Shown here piece after piece: positions 1 through 64,000 of a stretch of 64,000 nucleotides of DNA. The first letter of the stretch is position 1, and every line of letters starts with the position of its first letter. The stretch is from a virus, in the IMG/VR virus record IMGVR_UViG_3300033233_000034, positions 1 through 64,000 of that record. One strand, 5' to 3'. Position numbers and translations under genes: made by a program. The notes under the pieces are model-generated. The model was not told where the DNA came from and did not search any database. It saw nothing but the letters and a program-made list of their open reading frames with translations.

Positions 1-1335
1 ACCAAACCCGTTATGTTTTGCACCACAATAACGCATAGTAAATTGCTTAAAGTTTGGAAGTGCTAATGAATTAATAATAGCGAGGGCATTGTACGCTTCA
101 ATAGGTCGATTAACAATGGGGGTTCCGGACAAACCTAAAACATGATCAATGCCCTTCGCTAATTGTTTTACAGCTTTTGTGCGTTTTGCTGTACTATTTT
201 TTATGCTATGTATTTCATCCATTATTAATACATTAGCATTTTTGCTTTTCAATACGGGTACCCAATTGGTAAGAATATCATAATTAATAATAAGAATCTT
301 ACCATGAGTTTTATACGGTGTTGTACCAGAAAGTATTTCACACTCTGGTTTTTGCATCCATTTATCTGCTTCTCGCATCCAATTCAATTTTAATGATGCT
401 GGTACAACTATTATTGCCGGACGTAATTCAGGATGAAGTTGTAAGTAAGCTAAAGCTTGAACTGTCTTACCTAATCCCATTTCGTCAGCTATTAAAGCTC
501 TACCACCTTTACTTTCTATAAAACTAACACCTTTGTTTTGAAAAGGAAACAATTCACCTTGTAACCCAGGAATTTCTATTTTTGGTACATCTTCAATCTT
601 TACCGGAATAGTGTCCCTTATTTTCAATTGTGTTTCCAAATGTGTTGATAACCTGAAACCCCAACTCTTTAGTTTTTCAGCATTATCTAAATCATATTTA
701 CAAACCCAATATTTTCCGTCAGAGATAAACCTTCGTTCTACTAAAGTTTTTACCCTATCAACATCTTCATATTTGAAAGGGAAAACGATTTTTATTACTT
801 GTAAGGCATAATTACTTTTTCCATCAATAACCTCACAATACCTTGTAGGTTTATCATTTCCCGGACTACCTTCACGGAAATTTCCTGTTACCATGTTATT
901 TTCTGTTTTAGTTTCAGCATTTACTTGTAATGTTTCTTGCATACGTTTTATCATAGGATGATCTACGGGAACCACTACAATATCATTGGTAGGAAAAGTT
1001 TCTTCAATCATAGATTTAGGAACCCAATGATCAAAAATAACATTTATCATAGCCCCTTTCAAACGTTCTATGTTTTCTTTGGTATAACCACCGATACGAT
1101 CCCAATCATGGAAATGTTTACCACACTCAGGACCAATACCCAACTCAACTGAAACGGGATGAGTGAGAGTACGTCCACAAGCACAACATACTCCCATCTT
1201 AGTGGTTTCTGTTGTGCCGTGACCATATAAATATACGGCTTTTTGCGTCTCAAATAACTGCACTGCTGAAAAATAAATTAGCAGATTATTATGAGTAGCA
1301 AAACTATTTTTGAGTTTGTATAGTTTAGCTAACAT
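1..1335 (-). CDS. SNF2-family helicase with N-terminal zinc module (partial, C-terminus outside window)
   Basis: The reading frame is open from the ATG at 1335 to the window edge, so the C-terminal helicase lobe is missing. About residues 50-75 hold CCACGRTLTHPVSVELGIGPECG-like cysteines, read here as a DUF6011-type zinc module. The ATPase lobe follows: a Walker A in 'ADEMGLGKT' (encoded near 480-530), 'PAIIVVPASLKLNW', the Walker B box 'LIMDEIHSIKNS' and motif III 'LGLSGTP'. This order is typical of SNF2/SMARCAL1-like DNA translocases, which remodel forked or annealed DNA rather than unwind it processively. The start overlaps the stop of the upstream gene by one base (TAATG), so the two are translationally coupled. 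The family call is firm; the precise role in replication or recombination is inferred. Confidence 0.9.
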   Translation of the reverse strand, partial: MLAKLYKLKNSFATHNNLLIYFSAVQLFETQKAVYLYGHGTTETTKMGVCCACGRTLTHPVSVELGIGPECGKHFHDWDRIGGYTKENIERLKGAMINVIFDHWVPKSMIEETFPTNDIVVVPVDHPMIKRMQETLQVNAETKTENNMVTGNFREGSPGNDKPTRYCEVIDGKSNYALQVIKIVFPFKYEDVDRVKTLVERRFISDGKYWVCKYDLDNAEKLKSWGFRLSTHLETQLKIRDTIPVKIEDVPKIEIPGLQGELFPFQNKGVSFIESKGGRALIADEMGLGKTVQALAYLQLHPELRPAIIVVPASLKLNWMREADKWMQKPECEILSGTTPYKTHGKILIINYDILTNWVPVLKSKNANVLIMDEIHSIKNSTAKRTKAVKQLAKGIDHVLGLSGTPIVNRPIEAYNALAIINSLALPNFKQFTMRYCGAKHNGFG

Positions 1336-1619
1336 TATTTTGTTATGTTTTGGTACTTATCACAAAAATCCTTTACAGTCATAACAAAATCAGTATACTC
1401 AGGAGTAACAATGAAACGTTTAATTTCATTATTCCATATAGCATAACCAGTTTCTTTTGAGCTTTTAAACTCAAGTAGCAAATGGTACTCACTAAATGCT
1501 TTACGAGTAGGAATAGCATGAAGGACTTCAAAAGGAATATATTTTACACTTGCTTCACGCAAACCTTTAAAACAATCGATACACCATGGTGCTCGTTTAT
1601 ATTCGATTGGTTGCTTCAT
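1335..1619 (-). CDS. Hypothetical protein, 94 aa
   Basis: I do not recognise a family. The protein begins MKQPIEYKRAPWCIDCFKG, with a CxxC pair near residue 13 that could bind metal, and ends with a mixed helix/strand segment. It sits between the zinc-ribbon gene and the SNF2-like helicase, touching both within one base. It is therefore a real member of the leftward operon, probably accessory to DNA metabolism. No second cysteine pair is present, so a zinc role is uncertain. Confidence 0.7.
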   Translation of the reverse strand: MKQPIEYKRAPWCIDCFKGLREASVKYIPFEVLHAIPTRKAFSEYHLLLEFKSSKETGYAIWNNEIKRFIVTPEYTDFVMTVKDFCDKYQNITK

Positions 1620-1972
1620 TATTCATTAGGTTTTAATTGTTGTAAAACACCCACAGAAATAAAATTCATGGGTTGTACAGAAATATTAAAAATATTTTCT
1701 GCTACACTTCTCTTAATCCAACCAATTACTCCTGTACGTAAAGCGTTTTCATTTTTTATTGTAGAAGATATTCGTTCATTTGAAATTTCAACAAAAGCTA
1801 AAAAACCATTATCAAGTTTCTCTTTACAGTCTTTACAATGTTTGTAACCAGTTACCGTATTTCTTTCCATTGAAGCCTTTAAGCTTTGGTCTAAAAGAAT
1901 TACTCCACTATCTTCAATTTTACCACAAATAGGACAAAGTTTTTGTTCCATACTAACATGTGATTTTTCCAT
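1619..1972 (-). CDS. Small zinc-ribbon protein, 117 aa
   Basis: Two CxxC knuckles (CPIC near residue 14 and CKDC near residue 46) suggest a zinc ribbon. They are followed by about 60 residues with predicted helix. The spacing resembles small phage zinc proteins of unknown role. The start at 1972 is preferred over an internal Met (residue 8) because the AAAACTTACA sequence shared by several genes here lies directly before it. The stop overlaps the start of the next gene (1619), consistent with coupling. The function cannot be named from sequence. Confidence 0.75.
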   Translation of the reverse strand: MEKSHVSMEQKLCPICGKIEDSGVILLDQSLKASMERNTVTGYKHCKDCKEKLDNGFLAFVEISNERISSTIKNENALRTGVIGWIKRSVAENIFNISVQPMNFISVGVLQQLKPNE

Positions 1973-1982
1973 TTTGTAAGTT

Positions 1983-2225
1983 TTATTCAGGTTTAAATTC
2001 GTTTATTGGTAATTTACCGTTGTAAGTAAGTATTGAACCGGCTAATAAAGTATCACCATTTTTTAGAGCTTCTGTACGTATCTTTAAATGGTATTTTTCT
2101 TCAGGTATTTTTACTCCAAATTGTAGTGCAGGGTTATTATTAATAATAACGTAAGTACCCACTACATATTGTTGAGTAACAATACTAAATTCTTTACCTT
2201 CTTTAGTCTTAATTTTTGTAAACAT
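1983..2225 (-). CDS. Hypothetical protein, 80 aa
   Basis: A beta-rich small protein (MFTKIKTKEGKEFSIVTQQY at its start) with no recognised motif, cysteine cluster or membrane segment. It lies between radC and the zinc-ribbon gene in the same direction, with short spacers on both sides. A-rich sequence precedes the start. It may be a small DNA- or protein-binding beta barrel, but this is only an impression from strand-like periodicity. Confidence 0.6.
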   Translation of the reverse strand: MFTKIKTKEGKEFSIVTQQYVVGTYVIINNNPALQFGVKIPEEKYHLKIRTEALKNGDTLLAGSILTYNGKLPINEFKPE

Positions 2226-2248
2226 GGTTTTGTAAATTTTTTAATTAT

Positions 2249-2953
2249 TTATAATATTCCTTCATCTGCAAAACTAAAATAGCCTGATTGGGTCACGATT
2301 AAATGATCAATTACCGGAATCTCCATCAACGCTGCCGCCTCTTTCAATTGTCGGGTGATCTTTTTATCTGCATCGCTTGGATCGAGGTTCCCTGATGGGT
2401 GATTATGGCAGAATATCAGGGAGGTAGCATGTTTTTCGAGCGCCAATTTCAATACCAATCGTACATCTATTACCGTGCCGGTAATACCTCCCTGACTTAT
2501 CTTTTTACTGCAAATGACTTTATTCTGTCTGTTCAGGAAGATAATGTAAAATTCTTCATGAGATAAATCACCGATCAATGGACGTGTATAATTCGCAGCG
2601 TCCATACTACCTTTAATAATACCATTGTTAAGGGCTTCACTCTGATTTCTTCTTCTGCCTAATTCCATACAAGCGACCAAAATACTTGCCTTTGCATTTC
2701 CTATACCAGAAAATTTAGACAATTCATCGACATTTAATTTACCTAATTCATGTAAATTATGACTCACAGATTTTAAAATTTCTGTTGCTAAAGAAATAGA
2801 ATCTTCTGTTGTACTACCTGAATTAAGTAATATTGAAATTAATTCAGCATCCGTTATTGCAGCTGTACCACGAAATATCATTTTATTTCGTGGTCTATCT
2901 TCTACCGATAACAAGACAGTTTCTTTAACTTTGTAAGTTTTAATTCTTTTCAT
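2249..2953 (-). CDS. radC: RadC-family JAB/MPN protein
   Basis: Length 234 aa matches RadC. A helix-hairpin-helix sits near residues 75-95 (FSGIGNAKA). The JAMM metal site is intact: HNHPSG at residues 183-188 with the third ligand Asp at about 196 (H-x-H-x10-D). RadC proteins are widespread in bacteria and mobile DNA; their biochemical role is unsettled, despite the old DNA-repair name. It may act as a metalloprotease-like or nuclease-like factor. The N-terminus (MKRIKT) resembles the MERIK start of several other proteins in this window. The family call is strong, the function is not. Confidence 0.93.
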   Translation of the reverse strand: MKRIKTYKVKETVLLSVEDRPRNKMIFRGTAAITDAELISILLNSGSTTEDSISLATEILKSVSHNLHELGKLNVDELSKFSGIGNAKASILVACMELGRRRNQSEALNNGIIKGSMDAANYTRPLIGDLSHEEFYIIFLNRQNKVICSKKISQGGITGTVIDVRLVLKLALEKHATSLIFCHNHPSGNLDPSDADKKITRQLKEAAALMEIPVIDHLIVTQSGYFSFADEGIL

Positions 2954-2955
2954 TT

Positions 2956-3153
2956 TTATTCAATTACAGTTACTACTAATTGTTGCTTTAAGGCTAAATT
3001 ATAATATTCTTCAAATAAACATCCAGGAATACATTTTTCTTTCATATTTATTTTGAAAATACTTCTGAACCAATCTTTTCTAGCTTGAGTTTGACAAGAT
3101 AATAAGTAAACTTTCTAAAGTTCATCCCACTTAAAAGTTATATCTGTTTGCAT
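2956..3153 (-). pseudogene. Small ORF interrupted by an in-frame TAG (65 codons in all)
   Basis: From ATG 3153 the frame reads MQTDITFKWDEL, meets TAG at 3115-3117, then continues in the same frame with a protein-like sequence (KVYLLSCQTQARKDWF and on) to TAA at 2956-2958. The two parts fit as one small protein. It is either a recent nonsense mutation, a sequencing error, or a site of amber readthrough. Genome-wide recoding is unlikely, because TAG ends other genes here. The flanking genes are tightly packed, so the locus was once a normal operon member. Confidence 0.5.
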
Positions 3154-3156
3154 AGG

Positions 3157-3255
3157 TTAAAGATTTATCAAATGTTTAACAATCAAAATAATAGTAGAAA
3201 TAACGATGACGGTCCACATGAAGCCCTCAACGTCTTGGAATGTAGTTTTTTTCAT
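3157..3255 (-). CDS. Tiny single-span membrane protein, 32 aa
   Basis: The reading frame begins at 3255, overlapping the stop of the upstream gene (ATGA). It encodes a short polar N-terminus and a hydrophobic helix (FMWTVIVISTIILIV). The function is unknown. The stop/start overlap and membrane helix support it as a real microprotein. Confidence 0.55.
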   Translation of the reverse strand: MKKTTFQDVEGFMWTVIVISTIILIVKHLINL

Positions 3256-3587
3256 AACTCTACTATTTTTTTAGTAAAATTTGATTCATGAATAATAAAT
3301 TTATAAGGCATTTCCAGATTTAATTCTAAAAATTTCTTGTAAATTTCTTTAATAGAATAAATTGGATAGGAATGTCTATTTCCTTGATGATACACTTCAG
3401 AAATAAAATTACCTTTTCCATCTTTATTTGCAATTGCTATTCGAGCATAATCCCATCTATGCCCAGGTCCAGATTCCATACTGATATAAATCTTTTTATC
3501 TATTGATAAATATCTTTTTAATTCACCAATGGGTTCTGTATTATTCCAATATTGAACTTTTTCCGATTTTAATATATGAAATTTCAT
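3252..3587 (-). CDS. Hypothetical protein, 111 aa
   Basis: A soluble basic protein rich in aromatic residues and beta-like segments (HILKSEKVQYWNNTEPIGEL near the start). I recognise no family or catalytic motif. It lies between a 72-aa gene upstream and a tiny membrane-protein gene downstream that overlaps its stop. It is likely an early, host-directed or regulatory protein from its location near the divergent control region, but this is positional inference only. Confidence 0.65.
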   Translation of the reverse strand: MKFHILKSEKVQYWNNTEPIGELKRYLSIDKKIYISMESGPGHRWDYARIAIANKDGKGNFISEVYHQGNRHSYPIYSIKEIYKKFLELNLEMPYKFIIHESNFTKKIVEL

Positions 3588-3590
3588 AAT

Positions 3591-3809
3591 TCAGTCCTCC
3601 AAAATTGTATCCATTAATACTGAAATCTTTTTTCCTTTATAGCTGATAGTAGCACTACCAAAGTTACCAAAGCTTTCAAAGAAAATAACTCTTCTGGTAA
3701 CTTCTTTGCCAGATTTGGTTTTCCAAGTCCTTTGTTCCCTTCGTCCAGTCTCATCAAAAATAACCCAGCGACTGCCGGAATTGTTGCAATATAATACTAC
3801 ATTTTTCAT
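3591..3809 (-). CDS. Hypothetical protein, 72 aa
   Basis: A small beta-rich protein (ending SATISYKGKKISVLMDTILED) without a known motif. Its start overlaps the stop of the upstream gene (TGA/ATG overlap at 3806-3809), so the pair is translationally coupled. No function can be assigned. Confidence 0.65.
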   Translation of the reverse strand: MKNVVLYCNNSGSRWVIFDETGRREQRTWKTKSGKEVTRRVIFFESFGNFGSATISYKGKKISVLMDTILED

Positions 3810-4054
3810 AGCGTATCATTTAAAAAGTCCTCAATATCCAAATCCTGTTCTACTTCCGGGTTCATAGACAAACTTATTTTATACTCAGGTTTTGGGAAAA
3901 TAACTTGAAAATGCTTTAACATTTCTTTTGTTTCTTTTGTTTCTTTTTCACTTTGCAAGCTCCGGGGAGCTGTAGCAAAATAATGATAGTACGTTAATCC
4001 ACGGCTAAATTGATTAGCTTTAATTCCTTTTGATACATTAATTTCGTAATACAT
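3806..4054 (-). CDS. Hypothetical protein, 82 aa
   Basis: The frame could open at 4093, but that start would overlap the upstream 59-aa gene. The internal ATG at 4054 (MYYEINVSKG) follows an AAAACTTACA-type sequence seen before other starts in this region, so I choose it. The C-terminus is acidic (DLDIEDFLNDTL). No family is recognised. Confidence 0.65.
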   Translation of the reverse strand: MYYEINVSKGIKANQFSRGLTYYHYFATAPRSLQSEKETKETKEMLKHFQVIFPKPEYKISLSMNPEVEQDLDIEDFLNDTL

Positions 4055-4064
4055 GGTGTAAGTT

Positions 4065-4244
4065 TTAAATATATCTATTTTCAACAGCTTCAATTAAATA
4101 CTTTGCGTAATTAATATCAATTTCAGCACCAAAAAATCTAAATGATTCTTTTTTAGATTTAATTGCTTTTTTGTATTCTCTTTTTAACTTTGGTAATTCG
4201 TAAAAACGAATACTTGATGGGTGAACGGTTACTTCTGTTTCCAT
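4065..4244 (-). CDS. Small basic hypothetical protein, 59 aa
   Basis: Begins METEVTVHPSSIRFYELPK and has a lysine-rich centre. The stop (TAA at 4065-4067) lies ten bases before the next start. An AAAACTTACAAAA sequence immediately precedes the ATG at 4244. The function is unknown. Confidence 0.6.
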   Translation of the reverse strand: METEVTVHPSSIRFYELPKLKREYKKAIKSKKESFRFFGAEIDINYAKYLIEAVENRYI

Positions 4245-4285
4245 TTTGTAAGTTTTAATAAAAGCAACTTGCTTTCACCTCAAAA

Positions 4286-4310
4286 CCCCGTACCTTATTC
4301 AAGTACGGGG
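4286..4310. terminator. GC-rich hairpin downstream of the 43-aa gene
   Basis: Perfect 8-bp stem (CCCCGTAC at 4286-4293 with GTACGGGG at 4303-4310) and a 9-base loop, standing out in AT-rich DNA. On the minus strand it lies after the 43-aa Cys-rich gene and before the 59-aa gene. No long U-run follows, so it may be a processing or attenuation hairpin rather than a strong terminator. Confidence 0.5.
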
Positions 4311-4346
4311 CAAATCCCTGTCAGGGAAAACTTACGGAAAACCTCT

Positions 4347-4478
4347 TCAGGGATTTTGTGCTTTGGTTTTCTTTATGATACTCTTCACTTCTTTGCATGT
4401 GCGAGTGCAGGTTTTAAACTTTGGACAAAATGTACTACATTGGAACACGTAATTGTAATTTACTGAATTTGTTTTCAT
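4347..4478 (-). CDS. Tiny Cys-rich protein, 43 aa
   Basis: The ATG at 4478 opens a 43-aa frame with four cysteines spaced C-x3-C-x5-C-x3-C (CSTFCPKFKTCTRTC), then a basic tail (KEVKSIIKKTKAQNP). The spacing suggests a small zinc-binding or disulfide-stapled peptide. It is isolated between two hairpins. No known family; the cysteine pattern and basic tail support coding. Confidence 0.5.
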   Translation of the reverse strand: MKTNSVNYNYVFQCSTFCPKFKTCTRTCKEVKSIIKKTKAQNP

Positions 4479-4718
4479 GGTGGTTTAATTTTCAGAGTAT
4501 AAAAATAAGTATTAAAATCTAAATTAACGCTAATTACAAGCTATTTTTAAGGGCTATCTATTTAAAGTTATAGTTAGATACTATTTAAGTAAGAAAGTAG
4601 CTTAAAACGGCTGCAAATAGGTTTATTTAATAATTAAATAACTAAAGTAAAACGAGAGTAAAGTATAAACCCGATGTTCAGGCCGATTTAAACCGTTTTA
4701 AGGGTGTTATAAAAATAA

Positions 4719-4754
4719 TTTAGGATACCTTACCAACGAATAAGATACCCTAAA
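4719..4754 (-). terminator. Rho-independent terminator
   Basis: Arms at 4719-4732 and 4741-4754 form a 14-bp stem with two G-U pairs and an 8-base loop. On the minus strand the stem is followed by UUAUUUUU. It lies 25 bases beyond the stop of the 45-aa membrane gene, where a terminator is expected. Confidence 0.65.
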
Positions 4755-4778
4755 ATATAAGCTAAAAAGAGGTTTAAA

Positions 4779-4916
4779 TTATCTTTTCTTTTTTTCGGTA
4801 AGGTTTGTAAGTAATATGCAAAAAGCGAAAAAAACTAAAAAGATAATTACGAAAGATAGCGGTGTTAGGTTGCTATCAAAAAGAGTAATGTCAGGATTAA
4901 AAAATAAAGTTTTCAT
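4779..4916 (-). CDS. Small membrane protein, 45 aa
   Basis: A longer frame exists (start 5009), but it would run through the terminator hairpin of the previous gene. The ATG at 4916 is directly preceded by the AAAACTTACAAAA sequence and gives MKTLFFNPDITLFDSNLTP, a hydrophobic span (SFVIIFLVFFAFCILL) and a basic tail (TEKKKR). That topology fits a single-span inner-membrane peptide with a cytoplasmic C-terminus. Function unknown; it is flanked by terminators, so it is its own transcription unit. Confidence 0.6.
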   Translation of the reverse strand: MKTLFFNPDITLFDSNLTPLSFVIIFLVFFAFCILLTNLTEKKKR

Positions 4917-4958
4917 TTTTGTAAGTTTTAAAAGTAAATAAATAATGTTCAATACCAT

Positions 4959-4989
4959 CAAAAACCCGCTATCTTGGTAGATAGCGGGT
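4959..4989 (-). terminator. Strong rho-independent terminator
   Basis: A perfect 10-bp stem (ACCCGCTATC at 4964-4973 with GATAGCGGGT at 4980-4989) encloses a 6-base loop. On the minus strand it is followed by five U residues. It ends the transcript of the 140-aa gene whose stop is at 5010. Confidence 0.85.
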
Positions 4990-5009
4990 AAAAGTAAGTA
5001 ATAATTCAA

Positions 5010-5432
5010 TTACTTTACGAAGTAGATACAGGTCCAGGTATTTCCTTCAACTCTTAAACCTAACTTTTCAAGGTTTTTGGGTTGGTAGATAGGAAATAAT
5101 TTATCAGTGATAGCAAATGGACCTTCTTTTACCATTTCCGGGTATTTTGCAGCCAGAACGTTATAAATAGCGTTTCTGGAAATGCCTTCTTTTCCGGCGT
5201 TTTTTACCGCTGCTACAAAATCATCAGTAAGATTAATACGGCCGGCGGTTGTAACTTTAGCGGTAACTTTAGCGAAGTCACCTAAAAGTGCGGTTTTTTG
5301 CTCTTCGCTCAATAGCGGGTTACTTTTAACCATTTCAATAAAAAGGTCACTAACTTTAACGGGAGCTTTTTTAGCTACTTTAGCTACATTTTGATTTTCA
5401 GCTTCTGCTTTTAACGTTTCTACAGATTTCAT
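5010..5432 (-). CDS. Hypothetical protein, 140 aa, Lys/Ala-rich N-terminus
   Basis: The first 30 residues are Ala/Lys/Glu-rich (low complexity, tail-like). A helical middle follows (LSEEQKTALLGDFAKVTAKV), then a segment that looks like a winged-helix or HTH fold (GISRNAIYNVLAAKYPEM near 95-115) and a beta-rich end. It has its own strong terminator and sits beside the divergent control region, so it may be an early, abundant DNA-associated protein. I do not recognise a family, and the DNA-binding role is inferred. Confidence 0.7.
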   Translation of the reverse strand: MKSVETLKAEAENQNVAKVAKKAPVKVSDLFIEMVKSNPLLSEEQKTALLGDFAKVTAKVTTAGRINLTDDFVAAVKNAGKEGISRNAIYNVLAAKYPEMVKEGPFAITDKLFPIYQPKNLEKLGLRVEGNTWTCIYFVK

Positions 5433-5499
5433 GATAATAACTTTTATAAATTTTATTTAAAAAATATCTTTCGCCTGATTAACGAAAAAATACTTTTTG

Positions 5500-5543
5500 T
5501 ACCCTATGCCGGAAACGATCCGGTATTAATACCATATAGGGTA
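5500..5543. promoter_or_regulatory. Nested inverted repeats before the 140-aa gene
   Basis: An outer 8-bp perfect stem (TACCCTAT 5500-5507 with ATAGGGTA 5536-5543) encloses a 5-bp hairpin (CCGGA 5509-5513 with TCCGG 5519-5523) and a 12-bp palindrome (GGTATTAATACC 5522-5533). The inner elements share bases, so they are alternative folds or a DNA operator. It lies between the 53-aa gene and the 140-aa gene on the minus strand, so it could be a terminator, operator or leader. Confidence 0.5.
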
Positions 5544-5547
5544 AAAT

Positions 5548-5709
5548 TCATATTTTTCTTAGTTCTAAACTAAAATTATTAAAACCGTTAATTTTATTAA
5601 ATCTTATTTCTTTTTCCAGGTACGTTGTACATTCTTTTTTCGTACCTTCCTTTAAAACGGTTTTTGAATTGTTATCGAATACTAGGTAATTAGCTTTTAA
5701 ATTTTTCAT
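5548..5709 (-). CDS. Hypothetical protein, 53 aa
   Basis: The first leftward gene after the non-coding control region. Reads MKNLKANYLVFDNNSKTVLK and ends in SLELRKI. It has a beta-then-helix look with one cysteine (KKECTTYL). No known family. It is the most promoter-proximal small gene of the left operon, so an early host-takeover peptide is possible but unproven. Confidence 0.5.
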   Translation of the reverse strand: MKNLKANYLVFDNNSKTVLKEGTKKECTTYLEKEIRFNKINGFNNFSLELRKI

Positions 5710-5995
5710 ATTCTTATTTTTTAATTATTCCGAAATATATAAAATGGAATAATACCCTCCTAATTAAAAAGAAGTTATTTTTAACTAAAAATCTAATAAT
5801 TGTAATCGTTATAAAAAGTAATCGAATTTAACAATTGTTATAAGCTCGTAAATCGAAAATATAAATAAAAGTAAAATTATTTTTTCTAAAAAAGATAGAG
5901 CCTTAAAACGCCTTAAAATACAATTGTTAAAAAATGAAAAAGCGTAAAAGTAAAGAAGTAGATAAATTGATATAATATATAGGTTATTAAAAATT

Positions 5996-6017
5996 GTTGT
6001 ACTAAAGTTGTACTAAA
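5996..6017. repeat. Two tandem 11-bp repeats containing TTGTAC
   Basis: GTTGTACTAAA occurs twice head to tail (5996-6006 and 6007-6017). The TTGTAC core appears again at 6121-6126 as part of the palindrome TTGTACAA. Iteron-like or operator-like spacing. Confidence 0.75.
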
Positions 6018-6137
6018 TTAATTGAATAGAAGGAATAGATAAAATAAAGGTAAAAATAGCGATTTTAAGCGCGCTCCGATGGATACCAGGTCAAACCGCT
6101 AAAATAAGTCATTTTAACCATTGTACAACAAATAGTA

Positions 6138-6170
6138 ATAAAGTTATGGTATAAAGTTATGGTATAAAGT
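6138..6170. repeat. Tandem 13-bp repeat, 2.5 copies
   Basis: ATAAAGTTATGGT is repeated at 6138-6150 and 6151-6163, followed by ATAAAGT at 6164-6170. It lies in the middle of the non-coding region and could bind an initiator or be a slippage product. Confidence 0.8.
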
Positions 6171-6604
6171 AAAGTAATTAAATAGAAAGACTGTGGACCG
6201 GCCTGGTTGTCGAATGGTTTATGTCTGAAGGGGGCGTGGAGTACCCCTTACCAAATGTAGAATTTTTTAGACGTTTTTTTAAAAGAGCATAACAAAATTT
6301 CAAAATTTTTACAAGGATTTTTAAAACAACCATTTTAATACATCATAAATAAGTATAAAGACAATATAAGAAAATATTTTAACATAACATAAGATTAATA
6401 AAAAAGGATTACTATTACCTTACTATATTATATTTATTATATTTATTATAGGTATTATTTTTATATTTTTTAAATATTACGCTACAGTCTTAAAAAATAA
6501 TATAATAGTTAAATAGTTGGTATTTACCTTTTTAGAGGATTGTAAGTACTTTGTATTTAAAAATAAAGTATATTTTATAGTGTAGGTATCAGGAATTATT
6601 TATA

Positions 6605-6628
6605 TTTTTCGATTTTTAAACCGAAAAA
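6605..6628. promoter_or_regulatory. Inverted repeat just upstream of terS
   Basis: TTTTTCG (6605-6611) is the complement of CGAAAAA (6622-6628), with a 10-base spacer. It ends 22 bases before the terS start, so it could be a late-operon operator or a leader hairpin. Confidence 0.45.
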
Positions 6629-6650
6629 CGTACATAGTATATAGTAACTT

Positions 6651-7268
6651 ATGACACGGAATTATAACAATATAGAAGTAGTAGTTAAGAAACAAGGAGC
6701 CCCTACAAAATATAAGGATAGTATGGTGGAGGATATACACCGTTTAGCACGTTTTGGTTGTACAAATGAAGAGATAGCAGAGTTTTTTAAGATTTCAGAA
6801 CAAACTTTCGCAAAGTACGTACAGGAAATACCAGAATTGTATGAAGCACTGCAACAGGGTAGGATGTTAGACTCGATGAAAGTTGTAGACAGTTTACATA
6901 AACAAGCCCTGGGTTATGAGGTGACAGAGACGGAAGAAGCAGAACACATGGACCGTAATGGTAAGATACATATATTACATAAAACTATAAATAAACACGT
7001 ACAACCATCGGTTACCGCTGCAATTTACCTATTAAAGACACGACACGGTGACAAGTGGATGGACATAGTTAAGACCGAGAAAACACAGAACCTTAACATA
7101 ATGGTAAAGAATGTTAATTTCAGTGATGTAAGTATGGAAGAAATGATGCACCTGAAAGCACTTGGAATTAAAAACATACCAGAGGAGTTTAGGAGTACCA
7201 AGATGGTACAACAAAAAGCAGGATTACAAACACAACATGTAGATATACAAGATGTACACGGAAACTGA
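6651..7268 (+). CDS. terS: Terminase small subunit
   Basis: 205 aa. An N-terminal helix-turn-helix (residues 25-55, FGCTNEEIAEFFKISEQTFAKYV) is followed by a helical oligomerisation region and the conserved-looking LLKTRHGDKWMD. Small terminases bind the packaging site and load the large subunit. The gene overlaps terL by 17 bases in another frame. It is the first gene of the long rightward late operon, directly after the control region, the normal position for terS. The assignment rests on the HTH, length and neighbour. Confidence 0.87.
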   Translation: MTRNYNNIEVVVKKQGAPTKYKDSMVEDIHRLARFGCTNEEIAEFFKISEQTFAKYVQEIPELYEALQQGRMLDSMKVVDSLHKQALGYEVTETEEAEHMDRNGKIHILHKTINKHVQPSVTAAIYLLKTRHGDKWMDIVKTEKTQNLNIMVKNVNFSDVSMEEMMHLKALGIKNIPEEFRSTKMVQQKAGLQTQHVDIQDVHGN

Positions 7269-8808
7269 TACAGTGGAATTAACACGGGTACGACCCAACA
7301 CACTACCTCCAAAACAGGATAGGATGCTAGAGTCGTTACAAAACCCACTGTTAATAATACGGGAGCTTAACAACCGTAGTTTGTACCATTTTATAGAATG
7401 GTTTTGGCCCGTAATCTCAAACCAAGAGTTTAGTGGTAATTGGCATATTGAAAAGCTTTGTAAGGAACTAGAGGAAATAGCCACTCGTGTAGGTAACCGT
7501 GAACAAAAACTACATGACCTAATAATAAATATACCACCGGGTACAACTAAGACTATTACTTGCTCAATTATGTTCCCAGCATGGTGTTGGACAAAGTGGT
7601 ATTGGATGCGATTTATTACGGCCTCATATTCAAGCGCACTTTCATTGGAATCAGCAGAGTATTGTCGTGACCTGATACGTAGCCCCCAATTTAAGGCTAT
7701 ATACCCCGAGATTGATATCAAAGAGGATAAAGACACCAAAACAAACTTTAAGATAATAAAAAAGGATTGGTGGCACGGTAAACCTAATAAGTGTCCAAGA
7801 ATACTAAACGGAGGAAATCGTTACACAACATCAGTAGGAGGAACCTTGATGGGATTCCATGCTGATATTATAGTTTGGGACGACCCGATTAACCCTACAC
7901 AGTCTGTTTCGGATAAAGAGCGTGACATAGCGACCAGATGGATAGATCAGACTTTACCTACTCGTAAGACCGATAAGGGAATCAGCGCCGTTGTAGGGGT
8001 AATGCAACGCCTCCATCAGGATGACCCTACCGGACACATCCTTAATAAGAAAAAAGTAAACGTAAGGAACATTTGCTTACCCGGTGAAATACGTAATTAT
8101 CGTGATAAATTAAACCCCCCAGAATGGGCTTCCTATTATAAGGATGATTTATTAGACCCTGTTCGATTATCATGGAAGAATTTAAAAGACCTTGAAGCAG
8201 ATTTAGGACAGTATGGTTATGCTGGACAAATTGGACAAGACCCGACCCCCGCAGGTGGGGGAATGTTTAAGGTTGATAATTTTATCTCTGTTCAGAATCC
8301 ACCCCCACCTGCAATGGTTATACAAACTGTTCGTTATTGGGATAAAGCTGGTAGTGAAGGTAAGGGAGCTTATACCGTAGGAGTAAAAATGGCTCGACTA
8401 AGAAATGATATTTATATAGTGTTAGATGTAAAGCGGGGACAATGGAGCACTAATCAACGTGAACAGATTATTCGTAGTACCGCAGAAGCAGATGGACGGG
8501 ATACTGTTATTTACGTTGAACAAGAACCGGGATCAGGGGGTAAAGAAAGTGCAGAAGGATCAATACGTAATTTAGCTGGTTTTGCTATTTATGCAGATCG
8601 ACCTACTGGTGATAAAGTATATAGAGCAGACCCATATTCAGTACAAGTAAATAACGGAGCGTTTCAAATATTAAAAGGGGATTGGAATCATTTGTATTTA
8701 GAAGAACATCGGTTTTTCCCTTATGGAAAATATAAAGATCAAGTGGATGCTTCAGCCGCAGGTGCAAATAAATTATTTGGACGGAAAGTAGTAACGAGAA
8801 TAACGTAA
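7252..8808 (+). CDS. terL: Terminase large subunit
   Basis: 518 aa packaging motor. ATPase: adenine/Walker A region NIPPGTTKT (about 94-100) and Walker B IIVWDDP (about 206-212), followed by a coupling-motif region. The nuclease domain begins near residue 360 (RYWDKAGSEGKG, first acidic residue) with later acidic residues in VIYVEQEPG (about 419-427) and near DASAAGANKL (about 497). It cuts concatemeric DNA and drives it into the prohead. The start at 7252 lies inside terS, a common overlap. The identity is firm. Confidence 0.97.
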   Translation: MYTETDTVELTRVRPNTLPPKQDRMLESLQNPLLIIRELNNRSLYHFIEWFWPVISNQEFSGNWHIEKLCKELEEIATRVGNREQKLHDLIINIPPGTTKTITCSIMFPAWCWTKWYWMRFITASYSSALSLESAEYCRDLIRSPQFKAIYPEIDIKEDKDTKTNFKIIKKDWWHGKPNKCPRILNGGNRYTTSVGGTLMGFHADIIVWDDPINPTQSVSDKERDIATRWIDQTLPTRKTDKGISAVVGVMQRLHQDDPTGHILNKKKVNVRNICLPGEIRNYRDKLNPPEWASYYKDDLLDPVRLSWKNLKDLEADLGQYGYAGQIGQDPTPAGGGMFKVDNFISVQNPPPPAMVIQTVRYWDKAGSEGKGAYTVGVKMARLRNDIYIVLDVKRGQWSTNQREQIIRSTAEADGRDTVIYVEQEPGSGGKESAEGSIRNLAGFAIYADRPTGDKVYRADPYSVQVNNGAFQILKGDWNHLYLEEHRFFPYGKYKDQVDASAAGANKLFGRKVVTRIT

Positions 8809-8814
8809 AATAGT

Positions 8815-10284
8815 ATGGAACGGATAAAACCTAAAATAACAGTTAATAAGGAGCAAAGTTTACAAACCTTGGCTTCTGCACTGGTTTCTCGTGCAAATAT
8901 GGCAGCTTCACTGGGACAACAAACCTATGGTGGTAATCGGGATATATACCAAGCTCTTGGATACCCAATAACAATCACATATGAGGATTATGCTGCCCGT
9001 TATTTACGTCAAGATATGGCTAAGGCTGTTATAGACCGTCCTGCAAAAGCCACATGGCAGGGAGAATTAAATCTACAAGAATCAAAAGTAAAAGAAGACT
9101 CAGCTTTAGAGACAAAATGGAAACTGCTAAATAAACAACTGAAACTGAAATCAAAGTTTAGTCGTGTAGATCGTCTTTCTGCTATTGGTAGTTATGGTGT
9201 TCTACTCTTAGGTTTAGATGATGTTACGAAACGTGAACATTGGAGTAATCCTGTGACAGTAGGAACAAGGAAATTACTATATGTAAAACCTTTTGGTGAA
9301 GGTTCAGCGAAAATATCCTCATTTGAAACCAATCCAGGTAATCCACGCTTTGGGTTACCCCTGATTTATCAGGTTTCATTATCAGAACCCATATCAGGGA
9401 CTACCACAGGTATTACTTCTACTATGTCATCAGAAACTGTTAATGTTCATTATTCTCGTGTTATTCATATTATAGATGATATTTTAGAAAATGAAGTAGT
9501 TGGTACGCCACGGTTAGAGGCTGTTTTTAATCGTTTAATTGATTTAGAAAAAATAGTTGGTGGTGATGCTGAAATGTTTTGGCGAGGAGCACGTCCTGGA
9601 TTTCAAGGCAAGGTGGATAAGGATTTTCAACTCACCACTTCCGCTAAAGCTGATTTACAGGCACAGATAGATGAATATGAGCATAACCTTCGTAGAATGT
9701 TAGTTAATGAAGGGGTTACTTATGAGGCTTTACAACAAGCTATATCTGATCCTACAAATCACGTTGATATTCAGATACAAATGATTTCTGCTGTTACAGG
9801 TATTCCCAAACGTATTCTCACGGGTACAGAACGTGGGGAATTATCATCAGGACAAGATGCTACGGAATATCGTACCTATGTACAGAATCGTAGAGAAGAT
9901 CATGCTGAAACACATATAGTCCGTCCGTTCGTGGATCGTTGTATTGAAATAGGGGTATTACCTAAACCAAAAGTAGAGGAAGAATATAATGTCGTATGGA
10001 GTGATATATTTGCTATTTCAGAAAAAGAATTAGTGGATGTTGGACGTGCTCGAAGTGAGGCTCTTAGGAATTATACTACATCACCTATGGCGGAAGCAGT
10101 AATACCACCAGAAGCATTCAAGGAATTTTTCTTAGGTTTAAATCCAGATCAAATAGCTTTGATGGAAAATATGGATGCCTCTACCGAAATTCGAGAATCT
10201 ATGAGTTTATTTGAGCAACAAAATAATCCTTCAGCAGCAGTCCTTACACGGAAAGCAAAACAACCTATTAAAAAAAGTAGTTAA
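8815..10284 (+). CDS. Portal protein (DUF1073-like)
   Basis: 489 aa. The sequence matches the DUF1073-type portal: an N-terminal YLRQDMAKAVIDRPAKATW region, SAIGSYGVLLLG, the RVIHIIDDIL segment, and the stem/crown helices (DLEKIVGGDAEMFWRG, VTGIPKRILTGTERGELSSGQDA). Portals form the dodecameric gate through which DNA enters and leaves the head and dock TerL. It follows terL with a 6-base gap. It begins MERIK, like several unrelated proteins in this window. Confidence 0.92.
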   Translation: MERIKPKITVNKEQSLQTLASALVSRANMAASLGQQTYGGNRDIYQALGYPITITYEDYAARYLRQDMAKAVIDRPAKATWQGELNLQESKVKEDSALETKWKLLNKQLKLKSKFSRVDRLSAIGSYGVLLLGLDDVTKREHWSNPVTVGTRKLLYVKPFGEGSAKISSFETNPGNPRFGLPLIYQVSLSEPISGTTTGITSTMSSETVNVHYSRVIHIIDDILENEVVGTPRLEAVFNRLIDLEKIVGGDAEMFWRGARPGFQGKVDKDFQLTTSAKADLQAQIDEYEHNLRRMLVNEGVTYEALQQAISDPTNHVDIQIQMISAVTGIPKRILTGTERGELSSGQDATEYRTYVQNRREDHAETHIVRPFVDRCIEIGVLPKPKVEEEYNVVWSDIFAISEKELVDVGRARSEALRNYTTSPMAEAVIPPEAFKEFFLGLNPDQIALMENMDASTEIRESMSLFEQQNNPSAAVLTRKAKQPIKKSS

Positions 10285-10287
10285 AAA

Positions 10288-11244
10288 ATGACAGATTATA
10301 CTACATACGTTCCGATAACATATGCTAAGGCTGTTTTTGATCCTACACATACTACTACTCTGCGAAACGCATTTGCAGCGGAAATGGCTCGTAGGTTTGC
10401 ACGCCTGTGTATTGCTATTAAGAACAAAATTGTAGATGATGATTGTTTTGGGCTTAATGAAATTAAATTACAAATCAATATTGGGGAATTTAATTTTCCT
10501 CGTTCTGCTGAGAAGGTACAAGCCTTTATGAAGTGGTTACAGCAACAGGTAGATGAAGGTATTTTAAGCATAAAAGTATATGAACAAGTAGGTGAAGCTA
10601 TTGATCGAGCATGGACAAATTTATACATAGTTGATTCGTATAAAAGGGGCATCATTCGGGCAAGATATGAATTACAAAAAGCGGGTTTTAGTAATATCCC
10701 GAGCATAGAAGCTACTGGTGGAGTTCAGATGTCAATGATGATCCCTGTTCATGCTGATAGATTAGGTTTGTTGTATAGTAGGGCATATACAGACTTAAAA
10801 GGAATTACGGCTGCTATGGATACTCAAATCAGTAGGATACTTGCACAAGGTATAGCTGATGGTGATGGTCCAATGCTTTTAGCAAGGAAACTGGTTAGTA
10901 CCATAAACGGCTCAGGTATGGGAGATTTAGCACTAATCGATAAATTAGGTAGATTTATTCCAGCAGCACGTAGGGCGGAAATACTTGCTCGTACGGAAAT
11001 TATTAGAGCACACCATCAAGCCACAATTCAAGAATATCGTAATTGGGGAGTTTGGGGTGTAAATGTATTAGCGGAAATGGTAACAGCTGGGGATGATAGG
11101 GTTTGTACTATTTGTGAGGAATTAACTCTACATAATCCATATACATTAGATGATGCTATGAACTTAATACCTGTTCATCCACAATGTCGGTGCACCACCA
11201 TACCGTTTGAATTAGGTGTTGATACTTTAATTAAAAAGAATTAA
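10288..11244 (+). CDS. MuF-like minor head protein
   Basis: 318 aa. The C-terminal half shows the phage Mu gpF / SPP1 gp7 signature: ARTEIIRAHHQATIQEY near 230-250, then a CTICEELTLHNPY segment and the metal-like HPQCRCTTIP near 298-308. These proteins sit on or near the portal and can be ejected with DNA. The position right after portal is canonical. The N-terminal helical region has no recognised domain. Confidence 0.9.
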   Translation: MTDYTTYVPITYAKAVFDPTHTTTLRNAFAAEMARRFARLCIAIKNKIVDDDCFGLNEIKLQINIGEFNFPRSAEKVQAFMKWLQQQVDEGILSIKVYEQVGEAIDRAWTNLYIVDSYKRGIIRARYELQKAGFSNIPSIEATGGVQMSMMIPVHADRLGLLYSRAYTDLKGITAAMDTQISRILAQGIADGDGPMLLARKLVSTINGSGMGDLALIDKLGRFIPAARRAEILARTEIIRAHHQATIQEYRNWGVWGVNVLAEMVTAGDDRVCTICEELTLHNPYTLDDAMNLIPVHPQCRCTTIPFELGVDTLIKKN

Positions 11245-11245
11245 A

Positions 11246-12676
11246 ATGGAAGATTCAAAATTAGGGATTTTAACCAATTTGAAAATAAGTGGTTATTCTG
11301 TTGAGGAAAAAACTCATCAAGAAAAGAAACATTTGGTAGTCCCAGTCACCATGATAGTAGAAGGAGTTCTAGCGGGTAGCCGTGGACCACTTTTACATCT
11401 TGCAGAAGATTTTGGTAAATTTCCTGCTTCATGGGATGGGATACCAATAGTAATAAATCATCCTGAAAAGGATGGTGTAGCTATATCTGCTAATAATGTA
11501 GAAACGATTGATACAGGACTTGTAGGGCGTGTGTATAATGCTTTTATGGATGGGTCAAAGTTAAAAGCGGAAGCATGGCTTGATCCTGAACGTCTTTCTG
11601 TTATTTCCCCAGATACGTTTAGTGCAATAGGTTTAAAACAAGCGATTGAAGTAAGTGTTGGTGTTTTTACTGAAGAGGAAAAAGAACCCGGCACGTATGG
11701 AGACATAGAATATAATGCGATAGCCAGAAATCATAGACCAGATCATTTAGCTCTTCTGCCCGGCGGAGTTGGTGCTTGTTCTTTGAAAGATGGTTGTGGT
11801 ATCAGAGTAAATAATAAGCAATTAAAAAAGAAAGGAGAGAATGATGAGATGAATATACTCACACAGGAACAAATAGGAATTTACAACCAAGTAAAGTATA
11901 TCTTTCGAGGTATTACTGATAATTCCACAGGGGGATTAAAGGAAAAACTGGAAAATTTGCGAAAATTGGTTGATAGTTTGGATAAACCTTCAGATCAAAT
12001 GGGTAACAATGGAGTTTATAATTCGTTGGAAGAAGCCTATGATACTTATTTGATTTATGAACAATGGATGTCTGGTGGAGGTGATGACAAGTGTTTTAAG
12101 CAAGGTTATCAAATAGATGCTACTGGAGAAGCAACTTTCATTGGAGACCCTATTGAGGTAGAAAAGATTGTTACCTATACCCCAGTGATTCAACAGAATC
12201 AATTCACAAGAGTAAAAATTAATAAAAATAAAAAAGAAAGTATGGATTGTACCCTATGTGTAAAAGCAAAGGTTGATACATTGATCACTAATGCTATATT
12301 CACGGAGAATGATCGAACAGAACTAGAAACCCTTTCGGAAAAAGTTTTGGATCGAATGATAACTCCACCAACACCAGCTATTGAAGCTCTATCCGCTGAA
12401 GATAAAGCAGCTTTAGATTTTGGAAAAACTCAAATTAAAGCTCAAAGAGATTCTAAAATAGCTTCTATTACCGCTAACACGGCAGAAGGTGTTTGGACTC
12501 CTGAAGTTCTTGCTAGTATGTCGGAAGATATGCTGGACAGAATTGTAAAAACCCTTCCTAAAAATGAGGAAGCACCAGATTATTCTATGCAGGCAGCCGG
12601 AAGGAGTTTACAAGCTAATGCCATTGGTAAAGTAACCCCTTTATACCCTGCTGGAGTTGAGGTTGAAGGAAAGTAA
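11246..12676 (+). CDS. Prohead protease and scaffold-like protein (DUF2213-like)
   Basis: 476 aa. Residues 20-185 resemble DUF2213 prohead proteins: WDGIPIVINHPEKDG (about 73-87), EVSVGVFTEEE and RPDHLALLPGGVGACS (about 166-181), whose His and Ser fit a serine protease site. The C-terminal portion (about 340-476) is acidic and helical, like a scaffold. In between is an insert (about 200-340) of unknown fold containing YDTYLIYEQWMSGGGDDK. Such fusions cut the scaffold during head maturation. The protease function is inferred from family; the catalytic residues are not proven. Confidence 0.8.
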   Translation: MEDSKLGILTNLKISGYSVEEKTHQEKKHLVVPVTMIVEGVLAGSRGPLLHLAEDFGKFPASWDGIPIVINHPEKDGVAISANNVETIDTGLVGRVYNAFMDGSKLKAEAWLDPERLSVISPDTFSAIGLKQAIEVSVGVFTEEEKEPGTYGDIEYNAIARNHRPDHLALLPGGVGACSLKDGCGIRVNNKQLKKKGENDEMNILTQEQIGIYNQVKYIFRGITDNSTGGLKEKLENLRKLVDSLDKPSDQMGNNGVYNSLEEAYDTYLIYEQWMSGGGDDKCFKQGYQIDATGEATFIGDPIEVEKIVTYTPVIQQNQFTRVKINKNKKESMDCTLCVKAKVDTLITNAIFTENDRTELETLSEKVLDRMITPPTPAIEALSAEDKAALDFGKTQIKAQRDSKIASITANTAEGVWTPEVLASMSEDMLDRIVKTLPKNEEAPDYSMQAAGRSLQANAIGKVTPLYPAGVEVEGK

Positions 12677-12706
12677 AAAGAATACTAATTTAAAACAATA
12701 AAGATT

Positions 12707-13165
12707 ATGGCTTACAACACAATTAAAATTAAAAAGTACTCAGACGTAATTGAAGAGTACCCAGCTTTAACCACAACCATTTATCCCGGATATTTGATTG
12801 AAGTTGATGATGCTGGAAAGGTAAAGGTACACGCTACTGCAAATGGTACCGTTTTACCTATGTTTGCTTTGGAGGATGAATTACAAGGTGGTAGTATTGA
12901 AACAGCTTTTGCTGCTCTTGATAGAGTTCAGTGCTGGATTCCCGGACGTGGTGATGTGGTTTATGCACAATTAGCTGATGGTGAAAGTGTAGCAATTGGT
13001 GAGTTCCTTTCCAGTGATGGTACAGGAAAACTTCGTAAGTATGATGCTATTGCTTCTGGTGGAGTAGTCGAAGCTCCTGAATGTATTGTAGGGGTTGCCC
13101 TTGAAGCTGTTGATATGACCGTTTCTACTGATCCTTCTGGACGTATTAAAGTAAGAATTAAATAA
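12707..13165 (+). CDS. Head decoration / capsid-stabilising protein
   Basis: 152 aa, beta-rich and acidic (TTTIYPGYLIEVDDAGKVKVH near 24-44, then alternating strands, ending GRIKVRIK). Size, position just before the major capsid gene and strand pattern fit a DUF2190-like or similar trimeric capsid decoration protein. There is no sequence motif to prove it. It could alternatively be a minor head protein. Confidence 0.65.
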   Translation: MAYNTIKIKKYSDVIEEYPALTTTIYPGYLIEVDDAGKVKVHATANGTVLPMFALEDELQGGSIETAFAALDRVQCWIPGRGDVVYAQLADGESVAIGEFLSSDGTGKLRKYDAIASGGVVEAPECIVGVALEAVDMTVSTDPSGRIKVRIK

Positions 13166-13189
13166 TTTAAAGAAAGGAGAAAAATACAG

Positions 13190-14299
13190 ATGGAAGCAAA
13201 TGTAGATTTAATTAGTAATGGTTTGTCACAAGGAATGGTGGCTAATCAAATAGCAAACAATGGTCGTTTGAACTTGGGTCAAATGCGTCCGTTTATTGAT
13301 GCTGATGGTAAACCTTATATTACTACCTATATGGGTGGTGATCCAAAGGCAGCAACAAGTTGGAAAACCGAATTAATAACCAATGCTACTGCTACCCTGA
13401 GAAGGGATGAGTGGAAACAATTGGATGCAGCGATCATGGAACCAGCTCGTTTTCGCCTTGGAGGTATTCAGGATTTGATTGATAAAGGTTTGACTTTTAA
13501 TCTCGGAAATGCAATGGGAACTACCGTGCTGGAATGGCATGATGTTTCTGATGCAATGGAGGCCAGTTTAACAATGGATGGTGTTAGCCGTGGAAATGGG
13601 GATCGTCCAGTTTATCAACACAATTACTTACCTATCCCGATAGTCCATGTTGATTATGAAATCAATGCTCGGGTGTTAGCATCTTCTCGTAGTTTAGGAA
13701 ATCCTTTGGATACTACTTCTGCGGAACGTGCTGCTCGTAAGGTTTTGGAGAAACTGGAAGCAATGTTATTCTCGGATACTACTTATTCCTTCGGGGAGAA
13801 AGATAGTCGTTCTAAAAATACCATTTATAGTTATCTAAATCATCCTGATAACAATCTGGTTACTTTGACCCATAGTTGGTCAGCTGCTGGTACGACTGCT
13901 GCTGAAATTCTTGCTGATGTAATGAATATGAAAACGGCCAGTGTTGATGATTATCATTATGGACCTTGGATGCTTTACATTCCTTCTGCCTACGATGCAA
14001 AATTGGATGAAGATTATGGTTCAACAGGAACTACAAATACTTTAACTATTCGTGATCGTATTTTGAAAATTGCGGGCATTACTGGAATCAAAGTAGTTGA
14101 TACTTTAGCTACTGACCATGTTTTGTTAGTTCAAATGACCCCCGACGTTGTTCGTTTGGTTCGTGGTATGGGTTTACAAAATGTAGAATGGGAAACCGAA
14201 GGTAAATTTGTTACCAAATATAAGGTGTTAACTATACAAGTTCCTCAAATTCGCTCAGATCAAAATCTGAGATCAGGTATTGTACTTGGTACACCGTAA
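13190..14299 (+). CDS. Major capsid protein, HK97 fold
   Basis: 369 aa. It carries the conserved-looking segments of encapsulin-related HK97-fold coat proteins: VYQHNYLPIPIVHVDYEINAR (near 145-165), SRSLGNPLDTTSAERAARKVLEKLEAMLF and a C-terminal A-domain core with VRLVRGMGLQNVEWETEGKF. Multiple copies build the icosahedral head. An AAAGGAG Shine-Dalgarno sequence 12 bases upstream suggests strong translation. No delta-domain is obvious, agreeing with the separate scaffold in the upstream gene. Confidence 0.9.
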   Translation: MEANVDLISNGLSQGMVANQIANNGRLNLGQMRPFIDADGKPYITTYMGGDPKAATSWKTELITNATATLRRDEWKQLDAAIMEPARFRLGGIQDLIDKGLTFNLGNAMGTTVLEWHDVSDAMEASLTMDGVSRGNGDRPVYQHNYLPIPIVHVDYEINARVLASSRSLGNPLDTTSAERAARKVLEKLEAMLFSDTTYSFGEKDSRSKNTIYSYLNHPDNNLVTLTHSWSAAGTTAAEILADVMNMKTASVDDYHYGPWMLYIPSAYDAKLDEDYGSTGTTNTLTIRDRILKIAGITGIKVVDTLATDHVLLVQMTPDVVRLVRGMGLQNVEWETEGKFVTKYKVLTIQVPQIRSDQNLRSGIVLGTP

Positions 14300-14353
14300 T
14301 CTATTTTAAGGGCTAATCATGCCATTAATTTATAATCATTAAATTAATTTATT

Positions 14354-14824
14354 ATGGAACGTATAAAGAAATCAAAAGTAGTAGAGCAAATAGATGAACA
14401 AGTAGTAGCTACACCTAAAAAAGCTACAATTACTGTAAAAGAAAAAGAGGATGTTCTTGTTCCTGTTTTAAAGAAAGAAATTGAGGAAGAAGTTGAAGTA
14501 ACCACAAAGTTATTATGGAAAAAAATCGGTGGGGGTTCACTCCGTTGGAAAAATCAAATAATTAAGCCTAACCAAGAATTTTGGGCTGATCCATCAGAAT
14601 TACCCCGTACTTTTTTACCTTATTTGAAATGTTTAGAGGCTACTAAATTTGAAGAAATAAAGAGTAAAAGAATATTAGAAAAAACAACTCCTGAAGGACT
14701 GTATACTTTAGTGGAAAAGAAAAAGGGATTGTGGGCAGTCGTAGGAGCTTCTGGAAAAGCAATAAACGAAACTTTACTAAGTAAAGAAGCAGCAATAGAA
14801 TTATCTAATAATCTTAATACTTAA
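14354..14824 (+). CDS. Structural-operon protein of unknown function, 156 aa
   Basis: Begins MERIKKSK, with a Lys/Glu/Val-rich low-complexity N-terminal half. A compact C-terminal domain follows (GGGSLRWKNQIIKPNQEFWA, near 60-80, then LPRTFLPYLKCL). Small proteins like this commonly lie between capsid and connector genes in phages. Here it directly precedes the sugar-modification block, four bases away. It might link head decoration to the head, but that is inference. Confidence 0.6.
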   Translation: MERIKKSKVVEQIDEQVVATPKKATITVKEKEDVLVPVLKKEIEEEVEVTTKLLWKKIGGGSLRWKNQIIKPNQEFWADPSELPRTFLPYLKCLEATKFEEIKSKRILEKTTPEGLYTLVEKKKGLWAVVGASGKAINETLLSKEAAIELSNNLNT

Positions 14825-14827
14825 AAT

Positions 14828-17758
14828 ATGAAATGGGTAGTTCCAAGAATATGGGAAGGAGGCACTTGTGTGATTATAGGTGGTGGACCATCTATGCTTA
14901 AACAATTTGATATACCTGTGGAAATTATACAAGGGGTGTATTCAGGAGAATTAAAACCAGCAGCTTACTCCCCATATCTTGACCCCATTCATAATATGCA
15001 CGTGATAGCCGTGAATGTAGCTTATCAAATAGGGGATTGGATTGATGTTTGTTTTTTTGGGGATAATTCAACATGGGATGAAGAAAAAGAGGAATTAGCA
15101 AAGTGGAAGGGATTGAGGGTTACTTGTGCGGAGGAATTAATAGATGACATACGCCTAAAACACCTTGAAAGAAATGGAAAAAAGAGAATGGGGATTTCAG
15201 TCGAACCGAATATGGTTAGTTGGAATAGCAATAGCGGAAGTGCTGCTATTAATCTTGCAGTTCATTTTGGTGTCAAAAAAATAATTCTTTTAGGATTTGA
15301 CATGAAACTTGATGAAGGTAGAAATCAACATTGGCATAAAATATATAAAAAGCAATTAAAAACAAAGGAAACTACATTAAATAGTACGTTTAGAAAGCAT
15401 TTGAATGGTTTTCAACAAATGAAAAAGGATTTGGACACTTTAGGTGTGGAAGTGATTAATTGTAGTCCTGAGAGTAGCATAACAGTATTTCCAAAAATGA
15501 ATTTTAAAGACATTAACGTTCTTGATAATCCCGGCAATAATATAAATTTAATTTTTGAGAAAGAACAGGAAGAGATACACTATGATTGGAGGAATAAAAA
15601 TCAAATTAAAAAAATCTGTATAACCACCACCTTTGACAGAAATTATAAAGAAGCCGGAAAAACTTTATTTAATTCAATTAAACGACATACAGATTGCACC
15701 GGAATAGATTTTAAAATTATCACATCGGACACGGAAGTAGTTAAAGACTTTGGGGAAGAAAATTGTTATTTTATTACTGAGGAAATAAAAAATAGATACA
15801 GCAATGTTAAATATCACAAAGAATTAACAGTAGAAAAATATGCTTCTTCATGGTATCGTTTTGAAATATTTAATATGACTGAATATGATCGGGTTATTTG
15901 TATTGATTCTGATTGTATTTGTGTAGAGGATATTTCTTATCTATTTAGTGAAGAATTAAATCAGTATGATTTAATATCTGTTGAAGATCATATTGTTTCT
16001 AAATGTTTTGTAAATCTCGTTCCTGAATTAGAAAGAAATGGTTCCCGCCTTAGTAATCTTACCAAACGATTAAAAGAAGGAAAAATAGATATTCAACCAG
16101 CATTATTGGTGGCTAATAAATCTATTGTAAATAAATCTTGGTATGAAAAACTAATTTCTTTTGCAAATATAGTTCCTTTTTCATATTCTATTGATGAGGG
16201 GGTTTTAAATGATTTCATTTATCAAGAAGGTATAAAAATAAAATTATTACCATTAGAATGGGATTTTCAAGATATTTATGAAAAAGTATGTTTAGATTTA
16301 CTCGTTCCTACGAAACCAATCATCATTCATTGTCAAGAATCTAAACCATTTAAGAAGTCAAAAGCACAATTAGAGCCATATTTTCATAAATATCATGATT
16401 TATGGTGGGAAGAAAATAAATTCAGTGTATTAAGCCAATCAAAAACAATCGTTGTTATTATAGTTTGGAATCGGTTTGAAAATTTAAGAAGATGGATTAA
16501 TTGCTGGAACCAATGTGATACCTCAGAAGCGGAACTTGTGGTTGTTCATAATCAGGAAACAGATAATCATAGGTATTGGCAACTGTGTAGTGATAACGGT
16601 ATTAAATATGTATATCGTGAAAATGTTGGTTTTGATATTGGTGCTTTTCAGGATATCTGTAAAGAAAGATTGGCAAATTTTCCAAATGAATGGAATAACA
16701 TGATTTGGGTTACAGACGATTGTATTCCAATGGCTAAAGATTTTGTTAGTCAGTATTTAAAACAATTAACAGATACTAACACTCCTTGTTATGAGATTTC
16801 AAAGGAGGTTAAAACTCATGTAAGAACTACTGGTTTTTTGATTACTAAGGAGATTGCAAAAAAATTAATATTTCCTAAAGACCCTATTCATAACAGGGAA
16901 GATTGTTATCAATTTGAGCATAAAAGCAAAAATGCTTTATATGAACAACTGATTAGTATGGGTAAACATCCGATAATGGTAAATAAGGATTTAAAAACAT
17001 CTCCATTATGGGATTCTGACGTCCGAGCGTACTTAAATTTAATGAAAAAACATGAAGAAGTATTTGCCCCATTAAAATCTGAAAAAACAGAAGAACAACC
17101 AATAAGTATTTTGGATGAATTAGCTATAAAATATAAGGCAGATAAAAGTTCAAGATACCATAATTACGCATCTAAATATGATAAAATATTAACTCCTTAC
17201 AAAGACATTTTCACATCTATTCTGGAAATCGGGGTAGCTCAGGGACAATCAGTAAGAATGTGGACAGATTATTTCCCAAAGGCTAAAATTCATGGAGCAG
17301 ATATTGATAAGGCTTCTGAAATATGTGAGGCTTTTTCTAATAGAATAAAATTTCATTTACTTGATCAAAGAGATGCTGCTCAACTAAAAAATCTTGAACC
17401 GTATTCTCCATTCGATTTGATAATAGATGATGGTAATCATTTTTGGATGGAACAAATCCTTACTTTTAAAATTCTTTTTCCTTATGTACGAAAGGGTGGT
17501 ATTTATATTATAGAAGATACAACTACTTCATATTGGAAAGAGTATAGAAATCATCCTATTTCAACAATAGAATATTTTAAGACTTTAATAGATGAAATTA
17601 ATTTTAAAGGTGAGAAAGCAACTGTACCCCTAAATCCCCCTGAAGAATTTGGAGATTGGGAAAAGGGATGGCATTGTAGAGAGGATTGTCATACAACAGT
17701 CCCTTTATTTGAGTCAATTCAATTTATGAATGGTTTTATTGTAATATACAAAAGATGA
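14828..17758 (+). CDS. Four-domain glycosyltransferase/methyltransferase polyprotein, 976 aa
   Basis: Domains in order: (1) residues 1-250, a DUF115/Maf-like region (GGTCVIIGGGPSML; later INLAVHFGVKKIILLGFDM), a fold used by flagellin glycosylation factors; (2) about 262-510, a GT8-like glycosyltransferase with the DxD in CIDSDCI near 357-363; (3) about 538-755, a GT2-like domain (KTIVVIIVWNRFENLRRW; VTDDCIP near 626); (4) about 770-976, a class I SAM methyltransferase (SILEIGVAQGQS near 796, then LIIDDGNHFW). All are read from sequence; substrates are unknown. Such a fusion between capsid and connector genes suggests building a decorated sugar on a virion protein. It overlaps the next gene by four bases. 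Confidence 0.85.
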   Translation: MKWVVPRIWEGGTCVIIGGGPSMLKQFDIPVEIIQGVYSGELKPAAYSPYLDPIHNMHVIAVNVAYQIGDWIDVCFFGDNSTWDEEKEELAKWKGLRVTCAEELIDDIRLKHLERNGKKRMGISVEPNMVSWNSNSGSAAINLAVHFGVKKIILLGFDMKLDEGRNQHWHKIYKKQLKTKETTLNSTFRKHLNGFQQMKKDLDTLGVEVINCSPESSITVFPKMNFKDINVLDNPGNNINLIFEKEQEEIHYDWRNKNQIKKICITTTFDRNYKEAGKTLFNSIKRHTDCTGIDFKIITSDTEVVKDFGEENCYFITEEIKNRYSNVKYHKELTVEKYASSWYRFEIFNMTEYDRVICIDSDCICVEDISYLFSEELNQYDLISVEDHIVSKCFVNLVPELERNGSRLSNLTKRLKEGKIDIQPALLVANKSIVNKSWYEKLISFANIVPFSYSIDEGVLNDFIYQEGIKIKLLPLEWDFQDIYEKVCLDLLVPTKPIIIHCQESKPFKKSKAQLEPYFHKYHDLWWEENKFSVLSQSKTIVVIIVWNRFENLRRWINCWNQCDTSEAELVVVHNQETDNHRYWQLCSDNGIKYVYRENVGFDIGAFQDICKERLANFPNEWNNMIWVTDDCIPMAKDFVSQYLKQLTDTNTPCYEISKEVKTHVRTTGFLITKEIAKKLIFPKDPIHNREDCYQFEHKSKNALYEQLISMGKHPIMVNKDLKTSPLWDSDVRAYLNLMKKHEEVFAPLKSEKTEEQPISILDELAIKYKADKSSRYHNYASKYDKILTPYKDIFTSILEIGVAQGQSVRMWTDYFPKAKIHGADIDKASEICEAFSNRIKFHLLDQRDAAQLKNLEPYSPFDLIIDDGNHFWMEQILTFKILFPYVRKGGIYIIEDTTTSYWKEYRNHPISTIEYFKTLIDEINFKGEKATVPLNPPEEFGDWEKGWHCREDCHTTVPLFESIQFMNGFIVIYKR

Positions 17759-18675
17759 TAAACAGAATATTAAAACCGATTTCAAGAAACAGAGCCATTG
17801 AGACGTTGGGAACCGTTTGGACTACTTGCATGAAGCATAACATGGAAATAGACATAACGGAAGAGACGTTACAAAATATGTGCGTAAATCAACTAACATT
17901 TGGTTTATTCTCATCTCACGAAAATGTGAATGATAGGGAAACTTTAGAAAAGTTGGCTTACGCTCTTGGTTTGTATGGTATTAAGAATCCTGAATCGGAT
18001 TCGTATGGAATTTATCCCCGAACAAGTTTAAAAGAAGTTAGTTCTAATGAATTACTAAAAAGTATCGAAAAAGAATTAGGCTTTCCAATTACCTTTGCTC
18101 GTTTATTTACGGGGGGTATGGTAAGACAAGAATCTGATTTTGGACGTTGGTCCATTCGTCAAATTCATTATTTGTGGATGATGAAAAAGATTCTTGAATT
18201 ATGCCCTAATCGTAATAGTAGGATTATAGAAGTTGGGGCTGGTATTGGTGTATTAGGGTTCTATTTGGATAAATTAGGGTACAAAGATTATACCATTGTT
18301 GATTTAGCAAGGGTGAATGCTGGACAGGCCTATTATTTATCAAAGAATCTTCCTGAACGTAATTTTATTCTTTCTGGTGAAGTTAAAAATCCTTTTGAGG
18401 ATATTAAATCAATAAAGATACTGCATACATCAGATTTCAATAATGTTCCTACTGGTCGTTATGATCTGATGGTTAATATAGATGGGTTAACAGAGTACCC
18501 GGTAGAAGATGCGAAAAGGTATATACATAGCGATTGTGCTCCAATGCTATTAAGTATTAATCATGAAGTAAATCCATTCCGAGTGATTGAAATAGCAGAA
18601 CCATACAAGCATTTAGTATATCGCACTCCATTTTGGTTACGTGACGGATATGTAGAAGAACTTTATAAAGCATGA
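17755..18675 (+). CDS. Class I SAM-dependent methyltransferase, sugar O-methyltransferase-like
   Basis: 306 aa. The glycine-rich SAM loop IIEVGAGIGVLGFYL (about 157-171) is followed by IVDLARVNAGQAYYL. The surrounding LFTGGMVRQESDFGRWSIRQIHYLW resembles putative sugar O-methyltransferases. The long N-terminal helical region (first 100 residues) fits that family too. It probably methylates a hydroxyl of a glycan made by the adjacent transferases. ATGA overlap with the upstream polyprotein couples them. Confidence 0.8.
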   Translation: MINRILKPISRNRAIETLGTVWTTCMKHNMEIDITEETLQNMCVNQLTFGLFSSHENVNDRETLEKLAYALGLYGIKNPESDSYGIYPRTSLKEVSSNELLKSIEKELGFPITFARLFTGGMVRQESDFGRWSIRQIHYLWMMKKILELCPNRNSRIIEVGAGIGVLGFYLDKLGYKDYTIVDLARVNAGQAYYLSKNLPERNFILSGEVKNPFEDIKSIKILHTSDFNNVPTGRYDLMVNIDGLTEYPVEDAKRYIHSDCAPMLLSINHEVNPFRVIEIAEPYKHLVYRTPFWLRDGYVEELYKA

Positions 18676-18676
18676 T

Positions 18677-19912
18677 ATGAAAACTATAACTAAACAGCAT
18701 ACAGCTTGTAGAATTTGTGGTTCCACGAATTTAAGTAAATATCTTGATTTGGGAGAAATGCCTTTACCAAACAATTTAGAATTAACTGAAAAATTGGCAA
18801 AAGAAAAAGAAAGATTTCCATTACAGGTTTTATTTTGTAATAATTGTGGACTATCCCAGTTATCTATTGTAGTTGATCCAGAGAAACTCTTTAGTTATTA
18901 CACCTATGTTTCCGGTATAAATCAGGGGTATGTTCTACATTGTAGGAAAATGGCACAGGATTTATCTAAACGGTTTGGTTTATGTTGTTCCTCTTTTCAT
19001 ATTGATATTGCAGGAAATGATGGTACGTTGCTTATTGAATTTCAAAAATTACTTAAACATCAGGTACTGAATGTTGACCCGGCAGTAAATTTAACGGCTA
19101 TTGCAAGAGAAAAAGGAATACCGAGTATTACAACATTTTGGGGATTACCTGTTATATATGAAATAGGTAAACGAGCTGATTTAATCACTGCCACAAACGT
19201 ATTTGCTCATTTGGACGATTTGGCTGAGTTTATGGTGGCTTGTCGGGGAATGTTAAAAGATACGAGTGTATTAGTAATTGAAAATCCATATTTGATAGAC
19301 TTTATAGATAATATGGAGTTCGATACTATTTACTTTGAACACATTACATATTGGAGTTTAATTCCAATGATGAGATTATGTAGTCAATATCACTTAAAAG
19401 TAATAGCAGCAGAAAAACAAGAAATCCATGGTGGTAGTATGCGTTATATTATTACTCGTGAAGAAAGTGAATACCAACCTTCTTCAGATTTAGAGAAGAT
19501 TTGTGCGGAGGAAAAAAGAAGGGGTTTTGATAAATATGAAAGTTATGCTGGATGGGCTAGTAAGGTTTGTTCATTTATATCGAACTTTAGAAAGAATCTA
19601 CTTAAATTAAAAGCAGAGAATAAAATCATTATTGGTTTTGCGGCATCAGCTAAAGGAAATACTCTTTTAAATTCTGCAAGGATTGACGATCATATTATTA
19701 ACTGTATTATTGATGAAACCCCTGAAAAAATAGGAAAGTATTATCCTGGAGTTGGAATACCAATTGTAAATATTTCCAATATTATGGAAATAGTACCAGA
19801 TTATATTATTATACTTTCGTGGAATTTTAAAGATGAGATTATTGCAAAAGTAAAAGCATTGGGATATAAAGGAAAATTCATTATACCAATACCAACTTGG
19901 GAAATAATTTAA
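18677..19912 (+). CDS. SAM-dependent C-methyltransferase-like protein
   Basis: 411 aa with the architecture of sugar C-methyltransferases. An N-terminal zinc-binding region (CRICG near 12-16 and CNNCG near 54-58), a central SAM fold (IDIAGNDGTLLIEF near 112-125; NVFAHLDDL near 173-181) and a C-terminal region with GFAASAKGNTLLNSARI (about 314-330), typical of the Methyltransf_14-type end. Relatives act on deoxysugars of antibiotics or surface glycans. It lies two bases after the previous methyltransferase, so one pathway is likely. Confidence 0.82.
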   Translation: MKTITKQHTACRICGSTNLSKYLDLGEMPLPNNLELTEKLAKEKERFPLQVLFCNNCGLSQLSIVVDPEKLFSYYTYVSGINQGYVLHCRKMAQDLSKRFGLCCSSFHIDIAGNDGTLLIEFQKLLKHQVLNVDPAVNLTAIAREKGIPSITTFWGLPVIYEIGKRADLITATNVFAHLDDLAEFMVACRGMLKDTSVLVIENPYLIDFIDNMEFDTIYFEHITYWSLIPMMRLCSQYHLKVIAAEKQEIHGGSMRYIITREESEYQPSSDLEKICAEEKRRGFDKYESYAGWASKVCSFISNFRKNLLKLKAENKIIIGFAASAKGNTLLNSARIDDHIINCIIDETPEKIGKYYPGVGIPIVNISNIMEIVPDYIIILSWNFKDEIIAKVKALGYKGKFIIPIPTWEII

Positions 19913-19916
19913 AATT

Positions 19917-20609
19917 ATGATAGCACTTATAACACCGACCGGGGGACGTTCAGTACAGATTAAACATTGTGCAGAGTTTATGAAGGCTCAAACGTATGCT
20001 GGGGATGTTATTTGGATAATTGTAGATGACTGCGTTCCTGTTACTACTGATTTTATTACAAGTGATTTTCGTTCAGGTTGGGAAATAAACAAAGTTTATC
20101 CTACTCCTAAATGGAGACAAGGGGATAATACTCAGGCACGAAATCTTCAAGCAGCTATTAATGTGGTTAAGACAATGGAAGTTTCATCTATTTGGATAAT
20201 TGAGGATGATGATTATTATTCTCCAAAATATTTGTCTATTATGACTGGTGCTTTGGAGGGATTTGATATTGTTGGTGAGACGGATACAATTTATTATCAT
20301 ATTCGATTAAAAAGAGGATTAAAAAGTGGTAATAATAAACATTCAAGTTTATTTCAAACTGGATTTAAACCCTCTATAATTCCTATTTTTGAACAGGTTG
20401 TTTCAACAAAAGTTAAATACATAGATATAGAACTCTTTAAGGCTGTTCCTAATGTGCAATTCATAAAAGGTTTAGATTTAGCGATAGGTATAAAAGGATT
20501 GCCCGGAAGAGGAGGTATTGGTGTAGGTCATAATCCTCGTAATTATAGAAGGGTAACAGATGATTTAACTGAAAAACAAAGCAAAACTTTAAGAAATATA
20601 TACGGATGA
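19917..20609 (+). CDS. GT2-like glycosyltransferase
   Basis: 230 aa. Starts with the nucleotide-sugar binding strand of a GT-A fold (MIALITPTGGRSVQIKHCAE), with VDDC near residue 40 and the metal-binding IIEDDDYYSP near 90-99. It is short for a full GT2, so it may act on a small acceptor or need a partner. Substrate unknown. Its stop overlaps the next ATG by four bases, so it belongs with the sugar block. Confidence 0.75.
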   Translation: MIALITPTGGRSVQIKHCAEFMKAQTYAGDVIWIIVDDCVPVTTDFITSDFRSGWEINKVYPTPKWRQGDNTQARNLQAAINVVKTMEVSSIWIIEDDDYYSPKYLSIMTGALEGFDIVGETDTIYYHIRLKRGLKSGNNKHSSLFQTGFKPSIIPIFEQVVSTKVKYIDIELFKAVPNVQFIKGLDLAIGIKGLPGRGGIGVGHNPRNYRRVTDDLTEKQSKTLRNIYG

Positions 20610-21304
20610 GTACTAATATAAAAAATACACCTATCTTTATAACCGGAGCAGAACGCTCAGGTAGTTCAATTATTGCTCGTATTGTAAATCATTGTGGAGT
20701 TTTCTCAGGTAAGATTACAGATATGCAAGAGAATAAGAAAATAAAAGATTTATTGGATAAATATTATGTTTATAATTTACATATTAGTCCTTTAGGACAG
20801 TATCCATTACCAAATAGTTTAAAGATTAAAGTACCGGAAGATTGGAGAATAACCGTATTGCAATCCCTACAAATGGAATTGTACAATGAGAGAATACCTT
20901 GGTTTTATAAAAGTGGAAGATTGGCTCAAACATGGCCTATTTGGAACCATGAGTTTCCCCTGGCTAAATGGATTATTGTGAGACGTAGAACAGGAGATAT
21001 TATTCAGAGTTGTATGAAAACGGGTTGGATGATAGCCTTTGATAATACATATACTTTAGAGAAATTAGGAGTATCTACGATACAAGAAGGTTGGTTATGG
21101 TGGGTTCATCAGCATGAAAAAATGTTTATAGAGATGATAGAAGCTGGTTTAAATTACAGAGAAATTTGGCCGGAGCGTATGGCAACCGGGGATTTTGAGC
21201 AAGTAAAAGAAATAATACAATGGTTGGATTTAGAATGGAAAGAAGATATACCAGAGTTAGTAAAGCCTTTATTTAAAAATAGTTCTCAAAAGAAAGGAGT
21301 ATAA
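20606..21304 (+). CDS. Sulfotransferase-like protein
   Basis: 232 aa. The N-terminus has the PAPS 5'-phosphosulfate loop (ITGAERSGSSIIARIV, about 12-27), then a second region with WIIVRRRTGDIIQSCM (about 121-136), where the 3'-phosphate site is usually found. It would transfer sulfate to a sugar or tyrosine. It closes the sugar block before connector genes resume. The family call is good from motifs; activity and acceptor are unproven. Confidence 0.78.
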   Translation: MSTNIKNTPIFITGAERSGSSIIARIVNHCGVFSGKITDMQENKKIKDLLDKYYVYNLHISPLGQYPLPNSLKIKVPEDWRITVLQSLQMELYNERIPWFYKSGRLAQTWPIWNHEFPLAKWIIVRRRTGDIIQSCMKTGWMIAFDNTYTLEKLGVSTIQEGWLWWVHQHEKMFIEMIEAGLNYREIWPERMATGDFEQVKEIIQWLDLEWKEDIPELVKPLFKNSSQKKGV

Positions 21305-21308
21305 TATT

Positions 21309-21680
21309 ATGGCTGTAAGAGTAACAGAAGCAGAAGTGAAAGCATTATTAGATGATACTACTTTAACCGATCCGCAGGTATTAGCATTTATAACGAGTGC
21401 AAATGTTTTAGTTAATACAGCATTAGGTACAGGGGTTACTGATATTTTGAAAGAAATTGAAAAATGGTTGGCATGTCACATGATTGCTATTACTCGTGAA
21501 CGTCAAGCTAAAAAAGAAGAAGCTGGTGGAGCAAAGATAGAATACACAGGAGTAACGGGTGAAGGCTTAAAAATGACCTCTTACGGACAAATGGTGATAG
21601 CTTTGGACACAAGTGGTATCATGGCCTCCCTTAGTGGTAAGACACTTCAAATTTATGCCATTAAATCTTTCAACTCATGA
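21309..21680 (+). CDS. Head-tail adaptor, connector protein
   Basis: 123 aa, all-helical N-terminus (VTEAEVKALLDDTTLTDPQ), then a C-terminal segment with GLKMTSYGQMVIALD. Size, place and helical layout fit HK97 gp6/gp15-type connector proteins that bind below the portal. A good Shine-Dalgarno sequence (AAAGGAG) lies 10 bases upstream. Assigned mainly by position and architecture. Confidence 0.75.
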   Translation: MAVRVTEAEVKALLDDTTLTDPQVLAFITSANVLVNTALGTGVTDILKEIEKWLACHMIAITRERQAKKEEAGGAKIEYTGVTGEGLKMTSYGQMVIALDTSGIMASLSGKTLQIYAIKSFNS

Positions 21681-22063
21681 GCATTACACAATTTATAAAG
21701 AAAGTTTGTGTTCAAGACGCAATATATTGGGGAAGCCCTGTAAACAATGGTTACAGCGGTAAAACCTATGCTACACCTGTTGAAATAAAATGTCGTTGGG
21801 AGGAAAAGATGCGAGTGATTCATGATGATAAAGGACAAGAATTTTCTTCTAAAGCACAAATATTGGTAACTCAAAATTTAGACATGGAGGGTTATTTATA
21901 TTTGGGTACATTGGATAGTCTTGAATCAGTTGTTGATGAAACTGATCCGAAGAATGTTACAGGTGCATATGAGATAATTGCTATTGATAGAATACCTTTG
22001 TTTAAATCATCTACGGATTTTGTACATATAGTTTATTTAGGATTCGGTAATAGAATGATATAA
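21677..22063 (+). CDS. Head-tail stopper-like protein
   Basis: 128 aa beta-rich protein (QDAIYWGSPVNNGYSGKTYATPVEIKCRW near 10-40). It starts within the stop of the adaptor and ends at the ATG of the next gene, as in the conserved connector gene order. Stopper proteins plug the portal until the tail joins. The assignment is from order and size. Confidence 0.68.
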   Translation: MSITQFIKKVCVQDAIYWGSPVNNGYSGKTYATPVEIKCRWEEKMRVIHDDKGQEFSSKAQILVTQNLDMEGYLYLGTLDSLESVVDETDPKNVTGAYEIIAIDRIPLFKSSTDFVHIVYLGFGNRMI

Positions 22064-22566
22064 TGGCAAATAAAGTAATACCAGTAGAAACACCTGGAGG
22101 ATATGTAGGTACTCGTGGAAAGTCTTTAATAGCTTCCGGTAGTAGAGCAGCTTTAACACCTTCTCAATATAGTAAAGCATGGAGTATTCAAGGTTTTGAT
22201 GAAATCATTAAAAATCTGAATATAGAAATTATGCGAATTACTCAGGGGGGTAAAGAAGGTTTATTACAGGTTGCTAAAGAAATTCGTAGGGATATGGTGA
22301 TTACAGCACCCACTATACCTGTTGATAAAGGAAATTTAATAAATTCGTGGTCGGCTTCCCCTGTGAAAGATTCTGTTGGGAATAATGGTGTTTTAATGGG
22401 ATTTTCTGCTAATTATGCACTTTGGGTACATGAAATGATAGAACCCATAAATTGGACACAGAGTGATAAATCCCCTGCACCGGGGGCTAAATTCTTTCAA
22501 GCAGCAATAAACAGGAATCGTGAAACTATACTACAAATTTTAGCAGATCATACTAAAGTTAAATAA
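22063..22566 (+). CDS. HK97 gp10-like neck or tail completion protein
   Basis: 167 aa. The central segment GLLQVAKEIRRDMVITAPTIPVDKGNLINSW with its VHEMIEP strand is typical of the HK97 gp10/SPP1 gp16-17 group, which bridges head and tail. It is one of four contiguous connector genes. Confidence 0.75.
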   Translation: MANKVIPVETPGGYVGTRGKSLIASGSRAALTPSQYSKAWSIQGFDEIIKNLNIEIMRITQGGKEGLLQVAKEIRRDMVITAPTIPVDKGNLINSWSASPVKDSVGNNGVLMGFSANYALWVHEMIEPINWTQSDKSPAPGAKFFQAAINRNRETILQILADHTKVK

Positions 22567-22567
22567 C

Positions 22568-22972
22568 ATGAATGCTACAAGTAAAGATATTGCTACCATA
22601 TTAGAAGGGATTAGTTCTTTAGGATTAACTTTCGGTGTAAATCTATTTATAGGCCGGGAACCCACCACCCCTTCAAATTGTGTTACAATTTATGATACAC
22701 CGGGTATGCCACCGCAGTTAAACCTTACGGATCAGGGATATGAGTATCCAGCCGTACAAATACGAGTCAGAGACATAAAATATCAGGATGGTTGGGATTT
22801 AATTTCAGCTATTAATAAAGAACTTCATGGTTTAAGCTATGAAATAACAGAAAGTGGTGCTGAGGCAACTTACACCGCTATCTATTGTGCTATGAACCCT
22901 TTCCTTTTGGATTGGGATGAAAACAGCCGGGCAAGGTTTGTTTCAAATTATAATTTACAAAGACACGCTTAA
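22568..22972 (+). CDS. Tail terminator-like protein
   Basis: 134 aa. The segment GREPTTPSNCVTIYDTPGMPP followed by a strand-rich part fits the phage minor capsid/tail terminator family that caps the tail tube. It is directly before the tail tube gene, the usual place. Family recognised from sequence pattern, not proven. Confidence 0.75.
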   Translation: MNATSKDIATILEGISSLGLTFGVNLFIGREPTTPSNCVTIYDTPGMPPQLNLTDQGYEYPAVQIRVRDIKYQDGWDLISAINKELHGLSYEITESGAEATYTAIYCAMNPFLLDWDENSRARFVSNYNLQRHA

Positions 22973-22983
22973 ACAATTTAATT

Positions 22984-23427
22984 ATGGCAAGTGAAGCTAT
23001 TAGTGGAGTAGGAGCAATGTTTCATCGGTATGATTCTACATCGAATGTGTGGGAAGCTATCGCTGAGATTACTTCTATTAAAGGACCAGGATTAAAACGA
23101 GATACCATTGATGTGACAAATTTAGACAGTCCCGATGGTTATAAAGAGTTTATTGCTGGTTTCAAAGAATCAGGAACAATATCATTATCAATGAATTTTC
23201 GTAGAGAAACTTATGATTTGATGAAGGCTGATTTTGAATCTGATGTTATGCAGAATTATGAAATTATTTTACCGGATACAGTGGAAACATCTTTTGAATT
23301 TGAAGGTCTTGTAATAGAGTTACCTTTAAATATCACTACGAAAGATGCTATTACAGCGGATGTTACTATTCAAATTTCTGGTAAAGTAGTTGTGAATGAT
23401 GGGGTTGCTTCTGGTAGTCCTGATTAA
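22984..23427 (+). CDS. Major tail tube protein
   Basis: 147 aa, beta-rich, acidic. Contains the tube core KGPGLKRDTIDVTNLDSPDGYKEFIAGFKE (near 31-60), common to lambda gpV-like tube proteins, and a C-terminal FEFEGLVIELPLNITT strand set. Hexamers stack to make the tail tube. No sheath gene follows, so the tail is non-contractile. Confidence 0.88.
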   Translation: MASEAISGVGAMFHRYDSTSNVWEAIAEITSIKGPGLKRDTIDVTNLDSPDGYKEFIAGFKESGTISLSMNFRRETYDLMKADFESDVMQNYEIILPDTVETSFEFEGLVIELPLNITTKDAITADVTIQISGKVVVNDGVASGSPD

Positions 23428-23456
23428 TTTTTTAATCCTAATCACGGATTTATTAT

Positions 23457-23464
23457 TACTTTTG
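23457..23464 (+). promoter_or_regulatory. Candidate Bacteroidota -7 promoter element
   Basis: TACTTTTG matches the TAnnTTTG -7 consensus of Bacteroidota vegetative promoters, in the 63-base gap before the tail chaperone. The expected upstream TTG element is weak, so this is only a candidate internal promoter. Confidence 0.3.
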
Positions 23465-23490
23465 TATAATCAAAACAAAAAACAATTATT

Positions 23491-23919
23491 ATGGCACTTT
23501 TATTAGATCGTAGCAAGTTACTTGCAAAAGAAGAACTACAAGTTGTTAAAGTAGATTTGGGTAAAGATGAGTATGTTTTTGTCCGTCAAATGACAGGACG
23601 TGAAAGAGGAAAGTATGAGCAATCCCTTATGATTGAGAAAAAAGATAACAAAGGAGTTGTTACTGGATTTGACCAAAGTTTAGAAGATTTTCGTGCGAAA
23701 GTAGCAGTTTATACCCTTTGTGATGAAAAAGGGAAATTACTGTTAAAACCAGAAGATGTATCTGTATTGAGTGAAAATATGTCAGCAGCTCGTTTGGAAA
23801 AAATTGCTGAAGAAGCACAAAAAATAAATGCAATTACGGAACAACAGAAGGAGGTTTTACTAAAAAACTCCGAAGCCGTCCAGGACGGCAATTCCAGTTC
23901 CGTCTCTGCAAAGAATTAG
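23491..23919 (+). CDS. Tail assembly chaperone, short form (gpG-like)
   Basis: 142 aa, ending at TAG (23917-23919). Helical and charged, with VRQMTGRERGKYEQSLMIEK near residues 31-50. Together with its frameshifted long form it coats the tape measure protein during tail assembly, as in lambda gpG/gpGT. The reading frame contains a slippery heptamer (A AAA AAC at 23862-23868) near its end. The TAG stop is real here, because the downstream part is in the -1 frame. Confidence 0.88.
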   Translation: MALLLDRSKLLAKEELQVVKVDLGKDEYVFVRQMTGRERGKYEQSLMIEKKDNKGVVTGFDQSLEDFRAKVAVYTLCDEKGKLLLKPEDVSVLSENMSAARLEKIAEEAQKINAITEQQKEVLLKNSEAVQDGNSSSVSAKN

Positions 23920-24296
23920 GATTTGCTCACCCCGACCACTTACTGAATGAATTAACAAGCGTTCAGTTAAGTGAGTGGGAAGCTTATGATATTCTTGATC
24001 CTACTGGTAAATGGCGTGATGAACACATGTTAGCTGAGGTTATTGCTAATATAACAAATATAGCAGCAGCTATTTATAAGGAAGAAGGAAAAGAACCTAA
24101 GTGGAGTAAAGCAAGCGATTATATGCCTATTTGGGACCCGGATAAGGCTAGGAGACTATCAGAAGAAGATAATAAAAAACAAAGCCTTGAAATGATGAAA
24201 CAAACCCTATTAGGTATAGCTCGATTACAGAATAAAAAAGTGGATAGAAAAGAAGCCGCAAAAATGAGAAAGCCTACAGTTAAACGAATGAAGTAA
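23491..24296 (+). CDS. Tail assembly chaperone, long form by -1 frameshift (gpGT-like)
   Basis: If ribosomes slip -1 at 23862-23868, translation continues from CTC at 23868 in a frame that is open to 24296. It adds about 142 residues, including FAHPDHLLNELTSVQLSEWE (typical gpT-like), to the first 126, giving about 268 aa. The downstream frame has no convincing start before FAHPDH and only an internal ATG at 24027, so the frameshift is needed to explain the conserved-looking part. The slippery site and hairpin are described separately. Confidence 0.9.
23862..23889 (+). promoter_or_regulatory. -1 programmed frameshift site with stem
   Basis: Slippery heptamer A AAA AAC (23862-23868) with frame-0 codons CTA-AAA-AAC. 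After a 6-base spacer comes a GC-rich hairpin (GCCGT 23875-23879 with ACGGC 23885-23889; two further pairs possible). This is the classical X XXY YYZ signal of phage tail chaperone genes. Confidence 0.9.
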
Positions 24297-24308
24297 TATT
24301 ATAAAGCA

Positions 24309-27300
24309 ATGGCAGACTTAGGACAGTTATGGGTAACGTTGGGGATGAATACAGCAGCTCTTGTTAAAGGGGTGGCTGAGATACAACGTATGCAAAAACA
24401 AATACAAGTGGCTACCGAAGCAGCTAATAAAGCACAACTAACATCTACTGAAAGAACAACAGCCGGACAGATTGCAGCCCATAATCGAGTAGCCCAAGCA
24501 TCTCAAGTTGCTAATACAAAAATAGTAGCGGATAGTACAAAAGCGGCAGCATTAACAGCTAGTGCTTGGCATAGTAAAATAAATCAAGTAGGTTATGACT
24601 TCCAACGATTGGGAATGACTGCTTCTATGTTTATAACAGCTCCTTTAGCATTAATAGGGAAAGGTTCTTTTTCAACAGCTATGGAAATTGAATTTGCAGC
24701 TAAAAAGATTGTGGCTTTAGCTGGAGTTACGGGTAAAACTTTAGATTCTTGGCAAGGTGAACTTAGTAGGATTAGTGATTCTACTGGTAAAACGGCTTTA
24801 GAATTAAATACAGCTTTATATTTTATTACTTCATCAGGACAAAAAGGTGCTGAGGCTTTAAAAATATTAGATATATCGGCAAAAGCCTCAGCATCAGGAT
24901 TAGGGGAAACGGATGCTATTTCTCGATTATTGGTTTCATCCATGAATGCTTATGGTAAAGAGGTTTTAACATCTGCAAGAGCTGGAGATATTTTAACAGC
25001 AGCAGTAAGGGAAGGTACAGCGGAGGCATCTGATATGGCTAATCAAATAGGAAAAGTAGTACCTATGGCTAAGTTACTTGGTGTTTCTTTTGCACAAGTA
25101 GCAGGGGCTACGGCAGCTATGACTTTAACAGGTATGAATGCAGCACAAGCAACAACTTCCTTAACACAAATTTTTACACAATTATTAAAGAATAGTCATG
25201 AAGCGGTAGGATTAATAGCTAAAGATCATCAAACGTTAGCTATGCTTCGTGCTGAATTAGTTGCTGGAAATTTACCTGATGTTTTGGATAAGATTAATAA
25301 AATAATGGAGGATTCAGGGAATACTCTTGCACAATTCTTTGGTAATAAACGATCTTTGACAGGGGGTTTAAATTTAATTAATGATTTAGAACGCACTAAA
25401 GCGGTAATGTTAGCAGTGGAAATGTCTGCGGGGGATTTAAGTAAAGGGTGGAGAGAAATGGATGATACCATGAAAAACCAATTAAAACATGCTACTACGG
25501 CTTTAAATGATGCTTTTAAAACTTTAGGTATGTCTATGCGTGGTTCTTTAATTTCCGTGTTTAAAGATTTTACAGTATGGATTAAAAGTGTTACCAAAGC
25601 ATATTCAGAATTAACGGTATCGGCACAAAAATCTATAATGGTATGGGTGGGTGTATTAGCAGCTATTGGACCAGTATCTTTATTTATAACATTGATTACC
25701 CGTTTAATGGTGGGATTTAATTATGCCATAAAAATAGTAACAGTTTCTTTAGGATTTTTGAGAACAGCTATGCTTACTTCGGGGGTTGGAGCCATATTAG
25801 TAGCATTAGGGGCAGTAGTGGCTTTAGGGGTTGGTTTGAGTATGTTTAGTCGTAGAAACGAAGAAGCAGCAATATCAGAAAAGAAATTAGGGGAAGCAGC
25901 AGAAGCAGCTAAAATTCAATTACAGGAGAATTTTGATTCAATTAAGGATATGATGACAACCACTCCTAAAATGAATCCTTATGAATTAGATGCTCAAATA
26001 TTAAAAGTTAAAAAAGAAATTGAAGAATTAAAGAATGGTTATGCTTCTAAAGCTAAAGAAATTCAGGCTATAATAGACAAAGACCCTATTATTTTGAAAC
26101 TGAAAGCCAAAATGGATAGCAGTGATCCTGATGTTAGGAATAGTTATATTGCAGGTACTGACCGGTACATTTCTAAAAAATATAATATTCCTACGGATTC
26201 TCTTACATCTAATATTCCAAAATTAGATTCACTTTTATTAGCTGATCGTAGAGCAAAATTACTTGAATTAGCTAATACCACACAAGCTACGGACACAATA
26301 GCACGAGGAGCAATAGCTATTTATCAAGCCGATATAGCTATAATGGAACAACTTAAAAAAGAATATAAAGGTAAAGAAGTAGAGTTTGAAAATACAGAAA
26401 AAAATAAACGTGCGGCTGATGCAATAAAAGGTGCTTATGATGATTATGCTAACGGATTGCAAAGAATAATAGCCCTAAGAAAAGTATTTGGGGAGTCCGT
26501 TGATGTTCTTGGTTTTAAATTTAATGCTGAAGAGGAATCCTATAAAATATTGGGAAATCTCGTAAATGCTTTAGGGGATACTTCAGAAAGAAATACACCA
26601 AAGTTTAAAAACTTAACGGTTGAATTAATACGGATGACACAAGCGATTAGAGATAAAGAACTTAGTCGTTTAGAAGCTGCTGGAATTAATACTACTAAAG
26701 ATACAGGATATTTACCAAGCAGAGCCAAATCCTTACCTATGTTTGCACAGTTAGGAGGACAATTAGAAGTATCGATTAAAGGTATTCAAAATAATGGTTG
26801 GTTGAATAAAGAACTTATACCTACTTTAGTACAAGAGGCTCGTCATAGAAAAGAAATTAATAGGTTAATGGAACAAGCTCGTGTAATGGGTGTTGATCCG
26901 AAAGCTTTAAAAAACATAAAGGAAAGTGCTCAAGGATATGAAATGCAAAAAATATTTTTAGAGGGCTTATTAGAACCTTTAACAGAAGCTGAAATTAAGT
27001 TTCAGGAATTTAATAGTAATTTTCAATGGTTTGGGCAAAAGGCTTTAGAGTTTATTCAAACATACACAGAAATGATTACGAATAAACAACAAAAAGCATA
27101 TGCTTTTATAGATAATATTGCTAAACGAGAATATAAATCAGCAGAATGGGTTACTAAACAAAAAGAAAAATTAGATGCTGAGTATAATCGTAAAAAGAAA
27201 ATAGCATCTATTGCTTCCGTAGCGATTAATGGTGCAATGGCAGTTATGAATTTAGCAGCAACTTTACCCGGATCAGTATTAAATCCTTTATTTTACCCAA

Positions 27301-27575
27301 TGGCTGCATTGATTGCAGGGTTGACAATAGCTCAAACAGCTATTATAAATGGGGCGGGTATGGCTCAAGGTGGGACAATACCTTCAGGTTATCCAAATGA
27401 TAGTTACCCAGCTCGCCTAACGTCAGGGGAAATAGTAGTGCCTCCGGGAAAACTTCCAGAGTTCCGTGGTGGTATGAATCCTATAATAATTCATCTGACA
27501 GGTAAACTTCTTGCAGAGGGTAACGACTTAGTTTATGTTATGGACAAACAAATAACTGTTAATAATAGTTACTAA
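24309..27575 (+). CDS. Tape measure protein
   Basis: 1,088 aa. Long helical N-terminus (LGMNTAALVKGVAEIQRMQK near 12-31), a TP901-type core with TGKTALELNTALYFITSSGQKG near 160-180 and EASDMANQIGKVVPMAKLLGVSF near 240, hydrophobic helices near 445-515 (IMVWVGVLAAIGPVSLFITL) and a glycine-rich tail-end region (GMAQGGTIPSGYPNDSYPAR). Its length sets the tail length. It follows the chaperone genes, as expected. It is not followed by a contractile baseplate set. Confidence 0.93.
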   Translation: MADLGQLWVTLGMNTAALVKGVAEIQRMQKQIQVATEAANKAQLTSTERTTAGQIAAHNRVAQASQVANTKIVADSTKAAALTASAWHSKINQVGYDFQRLGMTASMFITAPLALIGKGSFSTAMEIEFAAKKIVALAGVTGKTLDSWQGELSRISDSTGKTALELNTALYFITSSGQKGAEALKILDISAKASASGLGETDAISRLLVSSMNAYGKEVLTSARAGDILTAAVREGTAEASDMANQIGKVVPMAKLLGVSFAQVAGATAAMTLTGMNAAQATTSLTQIFTQLLKNSHEAVGLIAKDHQTLAMLRAELVAGNLPDVLDKINKIMEDSGNTLAQFFGNKRSLTGGLNLINDLERTKAVMLAVEMSAGDLSKGWREMDDTMKNQLKHATTALNDAFKTLGMSMRGSLISVFKDFTVWIKSVTKAYSELTVSAQKSIMVWVGVLAAIGPVSLFITLITRLMVGFNYAIKIVTVSLGFLRTAMLTSGVGAILVALGAVVALGVGLSMFSRRNEEAAISEKKLGEAAEAAKIQLQENFDSIKDMMTTTPKMNPYELDAQILKVKKEIEELKNGYASKAKEIQAIIDKDPIILKLKAKMDSSDPDVRNSYIAGTDRYISKKYNIPTDSLTSNIPKLDSLLLADRRAKLLELANTTQATDTIARGAIAIYQADIAIMEQLKKEYKGKEVEFENTEKNKRAADAIKGAYDDYANGLQRIIALRKVFGESVDVLGFKFNAEEESYKILGNLVNALGDTSERNTPKFKNLTVELIRMTQAIRDKELSRLEAAGINTTKDTGYLPSRAKSLPMFAQLGGQLEVSIKGIQNNGWLNKELIPTLVQEARHRKEINRLMEQARVMGVDPKALKNIKESAQGYEMQKIFLEGLLEPLTEAEIKFQEFNSNFQWFGQKALEFIQTYTEMITNKQQKAYAFIDNIAKREYKSAEWVTKQKEKLDAEYNRKKKIASIASVAINGAMAVMNLAATLPGSVLNPLFYPMAALIAGLTIAQTAIINGAGMAQGGTIPSGYPNDSYPARLTSGEIVVPPGKLPEFRGGMNPIIIHLTGKLLAEGNDLVYVMDKQITVNNSY

Positions 27576-27579
27576 CGAT

Positions 27580-30123
27580 ATGGCATACGGTAATAAATAT
27601 GATATTCGATGGGCTGGAAAAGACCTTAAGGGACATCTATACTTAGATAAGGATGCTTACGCTGGTGCAGTCGATACAAGCGTTCGTATCCCTTTCGATA
27701 GTATATCCTATAATTATTTATTTGGTGACTGGAATGAGCCTGTAATCGGTATGCAATTAGAATTTGAGATTGTTAACGATAAAGCTAATTATTTTACTTT
27801 AGATGATTTACTAACATCTACTGAGGGTGAATATAAAGTTCGTTTGGTGGTAGATTATCCTACAACCTATACTCTATTTGAAGGATTCCTAAATTGTGAT
27901 ACAGTTACTCAAAAATATTTACAGAAACAAAATATTAAATTTGTAGCTAGTAGTTACCTTTCTAAATTAGAAAATGATCATCCTATAAGTATTGATACTT
28001 TACAAAATAAAACATTTATTGATATTATAGATGAAATTTTGGTAAGTACGGGAGCATCCTATAATATAAAAATAAATAGTACTCTTCATGCTGAGGGGGA
28101 TGTTCTTTCTGCCGGAAAATCTTTGTTTAATCTCAATGGTTTTAATACGGAATTATTTTGGGAGGATGAAGTTGAGCGTAAATCCAGTTTAGATATTCTT
28201 AAAACTATATTAACTACTTTTGAGTGTTATTTGTATTGGTGGGGAAGTTATTGGTATATTGAACGCTATGAAGATATTTGGAAAGAATCTGTTTCATATA
28301 TAGAATATACCACAGGAACACCTTATGCTCCTACTGGCACTGGAGCAGTGGTTGCAGGAACGAAAAGTATTAATAGAGTACATTATGATCCAATTACAAA
28401 AACAGGTTTACGATTTATTCAACAATCTCAAAATAGACATAGTATTCCAGGATTAAAAAGTATTCAAATAAATTTAGAGGATAAAAAATTCCTTAATTTG
28501 GTTAAAGCGGATTTAACAAACATAGGAACTACTTCAACGGCTGCACCTACTCCTGATTATAGAACATGGTTACGGTGGGTTGATGGGGATGTTGAGTGGG
28601 CGTGGGCTACAATAGGTCAACCAAAATCAAATATTAGTAATAGTATTTGTAGAATAGCTTGGGGAGGTATTCAAGGAGAAGAACTTGTATTTGATTCTTT
28701 TAAGGGTTTATATACTCAATTTAAGATAACGGTAACAGAATCTACTGAATTAAAAATAGCTTTTAAATACGCTGTGGATAGGTATGGGACGATAGCGCCG
28801 TGGAGTAATGCAAACTCACCTTCATTAGATGGTTTTATATTTCATTTTCCTTGGTATTTACGATCTGTTACAGATAGTGAATATATAACACAACCAAACA
28901 TAGAAGTAGATTCATGGATAAAAAGTCCAAAAGATACTGAATTACGTGCTTTACAATATATACAGGTAAACGGATCATCCTTCAATCCTAAAACTAATAC
29001 AGTAGATGTAAGTGTGACTATACCTATTGGTAAAGTTGTTAAACAAGAATTAGAATTACCAGCAGGTTTATTGATAGGGGATATTTCTTTAGTATTGTGT
29101 ATAGGATCAGAAGTAATAAAGAAACAGGATGTAGCAGATTCACAACCCAATCAGGCTTGGTTTGGTGATTTTGAAGTAACAGCTACAGATGAAAATCAAA
29201 ATAATGTTATAGAGGGTAAAATTTCTACTAAATTTCTAAACAAAAAAACTATTCCCTTATCGTTATATGATTCTGAAAATGTTAATTATAAGAATGGTAT
29301 TGTACGTGGGAGTGACTTGTCTATAAGAACAGAAAAATGGGGAACCACTGGAGAGGCTACCGAAATAGTTCAAAAAGGAGTAGTTTGGTCAACAATAATA
29401 AACCCAACAGTAGCATTAGCTACTAAAACTTTAGATGGTGCTGGTACAGATACTTTTACAAGTCTTATAACAGGGTTATCTCCCGGAACTACTTATTATG
29501 TTCGTTCTTATTTTACCGATGCTTTAGGGGATACTTATTATGGGAATGAAATAGAATTTGCTACAACGGCTTTAGTTATAGGTAGTCCTTATATGGGTGG
29601 TAAAATTGGGTATTTGTATCAACCGGGGGATGGTCCTTATGATGCAAATGTTGTACATGGTATTATAGTTTCAGATTATGATATATCTTATTTATTTACT
29701 TCTCATCCGGGGAAAAACTTTTGGTGTAGTTTACAAAGTGTTTCAAGTAATAATGTATCTTGTGATACAATATTAGGTTTAGGAACTCACGATGCTGAAG
29801 GGGGTAGAGTTAATTCCGATTTAATGAATGATAATGCTTTTGTATTGGATTATGCTATACATGATGTAGCTTTATATGATATGGGGAATTACACGGATTG
29901 GAAAATGCCAAGTATAGATGAATTAAATTTAATTAGAGGAAATAAAGTAGCTTTAGGAAATAATTTTGTTTCTGATTGGTATTGGAGTAGTAGTGAACCA
30001 AGTTTAGATGGTATTCATGGTGCGGGGGTAAAAGCATATGCTTTAAATTTTGGGAACACCTCTGTTAAGGATGCTTGGAAAAAGAATAATTGGAGGCGAG
30101 TACGTGCCGTAAGATATTTTTAA
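27580..30123 (+). CDS. Tail hub/distal tail protein with FnIII-like and lectin-like C-terminus
   Basis: 847 aa. The first 270 residues look like a baseplate hub or distal tail protein (RWAGKDLKGHLYLDKDAYAG near 10-30; STGASYNIKINSTLHAEGD near 160). Near 585-670 is one FnIII-like repeat of the Bacteroidota kind (KGVVWSTIINPT; YYVRSYFTDALGDTYYG). The last about 150 residues are a Lcl/DUF1566-like C-type-lectin fold (DWKMPSIDELNLIRGNKVA, WYWSSSEPS, WRRVRAVRYF). Such folds bind receptors and are targets of diversity-generating retroelements in other phages. The domain order is seen; the receptor role is inferred. Confidence 0.82.
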   Translation: MAYGNKYDIRWAGKDLKGHLYLDKDAYAGAVDTSVRIPFDSISYNYLFGDWNEPVIGMQLEFEIVNDKANYFTLDDLLTSTEGEYKVRLVVDYPTTYTLFEGFLNCDTVTQKYLQKQNIKFVASSYLSKLENDHPISIDTLQNKTFIDIIDEILVSTGASYNIKINSTLHAEGDVLSAGKSLFNLNGFNTELFWEDEVERKSSLDILKTILTTFECYLYWWGSYWYIERYEDIWKESVSYIEYTTGTPYAPTGTGAVVAGTKSINRVHYDPITKTGLRFIQQSQNRHSIPGLKSIQINLEDKKFLNLVKADLTNIGTTSTAAPTPDYRTWLRWVDGDVEWAWATIGQPKSNISNSICRIAWGGIQGEELVFDSFKGLYTQFKITVTESTELKIAFKYAVDRYGTIAPWSNANSPSLDGFIFHFPWYLRSVTDSEYITQPNIEVDSWIKSPKDTELRALQYIQVNGSSFNPKTNTVDVSVTIPIGKVVKQELELPAGLLIGDISLVLCIGSEVIKKQDVADSQPNQAWFGDFEVTATDENQNNVIEGKISTKFLNKKTIPLSLYDSENVNYKNGIVRGSDLSIRTEKWGTTGEATEIVQKGVVWSTIINPTVALATKTLDGAGTDTFTSLITGLSPGTTYYVRSYFTDALGDTYYGNEIEFATTALVIGSPYMGGKIGYLYQPGDGPYDANVVHGIIVSDYDISYLFTSHPGKNFWCSLQSVSSNNVSCDTILGLGTHDAEGGRVNSDLMNDNAFVLDYAIHDVALYDMGNYTDWKMPSIDELNLIRGNKVALGNNFVSDWYWSSSEPSLDGIHGAGVKAYALNFGNTSVKDAWKKNNWRRVRAVRYF

Positions 30124-30135
30124 AAAATAGAATTA

Positions 30136-30495
30136 ATGGAAATTACAACAACAGCAATAACCAGTATTACAACGGTATCTGCAAAGAGCGGTGGGGTTAT
30201 AACTACTATTGCGGGGGATTATTCCCCAATAGTGGATAAATTATTACATAATAAATGGCAATTGTATAATAAAACCCGTCAAAAATTAACAGCTGATGTA
30301 AAGATGGTTGCCCCTATACAACCATTGAGTTTATTTGAAGATAGTAAACAAATAGAAATTATTGGTGGGGGTGTGGGTGGAGCTGATGTTTTAAAAAAGT
30401 TTGTATTAACTGCATACAGATTCAAACCTATAAGTGGGATTTGTACAGTAGAATTACAAGAATATGATAATACAACAGAAGTAACTTTAGTATAA
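30136..30495 (+). CDS. Small tail protein, 119 aa
   Basis: Thr/Ile-rich, beta-like (EITTTAITSITTVSAKSGG at the start). It lies between the hub and the fibre genes, and its stop overlaps the next ATG by one base. Tail accessory or baseplate role by position; no known family. Confidence 0.65.
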   Translation: MEITTTAITSITTVSAKSGGVITTIAGDYSPIVDKLLHNKWQLYNKTRQKLTADVKMVAPIQPLSLFEDSKQIEIIGGGVGGADVLKKFVLTAYRFKPISGICTVELQEYDNTTEVTLV

Positions 30496-31232
30496 TGGCA
30501 ATTAATGTAACAGTAACTAGAAGATTTAGAGGGGCTAAGGACAAAACAGCTTCCAGTCCTTCTTATATGTTTCAGAATCCACAAGCATTAAGTGGAGGTG
30601 TTACTATGGAACAGGTAAATGCTGCTATATTGAATAAAAAATCATTACATGGTTTTGAAAGAAGTTCAAACAATGTTTTGTCATTTAACGCTGGGACTGG
30701 TGTTTTTTCTATTACTGGAACTCAATTTGGGATTTGGTATATGGGGTATCAGTATTTAAAAGACACTGAAACGGTAACGCTCACCCTTGAAAGTGGAATA
30801 CCTTCTCGATGGTTTGTTTTTTGGGATAATGAATTAACCTTATCTGTAAATGAAACTTGTGATGTTTATGAATCCTTATTAGTAGCTATTCTTATTTGGA
30901 ATGGGACTACTGGTGAAATTGTAGATCGTAGGCATCCAGCATATACAGATTGGGATGATATGGAAGCACAAAAAGTACCCATAATAATTCCTTTTACAGC
31001 CGTTGTTAATCCGATTCTCCCAATAGACTACCCTACTCATACATATCAGGATTTGTTTGTTACAAAATACGGAGAGTACCCAAATTTACAGTTAATAATC
31101 GAAGTAGATGCAAATACTGAATATATTAACACTGTACAACCCATCCGGCACCTATCAGATGGTAAGTTGGATTATATAGATTGGTATTTAGACGGAGCAG
31201 AAGTAACTGGGAAAATAAAATTATCACGATGA
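30495..31232 (+). CDS. Tail protein, 245 aa
   Basis: Begins MAINVTVTRRFRGAKDKT and is beta-rich, with GVFSITGTQFGIWYMGYQYL near 70-90 and GIPSRWFVFWDNELTLSV near 100. It resembles receptor-proximal tail proteins of siphophages by position (between hub and fibre). The last base pairs overlap the next gene's ATG (ATGA). No enzyme motif. Confidence 0.65.
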   Translation: MAINVTVTRRFRGAKDKTASSPSYMFQNPQALSGGVTMEQVNAAILNKKSLHGFERSSNNVLSFNAGTGVFSITGTQFGIWYMGYQYLKDTETVTLTLESGIPSRWFVFWDNELTLSVNETCDVYESLLVAILIWNGTTGEIVDRRHPAYTDWDDMEAQKVPIIIPFTAVVNPILPIDYPTHTYQDLFVTKYGEYPNLQLIIEVDANTEYINTVQPIRHLSDGKLDYIDWYLDGAEVTGKIKLSR

Positions 31233-34200
31233 AAAAGATATTTGTCACATTTTGCCTTGTCGGTTTTTGCCTTGTCGGTTTTGGGCAATTTCGTTCAGAG
31301 ACTCCTCCCGCTGTTTCTGACACAGGAAGGCACGCACTATTAACACCTCCGCCATTTACTTTATGGTTCCCTCCCGGCGACACAATTCGCAGGATTTACA
31401 TTAACATGGGAAACAAATACAAATATGAGTCACTAATTACGGGCCAAAGATTAAATACAATAATTGATAGTCTGTTATTAGTTACTTCAGGAATTTATAA
31501 GCGGTTAGACGACAGCACCGCTCGTGACGGATTTGCAAAAAGGGAGTATGTTCAACACTTTTTCGTTCAAAAGCAAGATAGTGATAATTTAGAAACAGGT
31601 TATTTCCCTAATTCACGAGCAGATACAAAAACCGATACTTCTTTTCATGACAATCTTAGGCATTTAGCTGAAAGAAATTATTCTTCATTAACAAATGTTC
31701 CAGATTTAGGATTAAAAAGGGATACGTCAAGCCATGATAATTTAAGGCATTTAACTGAAAAGTCTTATAATTCGCTAACTGAAACGCCTAATCTAACACT
31801 AAAAACCGATACGTCCTTCCATGATAATCTTAGGCATTTAGCTGAAAGAAAATATGAATCTTTAACAGATAAACCTGATTTAGATATTTATAGAGAAAAA
31901 ACAACCCCAATAACATACGCTGAAATAACAAGTAAGCCAAATTTAGCTATATATAGAGAGAGAAGTGATACAATAGATCATGATGGTACAGCCTCCGTTG
32001 GTGAATTAAGGAAAAAAATACCCTTAGCAGAAAAAGGGGTAAATAATGGTGTTGCCACATTAGATGCTGGCGGTAAGGTTCCTGCATCACAATTGATCGC
32101 TACCACATATCCTCACAAGGGCGTTTGGAATGCTGCAACAAATACTCCAACCTTAGCAGATGGTACAGGAACAGCAGGATGGGTTTATCTTGTTACAACA
32201 GGAGGAACTGTCAATCTTGGTAGTGGAAATATAACTTTTGCAGTAAATGAACATGCAGTATATAGTGGTACAATTTGGCAAAAATCAGGATCAAGCAGTG
32301 CTGTTTCTTCCGTTAACTCCCAAACAGGAGTAGTGGTATTAAACACGGATAATATTGCAGAAGGTAGTACAAATAAATACAGTACTGGTAATCTTTGGAA
32401 AAGAACGGGGACTACACTTTCACCTAATACTACAAATGACAATATAGATAATGGCAATGGTAAAGTAACCACGGGGATGGTTTCTTCTGATAGTATTATG
32501 GCTAAAAATAGAACAAGTGGTTTGGTTTTTGACACTTCTGGTTCTGTGACAATTGACACTAGCTATACTACATATTCTACGACATTGGATAAAATGGAGT
32601 ATAGTACTAATGCATTAGCACAAATGGCTTATGTGACGAGTGCGGATAGTGTAGCTGAAGGTGCTCAAGGAACAATTGACGCTGAAACAAAGTTATTAGT
32701 ACATTTTAATGGAGCAAATGACGGTACTACATTTTCAGACACAGCAACAAATAAGCAAATAACAAACCCGAACAATGGGGTGCTTACTAAAACAGGAATT
32801 AAGAAATTTGGTACAGCAGCGGGATATTTTAATGGAGCGAGCTATCTTCATTTGAACGATAACGCAGATTGGGACTTTGGAACAGGAACATTTTCGGTAG
32901 ACTTTTGGGTATATCCAACTTCTGCAGATTTTTCCGGTTACTTGCCGATGGTTGCGTCTGGCAATTATAATACACCAGAAAACACGCACGGCTGGACAAT
33001 ATATACTAGAGATAGTGGTGTTGTAAAATTATCAACAAACGGTTCCTCTGTTAATCAGGTTACATCGGGTGATCAAGTACTAACCATGAATACTTGGAAT
33101 CACATTGCCGTGATAAAAAAGGGTACAGGGAGTACGGATTTTAATATCTATGTGAATGGAGTTGCTGGGAATGCTCCCGAGACAGGTAACGTAATTACAG
33201 ACGCGGGAACTTATGGTTTGACAATTGGCAGGTATTATAATGACTTAAACGGTTATTATTATACAGGTTATTTGGATGAACTTAGAATATCTAAAGGCGT
33301 CGCCCGCTGGACTTCCAATTTTACATTACCTGCAAGACAATATCCATATGTACAAGCTGGATCGAGTGGAATAGCGTTACAAGTACAATCGACTACGATT
33401 AAGACAGAAGGATCAAATGCTATTAAAGGTATTGCAATGAAAGATTCAACTGGGTTTACCCTTACTCGCTCTATTGTAGAACCTATCAATCTTTCAACAG
33501 CTGATACTTTAAAATTTGATATTCGTTCAACCAGAACAGGGCAAAATCTTAAAGTAACTGTAAAAGATAAAACAAGTAATTATGCCATAGACGTAACACC
33601 AACGATAGCTGTTGCAAATCAGTATCAAACCGTTCGCACAAACATAGCTAATATAGCACCTACAAATAGAGATTCTATCAACAAAATTATCATAACTGTT
33701 ATAGATGCTGCTGCCGCAGATACTTTTTATGTGGACAATATGTTTACTAATGAAAAGGACACTACTATAACAGAAACGATGCATGGTGGGGGTATTGAAT
33801 TAAGGTTACGGGGATACAAGGTATTTGTAGCTGATTCCTCTAAAAATATAGAGGTCGTAAATAAACTCAAAGGTCCAGTTATTAATGTAACAGATTCATT
33901 GACTGTTCAGGCAGCTACTTATACATCTGGTGGCTACAGTATTCTTGTGCGTAATGACGCCAATGGTCGGGTTGAAAAGATACCATCAAGTTCTATTTCA
34001 TTAACAGATACCAAGTGGAATGGTGGTTCAGAAACACTTGTTGCAGCAACAGGTAGGGCAAGTCTTGGATTAGGTACGGCAGCATTAAGTTCAGCATCTA
34101 CATTTGTTCCTTATACTGGAGCAACAGGAAATGTAACTCTTGGAGCAAATACTATCACGGCTGGTAATTTCATTTTGTCCTCAGATAGGAGATTAAAAAT

Positions 34201-34441
34201 GAAAATAAAACCTATTGATTTTACTGGAGTTAATATTAAGTATTATCAATATAGAGCTATATCTGATACCTCACAGATTAGGTATGGCGTTATGGCAGAT
34301 GAAGTACAAAAAACAAATCCTGAATTAGTACGAAAAGATGAAAATGGAATGTTAAGTGTTGCCTATATCGATTTGCTTATTAAGGAAATAGCAGCTTTAA
34401 AGCAAAGAGTTTTGGAACTTGAAAAAACAATACAACCATGA
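31229..34441 (+). CDS. Tail fibre with signal peptide, LamG-like domain and S74 chaperone
   Basis: A longer frame opens at 31181, but the ATG at 31229 overlaps the previous stop and starts with a signal-peptide-like sequence (MKKIFVTFCLVGFCLVGFGQ). Then come three near-repeats of about 30 residues (HDNLRHLAER..; about 130-220), a helix-poor region, a LamG/concanavalin-like domain near 490-700 (FNGASYLHLNDNADWDFGTG, YLDELRISKG), and the C-terminal S74 intramolecular chaperone (SSDRRLKMKIKPIDF; ending with a coiled coil LKQRVLELEKTIQ). S74 cuts itself off after trimerisation. The combination is a fibre; the signal peptide is unusual. Confidence 0.87.
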   Translation: MKKIFVTFCLVGFCLVGFGQFRSETPPAVSDTGRHALLTPPPFTLWFPPGDTIRRIYINMGNKYKYESLITGQRLNTIIDSLLLVTSGIYKRLDDSTARDGFAKREYVQHFFVQKQDSDNLETGYFPNSRADTKTDTSFHDNLRHLAERNYSSLTNVPDLGLKRDTSSHDNLRHLTEKSYNSLTETPNLTLKTDTSFHDNLRHLAERKYESLTDKPDLDIYREKTTPITYAEITSKPNLAIYRERSDTIDHDGTASVGELRKKIPLAEKGVNNGVATLDAGGKVPASQLIATTYPHKGVWNAATNTPTLADGTGTAGWVYLVTTGGTVNLGSGNITFAVNEHAVYSGTIWQKSGSSSAVSSVNSQTGVVVLNTDNIAEGSTNKYSTGNLWKRTGTTLSPNTTNDNIDNGNGKVTTGMVSSDSIMAKNRTSGLVFDTSGSVTIDTSYTTYSTTLDKMEYSTNALAQMAYVTSADSVAEGAQGTIDAETKLLVHFNGANDGTTFSDTATNKQITNPNNGVLTKTGIKKFGTAAGYFNGASYLHLNDNADWDFGTGTFSVDFWVYPTSADFSGYLPMVASGNYNTPENTHGWTIYTRDSGVVKLSTNGSSVNQVTSGDQVLTMNTWNHIAVIKKGTGSTDFNIYVNGVAGNAPETGNVITDAGTYGLTIGRYYNDLNGYYYTGYLDELRISKGVARWTSNFTLPARQYPYVQAGSSGIALQVQSTTIKTEGSNAIKGIAMKDSTGFTLTRSIVEPINLSTADTLKFDIRSTRTGQNLKVTVKDKTSNYAIDVTPTIAVANQYQTVRTNIANIAPTNRDSINKIIITVIDAAAADTFYVDNMFTNEKDTTITETMHGGGIELRLRGYKVFVADSSKNIEVVNKLKGPVINVTDSLTVQAATYTSGGYSILVRNDANGRVEKIPSSSISLTDTKWNGGSETLVAATGRASLGLGTAALSSASTFVPYTGATGNVTLGANTITAGNFILSSDRRLKMKIKPIDFTGVNIKYYQYRAISDTSQIRYGVMADEVQKTNPELVRKDENGMLSVAYIDLLIKEIAALKQRVLELEKTIQP
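31634..31880 (+). repeat. Three in-frame repeats in the fibre gene
   Basis: The coding DNA contains three diverged copies of a roughly 90-base unit encoding HDNLRHL-x(2)-K/R-x-Y-x-S-L-T, beginning near 31635, 31721 and 31810. Each forms a likely shaft segment; copy number could change by recombination. Confidence 0.7.
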
Positions 34442-37074
34442 AGGCAAAAGTATTTATTATATTTTTATGTCTCTGGGGGAATCTGTTTGGGCAATCAGTA
34501 CCCAATACCAGTACCTTTTCATTACAAGACGTGGTGAATGTAGTTACTGGCACAACTCTTATTCAGTCTTTCACAAATTCAATTGATGCTCAATTTGATC
34601 CTACCTATAAAGGATCAAAAGACCGATTATATAATTTTAGAAATTATACAGGGATTGTATTAGCTCTTCCTACTGTAAGTACATATGATGCAAGTAATGT
34701 AACAGCTTCTTCTGCTTTACTCGGTGGCAATGTTTCGTCGGATGGTGGTTCTTATGTTACAATGAAAGGTATCGCTTGGTTTGCAAGCATGGGGGGTAGC
34801 GTACCCTATGCCGTTAATGGGTACAGTCCAGGGGTGGGTTCATTTTCATTTACAATAACAGGATTAAATACCGGAACTGTTTACTATGTTGCTGTATACG
34901 CTACTAATAGTATTGGTACGAATTATGGCAACAAAGTATCCTTCACTCCTTATGCAGCCACATATGTCCCTATTGTAACTACTTCGGTTCCTTATAATAT
35001 AACTTCAGTAGGAGCAATCGTTGGGGGAAATGTAACATCGGATGGAGGGGCTTATGTGTCAGTAAAAGGAGTGTGTTGGAATACGTCCCCGAATCCTACA
35101 ACAAATAATTCAAATAACAATTATGGTTCTGGAACTGGTTCTTATTCATATTACCAAACAGGATTTTCTGCAAATACACTTTATTATGTTAGGGCATTTG
35201 CAACAAATAGTGTTGGTACAAGTTATGGAAATCAAGAAACGTTTACAACTTTAGCAAATATCACAACTCCAACGGTAACAACTACTCCATCTAGCAATGT
35301 AACGGCATCGACTGCAACCAGTGGGGGGAACGTAACAAGTGATGGTGGTGCCACGGTTTCAGCGAGAGGGGTCTGTTGGAGTACATCATCGTATCCAACA
35401 ATTTCAGATAGTAAAACAAGTGATGGTACAGGTACAGGTACTTTTACAAGTAGTATAACAGGATTAAATTCAGGTGCTACTTACTATTATCGTGCGTACG
35501 CAACTAATTCAGCAGGGACTGCTTATGGAGCCAATTATAGTTTTTCAATAGTATCTATAACCCTACCAACCGTGACAACTACATCTGTTACAAGTTATAC
35601 GTCAACAAGTGCTATAATGGGAGGAAATGTAACAGCGGATGGTAATGCCACGGTAACAGAAAAAGGTGTTTGTTATTCAATAAGCCCGAATCCTACAACA
35701 AATAATTTTAAGATGGGTTTGGGGAATGATACTGGTGTATTTAGTGGAACAGTAAATGGATTAAATCAAAATTCTACTTATTATGTAAGAGCCTACGCTA
35801 TAAATTCTATGGGTACAGCCTACGGAAACCAAGTATCATTTACTACTTCCATAATATTATCTGCACCCACGGTAACGACAACAGCGGCAACCAATATAAC
35901 TACATCAACTGTTTATTTAGGTGGAAATGTAACTTCTAGCGGAGGAGCAACAGTATCATCGAGAGGGGTATGTTATTCAACATCTCAAACGCCAACACTG
36001 GCCAGTAGCGTGCATTTTTTCGGTTCTGGTACCGGGGAATTTTCTTTTGTTCAAACAGGCCTGACTTCAAACACTTTATATTATGCTCGTGCATTTGCAA
36101 CCAATTCGGTGGGCACTTCCTACGGAAATCAAGTGTCTTTTACAACAGCTACAAATATAGTCGTTCCAACTGTTAGTGCCACTACATTACTTACTGATGC
36201 TGGATGGACAGCTGCATCGTCAGTTACCTCTGATGGTGGGGCAACAGTTACAGTTAGGGGATTCTGTTGGTCAACGTCACCAAATCCAACAACGGCAAAT
36301 TCCCATAATGATAGCGGGTCCGGCACTGGTGTTTTTGTGGGAACTCTTACTGGATTATCGGAGGGTACGGCTTATTATGTTCGGGCATACGCTACGAATA
36401 GTGCTGGTACAGGATATGGATCACAAGTATCTTTCATTACAGGTGTAACCACAACGACCCCAACGGTCACCACGGCTGCGATCACAAATATAACAGCAAC
36501 AGGAGCGACCGGGGGCGGTGAAGTAACAGCTACCGGAGGGCTAACAGTTACCTCTCGTGGCGTTCAATATTCAACAAATCCACTATTTCAACAAAATTCT
36601 GTTATAAGCTCAGGTTCGGGATTAGGAGTGTTTACAGTTAATATGGCTGGATTAAATACCGCTACCACCTATTACTACCGTGCTTATGCTGTAAATGTAA
36701 ATGGGTATAGTTATGGAAGTATTGTAAGTTTTGTACCGCAACCTCCAGTTTGTGTTAAGCCAACAAATTTACCAATAATAAACCTCGTAACGTCTGCAAA
36801 TGGGATTCTTATAAATTCTTCACAATTAGCTTGTTATTGGTCAAATGCATCTAATCAGAGTGGAACTGTTTATGGATCGTCACAAAGATATATTCAGCAA
36901 GTACAAGTAGGAGGTTCTGAAGTTCCTTACGATATCATTTATAAATATTTAGATACAAGCTGTGATTTAGTTGCTGATGGATATTACATAACACTTTACA
37001 CTATTACAGGATCATATTATCTATATCCAGTTCAAATAATATCAGGAAAAACATATATAATAAATTGTCCTTAA
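34438..37074 (+). CDS. FnIII-like repeat tail protein with signal peptide
   Basis: 878 aa. N-terminus MKAKVFIIFLCLWGNLFGQ is a signal-peptide candidate with Gln after the expected cut. Residues about 20-75 include FDPTYKGSKDRLYNFRNYTG, a known-looking Bacteroidota phage tail pattern. Then about seven repeats of 95-100 aa (residues about 78-770) with GNVTSDGGATVSARGVCWS and YYVRAYATNSAGTAYG, all of the Bacteroidota FISUMP-associated FnIII type. A distinct C-terminal domain (about 775-878, CVKPTNLPIINL onward) follows. It likely binds host surface glycans or extends the tail; it overlaps the fibre gene by four bases. Confidence 0.85.
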   Translation: MKAKVFIIFLCLWGNLFGQSVPNTSTFSLQDVVNVVTGTTLIQSFTNSIDAQFDPTYKGSKDRLYNFRNYTGIVLALPTVSTYDASNVTASSALLGGNVSSDGGSYVTMKGIAWFASMGGSVPYAVNGYSPGVGSFSFTITGLNTGTVYYVAVYATNSIGTNYGNKVSFTPYAATYVPIVTTSVPYNITSVGAIVGGNVTSDGGAYVSVKGVCWNTSPNPTTNNSNNNYGSGTGSYSYYQTGFSANTLYYVRAFATNSVGTSYGNQETFTTLANITTPTVTTTPSSNVTASTATSGGNVTSDGGATVSARGVCWSTSSYPTISDSKTSDGTGTGTFTSSITGLNSGATYYYRAYATNSAGTAYGANYSFSIVSITLPTVTTTSVTSYTSTSAIMGGNVTADGNATVTEKGVCYSISPNPTTNNFKMGLGNDTGVFSGTVNGLNQNSTYYVRAYAINSMGTAYGNQVSFTTSIILSAPTVTTTAATNITTSTVYLGGNVTSSGGATVSSRGVCYSTSQTPTLASSVHFFGSGTGEFSFVQTGLTSNTLYYARAFATNSVGTSYGNQVSFTTATNIVVPTVSATTLLTDAGWTAASSVTSDGGATVTVRGFCWSTSPNPTTANSHNDSGSGTGVFVGTLTGLSEGTAYYVRAYATNSAGTGYGSQVSFITGVTTTTPTVTTAAITNITATGATGGGEVTATGGLTVTSRGVQYSTNPLFQQNSVISSGSGLGVFTVNMAGLNTATTYYYRAYAVNVNGYSYGSIVSFVPQPPVCVKPTNLPIINLVTSANGILINSSQLACYWSNASNQSGTVYGSSQRYIQQVQVGGSEVPYDIIYKYLDTSCDLVADGYYITLYTITGSYYLYPVQIISGKTYIINCP
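34670..36740 (+). repeat. Seven FnIII-like coding repeats
   Basis: Units of roughly 290-300 bases code for the motif PTVTT...GGNVTSDGG...GVCWSTSPNPT...YYVRAYATNS. They are diverged in DNA but kept in protein, suggesting old duplications under selection. They are not spacer-repeat arrays. Confidence 0.85.
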
Positions 37075-37085
37075 ATATAAATACT

Positions 37086-37664
37086 ATGAAAAACCTACTT
37101 GTCATTTTTCTTTTAGCTGCACTCTTTCAATCACATAAGAAAATAGCTACGTATCGAGTAACTGAATATGGTCAAAAAAATGGCGTTTTGTATATTCGAT
37201 TAGATGATAATAAAAAGCCAATATATGTTGATCATTATTTTACGGCTGAAGAACAAAAAACAACTGCCACCAAGGCAATTGTGGTCGCAAAACTTATTGA
37301 AGGTCTGGAGGAAAAGTCTTTAGCATATAAGACTCCCATAAAAACGGTAAATAATTTAAAAACAGGCAGGGGCATTTTACAAGAAGGGAAAAAGGAATAT
37401 CAAATAAGAAAGGATAGACGAGCAGTAAATAAGGAGCAAAAGATAATAGAAAATAAAGTCTATGCAGAAATGCGACAAAAAATTATAGTTGATTCTTTGT
37501 TGAAATTGCAATATGAAAAGGTCTTACAAGCGGAAGCTGAAAGAATCCATAACCTTCAAGAAATAGAAGCCGCACGTATAGCAGCATTGCCAATAATAGT
37601 ACCTACGGCTATTGGTATAACACAAACAACCGGAATATCAACTACTAAATCAATTACGAGATGA
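37086..37664 (+). CDS. Exported coiled-coil protein, 192 aa
   Basis: The ATG at 37086 is preferred to 37065 because it begins with a signal-like helix (MKNLLVIFLLAALFQ). The rest is Lys/Glu-rich and helical (EYQIRKDRRAVNKEQKIIEN; YEKVLQAEAERIHNLQEIEA), and a Thr-rich tail follows. No known domain. It lies between the FnIII protein and the cupin gene. Its role may be a spanin-like or tail-associated exported protein, which is inference. Confidence 0.6.
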   Translation: MKNLLVIFLLAALFQSHKKIATYRVTEYGQKNGVLYIRLDDNKKPIYVDHYFTAEEQKTTATKAIVVAKLIEGLEEKSLAYKTPIKTVNNLKTGRGILQEGKKEYQIRKDRRAVNKEQKIIENKVYAEMRQKIIVDSLLKLQYEKVLQAEAERIHNLQEIEAARIAALPIIVPTAIGITQTTGISTTKSITR

Positions 37665-38101
37665 GCGGAAACAAATTTGATCCAGTGGCCAACTTGGCCA
37701 GATTAAAAGAAATGTTAGAAAACATAAAACAATTATGTTCAATTGCTTTTATAGATAATGAGTTATCTGAGTATAAAATGAACTCAGGTAACTGTTCAGG
37801 GGAGGCAATTTTCAATGAGGATGGTATTTCTGTACAAAATGCCTATTTCTCTGCTGACTCTCAAATGGAACCACACGCTCATGAGAATGTCGAAGAGATT
37901 CATATAGTTTACGAAGGTGACCTAACCAATACGATGGAATTTGCTAACGGTGAAGTAAGGACACTAACAGTACAAGGCAGAGGGGTTATTATTGTCCCAC
38001 CAAATGTAAATCACATAATAGGCTCAAAAAACGGCTGTAAAATAATAGCTATAACTATCCCAAGTGATCCGGGGTATCCTAAAACGAAACAAGATGGTTA
38101 A
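37661..38101 (+). CDS. Cupin-fold protein, 146 aa
   Basis: The middle carries a cupin motif: PHAHENVEEIHIVYEGD (about 71-87), with two His and a Glu that could bind metal, and a later VIIVPPNVNHIIG (about 112-124) with the third His. Cupins serve as sugar isomerases, dioxygenases or sugar-binding proteins. The location between tail and lysis genes is odd. It might act on host or virion glycans, but this is only inference. Confidence 0.8.
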   Translation: MSGNKFDPVANLARLKEMLENIKQLCSIAFIDNELSEYKMNSGNCSGEAIFNEDGISVQNAYFSADSQMEPHAHENVEEIHIVYEGDLTNTMEFANGEVRTLTVQGRGVIIVPPNVNHIIGSKNGCKIIAITIPSDPGYPKTKQDG

Positions 38102-38486
38102 ATCTAAACAGAATGAATTGATTGAATTATTATCTGGAATGATTCAACATATCGAAAAGACTACAACGAAAAAAGAAGGGTTTTTTGATAAAGTGTCAAA
38201 TAGTGTGTTAGTAATCATCATTGCTGGTATGTGTTCTGTTATCGGTTTTAATTTCAATGAGGTCACAAAGAAAGCCGATAAAGAAACAGTGGAAAGGGAT
38301 TACGTTCAGAAATTAACCTATTATCAAATCGAAGCTGATGAGCACAGAATAATGAAACCTCTTTTTTTAACACTAAATCAAAACGGCGACAAGATAACCA
38401 ATGTCATCGAAGAAATCAACGACCATATGGCCGGAATGCTGGGATTTAAATATGGAACAACAAGGGGAGGGGGTGAGAAAAAATGA
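38094..38486 (+). CDS. Small membrane protein, lysis-associated
   Basis: 130 aa from the ATG at 38094, which overlaps the cupin stop. One hydrophobic span (KVSNSVLVIIIAGMCSVIGF near 35-54) is flanked by charged helices. It lies just before the endolysin, so a holin-like or membrane-anchoring role is possible. Not a canonical holin by size and topology. The longer frame from 38064 would overlap the cupin gene more. Confidence 0.6.
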   Translation: MVKSKQNELIELLSGMIQHIEKTTTKKEGFFDKVSNSVLVIIIAGMCSVIGFNFNEVTKKADKETVERDYVQKLTYYQIEADEHRIMKPLFLTLNQNGDKITNVIEEINDHMAGMLGFKYGTTRGGGEKK

Positions 38487-38587
38487 ATATGGTTAAGGAT
38501 ATACAAGATAGAATCGAACAGATAAATCAAAACGATGATTTGTTTGAAGAAATTGATACAGAATTAAAAACGGAGGTGACAAAATGA
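38483..38587 (+). CDS. Tiny acidic peptide, 34 aa
   Basis: ATGA overlap with the upstream stop and overlap of its own stop with the endolysin ATG. It encodes MNMVKDIQDRIEQINQNDDL and an acidic end. It may only bridge translation, since the strong Shine-Dalgarno for the endolysin lies inside its last codons. Confidence 0.45.
   Translation: MNMVKDIQDRIEQINQNDDLFEEIDTELKTEVTK
38572..38579 (+). promoter_or_regulatory. Strong Shine-Dalgarno for the endolysin
   Basis: GGAGGTGA, 4 bases before the ATG at 38584. It is an unusually good 16S match in a genome where most starts lack one, suggesting high endolysin output or foreign origin. Confidence 0.7.
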
Positions 38588-39003
38588 TCTTCTCAAAAGA
38601 CTGTCTTAAAAAATATGGTGAATCAACACCAAATAATAAATGGTTAACACTCTGGGATGTTCCTACCGAATTAGAAATCGGGATGATTCCTAAAAGAATA
38701 TATTGTAATAAAGATTTGATTCTGCCATTAAGTAAAGTATTTAGAAGCCTAATAGATACCGGGTTTGTTGAAGAAATTAAAACATGGGATGGTTGTTTTA
38801 ATATACGTAAAATAAAAGGTTCTAAATCTATGAGTTTACATAGTTGGGCCATTGCTTGTGATGTTAATGCCTTTGAAAACCAATTAGGGCAGATACCAAA
38901 ATTATCGGAAGGTTTCGTTTCCTGCTGGACAGATAACGGGTTTGATTGGGGAGGGAGATTTAGTAGAATGGATGGGATGCATTTTCAATTATCGAACATT
39001 TAA
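38584..39003 (+). CDS. Endolysin, M15-like D-Ala-D-Ala peptidase
   Basis: 139 aa. Carries the M15_4/VanY-like zinc site: SLHSWAIACDVN (about 84-95, with His 86 and Asp 93) and MDGMHFQ (about 129-135, third ligand His near 133). It should cut D-Ala-containing peptidoglycan cross-links. Single-domain, no cell-wall-binding part, as usual for phages of Gram-negative hosts. It sits in the lysis-like group next to small membrane proteins. Confidence 0.88.
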   Translation: MIFSKDCLKKYGESTPNNKWLTLWDVPTELEIGMIPKRIYCNKDLILPLSKVFRSLIDTGFVEEIKTWDGCFNIRKIKGSKSMSLHSWAIACDVNAFENQLGQIPKLSEGFVSCWTDNGFDWGGRFSRMDGMHFQLSNI

Positions 39004-39014
39004 TAACTACAATT

Positions 39015-39455
39015 ATGAGAGCACTTTTTTTGAGATTTAAAGCGTGGATAGTAAAAGCGTACACCACAGCAAACAGGAAAGCAAAAGTAATCATTCCTAT
39101 TGCAGTTCAGGTAGTCAATAGGATAAAAACATTTATTGATAGTCCTGATGCGGACTTTTTAACGGGGGTTATCCCTGGTACCATTGACGACAGTATTAAA
39201 TTATTCCTCCGCAAAGTTTTGCCTGGTATTCTTTTAGGTTTGCGAAAATGGGAAAGCATCGCAGGAATCGAGGATACAAACGAGAAATTAAAAGCAATTG
39301 CAGAAGAGTTCAAACTATTGTCGAAAGATGAAAGAGACGGCCTAAAAACACAATCTTCCGCAAAGATTATTGCTGCTTATTCCGGCCTACCTGAACCGGA
39401 TGCAAAAATAGCTACTTTGATTGAATATCACCATCCTGATATTATGAACGGATGA
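39015..39455 (+). CDS. Lysis-region protein, 146 aa
   Basis: Basic N-terminus (MRALFLRFKAWIVKAYTTAN) then a helical protein with VIPGTIDDSIKLFLRKVLPGILLG, a moderately hydrophobic helix near 55-75. No known enzyme motif. Its place after the endolysin suggests a membrane-linked lysis or structural role. Confidence 0.55.
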   Translation: MRALFLRFKAWIVKAYTTANRKAKVIIPIAVQVVNRIKTFIDSPDADFLTGVIPGTIDDSIKLFLRKVLPGILLGLRKWESIAGIEDTNEKLKAIAEEFKLLSKDERDGLKTQSSAKIIAAYSGLPEPDAKIATLIEYHHPDIMNG

Positions 39456-39509
39456 AAATACCTCAGATAAATATCGTTCAAGTTTTCAAATTCATTAAAA
39501 AACTCAAAG

Positions 39510-39905
39510 ATGAAAAATTTAAAATTGATTTTCGTTCTAAGCCTGTTGATATTACCTATAATGGTAGTAGCACAAGACCAAGTTCAGACATTGGGATTCT
39601 TCGCAAAGATAAAGGAATGGGTTCAAACCAACGCCCTTGAAATGTTAGTAGTCTTTCTGGGAGGGATCGGAGCGAAACATGGGTGGACGCAGATAATTAA
39701 AAAATATGCTGCCAAAGGGGCAGTGGTTTGTCATTTGGGAGAAATGGCCCTTGGTACGGCCGAGCATTTTCTTAACGACGTAAGTAATACGGTTAAAGAA
39801 GATGGAACTATTCAGCAAAATAGCATCAAAGAAGTATTCGAAAGCGGGAAATCTCTTGTTACCACGGTTGGAGATATGAAAGTAATATTTCAACCAAAGA
39901 TATAA
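39510..39905 (+). CDS. Signal-peptide membrane protein, last late gene
   Basis: 131 aa with MKNLKLIFVLSLLILPIMVVAQ, a signal-like start ending in Ala-Gln, and a possible second hydrophobic helix (ALEMLVVFLGGIGA near 42-55). It is the last gene before the late terminator. Holin-like or periplasmic lysis factor are both possible. A 62-codon overlapping frame at 39452-39640 was considered and not kept. Confidence 0.6.
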   Translation: MKNLKLIFVLSLLILPIMVVAQDQVQTLGFFAKIKEWVQTNALEMLVVFLGGIGAKHGWTQIIKKYAAKGAVVCHLGEMALGTAEHFLNDVSNTVKEDGTIQQNSIKEVFESGKSLVTTVGDMKVIFQPKI

Positions 39906-39925
39906 ACCCCGGTTTTGCTTTGTTG

Positions 39926-39958
39926 AGGGGCTGGCTATTGTGGTTAGCCTCTTTTTTT
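39926..39958 (+). terminator. Late-operon terminator
   Basis: AGGGGCT (39926-39932) pairs with AGCCTCT (39946-39952, one G-U), followed by a T-run. It ends the rightward operon where leftward genes converge from the right. A CCCC/GGGG pair on its left side may terminate opposing transcripts. Confidence 0.75.
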
Positions 39959-40058
39959 ATGGTTCATTTTTTATTACAAATACAACTAATTTAAAGACTC
40001 CAAAAATCAGTGCTCCAACAAATAATAACCAAAGCCAATTACAAAGTTTTGTTTTCAT
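39957..40058 (-). CDS. Tiny membrane protein, 33 aa
   Basis: Frame MKTKLCNWLWLLFVGALIFG with one hydrophobic helix, stop beside the late terminator. ATGA-type overlap with the upstream gene supports it. Role unknown. Confidence 0.5.
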   Translation of the reverse strand: MKTKLCNWLWLLFVGALIFGVFKLVVFVIKNEP

Positions 40059-40231
40059 AGATTTTCTTCTTTTAAAAGTTCTTTAAGTTCTGAAATGAAT
40101 TGTTGATTTTCCATATATAGCATTTTATTACTGAAGGAATTTAATCTACTCAATAAGTTTTTATTCAGTTTTTCTAACCTGATTAACTCTTTTTCCTTTT
40201 CAGATATTAATTGTTCGATTTTTTCTTTCAT
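40055..40231 (-). CDS. Small coiled-coil protein, 58 aa
   Basis: MKEKIEQLISEKEKELIRLE and on: a nearly continuous charged helix with leucines spaced for a coiled coil. Overlaps the next gene's start by four bases. Possibly an oligomerising accessory; no known family. Confidence 0.55.
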   Translation of the reverse strand: MKEKIEQLISEKEKELIRLEKLNKNLLSRLNSFSNKMLYMENQQFISELKELLKEENL

Positions 40232-40255
40232 TTCTCAATTTGTTTAAATTCTATT

Positions 40256-40444
40256 TTAAGACGATAAAACAATTACTTCACAATTTAAGTTCCACATATT
40301 AGGCTGAAGGCCCTCAAAATCCGTAATAGTTACACGGTTTATAAAACAATTTAATTCAGTTTCATCCTGATCGTGATCCCTCACAGCCACTATCGTATTA
40401 GGGGGCAATTTTTTTAATTCTTTTATTAATTCTTTTGCTGTCAT
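40256..40444 (-). CDS. Small hypothetical protein, 62 aa
   Basis: Begins MTAKELIKELKKLPPNTIVA, a pattern seen in small phage proteins. It has helix then beta strands and is acidic in the middle (HDQDETELN). No function can be assigned. Confidence 0.6.
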   Translation of the reverse strand: MTAKELIKELKKLPPNTIVAVRDHDQDETELNCFINRVTITDFEGLQPNMWNLNCEVIVLSS

Positions 40445-40447
40445 GGT

Positions 40448-40570
40448 TTATTCTGTTAATTTATTTTTCATATTATCATAGTCATCACTTAATTCTTCCA
40501 GTTTTCGACCAGTATAAGTGCCTCTTTTATCTGTTAGTTCACCGCCTAAGGTAGCAACGTCTTTTATCAT
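40448..40570 (-). CDS. Possible tiny protein, 40 aa
   Basis: Frame from ATG 40570 to TAA 40448, three bases before the next gene's start. Soluble, acidic. Weak evidence: position and open frame only. Confidence 0.35.
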   Translation of the reverse strand: MIKDVATLGGELTDKRGTYTGRKLEELSDDYDNMKNKLTE

Positions 40571-40615
40571 CGCAACAGGTGTTTCAAATCCCAACCTGCG
40601 GCAACCTGTAGGACG

Positions 40616-40756
40616 TTATGTAGAATTAATGACTCCTAATCCCCTCAATGTGAATATTATCCCTACAACTAATATAATTAAACCACAAGCAAATAATATT
40701 GCACCAAGCAATATTTGGCCGTGCCCATCAAATAACCATTCTTGAATATTTCTCAT
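40616..40756 (-). CDS. Tiny membrane protein, 46 aa
   Basis: MRNIQEWLFDGHGQILLGAI then a hydrophobic helix (LLGAILFACGLIILVVGIIF). A single-span membrane peptide in the leftward operon, role unknown. Confidence 0.5.
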   Translation of the reverse strand: MRNIQEWLFDGHGQILLGAILFACGLIILVVGIIFTLRGLGVINST

Positions 40757-40794
40757 AATAAATTTATTATTTCCCAAAGTTATAAAATATTGTC

Positions 40795-41409
40795 TTAATT
40801 ATTTACTATTACCTTGGTAACACCTTTCCTAATCCTTGTTTCAAATACCTTATCAGCATAAGATGTTAAAATATCATTATGCGTTACTATAATAAATTGT
40901 AACCCTAACCGTTGGCTTAATTCTTTAATCATAGCAGAAGCCCTTTCTTGACAATCCGCTGATAAGAATCGCAAAGGTTCATCCAGAATTATAGTATTCC
41001 TTGTCCGGGGATTACTCATACTCCAAGAAGCTATTCGTAAAGCAAAAGCAGCTACATCTATCGTACCCCCACCACTTGCAGACAGTGGGTCAACCACCAT
41101 ACCATCACGTACAAACAATAAATCACATTCGGTACGATTTCTACGCTGTACAAATTCTACTTTCAGTTCATAAGGATCATTAAACACGGCTTCCAATGCT
41201 AGTGTAGTAATATCCCCGATAGAGAACTGTAGTTGCTCTTGAGTTTTAAGTCCGACAGCCCGTATAATTTCTTTGGCTTCCTCGTGGCGGTGTAAGGATC
41301 GTTGTAATTGCTTTAATTCCGTGGTAGTAGTTTCCAGAGTTTGTTCTACTTGTATTTGTTGTCCTTTACGTTGCTCAAGGATTTGACGGAGTTGTGGTAG
41401 AGTTTTCAT
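40795..41409 (-). CDS. C-terminal half of a split Rad50/SbcC-like ATPase
   Basis: 204 aa. A coiled-coil start (about 1-50) is followed by the C-terminal ATPase half: the ABC signature LSASGGGTIDVAAFALR (about 109-125), Walker B NTIILDEPLRFLS (about 138-150) and the switch His in VTH (175-177). It lacks a Walker A. The matching N-terminal half with Walker A is at 42992-44062, and the SbcD-like nuclease lies between them. In known Rad50/SbcC proteins the two halves are one polypeptide. Here they presumably assemble from two genes. Confidence 0.87.
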   Translation of the reverse strand: MKTLPQLRQILEQRKGQQIQVEQTLETTTTELKQLQRSLHRHEEAKEIIRAVGLKTQEQLQFSIGDITTLALEAVFNDPYELKVEFVQRRNRTECDLLFVRDGMVVDPLSASGGGTIDVAAFALRIASWSMSNPRTRNTIILDEPLRFLSADCQERASAMIKELSQRLGLQFIIVTHNDILTSYADKVFETRIRKGVTKVIVNN

Positions 41410-41549
41410 CTATATTTCTTTTGTATTTGTTTTATTGAAATATCACAAAAGGGAATTGATATTACAATATCACGACATCCCTTATACCAGTTAGTAATAG
41501 TAACTAAAAAACCAAATTGAAATTGAAAATCAAACCTTACTTTTTTCAT
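41406..41549 (-). CDS. Hypothetical protein, 47 aa
   Basis: MKKVRFDFQFQFGFLVTITN and on, basic. It overlaps its neighbours on both ends by ATGA-type overlaps, good evidence of coding. No known domain. Confidence 0.5.
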   Translation of the reverse strand: MKKVRFDFQFQFGFLVTITNWYKGCRDIVISIPFCDISIKQIQKKYR

Positions 41550-41782
41550 ATCTCATATTGTTCTTCAAGTTTCTCAACACCTTCCTCGATTTGTGTTTCC
41601 AAAGTTTCAATCTCTTTTTTCATAGTTTTGAGTTTCTTTTCGGCTTCTTCTACAGTTTTACAACCCCAGTCTTTTTTTAACTGTTTAGTCATGGCTGTTA
41701 ATTGACCGTTGAGCTCTGATACGGATGATTTTGCTTCATCCACTTGTTGTTTTAATTTGAGTAATTCACGTTCTGTTTTCAT
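41546..41782 (-). CDS. Small coiled-coil protein, 78 aa
   Basis: Mostly coiled coil (LLKLKQQVDEAKSSVSELNG; EAEKKLKTMKKEIETLETQI), one cysteine in the middle. It lies between the split SbcC halves beside the SbcD gene. It could be part of the SMC-like arm, but no motif proves it. Confidence 0.65.
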   Translation of the reverse strand: MKTERELLKLKQQVDEAKSSVSELNGQLTAMTKQLKKDWGCKTVEEAEKKLKTMKKEIETLETQIEEGVEKLEEQYEI

Positions 41783-41937
41783 GATATTTTTTCTAAAGTA
41801 TCTATAATTGCAAATTTTATTAATTTCCCATTTTTTAATTCTTGTTCTAATTTTTTAACTTTTTTAGGATGGAATAACAACCAATACCAAACTATAAAAA
41901 ATTCTTTGCATGATACATTTTGTGTTAATATTTTCAT
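41779..41937 (-). CDS. Small protein, 52 aa
   Basis: MKILTQNVSCKEFFIVWYWL with a short hydrophobic stretch, then a basic helix. Tight overlaps on both sides support it. No known family. Confidence 0.5.
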   Translation of the reverse strand: MKILTQNVSCKEFFIVWYWLLFHPKKVKKLEQELKNGKLIKFAIIDTLEKIS

Positions 41938-42812
41938 ACTTCAAGTGCTTTGTAAATAATTTCCATTGTTTTCTCACGTATTTGGTTTTCTTTCTTAAAC
42001 GTTTCCAAATTTTCCTCGAAAGAAAGAGTCCCTACAAAATCATCGTTTAGTCTGCTAATAAAAGCATCAATCTTATTATCACGTTCTGCTTTACCATCTA
42101 AATGGTCACGGGTAACAACATCTTCCTCAATAGGCAGGTAAACAAGTTCTACGGTATTAGTATCTGCAAACCACAGGTAAACCCGTGGACGAAAATCTAC
42201 TTGATCTGCTGACTGTCGAGTAATACAACCGGGATTTACAAGTACTCTCCCTTGATATTCTTCTACAAACGGAATATGGTTATGTCCTGTAAGTATTAGG
42301 TCATAATCCTTGTATTTCCTTAGTATTCCCCCGGCTTTCATATCCGTACATCCCGGCCAAGGTTCTTTACCTTGGTAGTTCATCACGTGCCAAACAAGTA
42401 TATCTCTATCTTGATACCACCAAGAATTTTTAGAAGGGATTTGCCCCCAATGACAACCATCATAAATATCCAATTTATTTGCTTTTTCTAAAGCGTAAAT
42501 ACCACACTTATTTGCTAACTCAAGACTATGTTGTGGTAAATCATGATTCCCAAAAATAGTAAAAAATCTATTTGGTAAATACTGCATAGCCATAGAAAGT
42601 AACCATGGGGAAGGTTTCCAATGGTTAAATAGATCACCGGAATGTAGCACTGGACAATCATGGTTCTTTTGTAAATAGGAAATAAATTGGACTTTTTTCC
42701 ATTGAACAGCCTGAAAATCATCAGTGCGGCAAGTAGGAGTATCTTCACGTAAGTGCCAGTCACCCGTAAGTATAGCAGAAGCTTGTTTGAATATTTTTTT
42801 AGTCCTTTCCAT
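41934..42812 (-). CDS. sbcD: SbcD/Mre11-like nuclease
   Basis: 292 aa calcineurin-like metallophosphoesterase. The metal motifs are in order: GDWH (about 17-20), HSGDLF (about 57-62), GNHD (about 88-91), then WHVMNYQG and LTGHNHIP further on, as in Mre11/SbcD and T4 gp47. With the ATPase halves it forms a DNA-end processing complex. It begins MERTKK, near the MERIK start of other proteins here. It is encoded between the two split ATPase halves. Confidence 0.9.
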   Translation of the reverse strand: MERTKKIFKQASAILTGDWHLREDTPTCRTDDFQAVQWKKVQFISYLQKNHDCPVLHSGDLFNHWKPSPWLLSMAMQYLPNRFFTIFGNHDLPQHSLELANKCGIYALEKANKLDIYDGCHWGQIPSKNSWWYQDRDILVWHVMNYQGKEPWPGCTDMKAGGILRKYKDYDLILTGHNHIPFVEEYQGRVLVNPGCITRQSADQVDFRPRVYLWFADTNTVELVYLPIEEDVVTRDHLDGKAERDNKIDAFISRLNDDFVGTLSFEENLETFKKENQIREKTMEIIYKALEV

Positions 42813-42827
42813 ATCATCTTTTTGGGA

Positions 42828-42989
42828 TTAATTCTTAATAAAGAGCAAGGTTCTAAATTTTTTAAATATTCTTTGCCACCAACTTATTTTTGTGGTAATT
42901 TTTTTAATAGTTACTTTAGTATTTTTTAATGCCTTATTTAATTCAGAAGTATCAATATTTACTTCAAAATTTAATTCTCCTTTAGCCAT
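42828..42989 (-). CDS. Small basic protein, 53 aa
   Basis: MAKGELNFEVNIDTSELNKA, then a Lys-rich helix with a Trp-rich end. Encoded between the two recombination genes. Unknown function. Confidence 0.5.
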   Translation of the reverse strand: MAKGELNFEVNIDTSELNKALKNTKVTIKKITTKISWWQRIFKKFRTLLFIKN

Positions 42990-42991
42990 TA

Positions 42992-44062
42992 TTATTTATT
43001 TTTTATAGGTTGTACATAAGATTCACATAATGGACAAATAAGAGGCATTTCTTTTTTAAATGCAATCTCTAATAAGCGTTTGTTTTCAATCATCTCTTTT
43101 AGATTAGTAGATATATCGTTTAAGGTAGAAACGGCTTGTTTTAGCCCTTGTAATCGAAGGAATAAGGCTTTTTTCTTCTCTATTAAACCTAAGATATTAT
43201 TAAGGGGGGTTTCAATCTCTAAAAGTTTCCCATATTCCTCTAAACCTTCATTAATCTGATCAAATCCAATTAAGAATATTCGCAATCTTTCTGATTCTTC
43301 AAAACGTAATCTTTTTTGTTCATATAAAGATAAAATATTGTTTAAAGGCATTTCCAATACAAGTATAGCTGCTTTTTCATTTTTTTCCATACTAACATTA
43401 AGCCAACTATTAAATAATACACTTAAATCATTTACTTTCTTTCCTTTACTTTTAACCTGATTCTGCATTTCTTCCAATACTTCTATCTCAATTTCCATTT
43501 TTTGTAGATACCGGAATGTTTCCTTTTGCTCCTCCAGACGTTTTACCTCAGCATCTTTGTACTTAATATCTGCCGTAAGTTCTCGTACCCATTTATTTAC
43601 ATTAGCCGTAGCCTGATCTATTTTATCCAACCGCGCTACCTTATTAAAATGTGTGGCTACCTCACCGGGAGTAGCTGAAATAAGGAAGGGACTGTCATGC
43701 TGTGCTTGTAGGTTGATTTCTGATAAGTTCAGGGTATTTGAGATTTCCACTGGTACTCCCTCTTTACCAAAAGCCTTGAAAGATAAACTATCTGTACTAT
43801 CCGATAAAATATATTCCTCTGCTTTATCTTTAATACGTGTAATGTGGTGGGAATCCATTTCTATTTTTACGGAAGTTTCCCCACCCCAAGTGCTACGAAA
43901 AGCATTACCAGAAGGTTTATTCCACACTACCCAACGAAGTGCCCGTATTATAGTAGATTTACCCGAATCACTACTACCAATTATTACGTTAACTCCATCA
44001 ACAAATTGTAAATCAGTCTTTTTATGGCTTTGGAAGTTCCTAATTTTTAGTGATTGTATCAT
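42992..44062 (-). CDS. N-terminal half of a split Rad50/SbcC-like ATPase
   Basis: 356 aa. Walker A at residues 29-37 (GSSDSGKST) and the typical start MIQSLKIRNFQSHKKTDL. Coiled coil follows, and the protein ends at a CPLC (about 343-346), a zinc-hook-like pair, ten residues before the end. So it stops where the hook turns; the return arm and Walker B are supplied by 40795-41409. The match to Rad50/SbcC/gp46 is strong. The split form and the gene order (N-half, SbcD, C-half) are unusual. Confidence 0.9.
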   Translation of the reverse strand: MIQSLKIRNFQSHKKTDLQFVDGVNVIIGSSDSGKSTIIRALRWVVWNKPSGNAFRSTWGGETSVKIEMDSHHITRIKDKAEEYILSDSTDSLSFKAFGKEGVPVEISNTLNLSEINLQAQHDSPFLISATPGEVATHFNKVARLDKIDQATANVNKWVRELTADIKYKDAEVKRLEEQKETFRYLQKMEIEIEVLEEMQNQVKSKGKKVNDLSVLFNSWLNVSMEKNEKAAILVLEMPLNNILSLYEQKRLRFEESERLRIFLIGFDQINEGLEEYGKLLEIETPLNNILGLIEKKKALFLRLQGLKQAVSTLNDISTNLKEMIENKRLLEIAFKKEMPLICPLCESYVQPIKNK

Positions 44063-44286
44063 ATTCCTAATAATTGTTTAATGAGAAAATTAAGATATTC
44101 AAAATTATTTTGTAAACTCTTTTTTATTTCATCACTTATAAAAACACGATCACCATTAATAATAGCATCAGCTACTTGTTTTCGTTCTTCTATAATAGGT
44201 TTTAATAAAGTAAATAAAGACTCTGTATTTACCATACAAGCGGAAATAAGTTTTGTTTGATTTTCTACATAATCATTTGTGCTCAT
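44059..44286 (-). CDS. Hypothetical protein, 75 aa
   Basis: Helical (IIEERKQVADAIINGDRVFI), acidic N-terminus; overlaps neighbours on both sides. No known domain. Confidence 0.55.
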   Translation of the reverse strand: MSTNDYVENQTKLISACMVNTESLFTLLKPIIEERKQVADAIINGDRVFISDEIKKSLQNNFEYLNFLIKQLLGI

Positions 44287-44507
44287 AATTCTGGTATTTT
44301 AGTAGTAATTAAAAATATAGCGATCGCTTTGGTAACTGTATTTCGTGTTAAAGGTTTCCGTGTACCAAAAGTGTACATACCATTTTCCGTTTCACGAGCG
44401 TAAGAACCTTCATATTGCTTCGTTTCTCTTTTAGCATTATTTGTAGGATAGAGATACATAACTTCTATGATTTTCCGTAAACGAGGACAAATGTAATCAG
44501 CGTTCAT
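44283..44507 (-). CDS. Hypothetical protein, 74 aa
   Basis: MNADYICPRLRKIIEVMYLY, basic and Tyr-rich, with an SYARETENGMYTFGTRKPLT segment. Shares four bases with one neighbour and eleven with the other. Unknown function. Confidence 0.55.
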   Translation of the reverse strand: MNADYICPRLRKIIEVMYLYPTNNAKRETKQYEGSYARETENGMYTFGTRKPLTRNTVTKAIAIFLITTKIPEL

Positions 44508-44694
44508 GCTTACAACTATAAATAGGAAGAATGGTGCAACATTGATGACTTCTTAAATTTAGTTTTTCAATATAAGCAATAGCTTCTTCATTAGTATTAC
44601 AAGAAGCCATCCATTCACCTAAAACATAATAACTATCATCACCATAAATTTTACGTTCTTGATTTATCCAAAATACAACATATTTGAGTTCCAT
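44497..44694 (-). CDS. Hypothetical protein, 65 aa
   Basis: MELKYVVFWINQERKIYGDD with a C-terminal Cys/His-rich tail (HQCCTILPIYSCKHE) that could bind metal. Starts three bases after the RuvC-like gene ends. Unknown function. Confidence 0.55.
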   Translation of the reverse strand: MELKYVVFWINQERKIYGDDSYYVLGEWMASCNTNEEAIAYIEKLNLRSHQCCTILPIYSCKHER

Positions 44695-44696
44695 AA

Positions 44697-45299
44697 TTAC
44701 TTCATTTTAAATAGTTTTAATGCTGGACTTTCTTTCATAGCCAAATGATGAATACTAAGACTATCCGCTACCGCTTCGTCTATATATTTGGTTCCTGTAG
44801 GTTTCCAATTTGGATATATTATTTTCATTTTTTGTACCATTTCTAATTTTTCCCCAGTAGATTTATTTAATGAATGGCGTTTAGAATCGTTTTCGCTATA
44901 CCACTCAATCCCAATCTCCAAAGCATTAGAAATAGTTTCTAAAATACCCATACAAATACCGATCATAACGGCTGCCGAAGCAGATTGACTACCATGTGGT
45001 AATTCTGAAACGATGTACTCGATATTATGTTTTTTAACCTGACTTAATAACCGTTCATTGATTTCCCGTATTCTGCGAATAGTGTCATCACCTTTCCTAA
45101 CTCTGAGTTTCTTACCACCTGATTCAGTTTTAATACAACCAGTTTCAAGTATCTTACCATCCTGATTAAGCACGGAATACCCCCAAGCACAAATACTAGG
45201 ATCATTAGCAAGGATAGTAATTTGTTTAGTAGGGACTACTTGTTTAGAATAAACCATATCCTCTTTCCAAATTACCGTATTTTTAATTCTTTCCATCAT
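44697..45299 (-). CDS. RuvC-like Holliday junction resolvase
   Basis: 200 aa with an RNase H fold pattern: an acidic residue in ILANDPSICAWGYSVL (Asp about 33), Glu in IVSELPHGSQ (about 99), and the C-terminal DEAVADSL (about 178-185). These match the three-to-four acidic metal ligands of RuvC. It would cut recombination or replication junctions before packaging. Begins MMERIK. The gene overlaps the 51-aa gene upstream. Confidence 0.8.
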   Translation of the reverse strand: MMERIKNTVIWKEDMVYSKQVVPTKQITILANDPSICAWGYSVLNQDGKILETGCIKTESGGKKLRVRKGDDTIRRIREINERLLSQVKKHNIEYIVSELPHGSQSASAAVMIGICMGILETISNALEIGIEWYSENDSKRHSLNKSTGEKLEMVQKMKIIYPNWKPTGTKYIDEAVADSLSIHHLAMKESPALKLFKMK

Positions 45300-45438
45300 T
45301 TCGTTTTAACATTTGTAGTATAGAATAATTAAACAGTATTTGATTCATTAGGATCATAAATTCCATACGCTCTTCTGCCGTTAATTCTGATAAAGGTACT
45401 ATTTCACCATTGTCACGCTCCACCAGTACTCGTTTCAT
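45283..45438 (-). CDS. Small acidic protein, 51 aa
   Basis: MKRVLVERDNGEIVPLSELT then a helix (AEERMEFMILMNQILFNY). Its end overlaps the RuvC-like gene start by 17 bases; its start overlaps the upstream stop. Unknown function. Confidence 0.5.
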   Translation of the reverse strand: MKRVLVERDNGEIVPLSELTAEERMEFMILMNQILFNYSILQMLKRNDGKN

Positions 45439-45701
45439 TTATTTTTCTTGAAATAAATCATATCTGCTTTCAATACCATATTTTGTCCATTCTTGTATAC
45501 CGTAGCAACCTTTGTAAACTGTCCATTTAACACCCATTTAAAGGAGTCTATTTGTATTTCAGAAGTATAGGACATATAAGTATTTCCTTGAATAATATAG
45601 ACAGTGTAAGGGTGTGTTGGTTTTTGATTGTTTTTTAAAAAAGACACAGTTCCAAAAACCATAAGAAAAGTCAAAGAAATAAAAAGTAAAAATGTTTTCA
45701 T
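45435..45701 (-). CDS. Exported or membrane-anchored protein, 88 aa
   Basis: The ATG at 45701 (MKTFLLFISLTFLMVFGTV) is preferred to 45722, which adds only MGGGGKA from the neighbour's tail. One N-terminal hydrophobic helix followed by a soluble beta-rich portion (YTVYIIQGNTYMSYTSEIQI). Could sit in the periplasm. Unknown function; overlaps both neighbours. Confidence 0.6.
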   Translation of the reverse strand: MKTFLLFISLTFLMVFGTVSFLKNNQKPTHPYTVYIIQGNTYMSYTSEIQIDSFKWVLNGQFTKVATVYKNGQNMVLKADMIYFKKNK

Positions 45702-45913
45702 AGCTTTTCCTCCTCCTCCCATCGTTTAATATCTGTAAAAACGGATATACAAGAATAAATAAATAAAGAAAGCATTATAAGTACACAAAATAATAAAACC
45801 AATATAACGGGGATTAAAACTATCCACCAAGAATTATTTGGCATTATACCAAATAATTTGCACAAAATTAACACCAATTGAAAACCACCATAAAGCAAAT
45901 AAGTTAGTTTCAT
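45698..45913 (-). CDS. Two-span membrane protein, 71 aa
   Basis: Two hydrophobic helices (LTYLLYGGFQLVLILCKLFG; WWIVLIPVILVLLFCVLIML) and an acidic end (RWEEEEKL). No known family. Small membrane proteins like this cluster around here. Confidence 0.6.
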   Translation of the reverse strand: MKLTYLLYGGFQLVLILCKLFGIMPNNSWWIVLIPVILVLLFCVLIMLSLFIYSCISVFTDIKRWEEEEKL

Positions 45914-45987
45914 TTGAATAATTTATTTAGTTTGTATAAAAGATATAAAAACTCAACCCATAACCATTGAAAAATATTTAGTCTCAT
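45910..45987 (-). CDS. Possible tiny peptide, 25 aa
   Basis: MRLNIFQWLWVEFLYLLYKL, ATGA overlap with the next gene. Short and hydrophobic; coding is uncertain. Confidence 0.3.
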   Translation of the reverse strand: MRLNIFQWLWVEFLYLLYKLNKLFK

Positions 45988-45997
45988 CGCTTAGGTT

Positions 45998-46852
45998 TTA
46001 AAAATATACTTTTGCTTTTCTTTTAATAGTCTTAACTCGATACATTTCTATATAAATCGGTTTTATCTTTTTCATTCGATTTAGTTTTCTATTAACCCAA
46101 CCCTTTTTAACATTTTCTATAAATTTTAATTTATTTTCAGGATTTTGTAAAAAGAGTTTGCGATTTTCAGACATTTTTAATTTAGTTTCTACTGTATGAG
46201 GAAACCTTTCTTTTTGAAGATTTGAAACAGTATAAGTTAAACCTTTATTCCAAGGAATCCTACCTTTGATTTTTTCTGCATGTAGTAACCTATTTTCTTT
46301 ATTCCAATAATTATGTATTTTATCTAATTGTTCTTGCGTATGAAAAAATTTATTCCCTAAAGCATGAGTATTCCCTTTTAATTTATCTTTGTTTTTAATA
46401 CTTATTTTCTTTTTTGTTTCTTCTGAGTGAACTTTGCCATAAAAGGAATTTAATATACCAATAGGGTGTTCATTATTGTCCCAAAACTCTTTTTTCTTTT
46501 TAGATTGTTTTCGTTTTGTTTCCTCGGAATGATGGGAACCTAATGGAGAACCCGCATAAGGGTAGATATTGTATAACCCATGAGTTTCTCTATAAGAATC
46601 TATCATCAGTTGTTCTTGTAATAAACGATTTTTTTCTTCACAATAAAGTAAAACCTTAAATTGAAAATTATCTTCACCGTATTTATTCCAAGCTCGTTGT
46701 AAATATGGATTAAGATGGTTTCTTTTTTGTAATGCTTTTAAATGAACTTTTAATCGTTTTTCTATATTTATAGAACTACCAACATAAACTTTATTAGTAA
46801 TAATGTTTTGAATTAAATATACCCCTGATAGGATTAATGTAGATTTATTCAT
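45998..46852 (-). CDS. Free-standing GIY-YIG endonuclease
   Basis: 284 aa. The N-terminal GIY-YIG domain (SGVYLIQNIITNKVYVGSSI near 9-28; NPYLQRAWNKYGEDNFQF near 48-65) is followed by repeated DNA-binding motifs of the NUMOD3 kind (HHSEETKRKQSKKKKEFW; HSEETKKKISIKNKDKLKGN). These cut a DNA site and promote their own spread. It starts inside the stop of the RecA-like gene and does not disrupt it. It could be a homing element in the recombination cluster. The family call is strong. Confidence 0.92.
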   Translation of the reverse strand: MNKSTLILSGVYLIQNIITNKVYVGSSINIEKRLKVHLKALQKRNHLNPYLQRAWNKYGEDNFQFKVLLYCEEKNRLLQEQLMIDSYRETHGLYNIYPYAGSPLGSHHSEETKRKQSKKKKEFWDNNEHPIGILNSFYGKVHSEETKKKISIKNKDKLKGNTHALGNKFFHTQEQLDKIHNYWNKENRLLHAEKIKGRIPWNKGLTYTVSNLQKERFPHTVETKLKMSENRKLFLQNPENKLKFIENVKKGWVNRKLNRMKKIKPIYIEMYRVKTIKRKAKVYF

Positions 46853-47913
46853 TTTCTCTTTTTCCTATCTCTTTCTTTTGTAAATTTACTTTCTATTTCT
46901 TCCCAAAGATCAATAACTTCGTTTTTTAAATAACCATCCCATTGTTTTTCTTCAATCATAGAAATAGCTTTATCTAACGAATTACTCAATTCAACTCCTC
47001 TACAAGTATAAGTTGTATTTTTGGTAAAATCTTTAATATATTGTAGTTCATCTCGAATAGAATCTATACCATAATCAAAAATTATTGATACAGGGGCACT
47101 ACGGTAAGGTTTCCAGATACTCGATTTAAATACATCAATTAACACTTCTACGCCTATACAACGCTTTACTTCTTTACCGACTACCTTTTGCTTATCCCAA
47201 ATCTTTTCGGGTTTTGTAAAGCGTAATCGTAGGCTGCTATAAAAACCTATGGCCTCACCACCGGGAGTAATATACTTTTGACCGTAAGGACCAGCATCCA
47301 TATTTACCCTTACCTGATTACTACAAACCATCAAGTAGTTATTTTTTACTAAAGTACGTGCAGATTTCCTAAGTTCCTCACTAAATTCCTTTGCTCTACG
47401 CATACCCATTTTATCACCATCCTTGTTATCCATTTCCATTTTAGTAGAAAGGGCTGCAAGAGAATCTGCAAAAATACCGTTAATAAGTTTCTTTTTAAAA
47501 GATTTTGGCTCCCATGCACTAATAGTTGTGAATAGATCAGTAACAGTATCAGGACGGGAATATTCAGAATCACTTAAATCCAAACCAAACATACTGGCAA
47601 ATTGTTTATTCAATCGGGCTTCTGGATCGGCAAACATAATTTCCCCCCCTTGTCTTTGCACAGCACCTGCGATTTCTGATAATAAGACGGTTTTTCCACT
47701 ACCACTTGGTCCGAAAGCTTCGACGAGTATTCCTCCAGGTAAACCCCCGCCACGCACTCTTCCTCCACTAATGGCAAGGTCAAGCAGTGTACTTCCAGTG
47801 CTAATAATTGTACCGAAGTCTCCATCGTATTCTTTCTTTTCACTTATCGTTGGTTTTAAAGATTTACGTACCATTTGGGCACTTAAAGATTCTTCTGGTT
47901 TTATTCGTTCCAT
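46849..47913 (-). CDS. RecA/UvsX-like recombinase
   Basis: 354 aa. Walker A GPSGSGKTV (about 68-76), ISTGSTLLDLAISGG just before it, a Walker B-like strand IFADSLAALST (about 146-156) and loop regions as in the phage RecA/UvsX group. It forms filaments on single-stranded DNA and drives strand exchange. It starts MERIKPEE. A terminator separates it from ssb; the GIY-YIG gene follows. The recombination genes around it (SSB, UvsY-like, SbcCD-like, RuvC-like) form a complete system. Confidence 0.9.
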   Translation of the reverse strand: MERIKPEESLSAQMVRKSLKPTISEKKEYDGDFGTIISTGSTLLDLAISGGRVRGGGLPGGILVEAFGPSGSGKTVLLSEIAGAVQRQGGEIMFADPEARLNKQFASMFGLDLSDSEYSRPDTVTDLFTTISAWEPKSFKKKLINGIFADSLAALSTKMEMDNKDGDKMGMRRAKEFSEELRKSARTLVKNNYLMVCSNQVRVNMDAGPYGQKYITPGGEAIGFYSSLRLRFTKPEKIWDKQKVVGKEVKRCIGVEVLIDVFKSSIWKPYRSAPVSIIFDYGIDSIRDELQYIKDFTKNTTYTCRGVELSNSLDKAISMIEEKQWDGYLKNEVIDLWEEIESKFTKERDRKKRK

Positions 47914-47924
47914 AGTTAAGATTT

Positions 47925-47959
47925 TAAAAATAGGTAGGGAATATTTCTATACCCATACC
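47925..47959 (-). terminator. Terminator after the SSB gene
   Basis: Imperfect stem (47933-47943 with 47948-47959, one bulge and one mismatch) around a GAAA loop, then a U-run on the minus strand. It lies just after the SSB stop at 47980 and before the RecA-like gene. Confidence 0.6.
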
Positions 47960-47979
47960 CATTTTTGATTTATTTAAAA

Positions 47980-49377
47980 CTACTTTTTACTATTCTTTTT
48001 CTTTAGGGTATTACATTCATCCCAAAGATCACAAGAATCACATTCATCAAACTTATCAACATCTTTCCCAAATATATGATCGGAAGGACACTTATCATCA
48101 GCCGTAGCTTTTTTAGCTGGAACTTTAGTTGATTTTTTTACAGGTTTTTCATCATCATCATCATCATCTACCGGAGCAACTTTTTTACTTTTCTTAGCTG
48201 GTTTAACACCTGTACCCATACAATCCTCACAAACACCGCCCTCAGAATCTTTACCAGAACCTTCACAAGTTAAGCAACGAGTTTCAAAAGGAATAGTAGC
48301 TATTTTAATTATAGATTTAGACATACCTGTTACACCTAATGAGTAAGCGACATCAATTTGTAAACTTTTAGTAAACCCAATGTAATCATCAGGGTCAAGT
48401 TCGATTTCTTTTAAAACAATGAATTTCTTTAATTCTTTAGCTGACATCATTTTGATAGTATCCCAAGTAATATTATCAGCTTCATCCTCATCATCATCTA
48501 CCGGAGCAACTTTCTTTTTCCTTACAGGAGCGGGATCATCATTATCCTCCTCTACCTTTTGTACTTTTTTACGTACTGGTTTTTCATCCTCATCAATATC
48601 ATCTACTTCTTCTTCTTCTTCAATTTCAAAGAATTTATGCTCCATTTGCTCATAAGTAAGTACGTTTAGGATTTCATCCAATCGAGGGGTTTCATCAGCT
48701 ACGGAAAGTTTGTAAGGTTTATCCCTTTCAACAGATATAATTTTAGTAGCTTCTGCAAATGGTTTACTATTACCAATAACTTTTCCTGTAAAACGCACTT
48801 TCAGTGTTTCACCTTCTTCCAAATCCATAAAGACTTCTGATACTGATTCTTCTTCAATTTCATCGTTCAATAGCTTTTGAAACATAGCTTTTGATACATC
48901 AAAAATATGCCATTTTCCGGCATCATGCTTCGGACTATCCAAAGGATTTACAATGTAAAGATAACGATCACTGGCACTCATAGATTTTAATTCATCTTTA
49001 TCCGCACCAGCTTTTGCTCGTTTAGCTCTTTCCTCACAAATAGGACATTTCTTACCAAAAGTTGCTAAACAAACCACCGTATCCCCAGTACCTGCACCTA
49101 CGTTACGATGCACTTTAAATGGGAATCGCCACCAGTAACTATCCTTAATGGCTATTCCGGCTTTTTCATCTTTCTCAGGATGATTATTACTTGTAACTAA
49201 ATACGGTGCAAAATCTAAAAGGTAGTTTTTACCTTTATCTGCACTTACTTCGGGAGAAAATACTGATACACCATTTGGTAATTTTAAATACCCATAACTG
49301 GATGCTTTAGCTTTGTCGGTTTTAACCGCTTGTGATACTTTTCCCCTAAAACTACTCTTCGATGTTTTCTTTGCCAT
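47980..49377 (-). CDS. Single-stranded DNA-binding protein, gp32-like, with acidic tail
   Basis: 465 aa. N-terminal core includes SYWWRFPFKVHRNVGAGTG, a metal site (FGKKCPICEERAKRAK near 100-115) and YLYIVNPLDSP, as in phage gp32-like SSBs. The tail has two Lys/Asp repeats (KVAPVDDDEDEAD and KVAPVDDDDDDEKP), a DnaJ-type zinc element (CLTCEGSGKDSEGGVCEDCM near 370-390) and Cys-rich end (CDSCDLWDEC). Coats single strands and recruits partners through the acidic tail. The extra zinc parts are unusual for an SSB. Confidence 0.82.
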   Translation of the reverse strand: MAKKTSKSSFRGKVSQAVKTDKAKASSYGYLKLPNGVSVFSPEVSADKGKNYLLDFAPYLVTSNNHPEKDEKAGIAIKDSYWWRFPFKVHRNVGAGTGDTVVCLATFGKKCPICEERAKRAKAGADKDELKSMSASDRYLYIVNPLDSPKHDAGKWHIFDVSKAMFQKLLNDEIEEESVSEVFMDLEEGETLKVRFTGKVIGNSKPFAEATKIISVERDKPYKLSVADETPRLDEILNVLTYEQMEHKFFEIEEEEEVDDIDEDEKPVRKKVQKVEEDNDDPAPVRKKKVAPVDDDEDEADNITWDTIKMMSAKELKKFIVLKEIELDPDDYIGFTKSLQIDVAYSLGVTGMSKSIIKIATIPFETRCLTCEGSGKDSEGGVCEDCMGTGVKPAKKSKKVAPVDDDDDDEKPVKKSTKVPAKKATADDKCPSDHIFGKDVDKFDECDSCDLWDECNTLKKKNSKK

Positions 49378-49531
49378 TTTGATTTTGATTTTTAGATAAA
49401 TACTTATTCACTGCTTTGTTAATAAATCTTTCGATTTCGTCCAACCATGCCATCATAACGATACGTGATAGAATGTATAGTAAAATAGGGATAGAACATC
49501 CTATTAAAATCATTATTATATACTCCTTCAT
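49352..49531 (-). CDS. Small membrane protein, 59 aa
   Basis: MKEYIIMILIGCSIPILLYI (one hydrophobic helix), then a charged tail, stop TAG at 49352-49354. Overlaps both the UvsY-like gene and the SSB start. Role unknown. Confidence 0.5.
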   Translation of the reverse strand: MKEYIIMILIGCSIPILLYILSRIVMMAWLDEIERFINKAVNKYLSKNQNQNGKENIEE

Positions 49532-50043
49532 TCTTCTTTCATTTTACGTGTACGTTGTAATTCACTAAAACCTTTGCTTACTTTTTCATCCACTTTCTTT
49601 TCTTGTTCTCGCTTTTCCCAGTCACGATTAATCTGATAAGGAACTGTTGGTCCAGAGAAGTACTGCTGCCCATAAAGCCGTACAAGATTTTCCAGTGCTG
49701 ATTTACGATGCTCAAAAGCATTTACGGCAGCTTGTGCCATTTCTGCTTCATACTTAGAATTTAGATAAGCTGTATAAGCCTCCTGATAACCATCCTCTTT
49801 TAGAATAGCATTGGCTACTACGGTTTCTGTCACTTTCTCAATACCATATTTTTCAGGATTACTTCTTATACTTTTATCAGCTTCAGCTTTAGCAATATCT
49901 AAATTCTGCTTCGCTTCCTCCAGACGTTTTTTCATTTTAGCCGAATGCCTACCATACTTTAGGCAAAAGGAGGGTTGTGCTAACCATTCTTGGTCAAGGG
50001 CTTCACCATCAATTTCAATGTCCTGTTCATAATTTAATGCCAT
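49528..50043 (-). CDS. UvsY-like recombination mediator candidate
   Basis: 171 aa. Helical, with coiled coil MKKRLEEAKQNLDIAKAEAD (about 36-55) and the recurring phage segment AFEHRKSALENLVRLYGQQY (about 109-128). Proteins of this pattern lie beside gp32-like SSB genes in many large phages and are thought to load the recombinase, as UvsY does. The gene order (mediator, SSB, RecA-like) supports this. Homology to UvsY itself is not shown by a motif. Confidence 0.6.
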   Translation of the reverse strand: MALNYEQDIEIDGEALDQEWLAQPSFCLKYGRHSAKMKKRLEEAKQNLDIAKAEADKSIRSNPEKYGIEKVTETVVANAILKEDGYQEAYTAYLNSKYEAEMAQAAVNAFEHRKSALENLVRLYGQQYFSGPTVPYQINRDWEKREQEKKVDEKVSKGFSELQRTRKMKEE

Positions 50044-50062
50044 ATTTTTAGTTTTAAAGGTT

Positions 50063-50141
50063 TAAAAAAATCGGGAACTTTTTTTAAAAATGATTTCTAG
50101 TGTGGATAGATTTATCATGGATAAGAACGGTGTCCCCGATT
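50063..50141 (-). terminator. Long-stem terminator before the clamp loader region ends
   Basis: A 10-bp stem (AATCGGGGAC, 50141-50132, with GTTCCCGATT, 50078-50069, one G-U) encloses a 53-base loop containing a small hairpin and is followed by a U-run. It sits in the spacer between the clamp loader stop and the UvsY-like start. Confidence 0.5.
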
Positions 50142-50147
50142 ATATTT

Positions 50148-51062
50148 TTAGTTTTTAATTATTAAAAAACAATTCAAAGTAATTTGTGGCCAGCCTGAAT
50201 TATACGTTGGTTCCATAAATTGTTCCAATACCATACCGGCTCGTTCGTTATCAGCTCCTTTCAGTAGAATAGCTTGACAGTACCCCATTACCACTCGGCG
50301 AATATCCTCAGGTTCTTGATCTTTTAAAGCTGTTAGAATTATAGCTACCTCCTTCCAAGATGATTTCTTTAGTAGTACCCTACATAGTTCAATAGCTTGA
50401 CTTTGCATCGCTGCTGTCTGTCGTGCTACTTCTAAACGCTTTTCTTCATCTACGTTTAGCACTTGTTCTAAAATCTGAATAGCATTACGTGGGTGTCCCT
50501 GTGAATCCTGAATGATTTGGTCGTATATTTCCGTAGATAGGTATTCCCCTTCTCCTCGAACTATTGATCGAAGCAAACCCTTCATTTGGGTATCTGTAAG
50601 GGGTTTTACCTGTAACTCTATACACCTACCACGAATAGCAGCTATAACCTTTTGTGGGTCGGTAGTACAAAGGATAAAGTAAACGTGCTTTGGGGTATCT
50701 TCAAGAATTTTTAATAGAGCATTTTGTGCATCGTTTGTACTTTTATGAATTTCATCTATAAGCCAAACTCTACATTCCCCTTCCAATGGTTTATATTGAC
50801 TGTTTTTAATTATATCTCGTACTGTATCAATACCACGGAAATCTGCTGAATTTACTTCACGGAAATCAGAACCTTTGCACCCCAAACGGTCTGCTATAAT
50901 ACGTCCAATGGTAGTTTTACCACAACCACTTGAACCATGTAACATAAATACATGAGGACAGGTTTCAGGATTAGAAAGCATTTTGTCTAAAGTAGCTATA
51001 ATACTTTCATTTCCTTTTATAGAATCTAAAGAATCGGGTCGGTATTTAAGGTATAAACTCAT
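50148..51062 (-). CDS. Clamp loader ATPase (RFC/DnaX-like)
   Basis: 304 aa. Walker A HGSSGCGKTT (about 42-51), Walker B VWLIDEIHKS (about 99-108), sensor-1 region ILCTTDPQKV and a GRCIELQVKP segment with the expected arginine. The rest is a helical collar. It is short like T4 gp44. It would load the DnaN-like clamp (56029-57042) at primers. No separate small loader subunit is recognised; the 66-aa gene downstream may or may not take part. Confidence 0.9.
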   Translation of the reverse strand: MSLYLKYRPDSLDSIKGNESIIATLDKMLSNPETCPHVFMLHGSSGCGKTTIGRIIADRLGCKGSDFREVNSADFRGIDTVRDIIKNSQYKPLEGECRVWLIDEIHKSTNDAQNALLKILEDTPKHVYFILCTTDPQKVIAAIRGRCIELQVKPLTDTQMKGLLRSIVRGEGEYLSTEIYDQIIQDSQGHPRNAIQILEQVLNVDEEKRLEVARQTAAMQSQAIELCRVLLKKSSWKEVAIILTALKDQEPEDIRRVVMGYCQAILLKGADNERAGMVLEQFMEPTYNSGWPQITLNCFLIIKN

Positions 51063-51259
51063 TTTGGTATAATGGTTATTTTAAAGTTTCTAATTTGTCT
51101 TATTTGCTCAACTCTAGAACTAAGGTCAATAAAATCTATATCAATCGAAGTTATAGTTATATTATGCTTTTCCTGAAATTCTGTTAGTGGTTGATTAATT
51201 AATAACTTACAATGTTCTTGTAATCGTGCTAAATCTACTCCGAAAGATGGTTTACTCAT
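51059..51259 (-). CDS. Hypothetical protein, 66 aa
   Basis: MSKPSFGVDLARLQEHCKLL, mixed helix/strand. Overlaps the clamp loader start and the upstream stop. Unknown; location suggests a replisome accessory. Confidence 0.55.
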   Translation of the reverse strand: MSKPSFGVDLARLQEHCKLLINQPLTEFQEKHNITITSIDIDFIDLSSRVEQIRQIRNFKITIIPK

Positions 51260-51405
51260 GATCTTATTATTAAAGTTTGTAGTGCTTGCATAATTACTAA
51301 TTGATTATTAAGTATTATGAGTTCTATTGTAGAACAACGGTCTTCAGCTACTCTTATATTTGTAAGTTTAATTCTTTCTTCTAAAATTGCTACATCATCA
51401 CTCAT
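51256..51405 (-). CDS. Small helical protein, 49 aa
   Basis: MSDDVAILEERIKLTNIRVA, an amphipathic helix that may oligomerise. ATGA overlaps on both ends support coding. Unknown. Confidence 0.5.
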   Translation of the reverse strand: MSDDVAILEERIKLTNIRVAEDRCSTIELIILNNQLVIMQALQTLIIRS

Positions 51406-51614
51406 TTTGTTCGTTTTATTCTTGTTAAACATTTTCTCTTACATCTCATAACCCCTTGCAATGCCCAACCTTGTTGTCCCATGTAACATGGTGGACTAAC
51501 ACCATAGCAAGAATCTGTCCTACCTTTAACCAGTGTATAAATAAATCCGTTGATAAAAATGTCTTTTGTTTCTCTTTCTGGTTTTAATTTTTTCTTTTGT
51601 AGCGGTTTTTCCAT
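51402..51614 (-). CDS. Small basic Cys-containing protein, 70 aa
   Basis: Lys/Arg-rich ends, with a central CYGVSPPCYMGQQGWALQ segment whose cysteines might bind metal. It sits directly after the polymerase. No known family. Confidence 0.5.
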   Translation of the reverse strand: MEKPLQKKKLKPERETKDIFINGFIYTLVKGRTDSCYGVSPPCYMGQQGWALQGVMRCKRKCLTRIKRTK

Positions 51615-51628
51615 ACTTTAGAATTTAG

Positions 51629-53053
51629 TTATTTTATTTTATCAGCCCAACTACCATTTATGGCATATTTTTCCATATCCATTTCAATAGGTACATTTAT
51701 CCATTTCCAATGTTCAGGTAAATCCTTTGTTATAATCTTCTGTACTTGTGCAGAAACTTCCTCTAATTCATCAGGGTTCATATCTACTACAATACTATCA
51801 TGTATTTGACCAATAATCCGTGAATCCATATTCTTTTCTCTAAGCCATCGGTCTAATTGTATTAGTGACCAAAGTAAGCAATGGAAAGCTGCTCCCTGAA
51901 CAGGATAATTAGTAACGTCTGTTTTCCGCATTATTCCTGCACATCGAAAACCTGTATGCATATCTACATACCCTTTTCGTTGATATTCAGCGTACCAATC
52001 TTCTTTCCATTGTGCATACTGAGGAAAACGATTTTTCCAGAAATCATCCTCAATAGTTTTAACGTGCCGCATAAAACCAGTAACGTATTGTCCTGATTTA
52101 CCCCCACCGTTTACCGATCCTAATTCTGTAATCCCTTTACTGATTAAATGATCCGATAGGAATTTACCGTTAGGCATCGGAATCCCTTGTCCACGTTTCC
52201 ATTTATCGGTAGGAGATAACCTACCCCAATCACAAACCAGATTAGAAGCACAATTTTTCCAATATGAACCATAAAACTCAGGGAATACGAAACCATTTTT
52301 AGCAGCTTGTCGTAAAGTATAATGCTCTGGTATCTTTTTATTAAAATCTTCTACCATAAATAATTGAGTAGCTAAATCACCGTGCATATCCGTAGTAGGG
52401 TCTTTGATATACTTTAAGAGATTTTCATCCTTATTATAACAGCAAGAAACCCTTACTTCTGCTCCGGAAAAATCAAATTCTACTAACTGGTGTCCCGGAC
52501 GTGCAAACAGTGCTTTACGGCAAGTTTTCATAGCTTCCTCATCCCTTTTGGGGATATTTTGGAAGTTTGGCTCAGAACTACTTGACCTGTAAGTAGTTAC
52601 GAGATGTAGATTAAAGAACGGGTGTATAACACCATCTACCTGTTCCCGTGCAAACCCTTCGAGATAATCCCCTAATTTTTTCTGTTTACTAATCCTGATC
52701 AGGTAATCGAGTTCAGGTATATTTAGTTGTTTTAGTGCTTCCTCATCCGTACTACCTTTCCCCGAAGTCGTTGCCTTTCCTACTGTAATCCCTTTAACAC
52801 CATATAAGAATTTCCCTAACTGATCACCACTGTTAATGTTTACTTTGGTTTTCGTGGATTTCTGCCAATCCTTAAAAAACTGAGTTTCCCGGAACTCATC
52901 TTCGAGATGTTCTATTTTATTAGCTATCTGTTGTTTCTTCCGATTAACATAGTCCATATCTATTCGGATACCCTGTCTCTCAGCTCTGGCCAGCGACAAA
53001 ATTCCTTGATGTAGCAATAGGTAAGCATCTTCCGTGTTAGGATGAATGTTCAT
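51629..53053 (-). CDS. Family A DNA polymerase, polymerase domain only
   Basis: 474 aa. Polymerase motifs: A in VEFDFSGAEVRV (about 188-199), B in RQAAKNGFVFPEFYGS (about 246-261) and C in IGQIHDSIVVDM (about 411-422). There is no 3'-5' exonuclease in this protein. That domain is in a separate gene (54803-56032). So the polymerase is split, with dNTP and other genes between. The SSEPNFQNIPKRDEE segment before motif A is normal for the family. Confidence 0.93.
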   Translation of the reverse strand: MNIHPNTEDAYLLLHQGILSLARAERQGIRIDMDYVNRKKQQIANKIEHLEDEFRETQFFKDWQKSTKTKVNINSGDQLGKFLYGVKGITVGKATTSGKGSTDEEALKQLNIPELDYLIRISKQKKLGDYLEGFAREQVDGVIHPFFNLHLVTTYRSSSSEPNFQNIPKRDEEAMKTCRKALFARPGHQLVEFDFSGAEVRVSCCYNKDENLLKYIKDPTTDMHGDLATQLFMVEDFNKKIPEHYTLRQAAKNGFVFPEFYGSYWKNCASNLVCDWGRLSPTDKWKRGQGIPMPNGKFLSDHLISKGITELGSVNGGGKSGQYVTGFMRHVKTIEDDFWKNRFPQYAQWKEDWYAEYQRKGYVDMHTGFRCAGIMRKTDVTNYPVQGAAFHCLLWSLIQLDRWLREKNMDSRIIGQIHDSIVVDMNPDELEEVSAQVQKIITKDLPEHWKWINVPIEMDMEKYAINGSWADKIK

Positions 53054-53421
53054 ATTTGTGATTTTAAAACAGCGTGTTCTGTATCATCTTCGTTTAGATA
53101 AAAAGCATCAGCATATTTTGGTTTTTTAAATTCAAGCATAGCATAATTTCTAATATCCACTAATAATTCCAAATTATGTGTTTTTTCATATAAATCCAAT
53201 TTATTTCTTAAAGAAGCAATAAAATCGTAGTTATTATTAAAACGAAGTAAACCATAACGAAAAGCTGCTTGAATCATTTTATTTTTAGCCAACATATCAA
53301 ATTCTGGAACCCATTCTGTTTCTTTTAATTCTTCCAGAGTAGGCAATTCACTGATTTTTCTCTCAGGTAATTTTTTCGATAACCGGCAGCGATTATACTT
53401 ATACCAAACTCTTTCTCTCAT
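53050..53421 (-). CDS. Hypothetical protein, 123 aa
   Basis: Arg/Lys-rich with FRYGLLRFNNNYDFIASLRN and LELLVDIRNYAMLEF, a helical pattern that recurs in phage proteins near nucleotide genes. Overlaps the polymerase start. Function unknown. Confidence 0.6.
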   Translation of the reverse strand: MRERVWYKYNRCRLSKKLPERKISELPTLEELKETEWVPEFDMLAKNKMIQAAFRYGLLRFNNNYDFIASLRNKLDLYEKTHNLELLVDIRNYAMLEFKKPKYADAFYLNEDDTEHAVLKSQI

Positions 53422-53425
53422 AGAA

Positions 53426-54046
53426 TTAGCAAATTATATCGTCAAATATAATTGGAAGTGTGTTTTTTAATTCTTTAAGTAAAGGAATCATTAATTCTCT
53501 CATTTGAGGGTGTGCTGCTTCCGAAGTCCTTTGTTTAAAAATAGTCCGCCATTCTCTTAAATTTGTTGTAACTACTATTTCCGTTTTTAATGAATTAGGT
53601 AAAACAGAACGTGCTATTTGAGCAGAACACCCCATTTGTGTTAATGCTAAATAAGTTGTTTCAGAAAACTGTAATGATAATTCCCACTGAACCCTTTGAC
53701 TTTCTGTCAAATACTGGGATAAATCAATAAAAGTTAGTTCACCTCCAAATTTACTTTTAGAATAATTACAATAACGTGTTGATTCCTGACTAAAAGAGCA
53801 TAATCTATGCCTGACAATTTCATGGGAAACTCCTCGGTCACAAATAAATTTAATAGAAAGGGATTGGTGCTCTAATACGCTTTCATGTCCTCGATTAATT
53901 AACATTTTAATAAACTTTAGAGAAGAATCATAAGTTTGTTTTTCTTCACTTTTGTAACAGGTTCTACCAGCTTGTTCAATTTTTTCTAAAACTAAGGGGG
54001 CGTTTAAACTTGTTAAAATCTCATAAGAAGCCTTAATAATTTTCAT
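53426..54046 (-). CDS. thyX: Flavin-dependent thymidylate synthase
   Basis: 206 aa with the ThyX signature RHRLCSFSQESTRY (about 79-92; RHRxxS-x4-SxRY-like) and an RTCYKSE segment near 28-34. It converts dUMP to dTMP using FAD and methylene-tetrahydrofolate, supplying thymidine for phage DNA. It overlaps the upstream small-molecule gene by four bases. The family is clear. Confidence 0.96.
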   Translation of the reverse strand: MKIIKASYEILTSLNAPLVLEKIEQAGRTCYKSEEKQTYDSSLKFIKMLINRGHESVLEHQSLSIKFICDRGVSHEIVRHRLCSFSQESTRYCNYSKSKFGGELTFIDLSQYLTESQRVQWELSLQFSETTYLALTQMGCSAQIARSVLPNSLKTEIVVTTNLREWRTIFKQRTSEAAHPQMRELMIPLLKELKNTLPIIFDDIIC

Positions 54047-54378
54047 AATGTTTCTTTTATAAAATGAATTGGTTTATCTAAAGTATTTGCTATTATCATT
54101 TCAGCAGTAACCCCCTTACTATTAAGGATTTTATTTTGACCATCTTTTAACAATTCAACTACGTATAATTCATCACACCATTCTATAAAACAAGTATCAA
54201 CTTCTTTCCAAAATTCCCAGCCCTTTGGTAAATTATGGTTCACTGCTAAACAATGATTATGAGAAATGGGGGAGAAAACAATATGTCCTTTTTGCATTAA
54301 TTGAGCTGTTATTTTATTAGCCACTAAAAAACTTTCTTCTTCTATTCCGCTATAAGGAATTGCTAAGTATATTTTCAT
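54043..54378 (-). CDS. Nucleoside deoxyribosyltransferase-like protein (DUF4406/DUF1937-type)
   Basis: 111 aa with the short Rossmann-like start KIYLAIPYSGIEEES and the WCDELYVVELLKDG segment. Relatives include nucleoside 2-deoxyribosyltransferase-like proteins. It pairs with ThyX (stop overlap), suggesting nucleotide salvage or base modification. Activity is not proven. Confidence 0.65.
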   Translation of the reverse strand: MKIYLAIPYSGIEEESFLVANKITAQLMQKGHIVFSPISHNHCLAVNHNLPKGWEFWKEVDTCFIEWCDELYVVELLKDGQNKILNSKGVTAEMIIANTLDKPIHFIKETL

Positions 54379-54536
54379 TTCTTTTCTGCTTGCTCGTTAC
54401 GGAGTTCTAAAAGTTTTTCGATTAACCATTCGTGAAATTCTGCTTCTTTTAAAGTTCCAATTAATTGAAAATCACGAGAAGCTACATTACCTGTTTCCTT
54501 GTGAAATTCCATCTGTAAATCAAATTTTGTAATCAT
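54375..54536 (-). CDS. Small protein, 53 aa
   Basis: MITKFDLQMEFHKETGNVAS, ends in a charged helix. ATGA overlap with the next gene; unknown. Confidence 0.5.
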   Translation of the reverse strand: MITKFDLQMEFHKETGNVASRDFQLIGTLKEAEFHEWLIEKLLELRNEQAEKK

Positions 54537-54548
54537 AATTTTATGTTT

Positions 54549-54791
54549 TTATTGTTCAATTAAGTTCAAAAATTCCGCCCACCCACGGGGCATTACCTTA
54601 ATATTAAAGGTATTATCAGGTAACTCAAACCAAATCTTATCTAAAACTTTAAGCATTTTAGTCTTATTCTTTTCGGCACGATAGATTTCTAATTTATCCC
54701 GACACCCACAGTCGAAATACATATCTATGAACCACATGAATTTATCTTTCGTGGAATCATAATAATCAAACCATTCTTCGTCTGAGAACAT
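54549..54791 (-). CDS. Hypothetical protein, 80 aa
   Basis: Acidic and aromatic (MFSDEEWFDYYDSTKDKFMW), with CGCRDKLEIY in the middle. Located between the exonuclease gene and the ThyX group. Unknown function. Confidence 0.55.
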   Translation of the reverse strand: MFSDEEWFDYYDSTKDKFMWFIDMYFDCGCRDKLEIYRAEKNKTKMLKVLDKIWFELPDNTFNIKVMPRGWAEFLNLIEQ

Positions 54792-54802
54792 AATAAGTTA
54801 GT

Positions 54803-56032
54803 TTAAAAAGGTAATTCAATAACACTTCGTTGTAATTTAGCAAGCCTGTATTCAAATATAGAATCGTATGCACAGTATTTCAGTAACTTTTCCTTACCAC
54901 CGGGAAGTTTTAAAAGTTCATCTATCCGATTCAGGGAGTTACTATTCTTTTCTTCTTTGGCTTTCAGGTAAGGTTCTATATCAGAAGAGTAATCTACTTT
55001 ACCGAACTGAACGTATACCTGAAACTTTAAACCCGTTACCCCCGGACGATTGTCTAATAAATGTGTTGCCTGCATAGTATCCCATTTCCAATTTTTAACT
55101 TCTGTATTACCTAATCGGACGATTGACCAAGTATCTTCAAACTTCATATTTTGGGCAATCTTTCCTATCCGTTCGTTACTAAGTAAATCTTTAAAAGGTT
55201 GAACATCTCTTTTTCGTTCGGGGATCATAAAGGAATAAACATGATCCGTGGAAGTAGCAACCGAAGCACAAATAATCCTGTGACCTTCAGCGTGTGGTTT
55301 AAGCCCAGTCGTCTCAAAATCAAATGCTATTTCACCTTGTCGATAAGTATTTAAAACAGGTAATAAATCATCAGTAAGGTATTCTATCCGTGGTTCCTGA
55401 TACAATGGAAACTTTTCTTTCAGTTTAAGTAAGGCTTCCTTAATATCTAAATCCCAAATACTTTGCACCTCAGCACCCTTAGCACGCTCGACCTGATCAG
55501 GCTCGAAGATCGGACAAAGCCAAGCCTTGTAATCCTGATCGGGTATCCGCCATCCTCTCCACTTATCTATACCTCCCAAATCACGTTTCCATCGGTGTCC
55601 TATAAGGCTATAAACCGCAGAGTGTCCTAATAGGAAAATTAACTTTGGTTTATGTGTTTCTATGGTTTTAAGAACGGTTTTACGACAACAATCAATTTCA
55701 TAATTCGTAGGGTCACGGTCTTCAGCATCTTCATCCGTTACACGGCAAAGGCATGAATTTATTAATAAACAATCTTTAAGTAAATCTATACCATGATTCT
55801 CGAAAGTGCGTTTCAGGAGTTTACCAGCTTTACTTTGGAAATATAGGTTATACTTATCATCCTGTTCCGTAGGGGACGATCCTAAAATCATAATCCGTTT
55901 ACCGAAATTACCTTGTGGTTTCATCTTCGGTGACTTACAATTTTTATACCCTCCGCACGATATACAGGAAAGTATTTTCCCATCAGGACGGGTTTTGGAT
56001 TCTGTTTCTTGTTTATTAAAAAATCCGGTCAT
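54803..56032 (-). CDS. UDG-like domain fused to a DEDDy 3'-5' exonuclease
   Basis: The ATG at 56032 overlaps the clamp stop (ATGA) and is preferred to 56065. Residues about 15-200 resemble a family 4 uracil-DNA glycosylase: Cys ligands near 23, 26 and 116, motif 1 as GSSP (51-54; usually GEAPG), and EPDQ (177-180) where HPS is usual, so glycosylase activity is doubtful. Residues about 230-409 are a DnaQ-like exonuclease: IAFDFETTG (Asp 238, Glu 240), KFED (Asp 300) and YCAYDSIF (Tyr about 386, Asp about 390). This UDG-exonuclease order occurs at the front of some phage family A polymerases; here it is a separate protein. Confidence 0.87.
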   Translation of the reverse strand: MTGFFNKQETESKTRPDGKILSCISCGGYKNCKSPKMKPQGNFGKRIMILGSSPTEQDDKYNLYFQSKAGKLLKRTFENHGIDLLKDCLLINSCLCRVTDEDAEDRDPTNYEIDCCRKTVLKTIETHKPKLIFLLGHSAVYSLIGHRWKRDLGGIDKWRGWRIPDQDYKAWLCPIFEPDQVERAKGAEVQSIWDLDIKEALLKLKEKFPLYQEPRIEYLTDDLLPVLNTYRQGEIAFDFETTGLKPHAEGHRIICASVATSTDHVYSFMIPERKRDVQPFKDLLSNERIGKIAQNMKFEDTWSIVRLGNTEVKNWKWDTMQATHLLDNRPGVTGLKFQVYVQFGKVDYSSDIEPYLKAKEEKNSNSLNRIDELLKLPGGKEKLLKYCAYDSIFEYRLAKLQRSVIELPF

Positions 56033-57042
56033 TTCGTACCTTTTACTACCGTAATAAATTCCCAACCCTCACCCACGAATTTTAGTATCTTACCGTTAAA
56101 CGAACAAGTTAGCACGGTGCTAAGTATGTTTTTAAGCAACGAGGGAATAATATTAAATTCTAATCGTTCCCCTTCATACTTTACATTACTTTCCTCGCTG
56201 AACCAACCCGTATTTGATTGTGAAGCTATTTTAATACGGTTTTTTTCCAGACATACGGCTACATCCTCATTTATGGAAGTACCTTCAACCTTTTTAAATA
56301 CTGAAGCACGTTCCAGGATTTCATTGATAGTTCGTGGGAAAGTTATTTCCTTACCATCCTCGATGTTTAGAATACCTGTTGTTTCAGGAAAAGTATCCTC
56401 CAGAATACGACAAGATAGTACCGTGCCGGCTTCAGTTTGAAAATGCACCCAACCCTCACCCATAGCCATTTTAATTGGAATAAGTTTTAATACCGTAGTT
56501 ACTGAATGTGCTGGGATCAGGAAAGTAGGTACGTTCAGTTTTTTAGATAGAGTTGTTCTCATAATCCTGTACCCGTCCGACCCTTCAATAAAACCTTTTT
56601 GATTTACGTGTACACAAGTCAAGACGGGTTTCGAGTTATCAGTACCAGTACTATACATTGCCATACGCATGGCCGTAAGAAAGTCCTCTGGTAGGGTTTT
56701 CCATTTTTCTATCGTTCCGACCTCTTCTAAAGGTAGCTTTATTTCCGATTGTAGCGTTAAACCGACCCTCACACGCCCTGCGGTTAATAGTACCTCCGTC
56801 TCGGTTAATTCGACGTTTATATCGTCTTGTTTTAGCTTCTTTAGGATTAGGTATAATTCCGTAGCCTGAACTGCTCCGGTGATTTCCAAATCCTCCACTG
56901 GGTGGCTGATACTGATTTCATCGTTGTAGGTCACTACACGATTCTCCATAAAAGCAAACGATGTACTTTGCTCTATTATTTCTTTCGATGCTAAACCTGG
57001 TTTTACGATTTCGAGTGCTTTCAACAATTCCTCTTTTTTCAT
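56029..57042 (-). CDS. dnaN: DNA polymerase sliding clamp (DnaN-like)
   Basis: 337 aa, slightly shorter than bacterial beta clamp but with the repeated domain pattern. Features: VLTCVHVNQKGFIEGSDGYRI (about 141-161, second domain core), LNVPTFLIPAHSVTTVLKLI and EFNIIPSLLKNILSTV near the end. It tethers the polymerase to DNA and needs the loader at 50148-51062. It overlaps the exonuclease gene by four bases. I cannot see whether it forms a dimer or trimer. Confidence 0.85.
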   Translation of the reverse strand: MKKEELLKALEIVKPGLASKEIIEQSTSFAFMENRVVTYNDEISISHPVEDLEITGAVQATELYLILKKLKQDDINVELTETEVLLTAGRVRVGLTLQSEIKLPLEEVGTIEKWKTLPEDFLTAMRMAMYSTGTDNSKPVLTCVHVNQKGFIEGSDGYRIMRTTLSKKLNVPTFLIPAHSVTTVLKLIPIKMAMGEGWVHFQTEAGTVLSCRILEDTFPETTGILNIEDGKEITFPRTINEILERASVFKKVEGTSINEDVAVCLEKNRIKIASQSNTGWFSEESNVKYEGERLEFNIIPSLLKNILSTVLTCSFNGKILKFVGEGWEFITVVKGTK

Positions 57043-57051
57043 TTTAAATAT

Positions 57052-57450
57052 TTATTTCGGTTGTTTATTAAATAATGCTCTTACTATTTCTAATTCTCTT
57101 TCAACACGTATTCCAAAATATTGTCCCAAATCATCTGCAGACTTTAAGATTTCAATAAGTTTGTAAAGCAATGGTCTGGTACTACCATTAATAGGTTTAG
57201 GTTCAAAGAAATTTGCTACTAAAGGATCAGGTAAAGGTTTTTCTGGTTCCCAACCTTCTGTTACTATTGCTTGGAAGGCTTTATAGTTACTTTCAAAAAC
57301 TTGTAATATAGTATAAACATCTCCTTCATGTTTCATTATTACAGTTTTGTCGAAATAAGGTTGATTGCCTATAACTATAATTTCAGGCCAACGTACCTGT
57401 AGAATCTTTTGTAACATTTCTACTGTAAACTGTTCTTTATTTCCGGACAT
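57052..57450 (-). CDS. Hypothetical protein, 132 aa
   Basis: MSGNKEQFTVEMLQKILQVR, helix/strand mix, with ITEGW-like and TRPLLYKLIEILKSADDLGQ segments. It lies between a DNA methyltransferase gene and the clamp gene. No recognised domain. Confidence 0.6.
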   Translation of the reverse strand: MSGNKEQFTVEMLQKILQVRWPEIIVIGNQPYFDKTVIMKHEGDVYTILQVFESNYKAFQAIVTEGWEPEKPLPDPLVANFFEPKPINGSTRPLLYKLIEILKSADDLGQYFGIRVERELEIVRALFNKQPK

Positions 57451-57451
57451 A

Positions 57452-58534
57452 TTAATCTAATTTACTTAACCATTGTTCATATATTTTTGTAGCTATTTGA
57501 GCTATCATAACAGGTGGTACACTCATCCCTATTAAGTACTGTTCTTTATTATTTAGAAAGTTATAATCTTGTGGAAATGTACCAGCACAACAAAGTTCTT
57601 TTCTATTTAACAACCTACAATAATTAGGGTGCCAAGCACCATCACCAGGATTAGCTGTAATTGTAGGAACAATATCAGAAGATTTTAATTTATAAAAAGA
57701 ATAATAATGTCCTTTAGGATGGTATTCTGAAAAATTATGTCCTTGTTTACATATCTGCCATAATTTTGTAGCTCCTGTTTCCTTTTGTATCGTATTGTCT
57801 TTATTATCAATAAATTTTGCAAATGATATTTCTTTTTCCTTCCAGTTTAAATCTAATCTTGGAAGTATATTAAAAACATCTTTTGAATATAAAAAGGGTT
57901 TAGCAAGGTCTTTTCGTAGTGTTATAAAGAAAACTCGTTCTCTACGTTGAGGTACACCCATTTTACTTGCATCTAATAACCAATGTTGACAATAATACCC
58001 TGCATTATCAAAAGCCTTATAAATCCTGTCAACATAATTTGTTCTATACTTTGTAGCAGAACCTAATAAAATACCTTTAACGTTTTCTGCAATAACGACT
58101 TTAGGTTGTAATTTTTTAGCTAAATCAATAAAGTCAAAAAATAAAGTGTCTAAAACTTGTTTAGCTTGTCCTTCACGAAACTTTTTTTCTTTACCCCAAT
58201 CTTTTTCCCGATTACCAACCATAGAAAAACTACTACATGGTGGTGAACCATCTAAAATATCAAGTCTGTAAAATACTTTAGGTAAATCTTCACGAAATTT
58301 AAATGTTTGTATTGGTTCTAAAAATGAATACTTAGGATTATGATTTTCTTTATAAACTTGCATCATTTTAGGATCAATTTCATTACATCCTATAACATTA
58401 TATCCTGCGAGTTTATATCCTAAAGTGGAACCCCCACCACAGGCAAAGCATGAAAATACTTTTGCACCGTGGTAAGGAACTCCAATTTCTGGAAGATCAG
58501 TTAATTTCCATTTATAAGGAAATTTATGATTCAT
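57452..58534 (-). CDS. DNA (cytosine-5) methyltransferase
   Basis: 360 aa with the C5 motifs in order: I (FSCFACGGGSTLGYKLAGY), IV GSPPCSSFS (97-105, catalytic Cys at 100), VI IAENVKG (148-154), VIII QRRERVFFI (196-204) and X near the end (GMSVPPVMIAQ). Methylates cytosines, most likely to protect phage DNA from restriction. No cognate restriction enzyme is next to it, so it is not part of a classical system. The recognition region (about 205-310) carries no recognised target name. Confidence 0.93.
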   Translation of the reverse strand: MNHKFPYKWKLTDLPEIGVPYHGAKVFSCFACGGGSTLGYKLAGYNVIGCNEIDPKMMQVYKENHNPKYSFLEPIQTFKFREDLPKVFYRLDILDGSPPCSSFSMVGNREKDWGKEKKFREGQAKQVLDTLFFDFIDLAKKLQPKVVIAENVKGILLGSATKYRTNYVDRIYKAFDNAGYYCQHWLLDASKMGVPQRRERVFFITLRKDLAKPFLYSKDVFNILPRLDLNWKEKEISFAKFIDNKDNTIQKETGATKLWQICKQGHNFSEYHPKGHYYSFYKLKSSDIVPTITANPGDGAWHPNYCRLLNRKELCCAGTFPQDYNFLNNKEQYLIGMSVPPVMIAQIATKIYEQWLSKLD

Positions 58535-58537
58535 ACA

Positions 58538-59122
58538 CTACAATTTACCTAATTCAGTAAGGATTTCTATTGCAGCTAACATTTCATTTTTACGCATCGT
58601 AATTGAAACATCAGCCATAGTTAATTTTTGAGCTACCAACTTTTTCATAATTTGCTCATTTGTAATTTTTGGATTTTCACAAACAAGTTTACGAACAACG
58701 TAAGAAGCAGATATACCTTTTATAGCAGGTTGTTTCTTTTCTTTAGCCACAGGAGCTACTTTTTCAGCTTTACCTTTTTTAACAGGTACATTGTCATCAT
58801 CCTCTTCTTCAACTACAACACGATCTTTCTTTTTCTTCGGTGGGTCTACAACTTCCTCCTCAGGTTCCGGAGTATCATCTTCCTCTACAACGGGAGCTTT
58901 TTTCTTAGCTGGAGTGGGGACTTCTTTTTTCACTGGTGCTTTCAACTCTTCAATGATTTCCTGAAGTTCATCAGAAAGGTCATCATCAGGTTCAAGCAAT
59001 GTGATTGCTTTTTTAATTAACTTTTTTAACTCGTCTGCTGGGAGTTTAAAATCAATTGGTGGGGTAATCCCCAACTCATTCAGCTCTTTTGCGGCTGCTT
59101 TCAACGCTTTGTCTGTTGCCAT
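58538..59122 (-). CDS. Low-complexity acidic/basic protein with small C-terminal domain
   Basis: 194 aa from the ATG at 59122. The longer start at 59176 adds only a hydrophobic stretch and is less likely. A helical start (residues 1-55), a central Lys/Pro/Asp/Glu repeat (APVKKEVPTPAKKKAPVVEE; VVVEEEDDDNVPVKKGKAEK), then a helical domain (ASYVVRKLVCENPKITNEQI and on). Its linker resembles that of the SSB. It ends with TAG two codons before the methyltransferase start in the same frame. Maybe a DNA-associated bridging protein; unproven. Confidence 0.55.
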   Translation of the reverse strand: MATDKALKAAAKELNELGITPPIDFKLPADELKKLIKKAITLLEPDDDLSDELQEIIEELKAPVKKEVPTPAKKKAPVVEEDDTPEPEEEVVDPPKKKKDRVVVEEEDDDNVPVKKGKAEKVAPVAKEKKQPAIKGISASYVVRKLVCENPKITNEQIMKKLVAQKLTMADVSITMRKNEMLAAIEILTELGKL

Positions 59123-59301
59123 AACACTTAAAATTTGATTAATGATTAAAAAATAAAACAAAACTAAATTGATCAATTCTTATTATCTATTTCTAAATCC
59201 TAAAAACTAATCTATTATAAGAATAATTTTTTTAGTATTTGGGTTTCAAGGGATTTATTTTTACTTCAATACGTAATTTATATTTGGTCTAAATAAGTAG
59301 A

Positions 59302-59457
59302 TTATGTTATTTCCGTTAAAGTTTGATTTATAAGTTCTATTTGATCTTCAAAACCTTGATCTGATCTATCCCATTCCCCTTGTAAAGCCATTTCTGCATC
59401 CGTCCTAAGAGTATTTAAGACTTCTACACATTTTAGTAATTTTTCTAATTCTGTCAT
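59302..59457 (-). CDS. Small acidic protein, 51 aa
   Basis: MTELEKLLKCVEVLNTLRTD, all-helical, acidic. Follows the helicase gene after 11 bases. Unknown. Confidence 0.5.
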   Translation of the reverse strand: MTELEKLLKCVEVLNTLRTDAEMALQGEWDRSDQGFEDQIELINQTLTEIT

Positions 59458-59468
59458 ACTAATTAAAT

Positions 59469-60719
59469 TTATTTATGATTATCTGTTACTTCCCAATGTG
59501 TTTCGGTATCATTATTTTCCTGAGTATATCGTAAGGAGAATATTTTGAAACTAAATCCTCGGCTACGTTGCTTATCAGTAGTTATTGTAAACCAAGCTTC
59601 ACCCTCTTCAGTATTCTTACTATTATGATCAAATAATTTAAAAATATTATGTGCCATAGCCCCCATAGCTGAAGCCCCTCGTAACCCCTTACTCTTTTCT
59701 TTACCAGCATGATGCAGCATTAAACAAGCTACATTTAAGGCTCTCAAATCTCTTAGGAAGGGGTTTATCTTGTTTGACCATTCAGAGTTATCATTCTCCT
59801 CCACAAGTCCAAACAAAGTGGAAGCAGAATCCAGTACAATCAGTTTATAATTCGGGTGTTCCCTAAGCCATTGTATTATTTTTAATTGATTAATTCGATT
59901 GGATAGATAAAACTGATCTTCCGTTGCTATTTGATACTCTGGTATAGATAGTATTCGCATACGATATTTACTTTGTTGTACACCCAGCCATTCAAATTGA
60001 GAGATACGCTCCTCCATCTCCTGTTCCCCTAACTCCCCATCTACATATAAACATCCAGTTTGGTGTTTAACTTGCCATTTACCTATTTCTGCTTCTTCGG
60101 TTTCAAAATCTTTTAACCCCAGGATATAAGCTACAGTTAAAGTTAATAAGGATTTACCTACACCATAGTTAGCATAAATAATTGTAGTTTGACCCTCACG
60201 TAACCAAGGCTTTAATAACAATCGGGGTTGATCTCGTTTATGCTTTCGTATTTCGAGTACTGATAATATAAATTGATTAAGGTCTGTTTTAGGATTTGAG
60301 AAATTTACTTTATATTCTGATGCAAGTTTTTTAGCCTCTTCCAGTTTACCCGTGGTAAGGAGTTGTTCTATATTATCTTTGTACTGATGTAGACTTCGTT
60401 CATCAAAATATTTCATGGTTAAATCTACTAAGTAATCTACGTTAATTTCTGCTTCTGCTTCATCACTCAGACTTTGTAGTATTTCCTCTATATCTTCGGC
60501 TTCATCCTTAGGTATTTTATGGGCCTTTACTTTTTGATAGAAAATCCCCTCAATGTCCCTACCGGGGGCATGTTGAAATTGAGTATAATATTCCATCACC
60601 CATGTAGCTAATTTTCGGGCGGAACTCGATTCAAGTAAAAGTATATTCCAAATTGTTTGTATTTGTTGGATATATTCTGTGCTAGATATTATACCAATAA
60701 TTATTTTTCTTTCTTCCAT
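59469..60719 (-). CDS. DnaB/RepA-like replicative helicase (AAA_25)
   Basis: 416 aa. An N-terminal helical domain (1-150) with APGRDIEGIFYQKVKAHKIP, then a RecA-like core: Walker A IYANYGVGKS (about 181-190), an acidic VDGELGEQEMEERI segment, Walker B YKLIVLDSAST (about 288-298) and MLHHAGKEKSKGLRGASAMG. This matches RepA/AAA_25 and DnaB-type helicases used by phages. It probably unwinds the fork with the primase at 63017-63934. It lies in the same operon as initiator-like genes. Confidence 0.85.
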   Translation of the reverse strand: MEERKIIIGIISSTEYIQQIQTIWNILLLESSSARKLATWVMEYYTQFQHAPGRDIEGIFYQKVKAHKIPKDEAEDIEEILQSLSDEAEAEINVDYLVDLTMKYFDERSLHQYKDNIEQLLTTGKLEEAKKLASEYKVNFSNPKTDLNQFILSVLEIRKHKRDQPRLLLKPWLREGQTTIIYANYGVGKSLLTLTVAYILGLKDFETEEAEIGKWQVKHQTGCLYVDGELGEQEMEERISQFEWLGVQQSKYRMRILSIPEYQIATEDQFYLSNRINQLKIIQWLREHPNYKLIVLDSASTLFGLVEENDNSEWSNKINPFLRDLRALNVACLMLHHAGKEKSKGLRGASAMGAMAHNIFKLFDHNSKNTEEGEAWFTITTDKQRSRGFSFKIFSLRYTQENNDTETHWEVTDNHK

Positions 60720-60729
60720 TGTTTAAAAG

Positions 60730-61626
60730 TTAGTAAGAACCTGTTTGATAAGGAACCATGTCTTTGTTAAACCAATCCTGATACTCTTCGTTCCAAGTAT
60801 ATGTTCGACCCATGTAATCCTTTTTAGGTTTATGTAGGATTTCTTCTTTTTGTTTATCAAAATCTATAACTCTTTTCATACCCTTTGCATCATTCATCCA
60901 TTTGTAACCGTTTAACCAAGAGGAGGGATTTGCTATATATTGGGGATCTTTCCATTGTTCGGAATCTATATGTTCTGATAAGGCTAATCTAATATCTCGC
61001 CATAATGGTTTGTCTTTTTTATTGCATAGTTTAATCCAAGCTGACTTGGCAGTACCTTTATTTACTTTTTTAGGATACCTTTGCCAAAATTTATCAAATA
61101 AGTCTATGGTAATATATCCGTTTACATGATTATTAATTAATGAAGAAATAGGTGATGTAGCTATATCTAAATCTATTATATTAGTCTTATTATATATAGT
61201 ATTAATATTATTATTAGCCTCTATTATTGTTTTAATAGGGGGATTCGATTTATTTAATACCCCTTTGTTTAGTTTTTTGTACCTTTCTTTTATCATAGAA
61301 TCATAAATCATAGGGTATTTTGGATTTACAAAAATATGTCTAACATCAAAATTAAATTTATTTTTTTGAGTAATAACTGTAATGTATTTAAGTTTTAAAA
61401 GGTTACTTACGCTATTTGTTATTGTTTGATTTTTAACTTCTAATTTTTCAGCTAACCAAGCATTAGAAGCAAAACAACCATCTTCTGACGCAGATAAAAT
61501 TTTAATAAATCCAAAAAGTATTTTTTCAGTATTTGTTAATTCAGGATTAAATAATACCTCTGCGGGAATGTATATTCCGGGCAAACCCCATTCCTGTTTT
61601 TTATTAATTATTCTACTATTATCCAT
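60730..61626 (-). CDS. Replication initiator-like protein
   Basis: 298 aa. An N-terminal winged-helix region: IFGFIKILSAS-like segment around residue 35-55, AWLAEKLEVKNQTITNSVSN near 65-85. A middle disordered stretch follows, then a C-terminal domain with FDKFWQRYPKKVNKGTAKSA (about 180-200), typical of phage replisome organisers of the DnaD/lambda O kind. It overlaps the small upstream gene by 19 bases. It likely recruits the helicase at the origin. The mechanism is inferred. Confidence 0.75.
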   Translation of the reverse strand: MDNSRIINKKQEWGLPGIYIPAEVLFNPELTNTEKILFGFIKILSASEDGCFASNAWLAEKLEVKNQTITNSVSNLLKLKYITVITQKNKFNFDVRHIFVNPKYPMIYDSMIKERYKKLNKGVLNKSNPPIKTIIEANNNINTIYNKTNIIDLDIATSPISSLINNHVNGYITIDLFDKFWQRYPKKVNKGTAKSAWIKLCNKKDKPLWRDIRLALSEHIDSEQWKDPQYIANPSSWLNGYKWMNDAKGMKRVIDFDKQKEEILHKPKKDYMGRTYTWNEEYQDWFNKDMVPYQTGSY

Positions 61627-61913
61627 GATTCTAAGGGTTTTAATATTTTAAAAAAATAAGGGTTTAATGTTTTATTTGGGAAATATTGAACGTATCCTTT
61701 ATCTATTAATTCATTTAAACCATTTTCCCATATAGAATCTATTTCTTTTTCACTACTAAAAAATAGTAAATGAGCATCAGAAATATTAATTTCCATATCA
61801 AGAGCATTTTGTATAAATAAATAAATACCTCTTGCTTTATAAGAAATTTTAGGATTTTCATTATGCCGAACACCATGTTTAGGTATTTTTTCTTTGCTTT
61901 TAATTCTTTCCAT
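61608..61913 (-). CDS. Small winged-helix-like protein, 101 aa
   Basis: MERIKSKEKIPKHGVRHNEN, then KARGIYLFIQNALDMEINIS and IWENGLNELIDKGYVQYFPN, a pattern of a short wHTH. It precedes the initiator gene and carries the MERIK start. Perhaps a replication-initiation accessory. Confidence 0.6.
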   Translation of the reverse strand: MERIKSKEKIPKHGVRHNENPKISYKARGIYLFIQNALDMEINISDAHLLFFSSEKEIDSIWENGLNELIDKGYVQYFPNKTLNPYFFKILKPLESWIIVE

Positions 61914-61932
61914 AACAAAATAGTATTAAAAA

Positions 61933-62046
61933 TTAAATGCCCCTGAACAAAAGAAACCCCAACAAAATAGCCTCTACTCTATTAAGCTGGGGAAGTCTTT
62001 TGCCAAGGGCAAAAATATAAGAACTTTGTAAATTGTTACTTTTCAT
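61933..62046 (-). CDS. Possible leader peptide, 37 aa
   Basis: ATG 62046 opens a 37-codon frame (MKSNNLQSSYIFALGKRLPQ, then LNRVEAILLGFLLFRGI) in a spacer upstream of the initiator genes. Much of it is overlapped by a long imperfect hairpin. It could be a leader controlling the downstream genes, or chance. Confidence 0.35.
   Translation of the reverse strand: MKSNNLQSSYIFALGKRLPQLNRVEAILLGFLLFRGI
61938..62011. promoter_or_regulatory. Four-stem imperfect hairpin before initiator genes
   Basis: Nested arms: TGCCC/GGGCA (61938-61942 and 62007-62011), CAAAAG/CTTTTG (61948-61953 and 61997-62002), CCCCA/TGGGG (61957-61961 and 61988-61992) and ATAG/CTAT (61967-61970 and 61979-61982), separated by internal loops, with an 8-base terminal loop. 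All four stems are perfect. Such an ordered structure by chance is unlikely; a 5' leader of the downstream minus-strand genes is plausible. Confidence 0.6.
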
Positions 62047-62157
62047 TTTGTAGAGGATTTAAAATCAGAAAGTAAAGATAAATATAATAATTTAGACTAA
62101 AAAATACAAACCAATTTATTTTTAATAAATTTTATAAATCGCTGAGAATCAGGTTAT

Positions 62158-62463
62158 TTAATTTTTTTTAACTCGGGTCATTTCTTGTACAGGTTTAACC
62201 CTTGTCATTTGTACAGGTTCTACATAAGGTTTCCACCCCCAAAACCGTACAAACACAGGTTCAGTCAATCCATCTACCCAAACCCCCATATCTCCATTTC
62301 TACGGCTTTGTCGGTTTGGCCTATCAACTATACTATGTATGCTACCGGGTACTATTTCTTTAGCATCTCGTTTGTAAATATCATCATAGCATGATGCTAA
62401 TACTATACGAATTAGCTTACCATATTGTATATGGGTAGTTTTATCAATCGGCTGGGATTTCAT
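62158..62463 (-). CDS. Hypothetical protein, 101 aa
   Basis: Basic, with HSIVDRPNRQSRRNGDMGVW and a repeat near the end (MTRVKPVQEMTRVKKN). It overlaps the 60-aa gene upstream by 20 bases. No known domain. Confidence 0.6.
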   Translation of the reverse strand: MKSQPIDKTTHIQYGKLIRIVLASCYDDIYKRDAKEIVPGSIHSIVDRPNRQSRRNGDMGVWVDGLTEPVFVRFWGWKPYVEPVQMTRVKPVQEMTRVKKN

Positions 62464-62626
62464 CTTGTAGTATAAAAATTAATTTCCTACTTAAACAATC
62501 ATTTGGTAATTTGGAACATAAAATAGCATCAAATTCTGCCACGCACCCTTTACATCGACAAGGAATATCTTGTAGGGCATCAGTAAAAGTATAAGTTTTA
62601 CCTTCTATTACAAATAAATGTTTCAT
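62444..62626 (-). CDS. Small Cys-rich protein, 60 aa
   Basis: Cysteines in PCRCKGCVAEFDAILCSK suggest metal binding (CxCxxC... C). Starts MKHLFVIEGKTYTFTDALQD. Overlaps both neighbours. Unknown function. Confidence 0.55.
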   Translation of the reverse strand: MKHLFVIEGKTYTFTDALQDIPCRCKGCVAEFDAILCSKLPNDCLSRKLIFILQDEIPAD

Positions 62627-62784
62627 TTTTTACACATATTTTTTAAAAATTCAAATAAATCCATCATAATCATAATTATTATTAAAATAGCTAAAAAAGC
62701 TGTTATTTCTTTATTAGAAGAAGGTTGATTGGGATATATAGCATTTGCTATAAATAATCCTGCAAAAATAATAGCTGTTCTCAT
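62623..62784 (-). CDS. Two-span membrane protein, 53 aa
   Basis: MRTAIIFAGLFIANAIYPNQ (first hydrophobic stretch), then AFLAILIIIMIMMDLFEFLK (second). Starts in the stop of the upstream gene. Role unknown. Confidence 0.5.
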   Translation of the reverse strand: MRTAIIFAGLFIANAIYPNQPSSNKEITAFLAILIIIMIMMDLFEFLKNMCKK

Positions 62785-63008
62785 AATTTTACAATATTAA
62801 GTACTTTACCACAACGCATACAAATACCTTTTCTATCGAGTAAATGTCCATACTTACACCAGCACCAGAATTTAAAGAAACGACTTTTTTGTGCTGAAAC
62901 TTGAGGGTCAACTTCAGGTTCCATTTCAGAAATTACAAATATTTTATGTAATTCCATTAATTCTTTTAATTTATCTTCCCATTCAGAATTGTCAAATATA
63001 CTTTTCAT
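62781..63008 (-). CDS. Small zinc-finger-like protein, 75 aa
   Basis: The C-terminal third has four cysteines: CWC-x-x and GICMRCGKV, so a C-x-C...C-x2-C site is likely. The N-terminal region is helical and acidic. It lies eight bases after the primase stop. It may assist primase or be regulatory. Confidence 0.6.
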   Translation of the reverse strand: MKSIFDNSEWEDKLKELMELHKIFVISEMEPEVDPQVSAQKSRFFKFWCWCKYGHLLDRKGICMRCGKVLNIVKL

Positions 63009-63016
63009 AACTTTTA

Positions 63017-63934
63017 TTATTTAGATTTCATTAAATCATCTACAAACCAATTGGCTTGTTCTTGAGTCATATCACCGGGATCATTAGCCCCACCAGTCCA
63101 AGTAGCTAATTTAGCATCAACCCCATGAAAACGCAAATCTCCTCGTAGGTTGGTTGCTTGTTGTAAAGCTTGGGATTCACCTGAGTCGTAGCAAATCCAT
63201 ATCTTTTTAAACGTTCGTGCCATAACTCTAACTTGCTTTGGTGTATATTTAATTCCGCTTGTCGCAAAACTATTGATCCCAAACCGCCAGACGTCAGTTG
63301 GTCCTTCGACACATATACCAGTTTTCCCCCACGCTTCTTGTTTCCCATACAAAATTTCTTTATGAGGGATTAACTCCCGATCTTTTGGACAAGCCATATA
63401 TTTGTTAGGGCTTTTCCCTGTTATATCACGACTATCAAACGATACTTGCTGTGAATCCCAATGAAAAGGAATCATTAAGCGGTGTTTATAATCTATTCCA
63501 TCTAATAAGGAACTTGGTCCAGTACCAAGAATCCCCCATTCCCTTTCCATCTTATCAGGATCAAATCCTCTTTTAAGTAGGTACTTTCGATGGTTTTCCC
63601 CCATAGGCATTACTCCTGATGGGAATTGATGTATTTTAGATTGTCGTTCTATAATTGGTAGAGGTCGGGAAAGTAGTAATCCATATCGTTTTATAATTTG
63701 TTCTACTTTCTTATAATCACGTTCACCAATCAGACGGGAAATAGTAGGAACGGTGTGATGCCCCCCACAACGCCAACATACAAAGAAATCTCCATCAAAC
63801 TTATAGCCCAAATGTAGTCCTGGATTACCTTCACAAAAGGGGCAAGCAGTATGAACCCAGCCGGGATGGGTGTGTTTGTGTCTTTCTGTTCTATAATCAA
63901 TGGAGTAGTCATTATAGAGTTGTAGGATATCCAT
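63017..63934 (-). CDS. DNA primase with zinc finger and TOPRIM
   Basis: 305 aa. N-terminal zinc site (CPFC 31-34 and CWRCG 53-57) of the DnaG/gp4 kind, followed by a linker (LLKRGFDPDKMEREWGILG) and a TOPRIM fold with ICVEGPTDVWRFG (about 206-218) and IWICYDSGES (about 240-249). Makes RNA primers for lagging-strand synthesis with the separate helicase. It starts in an overlap (TAATG) with the upstream partial gene. Confidence 0.92.
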   Translation of the reverse strand: MDILQLYNDYSIDYRTERHKHTHPGWVHTACPFCEGNPGLHLGYKFDGDFFVCWRCGGHHTVPTISRLIGERDYKKVEQIIKRYGLLLSRPLPIIERQSKIHQFPSGVMPMGENHRKYLLKRGFDPDKMEREWGILGTGPSSLLDGIDYKHRLMIPFHWDSQQVSFDSRDITGKSPNKYMACPKDRELIPHKEILYGKQEAWGKTGICVEGPTDVWRFGINSFATSGIKYTPKQVRVMARTFKKIWICYDSGESQALQQATNLRGDLRFHGVDAKLATWTGGANDPGDMTQEQANWFVDDLMKSK

Positions 63935-64000
63935 TATTTAACTTCTGATTGTTTACAATATAAAACATCACCTACAATATAATCCCCATTAGGTTTCCCA
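63934..64000 (-). CDS. Partial CDS at right edge, C-terminus only
   Basis: The minus strand from the edge reads an open frame (GKPNGDYIVGDVLYCKQSEV, then K and TAA at 63934-63936). About 21 residues are visible. The stop overlaps the primase start by one base. Too short to name. Confidence 0.45.
   Translation of the reverse strand, partial: GKPNGDYIVGDVLYCKQSEVK

Follow-up and report, generated by a model that had tools for sequence, protein, structure and literature searches.

We identify a block of five sugar-, methyl- and sulfate-modifying enzyme genes, located in the structural operon of a viral genome fragment (the window, 64,000 nt), as a widespread, framed and hypervariable island of a large group of uncultured phages rather than a one-off arrangement. 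Hundreds of relatives appear to keep its first and last enzymes and to exchange those between. From its genes, we predict that this is probably a late-expressed, cytoplasmic island for virion decoration, combining O-glycosylation of a head protein, initiated by a Maf-type domain, with sulfation and a glycan that varies.

The five ORFs (A to E) are uninterrupted and lie back to back on the same strand, with 4-bp overlaps between ORF A (14828–17758) and ORF B and between ORF D and ORF E (Table 1). The preliminary description had named enzymes for five adjacent genes; all five are intact where it placed them, and their domains are accounted for by curated models, fold comparison and motifs. Profile matches identify the flanks as the major capsid protein (MCP) gene on the left and a DUF4054 head-tail gene on the right.

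Table 1. Features of the enzyme island and its fixed neighbors (positions in the window)
Feature	Position	Strand	Evidence and remarks
Major capsid protein (MCP)	13190..14299	+	phrog_771 2e-20, PF19774 2e-18; fixed left neighbor of island
Small protein g14354	14354..14824	+	Between MCP and island; putative acceptor or helper
DUF115/MptE/Maf-type domain, ORF A residues 1-238	14828..15541	+	phrog_4603 4e-36, fold matches, motifs
GT8 glycosyltransferase domain, ORF A residues ~264-520	15617..16388	+	PF01501; right edge estimated
Second GT-A-like glycosyltransferase domain, ORF A residues ~539-753	16442..17086	+	PF00535 0.024, below cut-off
SAM methyltransferase domain, ORF A residues 762-976	17111..17755	+	PF13578, phrog_21658
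NanM-type sugar O-methyltransferase, ORF B	17755..18675	+	TIGR04371 4e-14, over cut-off
NDP-hexose C-methyltransferase, ORF C	18677..19912	+	PF08421 1e-18, PF08484 9e-45
GT-A-fold glycosyltransferase, ORF D	19917..20609	+	AlphaFold model, EDDDYY motif; recurrent penultimate gene
Sulfotransferase, ORF E	20606..21304	+	PF13469 9e-7, over cut-off; conserved last island gene
DUF4054 head-tail connector	21309..21680	+	PF13262 6e-6, phrog_302; fixed right neighbor

Syntenic blocks in related phages, a search for which had been suggested as a check, were readily found. Across 50 relatives anchored on the MCP gene, the slot between MCP and connector holds a DUF115 gene, its most constant enzyme, in 44 loci, a sulfotransferase gene in 36 and both in 34. 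The MCP gene is located no more than three genes upstream of the DUF115 gene in 117 of 118 loci, and the sulfotransferase gene is followed directly by the connector in 78 of 102, the rest mostly having one small ORF in between. We exclude chance as the source of this arrangement because the DUF115 and sulfotransferase genes recur at this position across dozens of phages that are independent of one another, their motif residues being 95–100% conserved. In two of the 50 relatives (L041 and L046), the slot is empty (83–94 bp) and MCP runs directly to the connector, in agreement with the earlier remark that no such genes are needed there for assembly. Homologues of the small gene g14354 are present in 43 of the 50 and absent from both empty-slot loci.

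Between the DUF115 and sulfotransferase genes lie 0–12 swappable genes. A set of 83 cargo proteins includes GT2, GT11 and GT47 glycosyltransferases, methyltransferases of the FkbM and other types, and NDP-sugar dehydratase/epimerase families. At an MCP identity of 50–60%, the DUF115 and sulfotransferase proteins are 47–48% identical and about 7% of the cargo is common, and phage pairs at 78% MCP identity have no cargo in common at all. Compared with the relative L033, the GT8-GTA-MT protein (ORF A beyond its first domain) is 73% identical, and the DUF115 domain, sulfotransferase and connector are 47%, 38% and 36% identical, respectively. The GC content of the island is 29–33%, versus 37–40% for the head genes on its left side. 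Furthermore, the cassette formed by the GT8-GTA-MT and C-methyltransferase genes of the window is also found within the head gene clusters of phages whose terminases and capsids are unrelated: between a head-morphogenesis gene and MCP (L034), between MCP and connector (L275-L277), between TerL and portal (L278), after TerL (L037), beside portal/TerL (L038) and near TerL (L035). These comparisons document horizontal exchange, a fixed position and separability of the island, in addition to its gene content, motifs and folds. In one further locus (L279), the cassette is located near a DnaB helicase gene, away from head genes, and the slot may simply be one that tolerates late-expressed insertions.

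The first domain of ORF A matches phrog_4603 (DUF115-like, 'alpha-2,3-sialyltransferase'); PF01973 (MptE-like) scored 21.1 bits on it, below the cut-off of 34.6, and no Maf model matched. Its AF2 model (pLDDT 88) has an MptE-like fold with a nucleotide-binding GxGPS-type loop (GGGxS), and the best PDB folds are Maf (5mu5), CstII (1ro8) and archaeal HPPK (8sd5). The Maf-like domain of the preliminary description was borne out by the top Foldseek match, Maf 5mu5 (E 2e-4, prob 1.00, identity 10%), a similarity that, judged from the model, is at the level of the fold only, with CstII and HPPK nearly as close. Residues GGGxS, FGD, WNxN, GFDM and H170 are 95–100% conserved in 127 sequences. We propose that this domain is the protein O-glycosyltransferase that starts the glycan. 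Maf flagellin glycosyltransferases, with which it shares the DUF115 fold, act on the subunit of a protein polymer prior to its export and assembly (PMC4065374), and by analogy the same logic could apply to the island. The island protein differs in having just the central domain of Maf (~235 aa), its acceptor in a phage cannot be flagellin, and no nonulosonic acid genes were found in the window.

The remaining glycosyltransferase and methyltransferase assignments rest on evidence of several kinds. In ORF A, the GT8 domain matches PF01501 (Glyco_transf_8) over the cut-off (2e-10), with the DxD of CIDSDC invariant in six homologues; the following domain, only a putative second glycosyltransferase as its PF00535 score is below the cut-off, has a conserved WxTDDCIPM motif and a homologue in L038 that is 49% identical; and the C-terminal domain matches Methyltransf_24 (2e-6, over the cut-off) and the methyltransferase family phrog_21658 (2e-25), its SAM-type motif EIGVAQGQS being invariant in six homologues. 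ORF C has the complete make-up of an NDP-hexose C-methyltransferase, that is, a Zn-binding N-domain, a SAM domain and a C-domain, and its homologues in L033, L034 and L278 are fused to an RmlD-type NDP-sugar reductase domain. ORF D is weak by sequence (PF00535, 0.006); its AlphaFold model (AF2 pLDDT 87) matches the GT-A enzymes SpsA (8e-10), WrtF (2e-9) and TarP in the PDB, EDDDYY is invariant in 10 homologues, and the gene is present in 15 of the 50 MCP-anchored loci. The enzyme block of the window yielded no gene for NDP-sugar synthesis, and therefore the donors must come from the host.

In ORF E, PF13469 (Sulfotransfer_3) scores 29.8 bits against a cut-off of 27 and is the fitting sulfotransferase model, PF00685 giving no match in the phage's own record. 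The PAPS-type motifs TGxxRSG and RR...D...S are 96–100% conserved in 108 sequences, including T13, G14, R17, S18 and G19 of the 5'-PSB and R127 and S135 of the 3'-PB. The function of phage sulfotransferases was called unclear in a 2023 paper (PMC10580990).

From these genes and their placement, we infer activities, acceptor, donors, order of steps, timing and benefit as follows. The DUF115/Maf-type domain would O-glycosylate Ser/Thr of a head or neck protein from a nucleotide sugar, with MCP, the decoration protein (12707–13165) or the small neighbor g14354 as candidate acceptors. The chain would be lengthened by the GT8, GT-A and ORF D enzymes using host-made NDP-sugars, the O- and C-methyltransferases would act on the sugars or their precursors, and the sulfotransferase would transfer sulfate from host PAPS, its target being either the terminus of the glycan or, directly, a side chain of a protein. 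The particle, itself conserved, may be recognized by the conserved enzymes at the two ends of the island, whereas the structure of the glycan may depend on the middle genes that phages exchange, much as in a serotype locus; altered adsorption, charge, stability or environmental shielding would be the likely benefits. We favor particle decoration, since the position of the island next to MCP is constant and unrelated phages repeatedly carry the cassette in their head clusters.

A variant of this explanation, overlapping it in confidence, is direct sulfation of a virion or connector protein by the sulfotransferase, akin to tyrosine sulfation and separate from DUF115-led glycosylation, such that two unrelated modifications share one slot. 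The solved structures nearest to ORF E are indeed protein-tyrosine sulfotransferases (TPST1/2), and the two enzymes occur separately: L045 has a sulfotransferase without DUF115, any other island enzyme or any glycosyltransferase in the slot, in L040 its sole companion is a TupA-like ATP-grasp protein, and L048 lacks a sulfotransferase but has DUF115. Because L045 and L048 each carry one without the other, DUF115 and sulfotransferase do not form one obligatory pathway. However, the TPST match is weak (E 0.012-0.09, 0.012 at best), PF13469 also includes carbohydrate sulfotransferases, and DUF115 accompanies the sulfotransferase in 34 of the 36 MCP-anchored loci that have one, so that we regard direct sulfation as rather unlikely.

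Alternatively, the island could act late in infection to alter a glycan of the host surface, for receptor masking, superinfection exclusion or release, with adjacency to MCP merely providing late expression. Sugar O- and C-methyltransferases, GT8 enzymes and sulfotransferases commonly act on cell-surface glycans, and cargo turnover would also fit matching to host surface types. Nevertheless, the island has no membrane, flippase or polyprenyl-linked enzymes: its five proteins contain no membrane-like segment (highest 19-residue mean 1.53) and look soluble, and strong membrane segments (mean >2.2) are absent from all 341 cargo proteins, 8 of which exceed a lenient hydropathy threshold. The lack of membrane and flippase genes together with the location in the late arm makes a host target less likely; late expression leaves little time for surface remodeling, and repeated placement in head clusters of unrelated phages would not be needed. 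We consider this alternative improbable. Serotype conversion of the gtr type was rejected on the same count of 0/341 and the lack of a membrane flippase or glycosyltransferase: phage gtr clusters, which likewise consist of exchangeable phage-borne glycosyltransferases, act on host O-antigen via membrane flippases, whereas the island has no membrane proteins and resides in a structural operon.

It is very improbable that the DUF115 protein is a structural or assembly protein without transferase activity, surrounded by unrelated cargo. Its constancy in the slot and the annotation label, but only the label, of its homologue ORF010 of PAJU2 ('structural protein') would fit; in contrast, its pocket-type residues are 95–100% conserved, it is missing from L041, L045 and L046 despite intact head genes, and the window encodes it in fusion with glycosyltransferases. 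DNA is also a known substrate of phage glycosyltransferases, and phage systems that modify nucleotides by means of glycosyltransferases and sulfotransferases have been mentioned (PMC10829341). Nonetheless, anti-restriction hypermodification of phage DNA with glycosylated or sulfated bases hardly merits consideration and was rejected, as the replication arm is on the other strand, the island is linked in position to the MCP and connector genes and not to replication genes, and 20 scanned replication-arm proteins, including ThyX, a C5 methylase and a UDG-exonuclease fusion, contain no base-hydroxylating or base-activating enzyme.

The combination of Maf-like domain, sulfation and methylation had been called unusual for a phage. 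This holds among GenBank phages, where three of the five island proteins, ORF B included, have no match in 50,697 records, but the combination is routine in the uncultured group. ORF B also had no homologue in the loci with which it was compared. A literature search on phage sulfotransferases, DUF115 and glycan islands, weak in that it covered few subscription papers, yielded no description of the arrangement. Among 14 MAG contigs considered for the host, five are titled Bacteroidetes/Bacteroidota/Bacteroidales and the others come from diverse phyla, even archaea; binning noise is likely, and the phage host is therefore a guess. The Bacteroidota promoter pattern TTTG-N17-23-TAnnTTTG had 7 matches versus 5.25 expected, which is uninformative, sigma-70-type promoters and terminators in 12.6–23 kb were at or below chance, and the window contains no tRNA that would point to tRNA-linked insertion.

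The usual picture of a phage particle is one of bare protein, and a capsid-linked island in hundreds of uncultured phages implies investment in, and fast diversification of, particle surface chemistry, with bearing on particle charge, adsorption and environmental shielding. The swapping of enzymes looks as if individual phage lines were able to alter the chemical coat of their particles, and the gene sets are compact and open to co-expression and mass spectrometry. A concrete role for phage sulfotransferases is thereby on offer. More tentatively, at somewhat under an even chance, an uncultured, probably Bacteroidota-infecting group makes sulfated, methylated head O-glycans from an exchangeable 'glycotype' island framed by a Maf-type initiator and a sulfotransferase, the phage equivalent of bacterial serotype loci and the first assigned function for phage sulfotransferases.

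Virion glycosylation is already known, and the island would be a further form of it, with fixed ends and an exchanged middle; it has the genetic hallmark of such systems, phage-encoded glycosyltransferases in a structural gene context. Mycobacteriophages Che8 and Rita reportedly use phage-encoded glycosyltransferases to place glycans on the capsid and tail-tube protein (PMC11256854, PMC12619734, citing Freeman et al. 2023), and in Maravista the glycosylation genes are near the 3' end of the genome (PMC11256854). Phage-encoded glycosyltransferases are common to these phages and the island. In mycobacterial prophages such as McProf, a methyltransferase adjoins a glycosyltransferase, as in the island, but in McProf the genes precede the terminase, whereas the island is framed by MCP and connector. 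Within the stretch examined, the mycobacteriophage systems have no DUF115 or sulfotransferase, whereas the island starts with the former, ends with the latter and exchanges its middle. The phrog_4603 genes of Caulobacter, Brevundimonas and Pseudomonas phages encode the same domain as the first of ORF A (hhalign 99% to PAJU2 ORF010) at 24–31% identity and, like the island, are located among structural genes with methyltransferases and glycosyltransferases; they adjoin tail or head-tail genes rather than MCP, and no sulfotransferase is annotated in the stretches examined. DUF115 together with glycosyltransferase and methyltransferase genes also lies by structural genes in independent lineages, namely S20, PAJU2/IME307 and CcrColossus.

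In the 64-kb window, part of an uncultured virus record of 68,999 bp, the minus strand carries the genes for replication (polymerase A, primase-like, RecA, ThyX and C5 methylase). The structural genes for terminase, portal, capsid and tail begin at about 6.6 kb and are encoded on the plus strand. The five island ORFs (A-E) lie within this structural run, starting 3 bp past the small-protein gene g14354 and ending 4 bp before the head-tail connector gene; neighbouring ORFs overlap by 4 bp at two of the four internal joints. GC content is 29–33% in the block and 37–40% in the head genes that precede it. The enzymes named in the preliminary description were borne out by curated models for all but two glycosyltransferase domains; predicted structure settled ORF D as a glycosyltransferase, and the second such domain of ORF A (GTA) remains putative.

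Searches with the major capsid protein (MCP) across viral contigs and MAGs yielded 50 non-identical MCP-to-connector loci, a set comprising best matches only and limited by contig ends. DUF115 was present in 44, the sulfotransferase (ST) in 36, and both in 34; one locus (L047) carried only g14354, and three lacked every named gene; in L041 and L046, both among these three, MCP and connector are just 94 and 83 bp apart. Enzyme-anchored counts are biased, the enzyme being their starting point, and the fair measure is the count anchored on MCP, but the two agree: MCP lay at most three genes upstream of DUF115 in 117 of 118 loci, and ST directly preceded the connector in 78 of 102, mostly with one small unlabelled ORF intervening in the others. 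ORFs in the relatives were called mechanically, many loci are cut by contig ends, and binned MAG contigs may be misassigned. The viral collection contains at least 292 ST relatives and at least 507 DUF115 relatives, part of the latter possibly from other phage groups.

The island is framed, with fixed ends and an exchangeable middle. Across 73 islands, DUF115-to-ST spacing ranged from -12 to 7998 bp (0–12 genes), the smallest forms being DUF115-ST and DUF115-GTA-ST (L024). The 25 commonest families listed for 83 scanned cargo proteins include GT2, GT11, GT47, Methyltransf_24, FkbM, NDP-sugar dehydratase/epimerase and radical SAM. At 50–60% MCP identity, DUF115 and ST were 47–48% identical and merely 7% of cargo was common to both loci; some pairs with 78% MCP identity shared none, a pattern to which fast divergence, rather than exchange, could contribute. 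For the window's own cassette, comparison with the related locus L033 is direct evidence of exchange: GT8-GTA-methyltransferase (MT) is 73% identical, whereas MCP (56%), DUF115 (47%), ST (38%) and connector (36%) are less so. DUF115 fusions probably have more than one origin, given longer DUF115 proteins (265–948 aa) in L126, L166, L184, L185, L257 and others.

This cassette, with the C-methyltransferase (C-MT), also occurs in phages in which no window-type MCP was found within the stretch examined (see table). Independently of this, DUF115 homologues grouped with glycosyltransferases and methyltransferases stand downstream of the capsid gene (Tetraselmis viridis virus S20) or of tail genes (CcrColossus); in PAJU2 and IME307 they occupy the head-tail region alongside a methyltransferase. 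Repeated arrival beside head genes is taken as the best sequence evidence that the phage particle is the target; late expression by itself could also cause this placement.

Features of the window and other loci
Locus	Coordinates	Feature	Setting
Window	14828-17758	DUF115 + GT8-GTA-MT	one in-frame fusion
L033	10001-13038	DUF115, GT8-GTA-MT	two adjacent separate genes
L045	11106-12235	ST without DUF115	alone, after g14354
L040	3089-5662	ST without DUF115	after 506-aa TupA-like ATP-grasp protein
L034		cassette	between head-morphogenesis gene and phrog_10 major head gene
L275-L277		cassette	between phrog_10 head gene and head-closure gene
L278		cassette	between TerL (phrog_9) and portal
L037		cassette	3' of phrog_2 TerL
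L038		cassette	adjoins portal and TerL-like gene
L035		cassette	near phrog_979 TerL
L279		cassette	near DnaB helicase; sole exception to head-gene placement
L280	5700-13300	long run of 200-280 aa genes	around methyltransferase related to that of ORF A
L281	430-8085	long run of 200-280 aa genes	around methyltransferase related to that of ORF A
Window	45998-47913	GIY-YIG/NUMOD3 homing endonuclease-like gene	overlaps RecA gene end
Window	51629-53053	polymerase domain	own gene, apart from exonuclease fusion
Window	54803-56065	uracil-DNA glycosylase domain	fused to DNA polymerase A 3'-5' exonuclease domain
Window	27580-30123, 31181-34441, 34438-37074	tail proteins	fibronectin-III repeats, Bacteroidota-like-looking C-terminal stretch, Peptidase_S74 chaperone domain

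The best PDB match of the DUF115 domain structure is Maf (5mu5), a flagellin glycosyltransferase, followed by CstII and archaeal HPPK; since its sequence scores below the Pfam cut-off, the domain most likely works as Maf does but is not an established member of the family. Maf modifies flagellin ahead of chaperone binding and export (PMC4065374); the DUF115 domain would similarly decorate a capsid subunit, here ahead of assembly, with chain extension by GT8, GTA and ORF D and methylation by the ORF A methyltransferase, ORF B and ORF C. Fusion of ORF C relatives to an RmlD-type domain points to a deoxyhexose. Both PAPS-type motifs of ORF E, the ST, are kept across 108 sequences. A tentative candidate acceptor is the g14354 product, whose gene accompanies the island in 43 of 50 loci and is missing from the two empty slots.

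The two conserved steps are separable, ST occurring without other island enzymes in L045 and DUF115 without ST in L048, and direct protein sulfation by ST is therefore a live rival, to which the nearest solved structures, TPST1/2, lend a weak match. Modification of a host surface glycan is argued against: the flippase or membrane transferase expected for such conversion was absent by hydropathy, with no membrane-like segment in the five island proteins and, among 341 cargo proteins, eight above the lenient threshold and none above the strict one. DNA hypermodification is unlikely, as a scan of 20 replication-arm proteins revealed no base-hydroxylating or base-activating enzyme.

Virion glycosylation itself is already known, as PMC12619734 and PMC11256854 (citing Freeman 2023) indicate for mycobacteriophages; the putative system described here differs by its fixed frame, exchangeable middle and sulfotransferase. 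No earlier description of this arrangement was found in the literature searched, which covered few subscription papers, and a 2023 marine-phage paper calls phage sulfotransferase function unclear (PMC10580990). Among 50,697 GenBank phage records, tblastn matched ORFs B, D and E in none and ORF C in seven, mostly uncultured. The gene runs of L280 and L281, virus contigs of which one is 173.8 kb, may represent large clusters of glycan genes from a different phage group. The window's tail proteins hint weakly at a Bacteroidota host.
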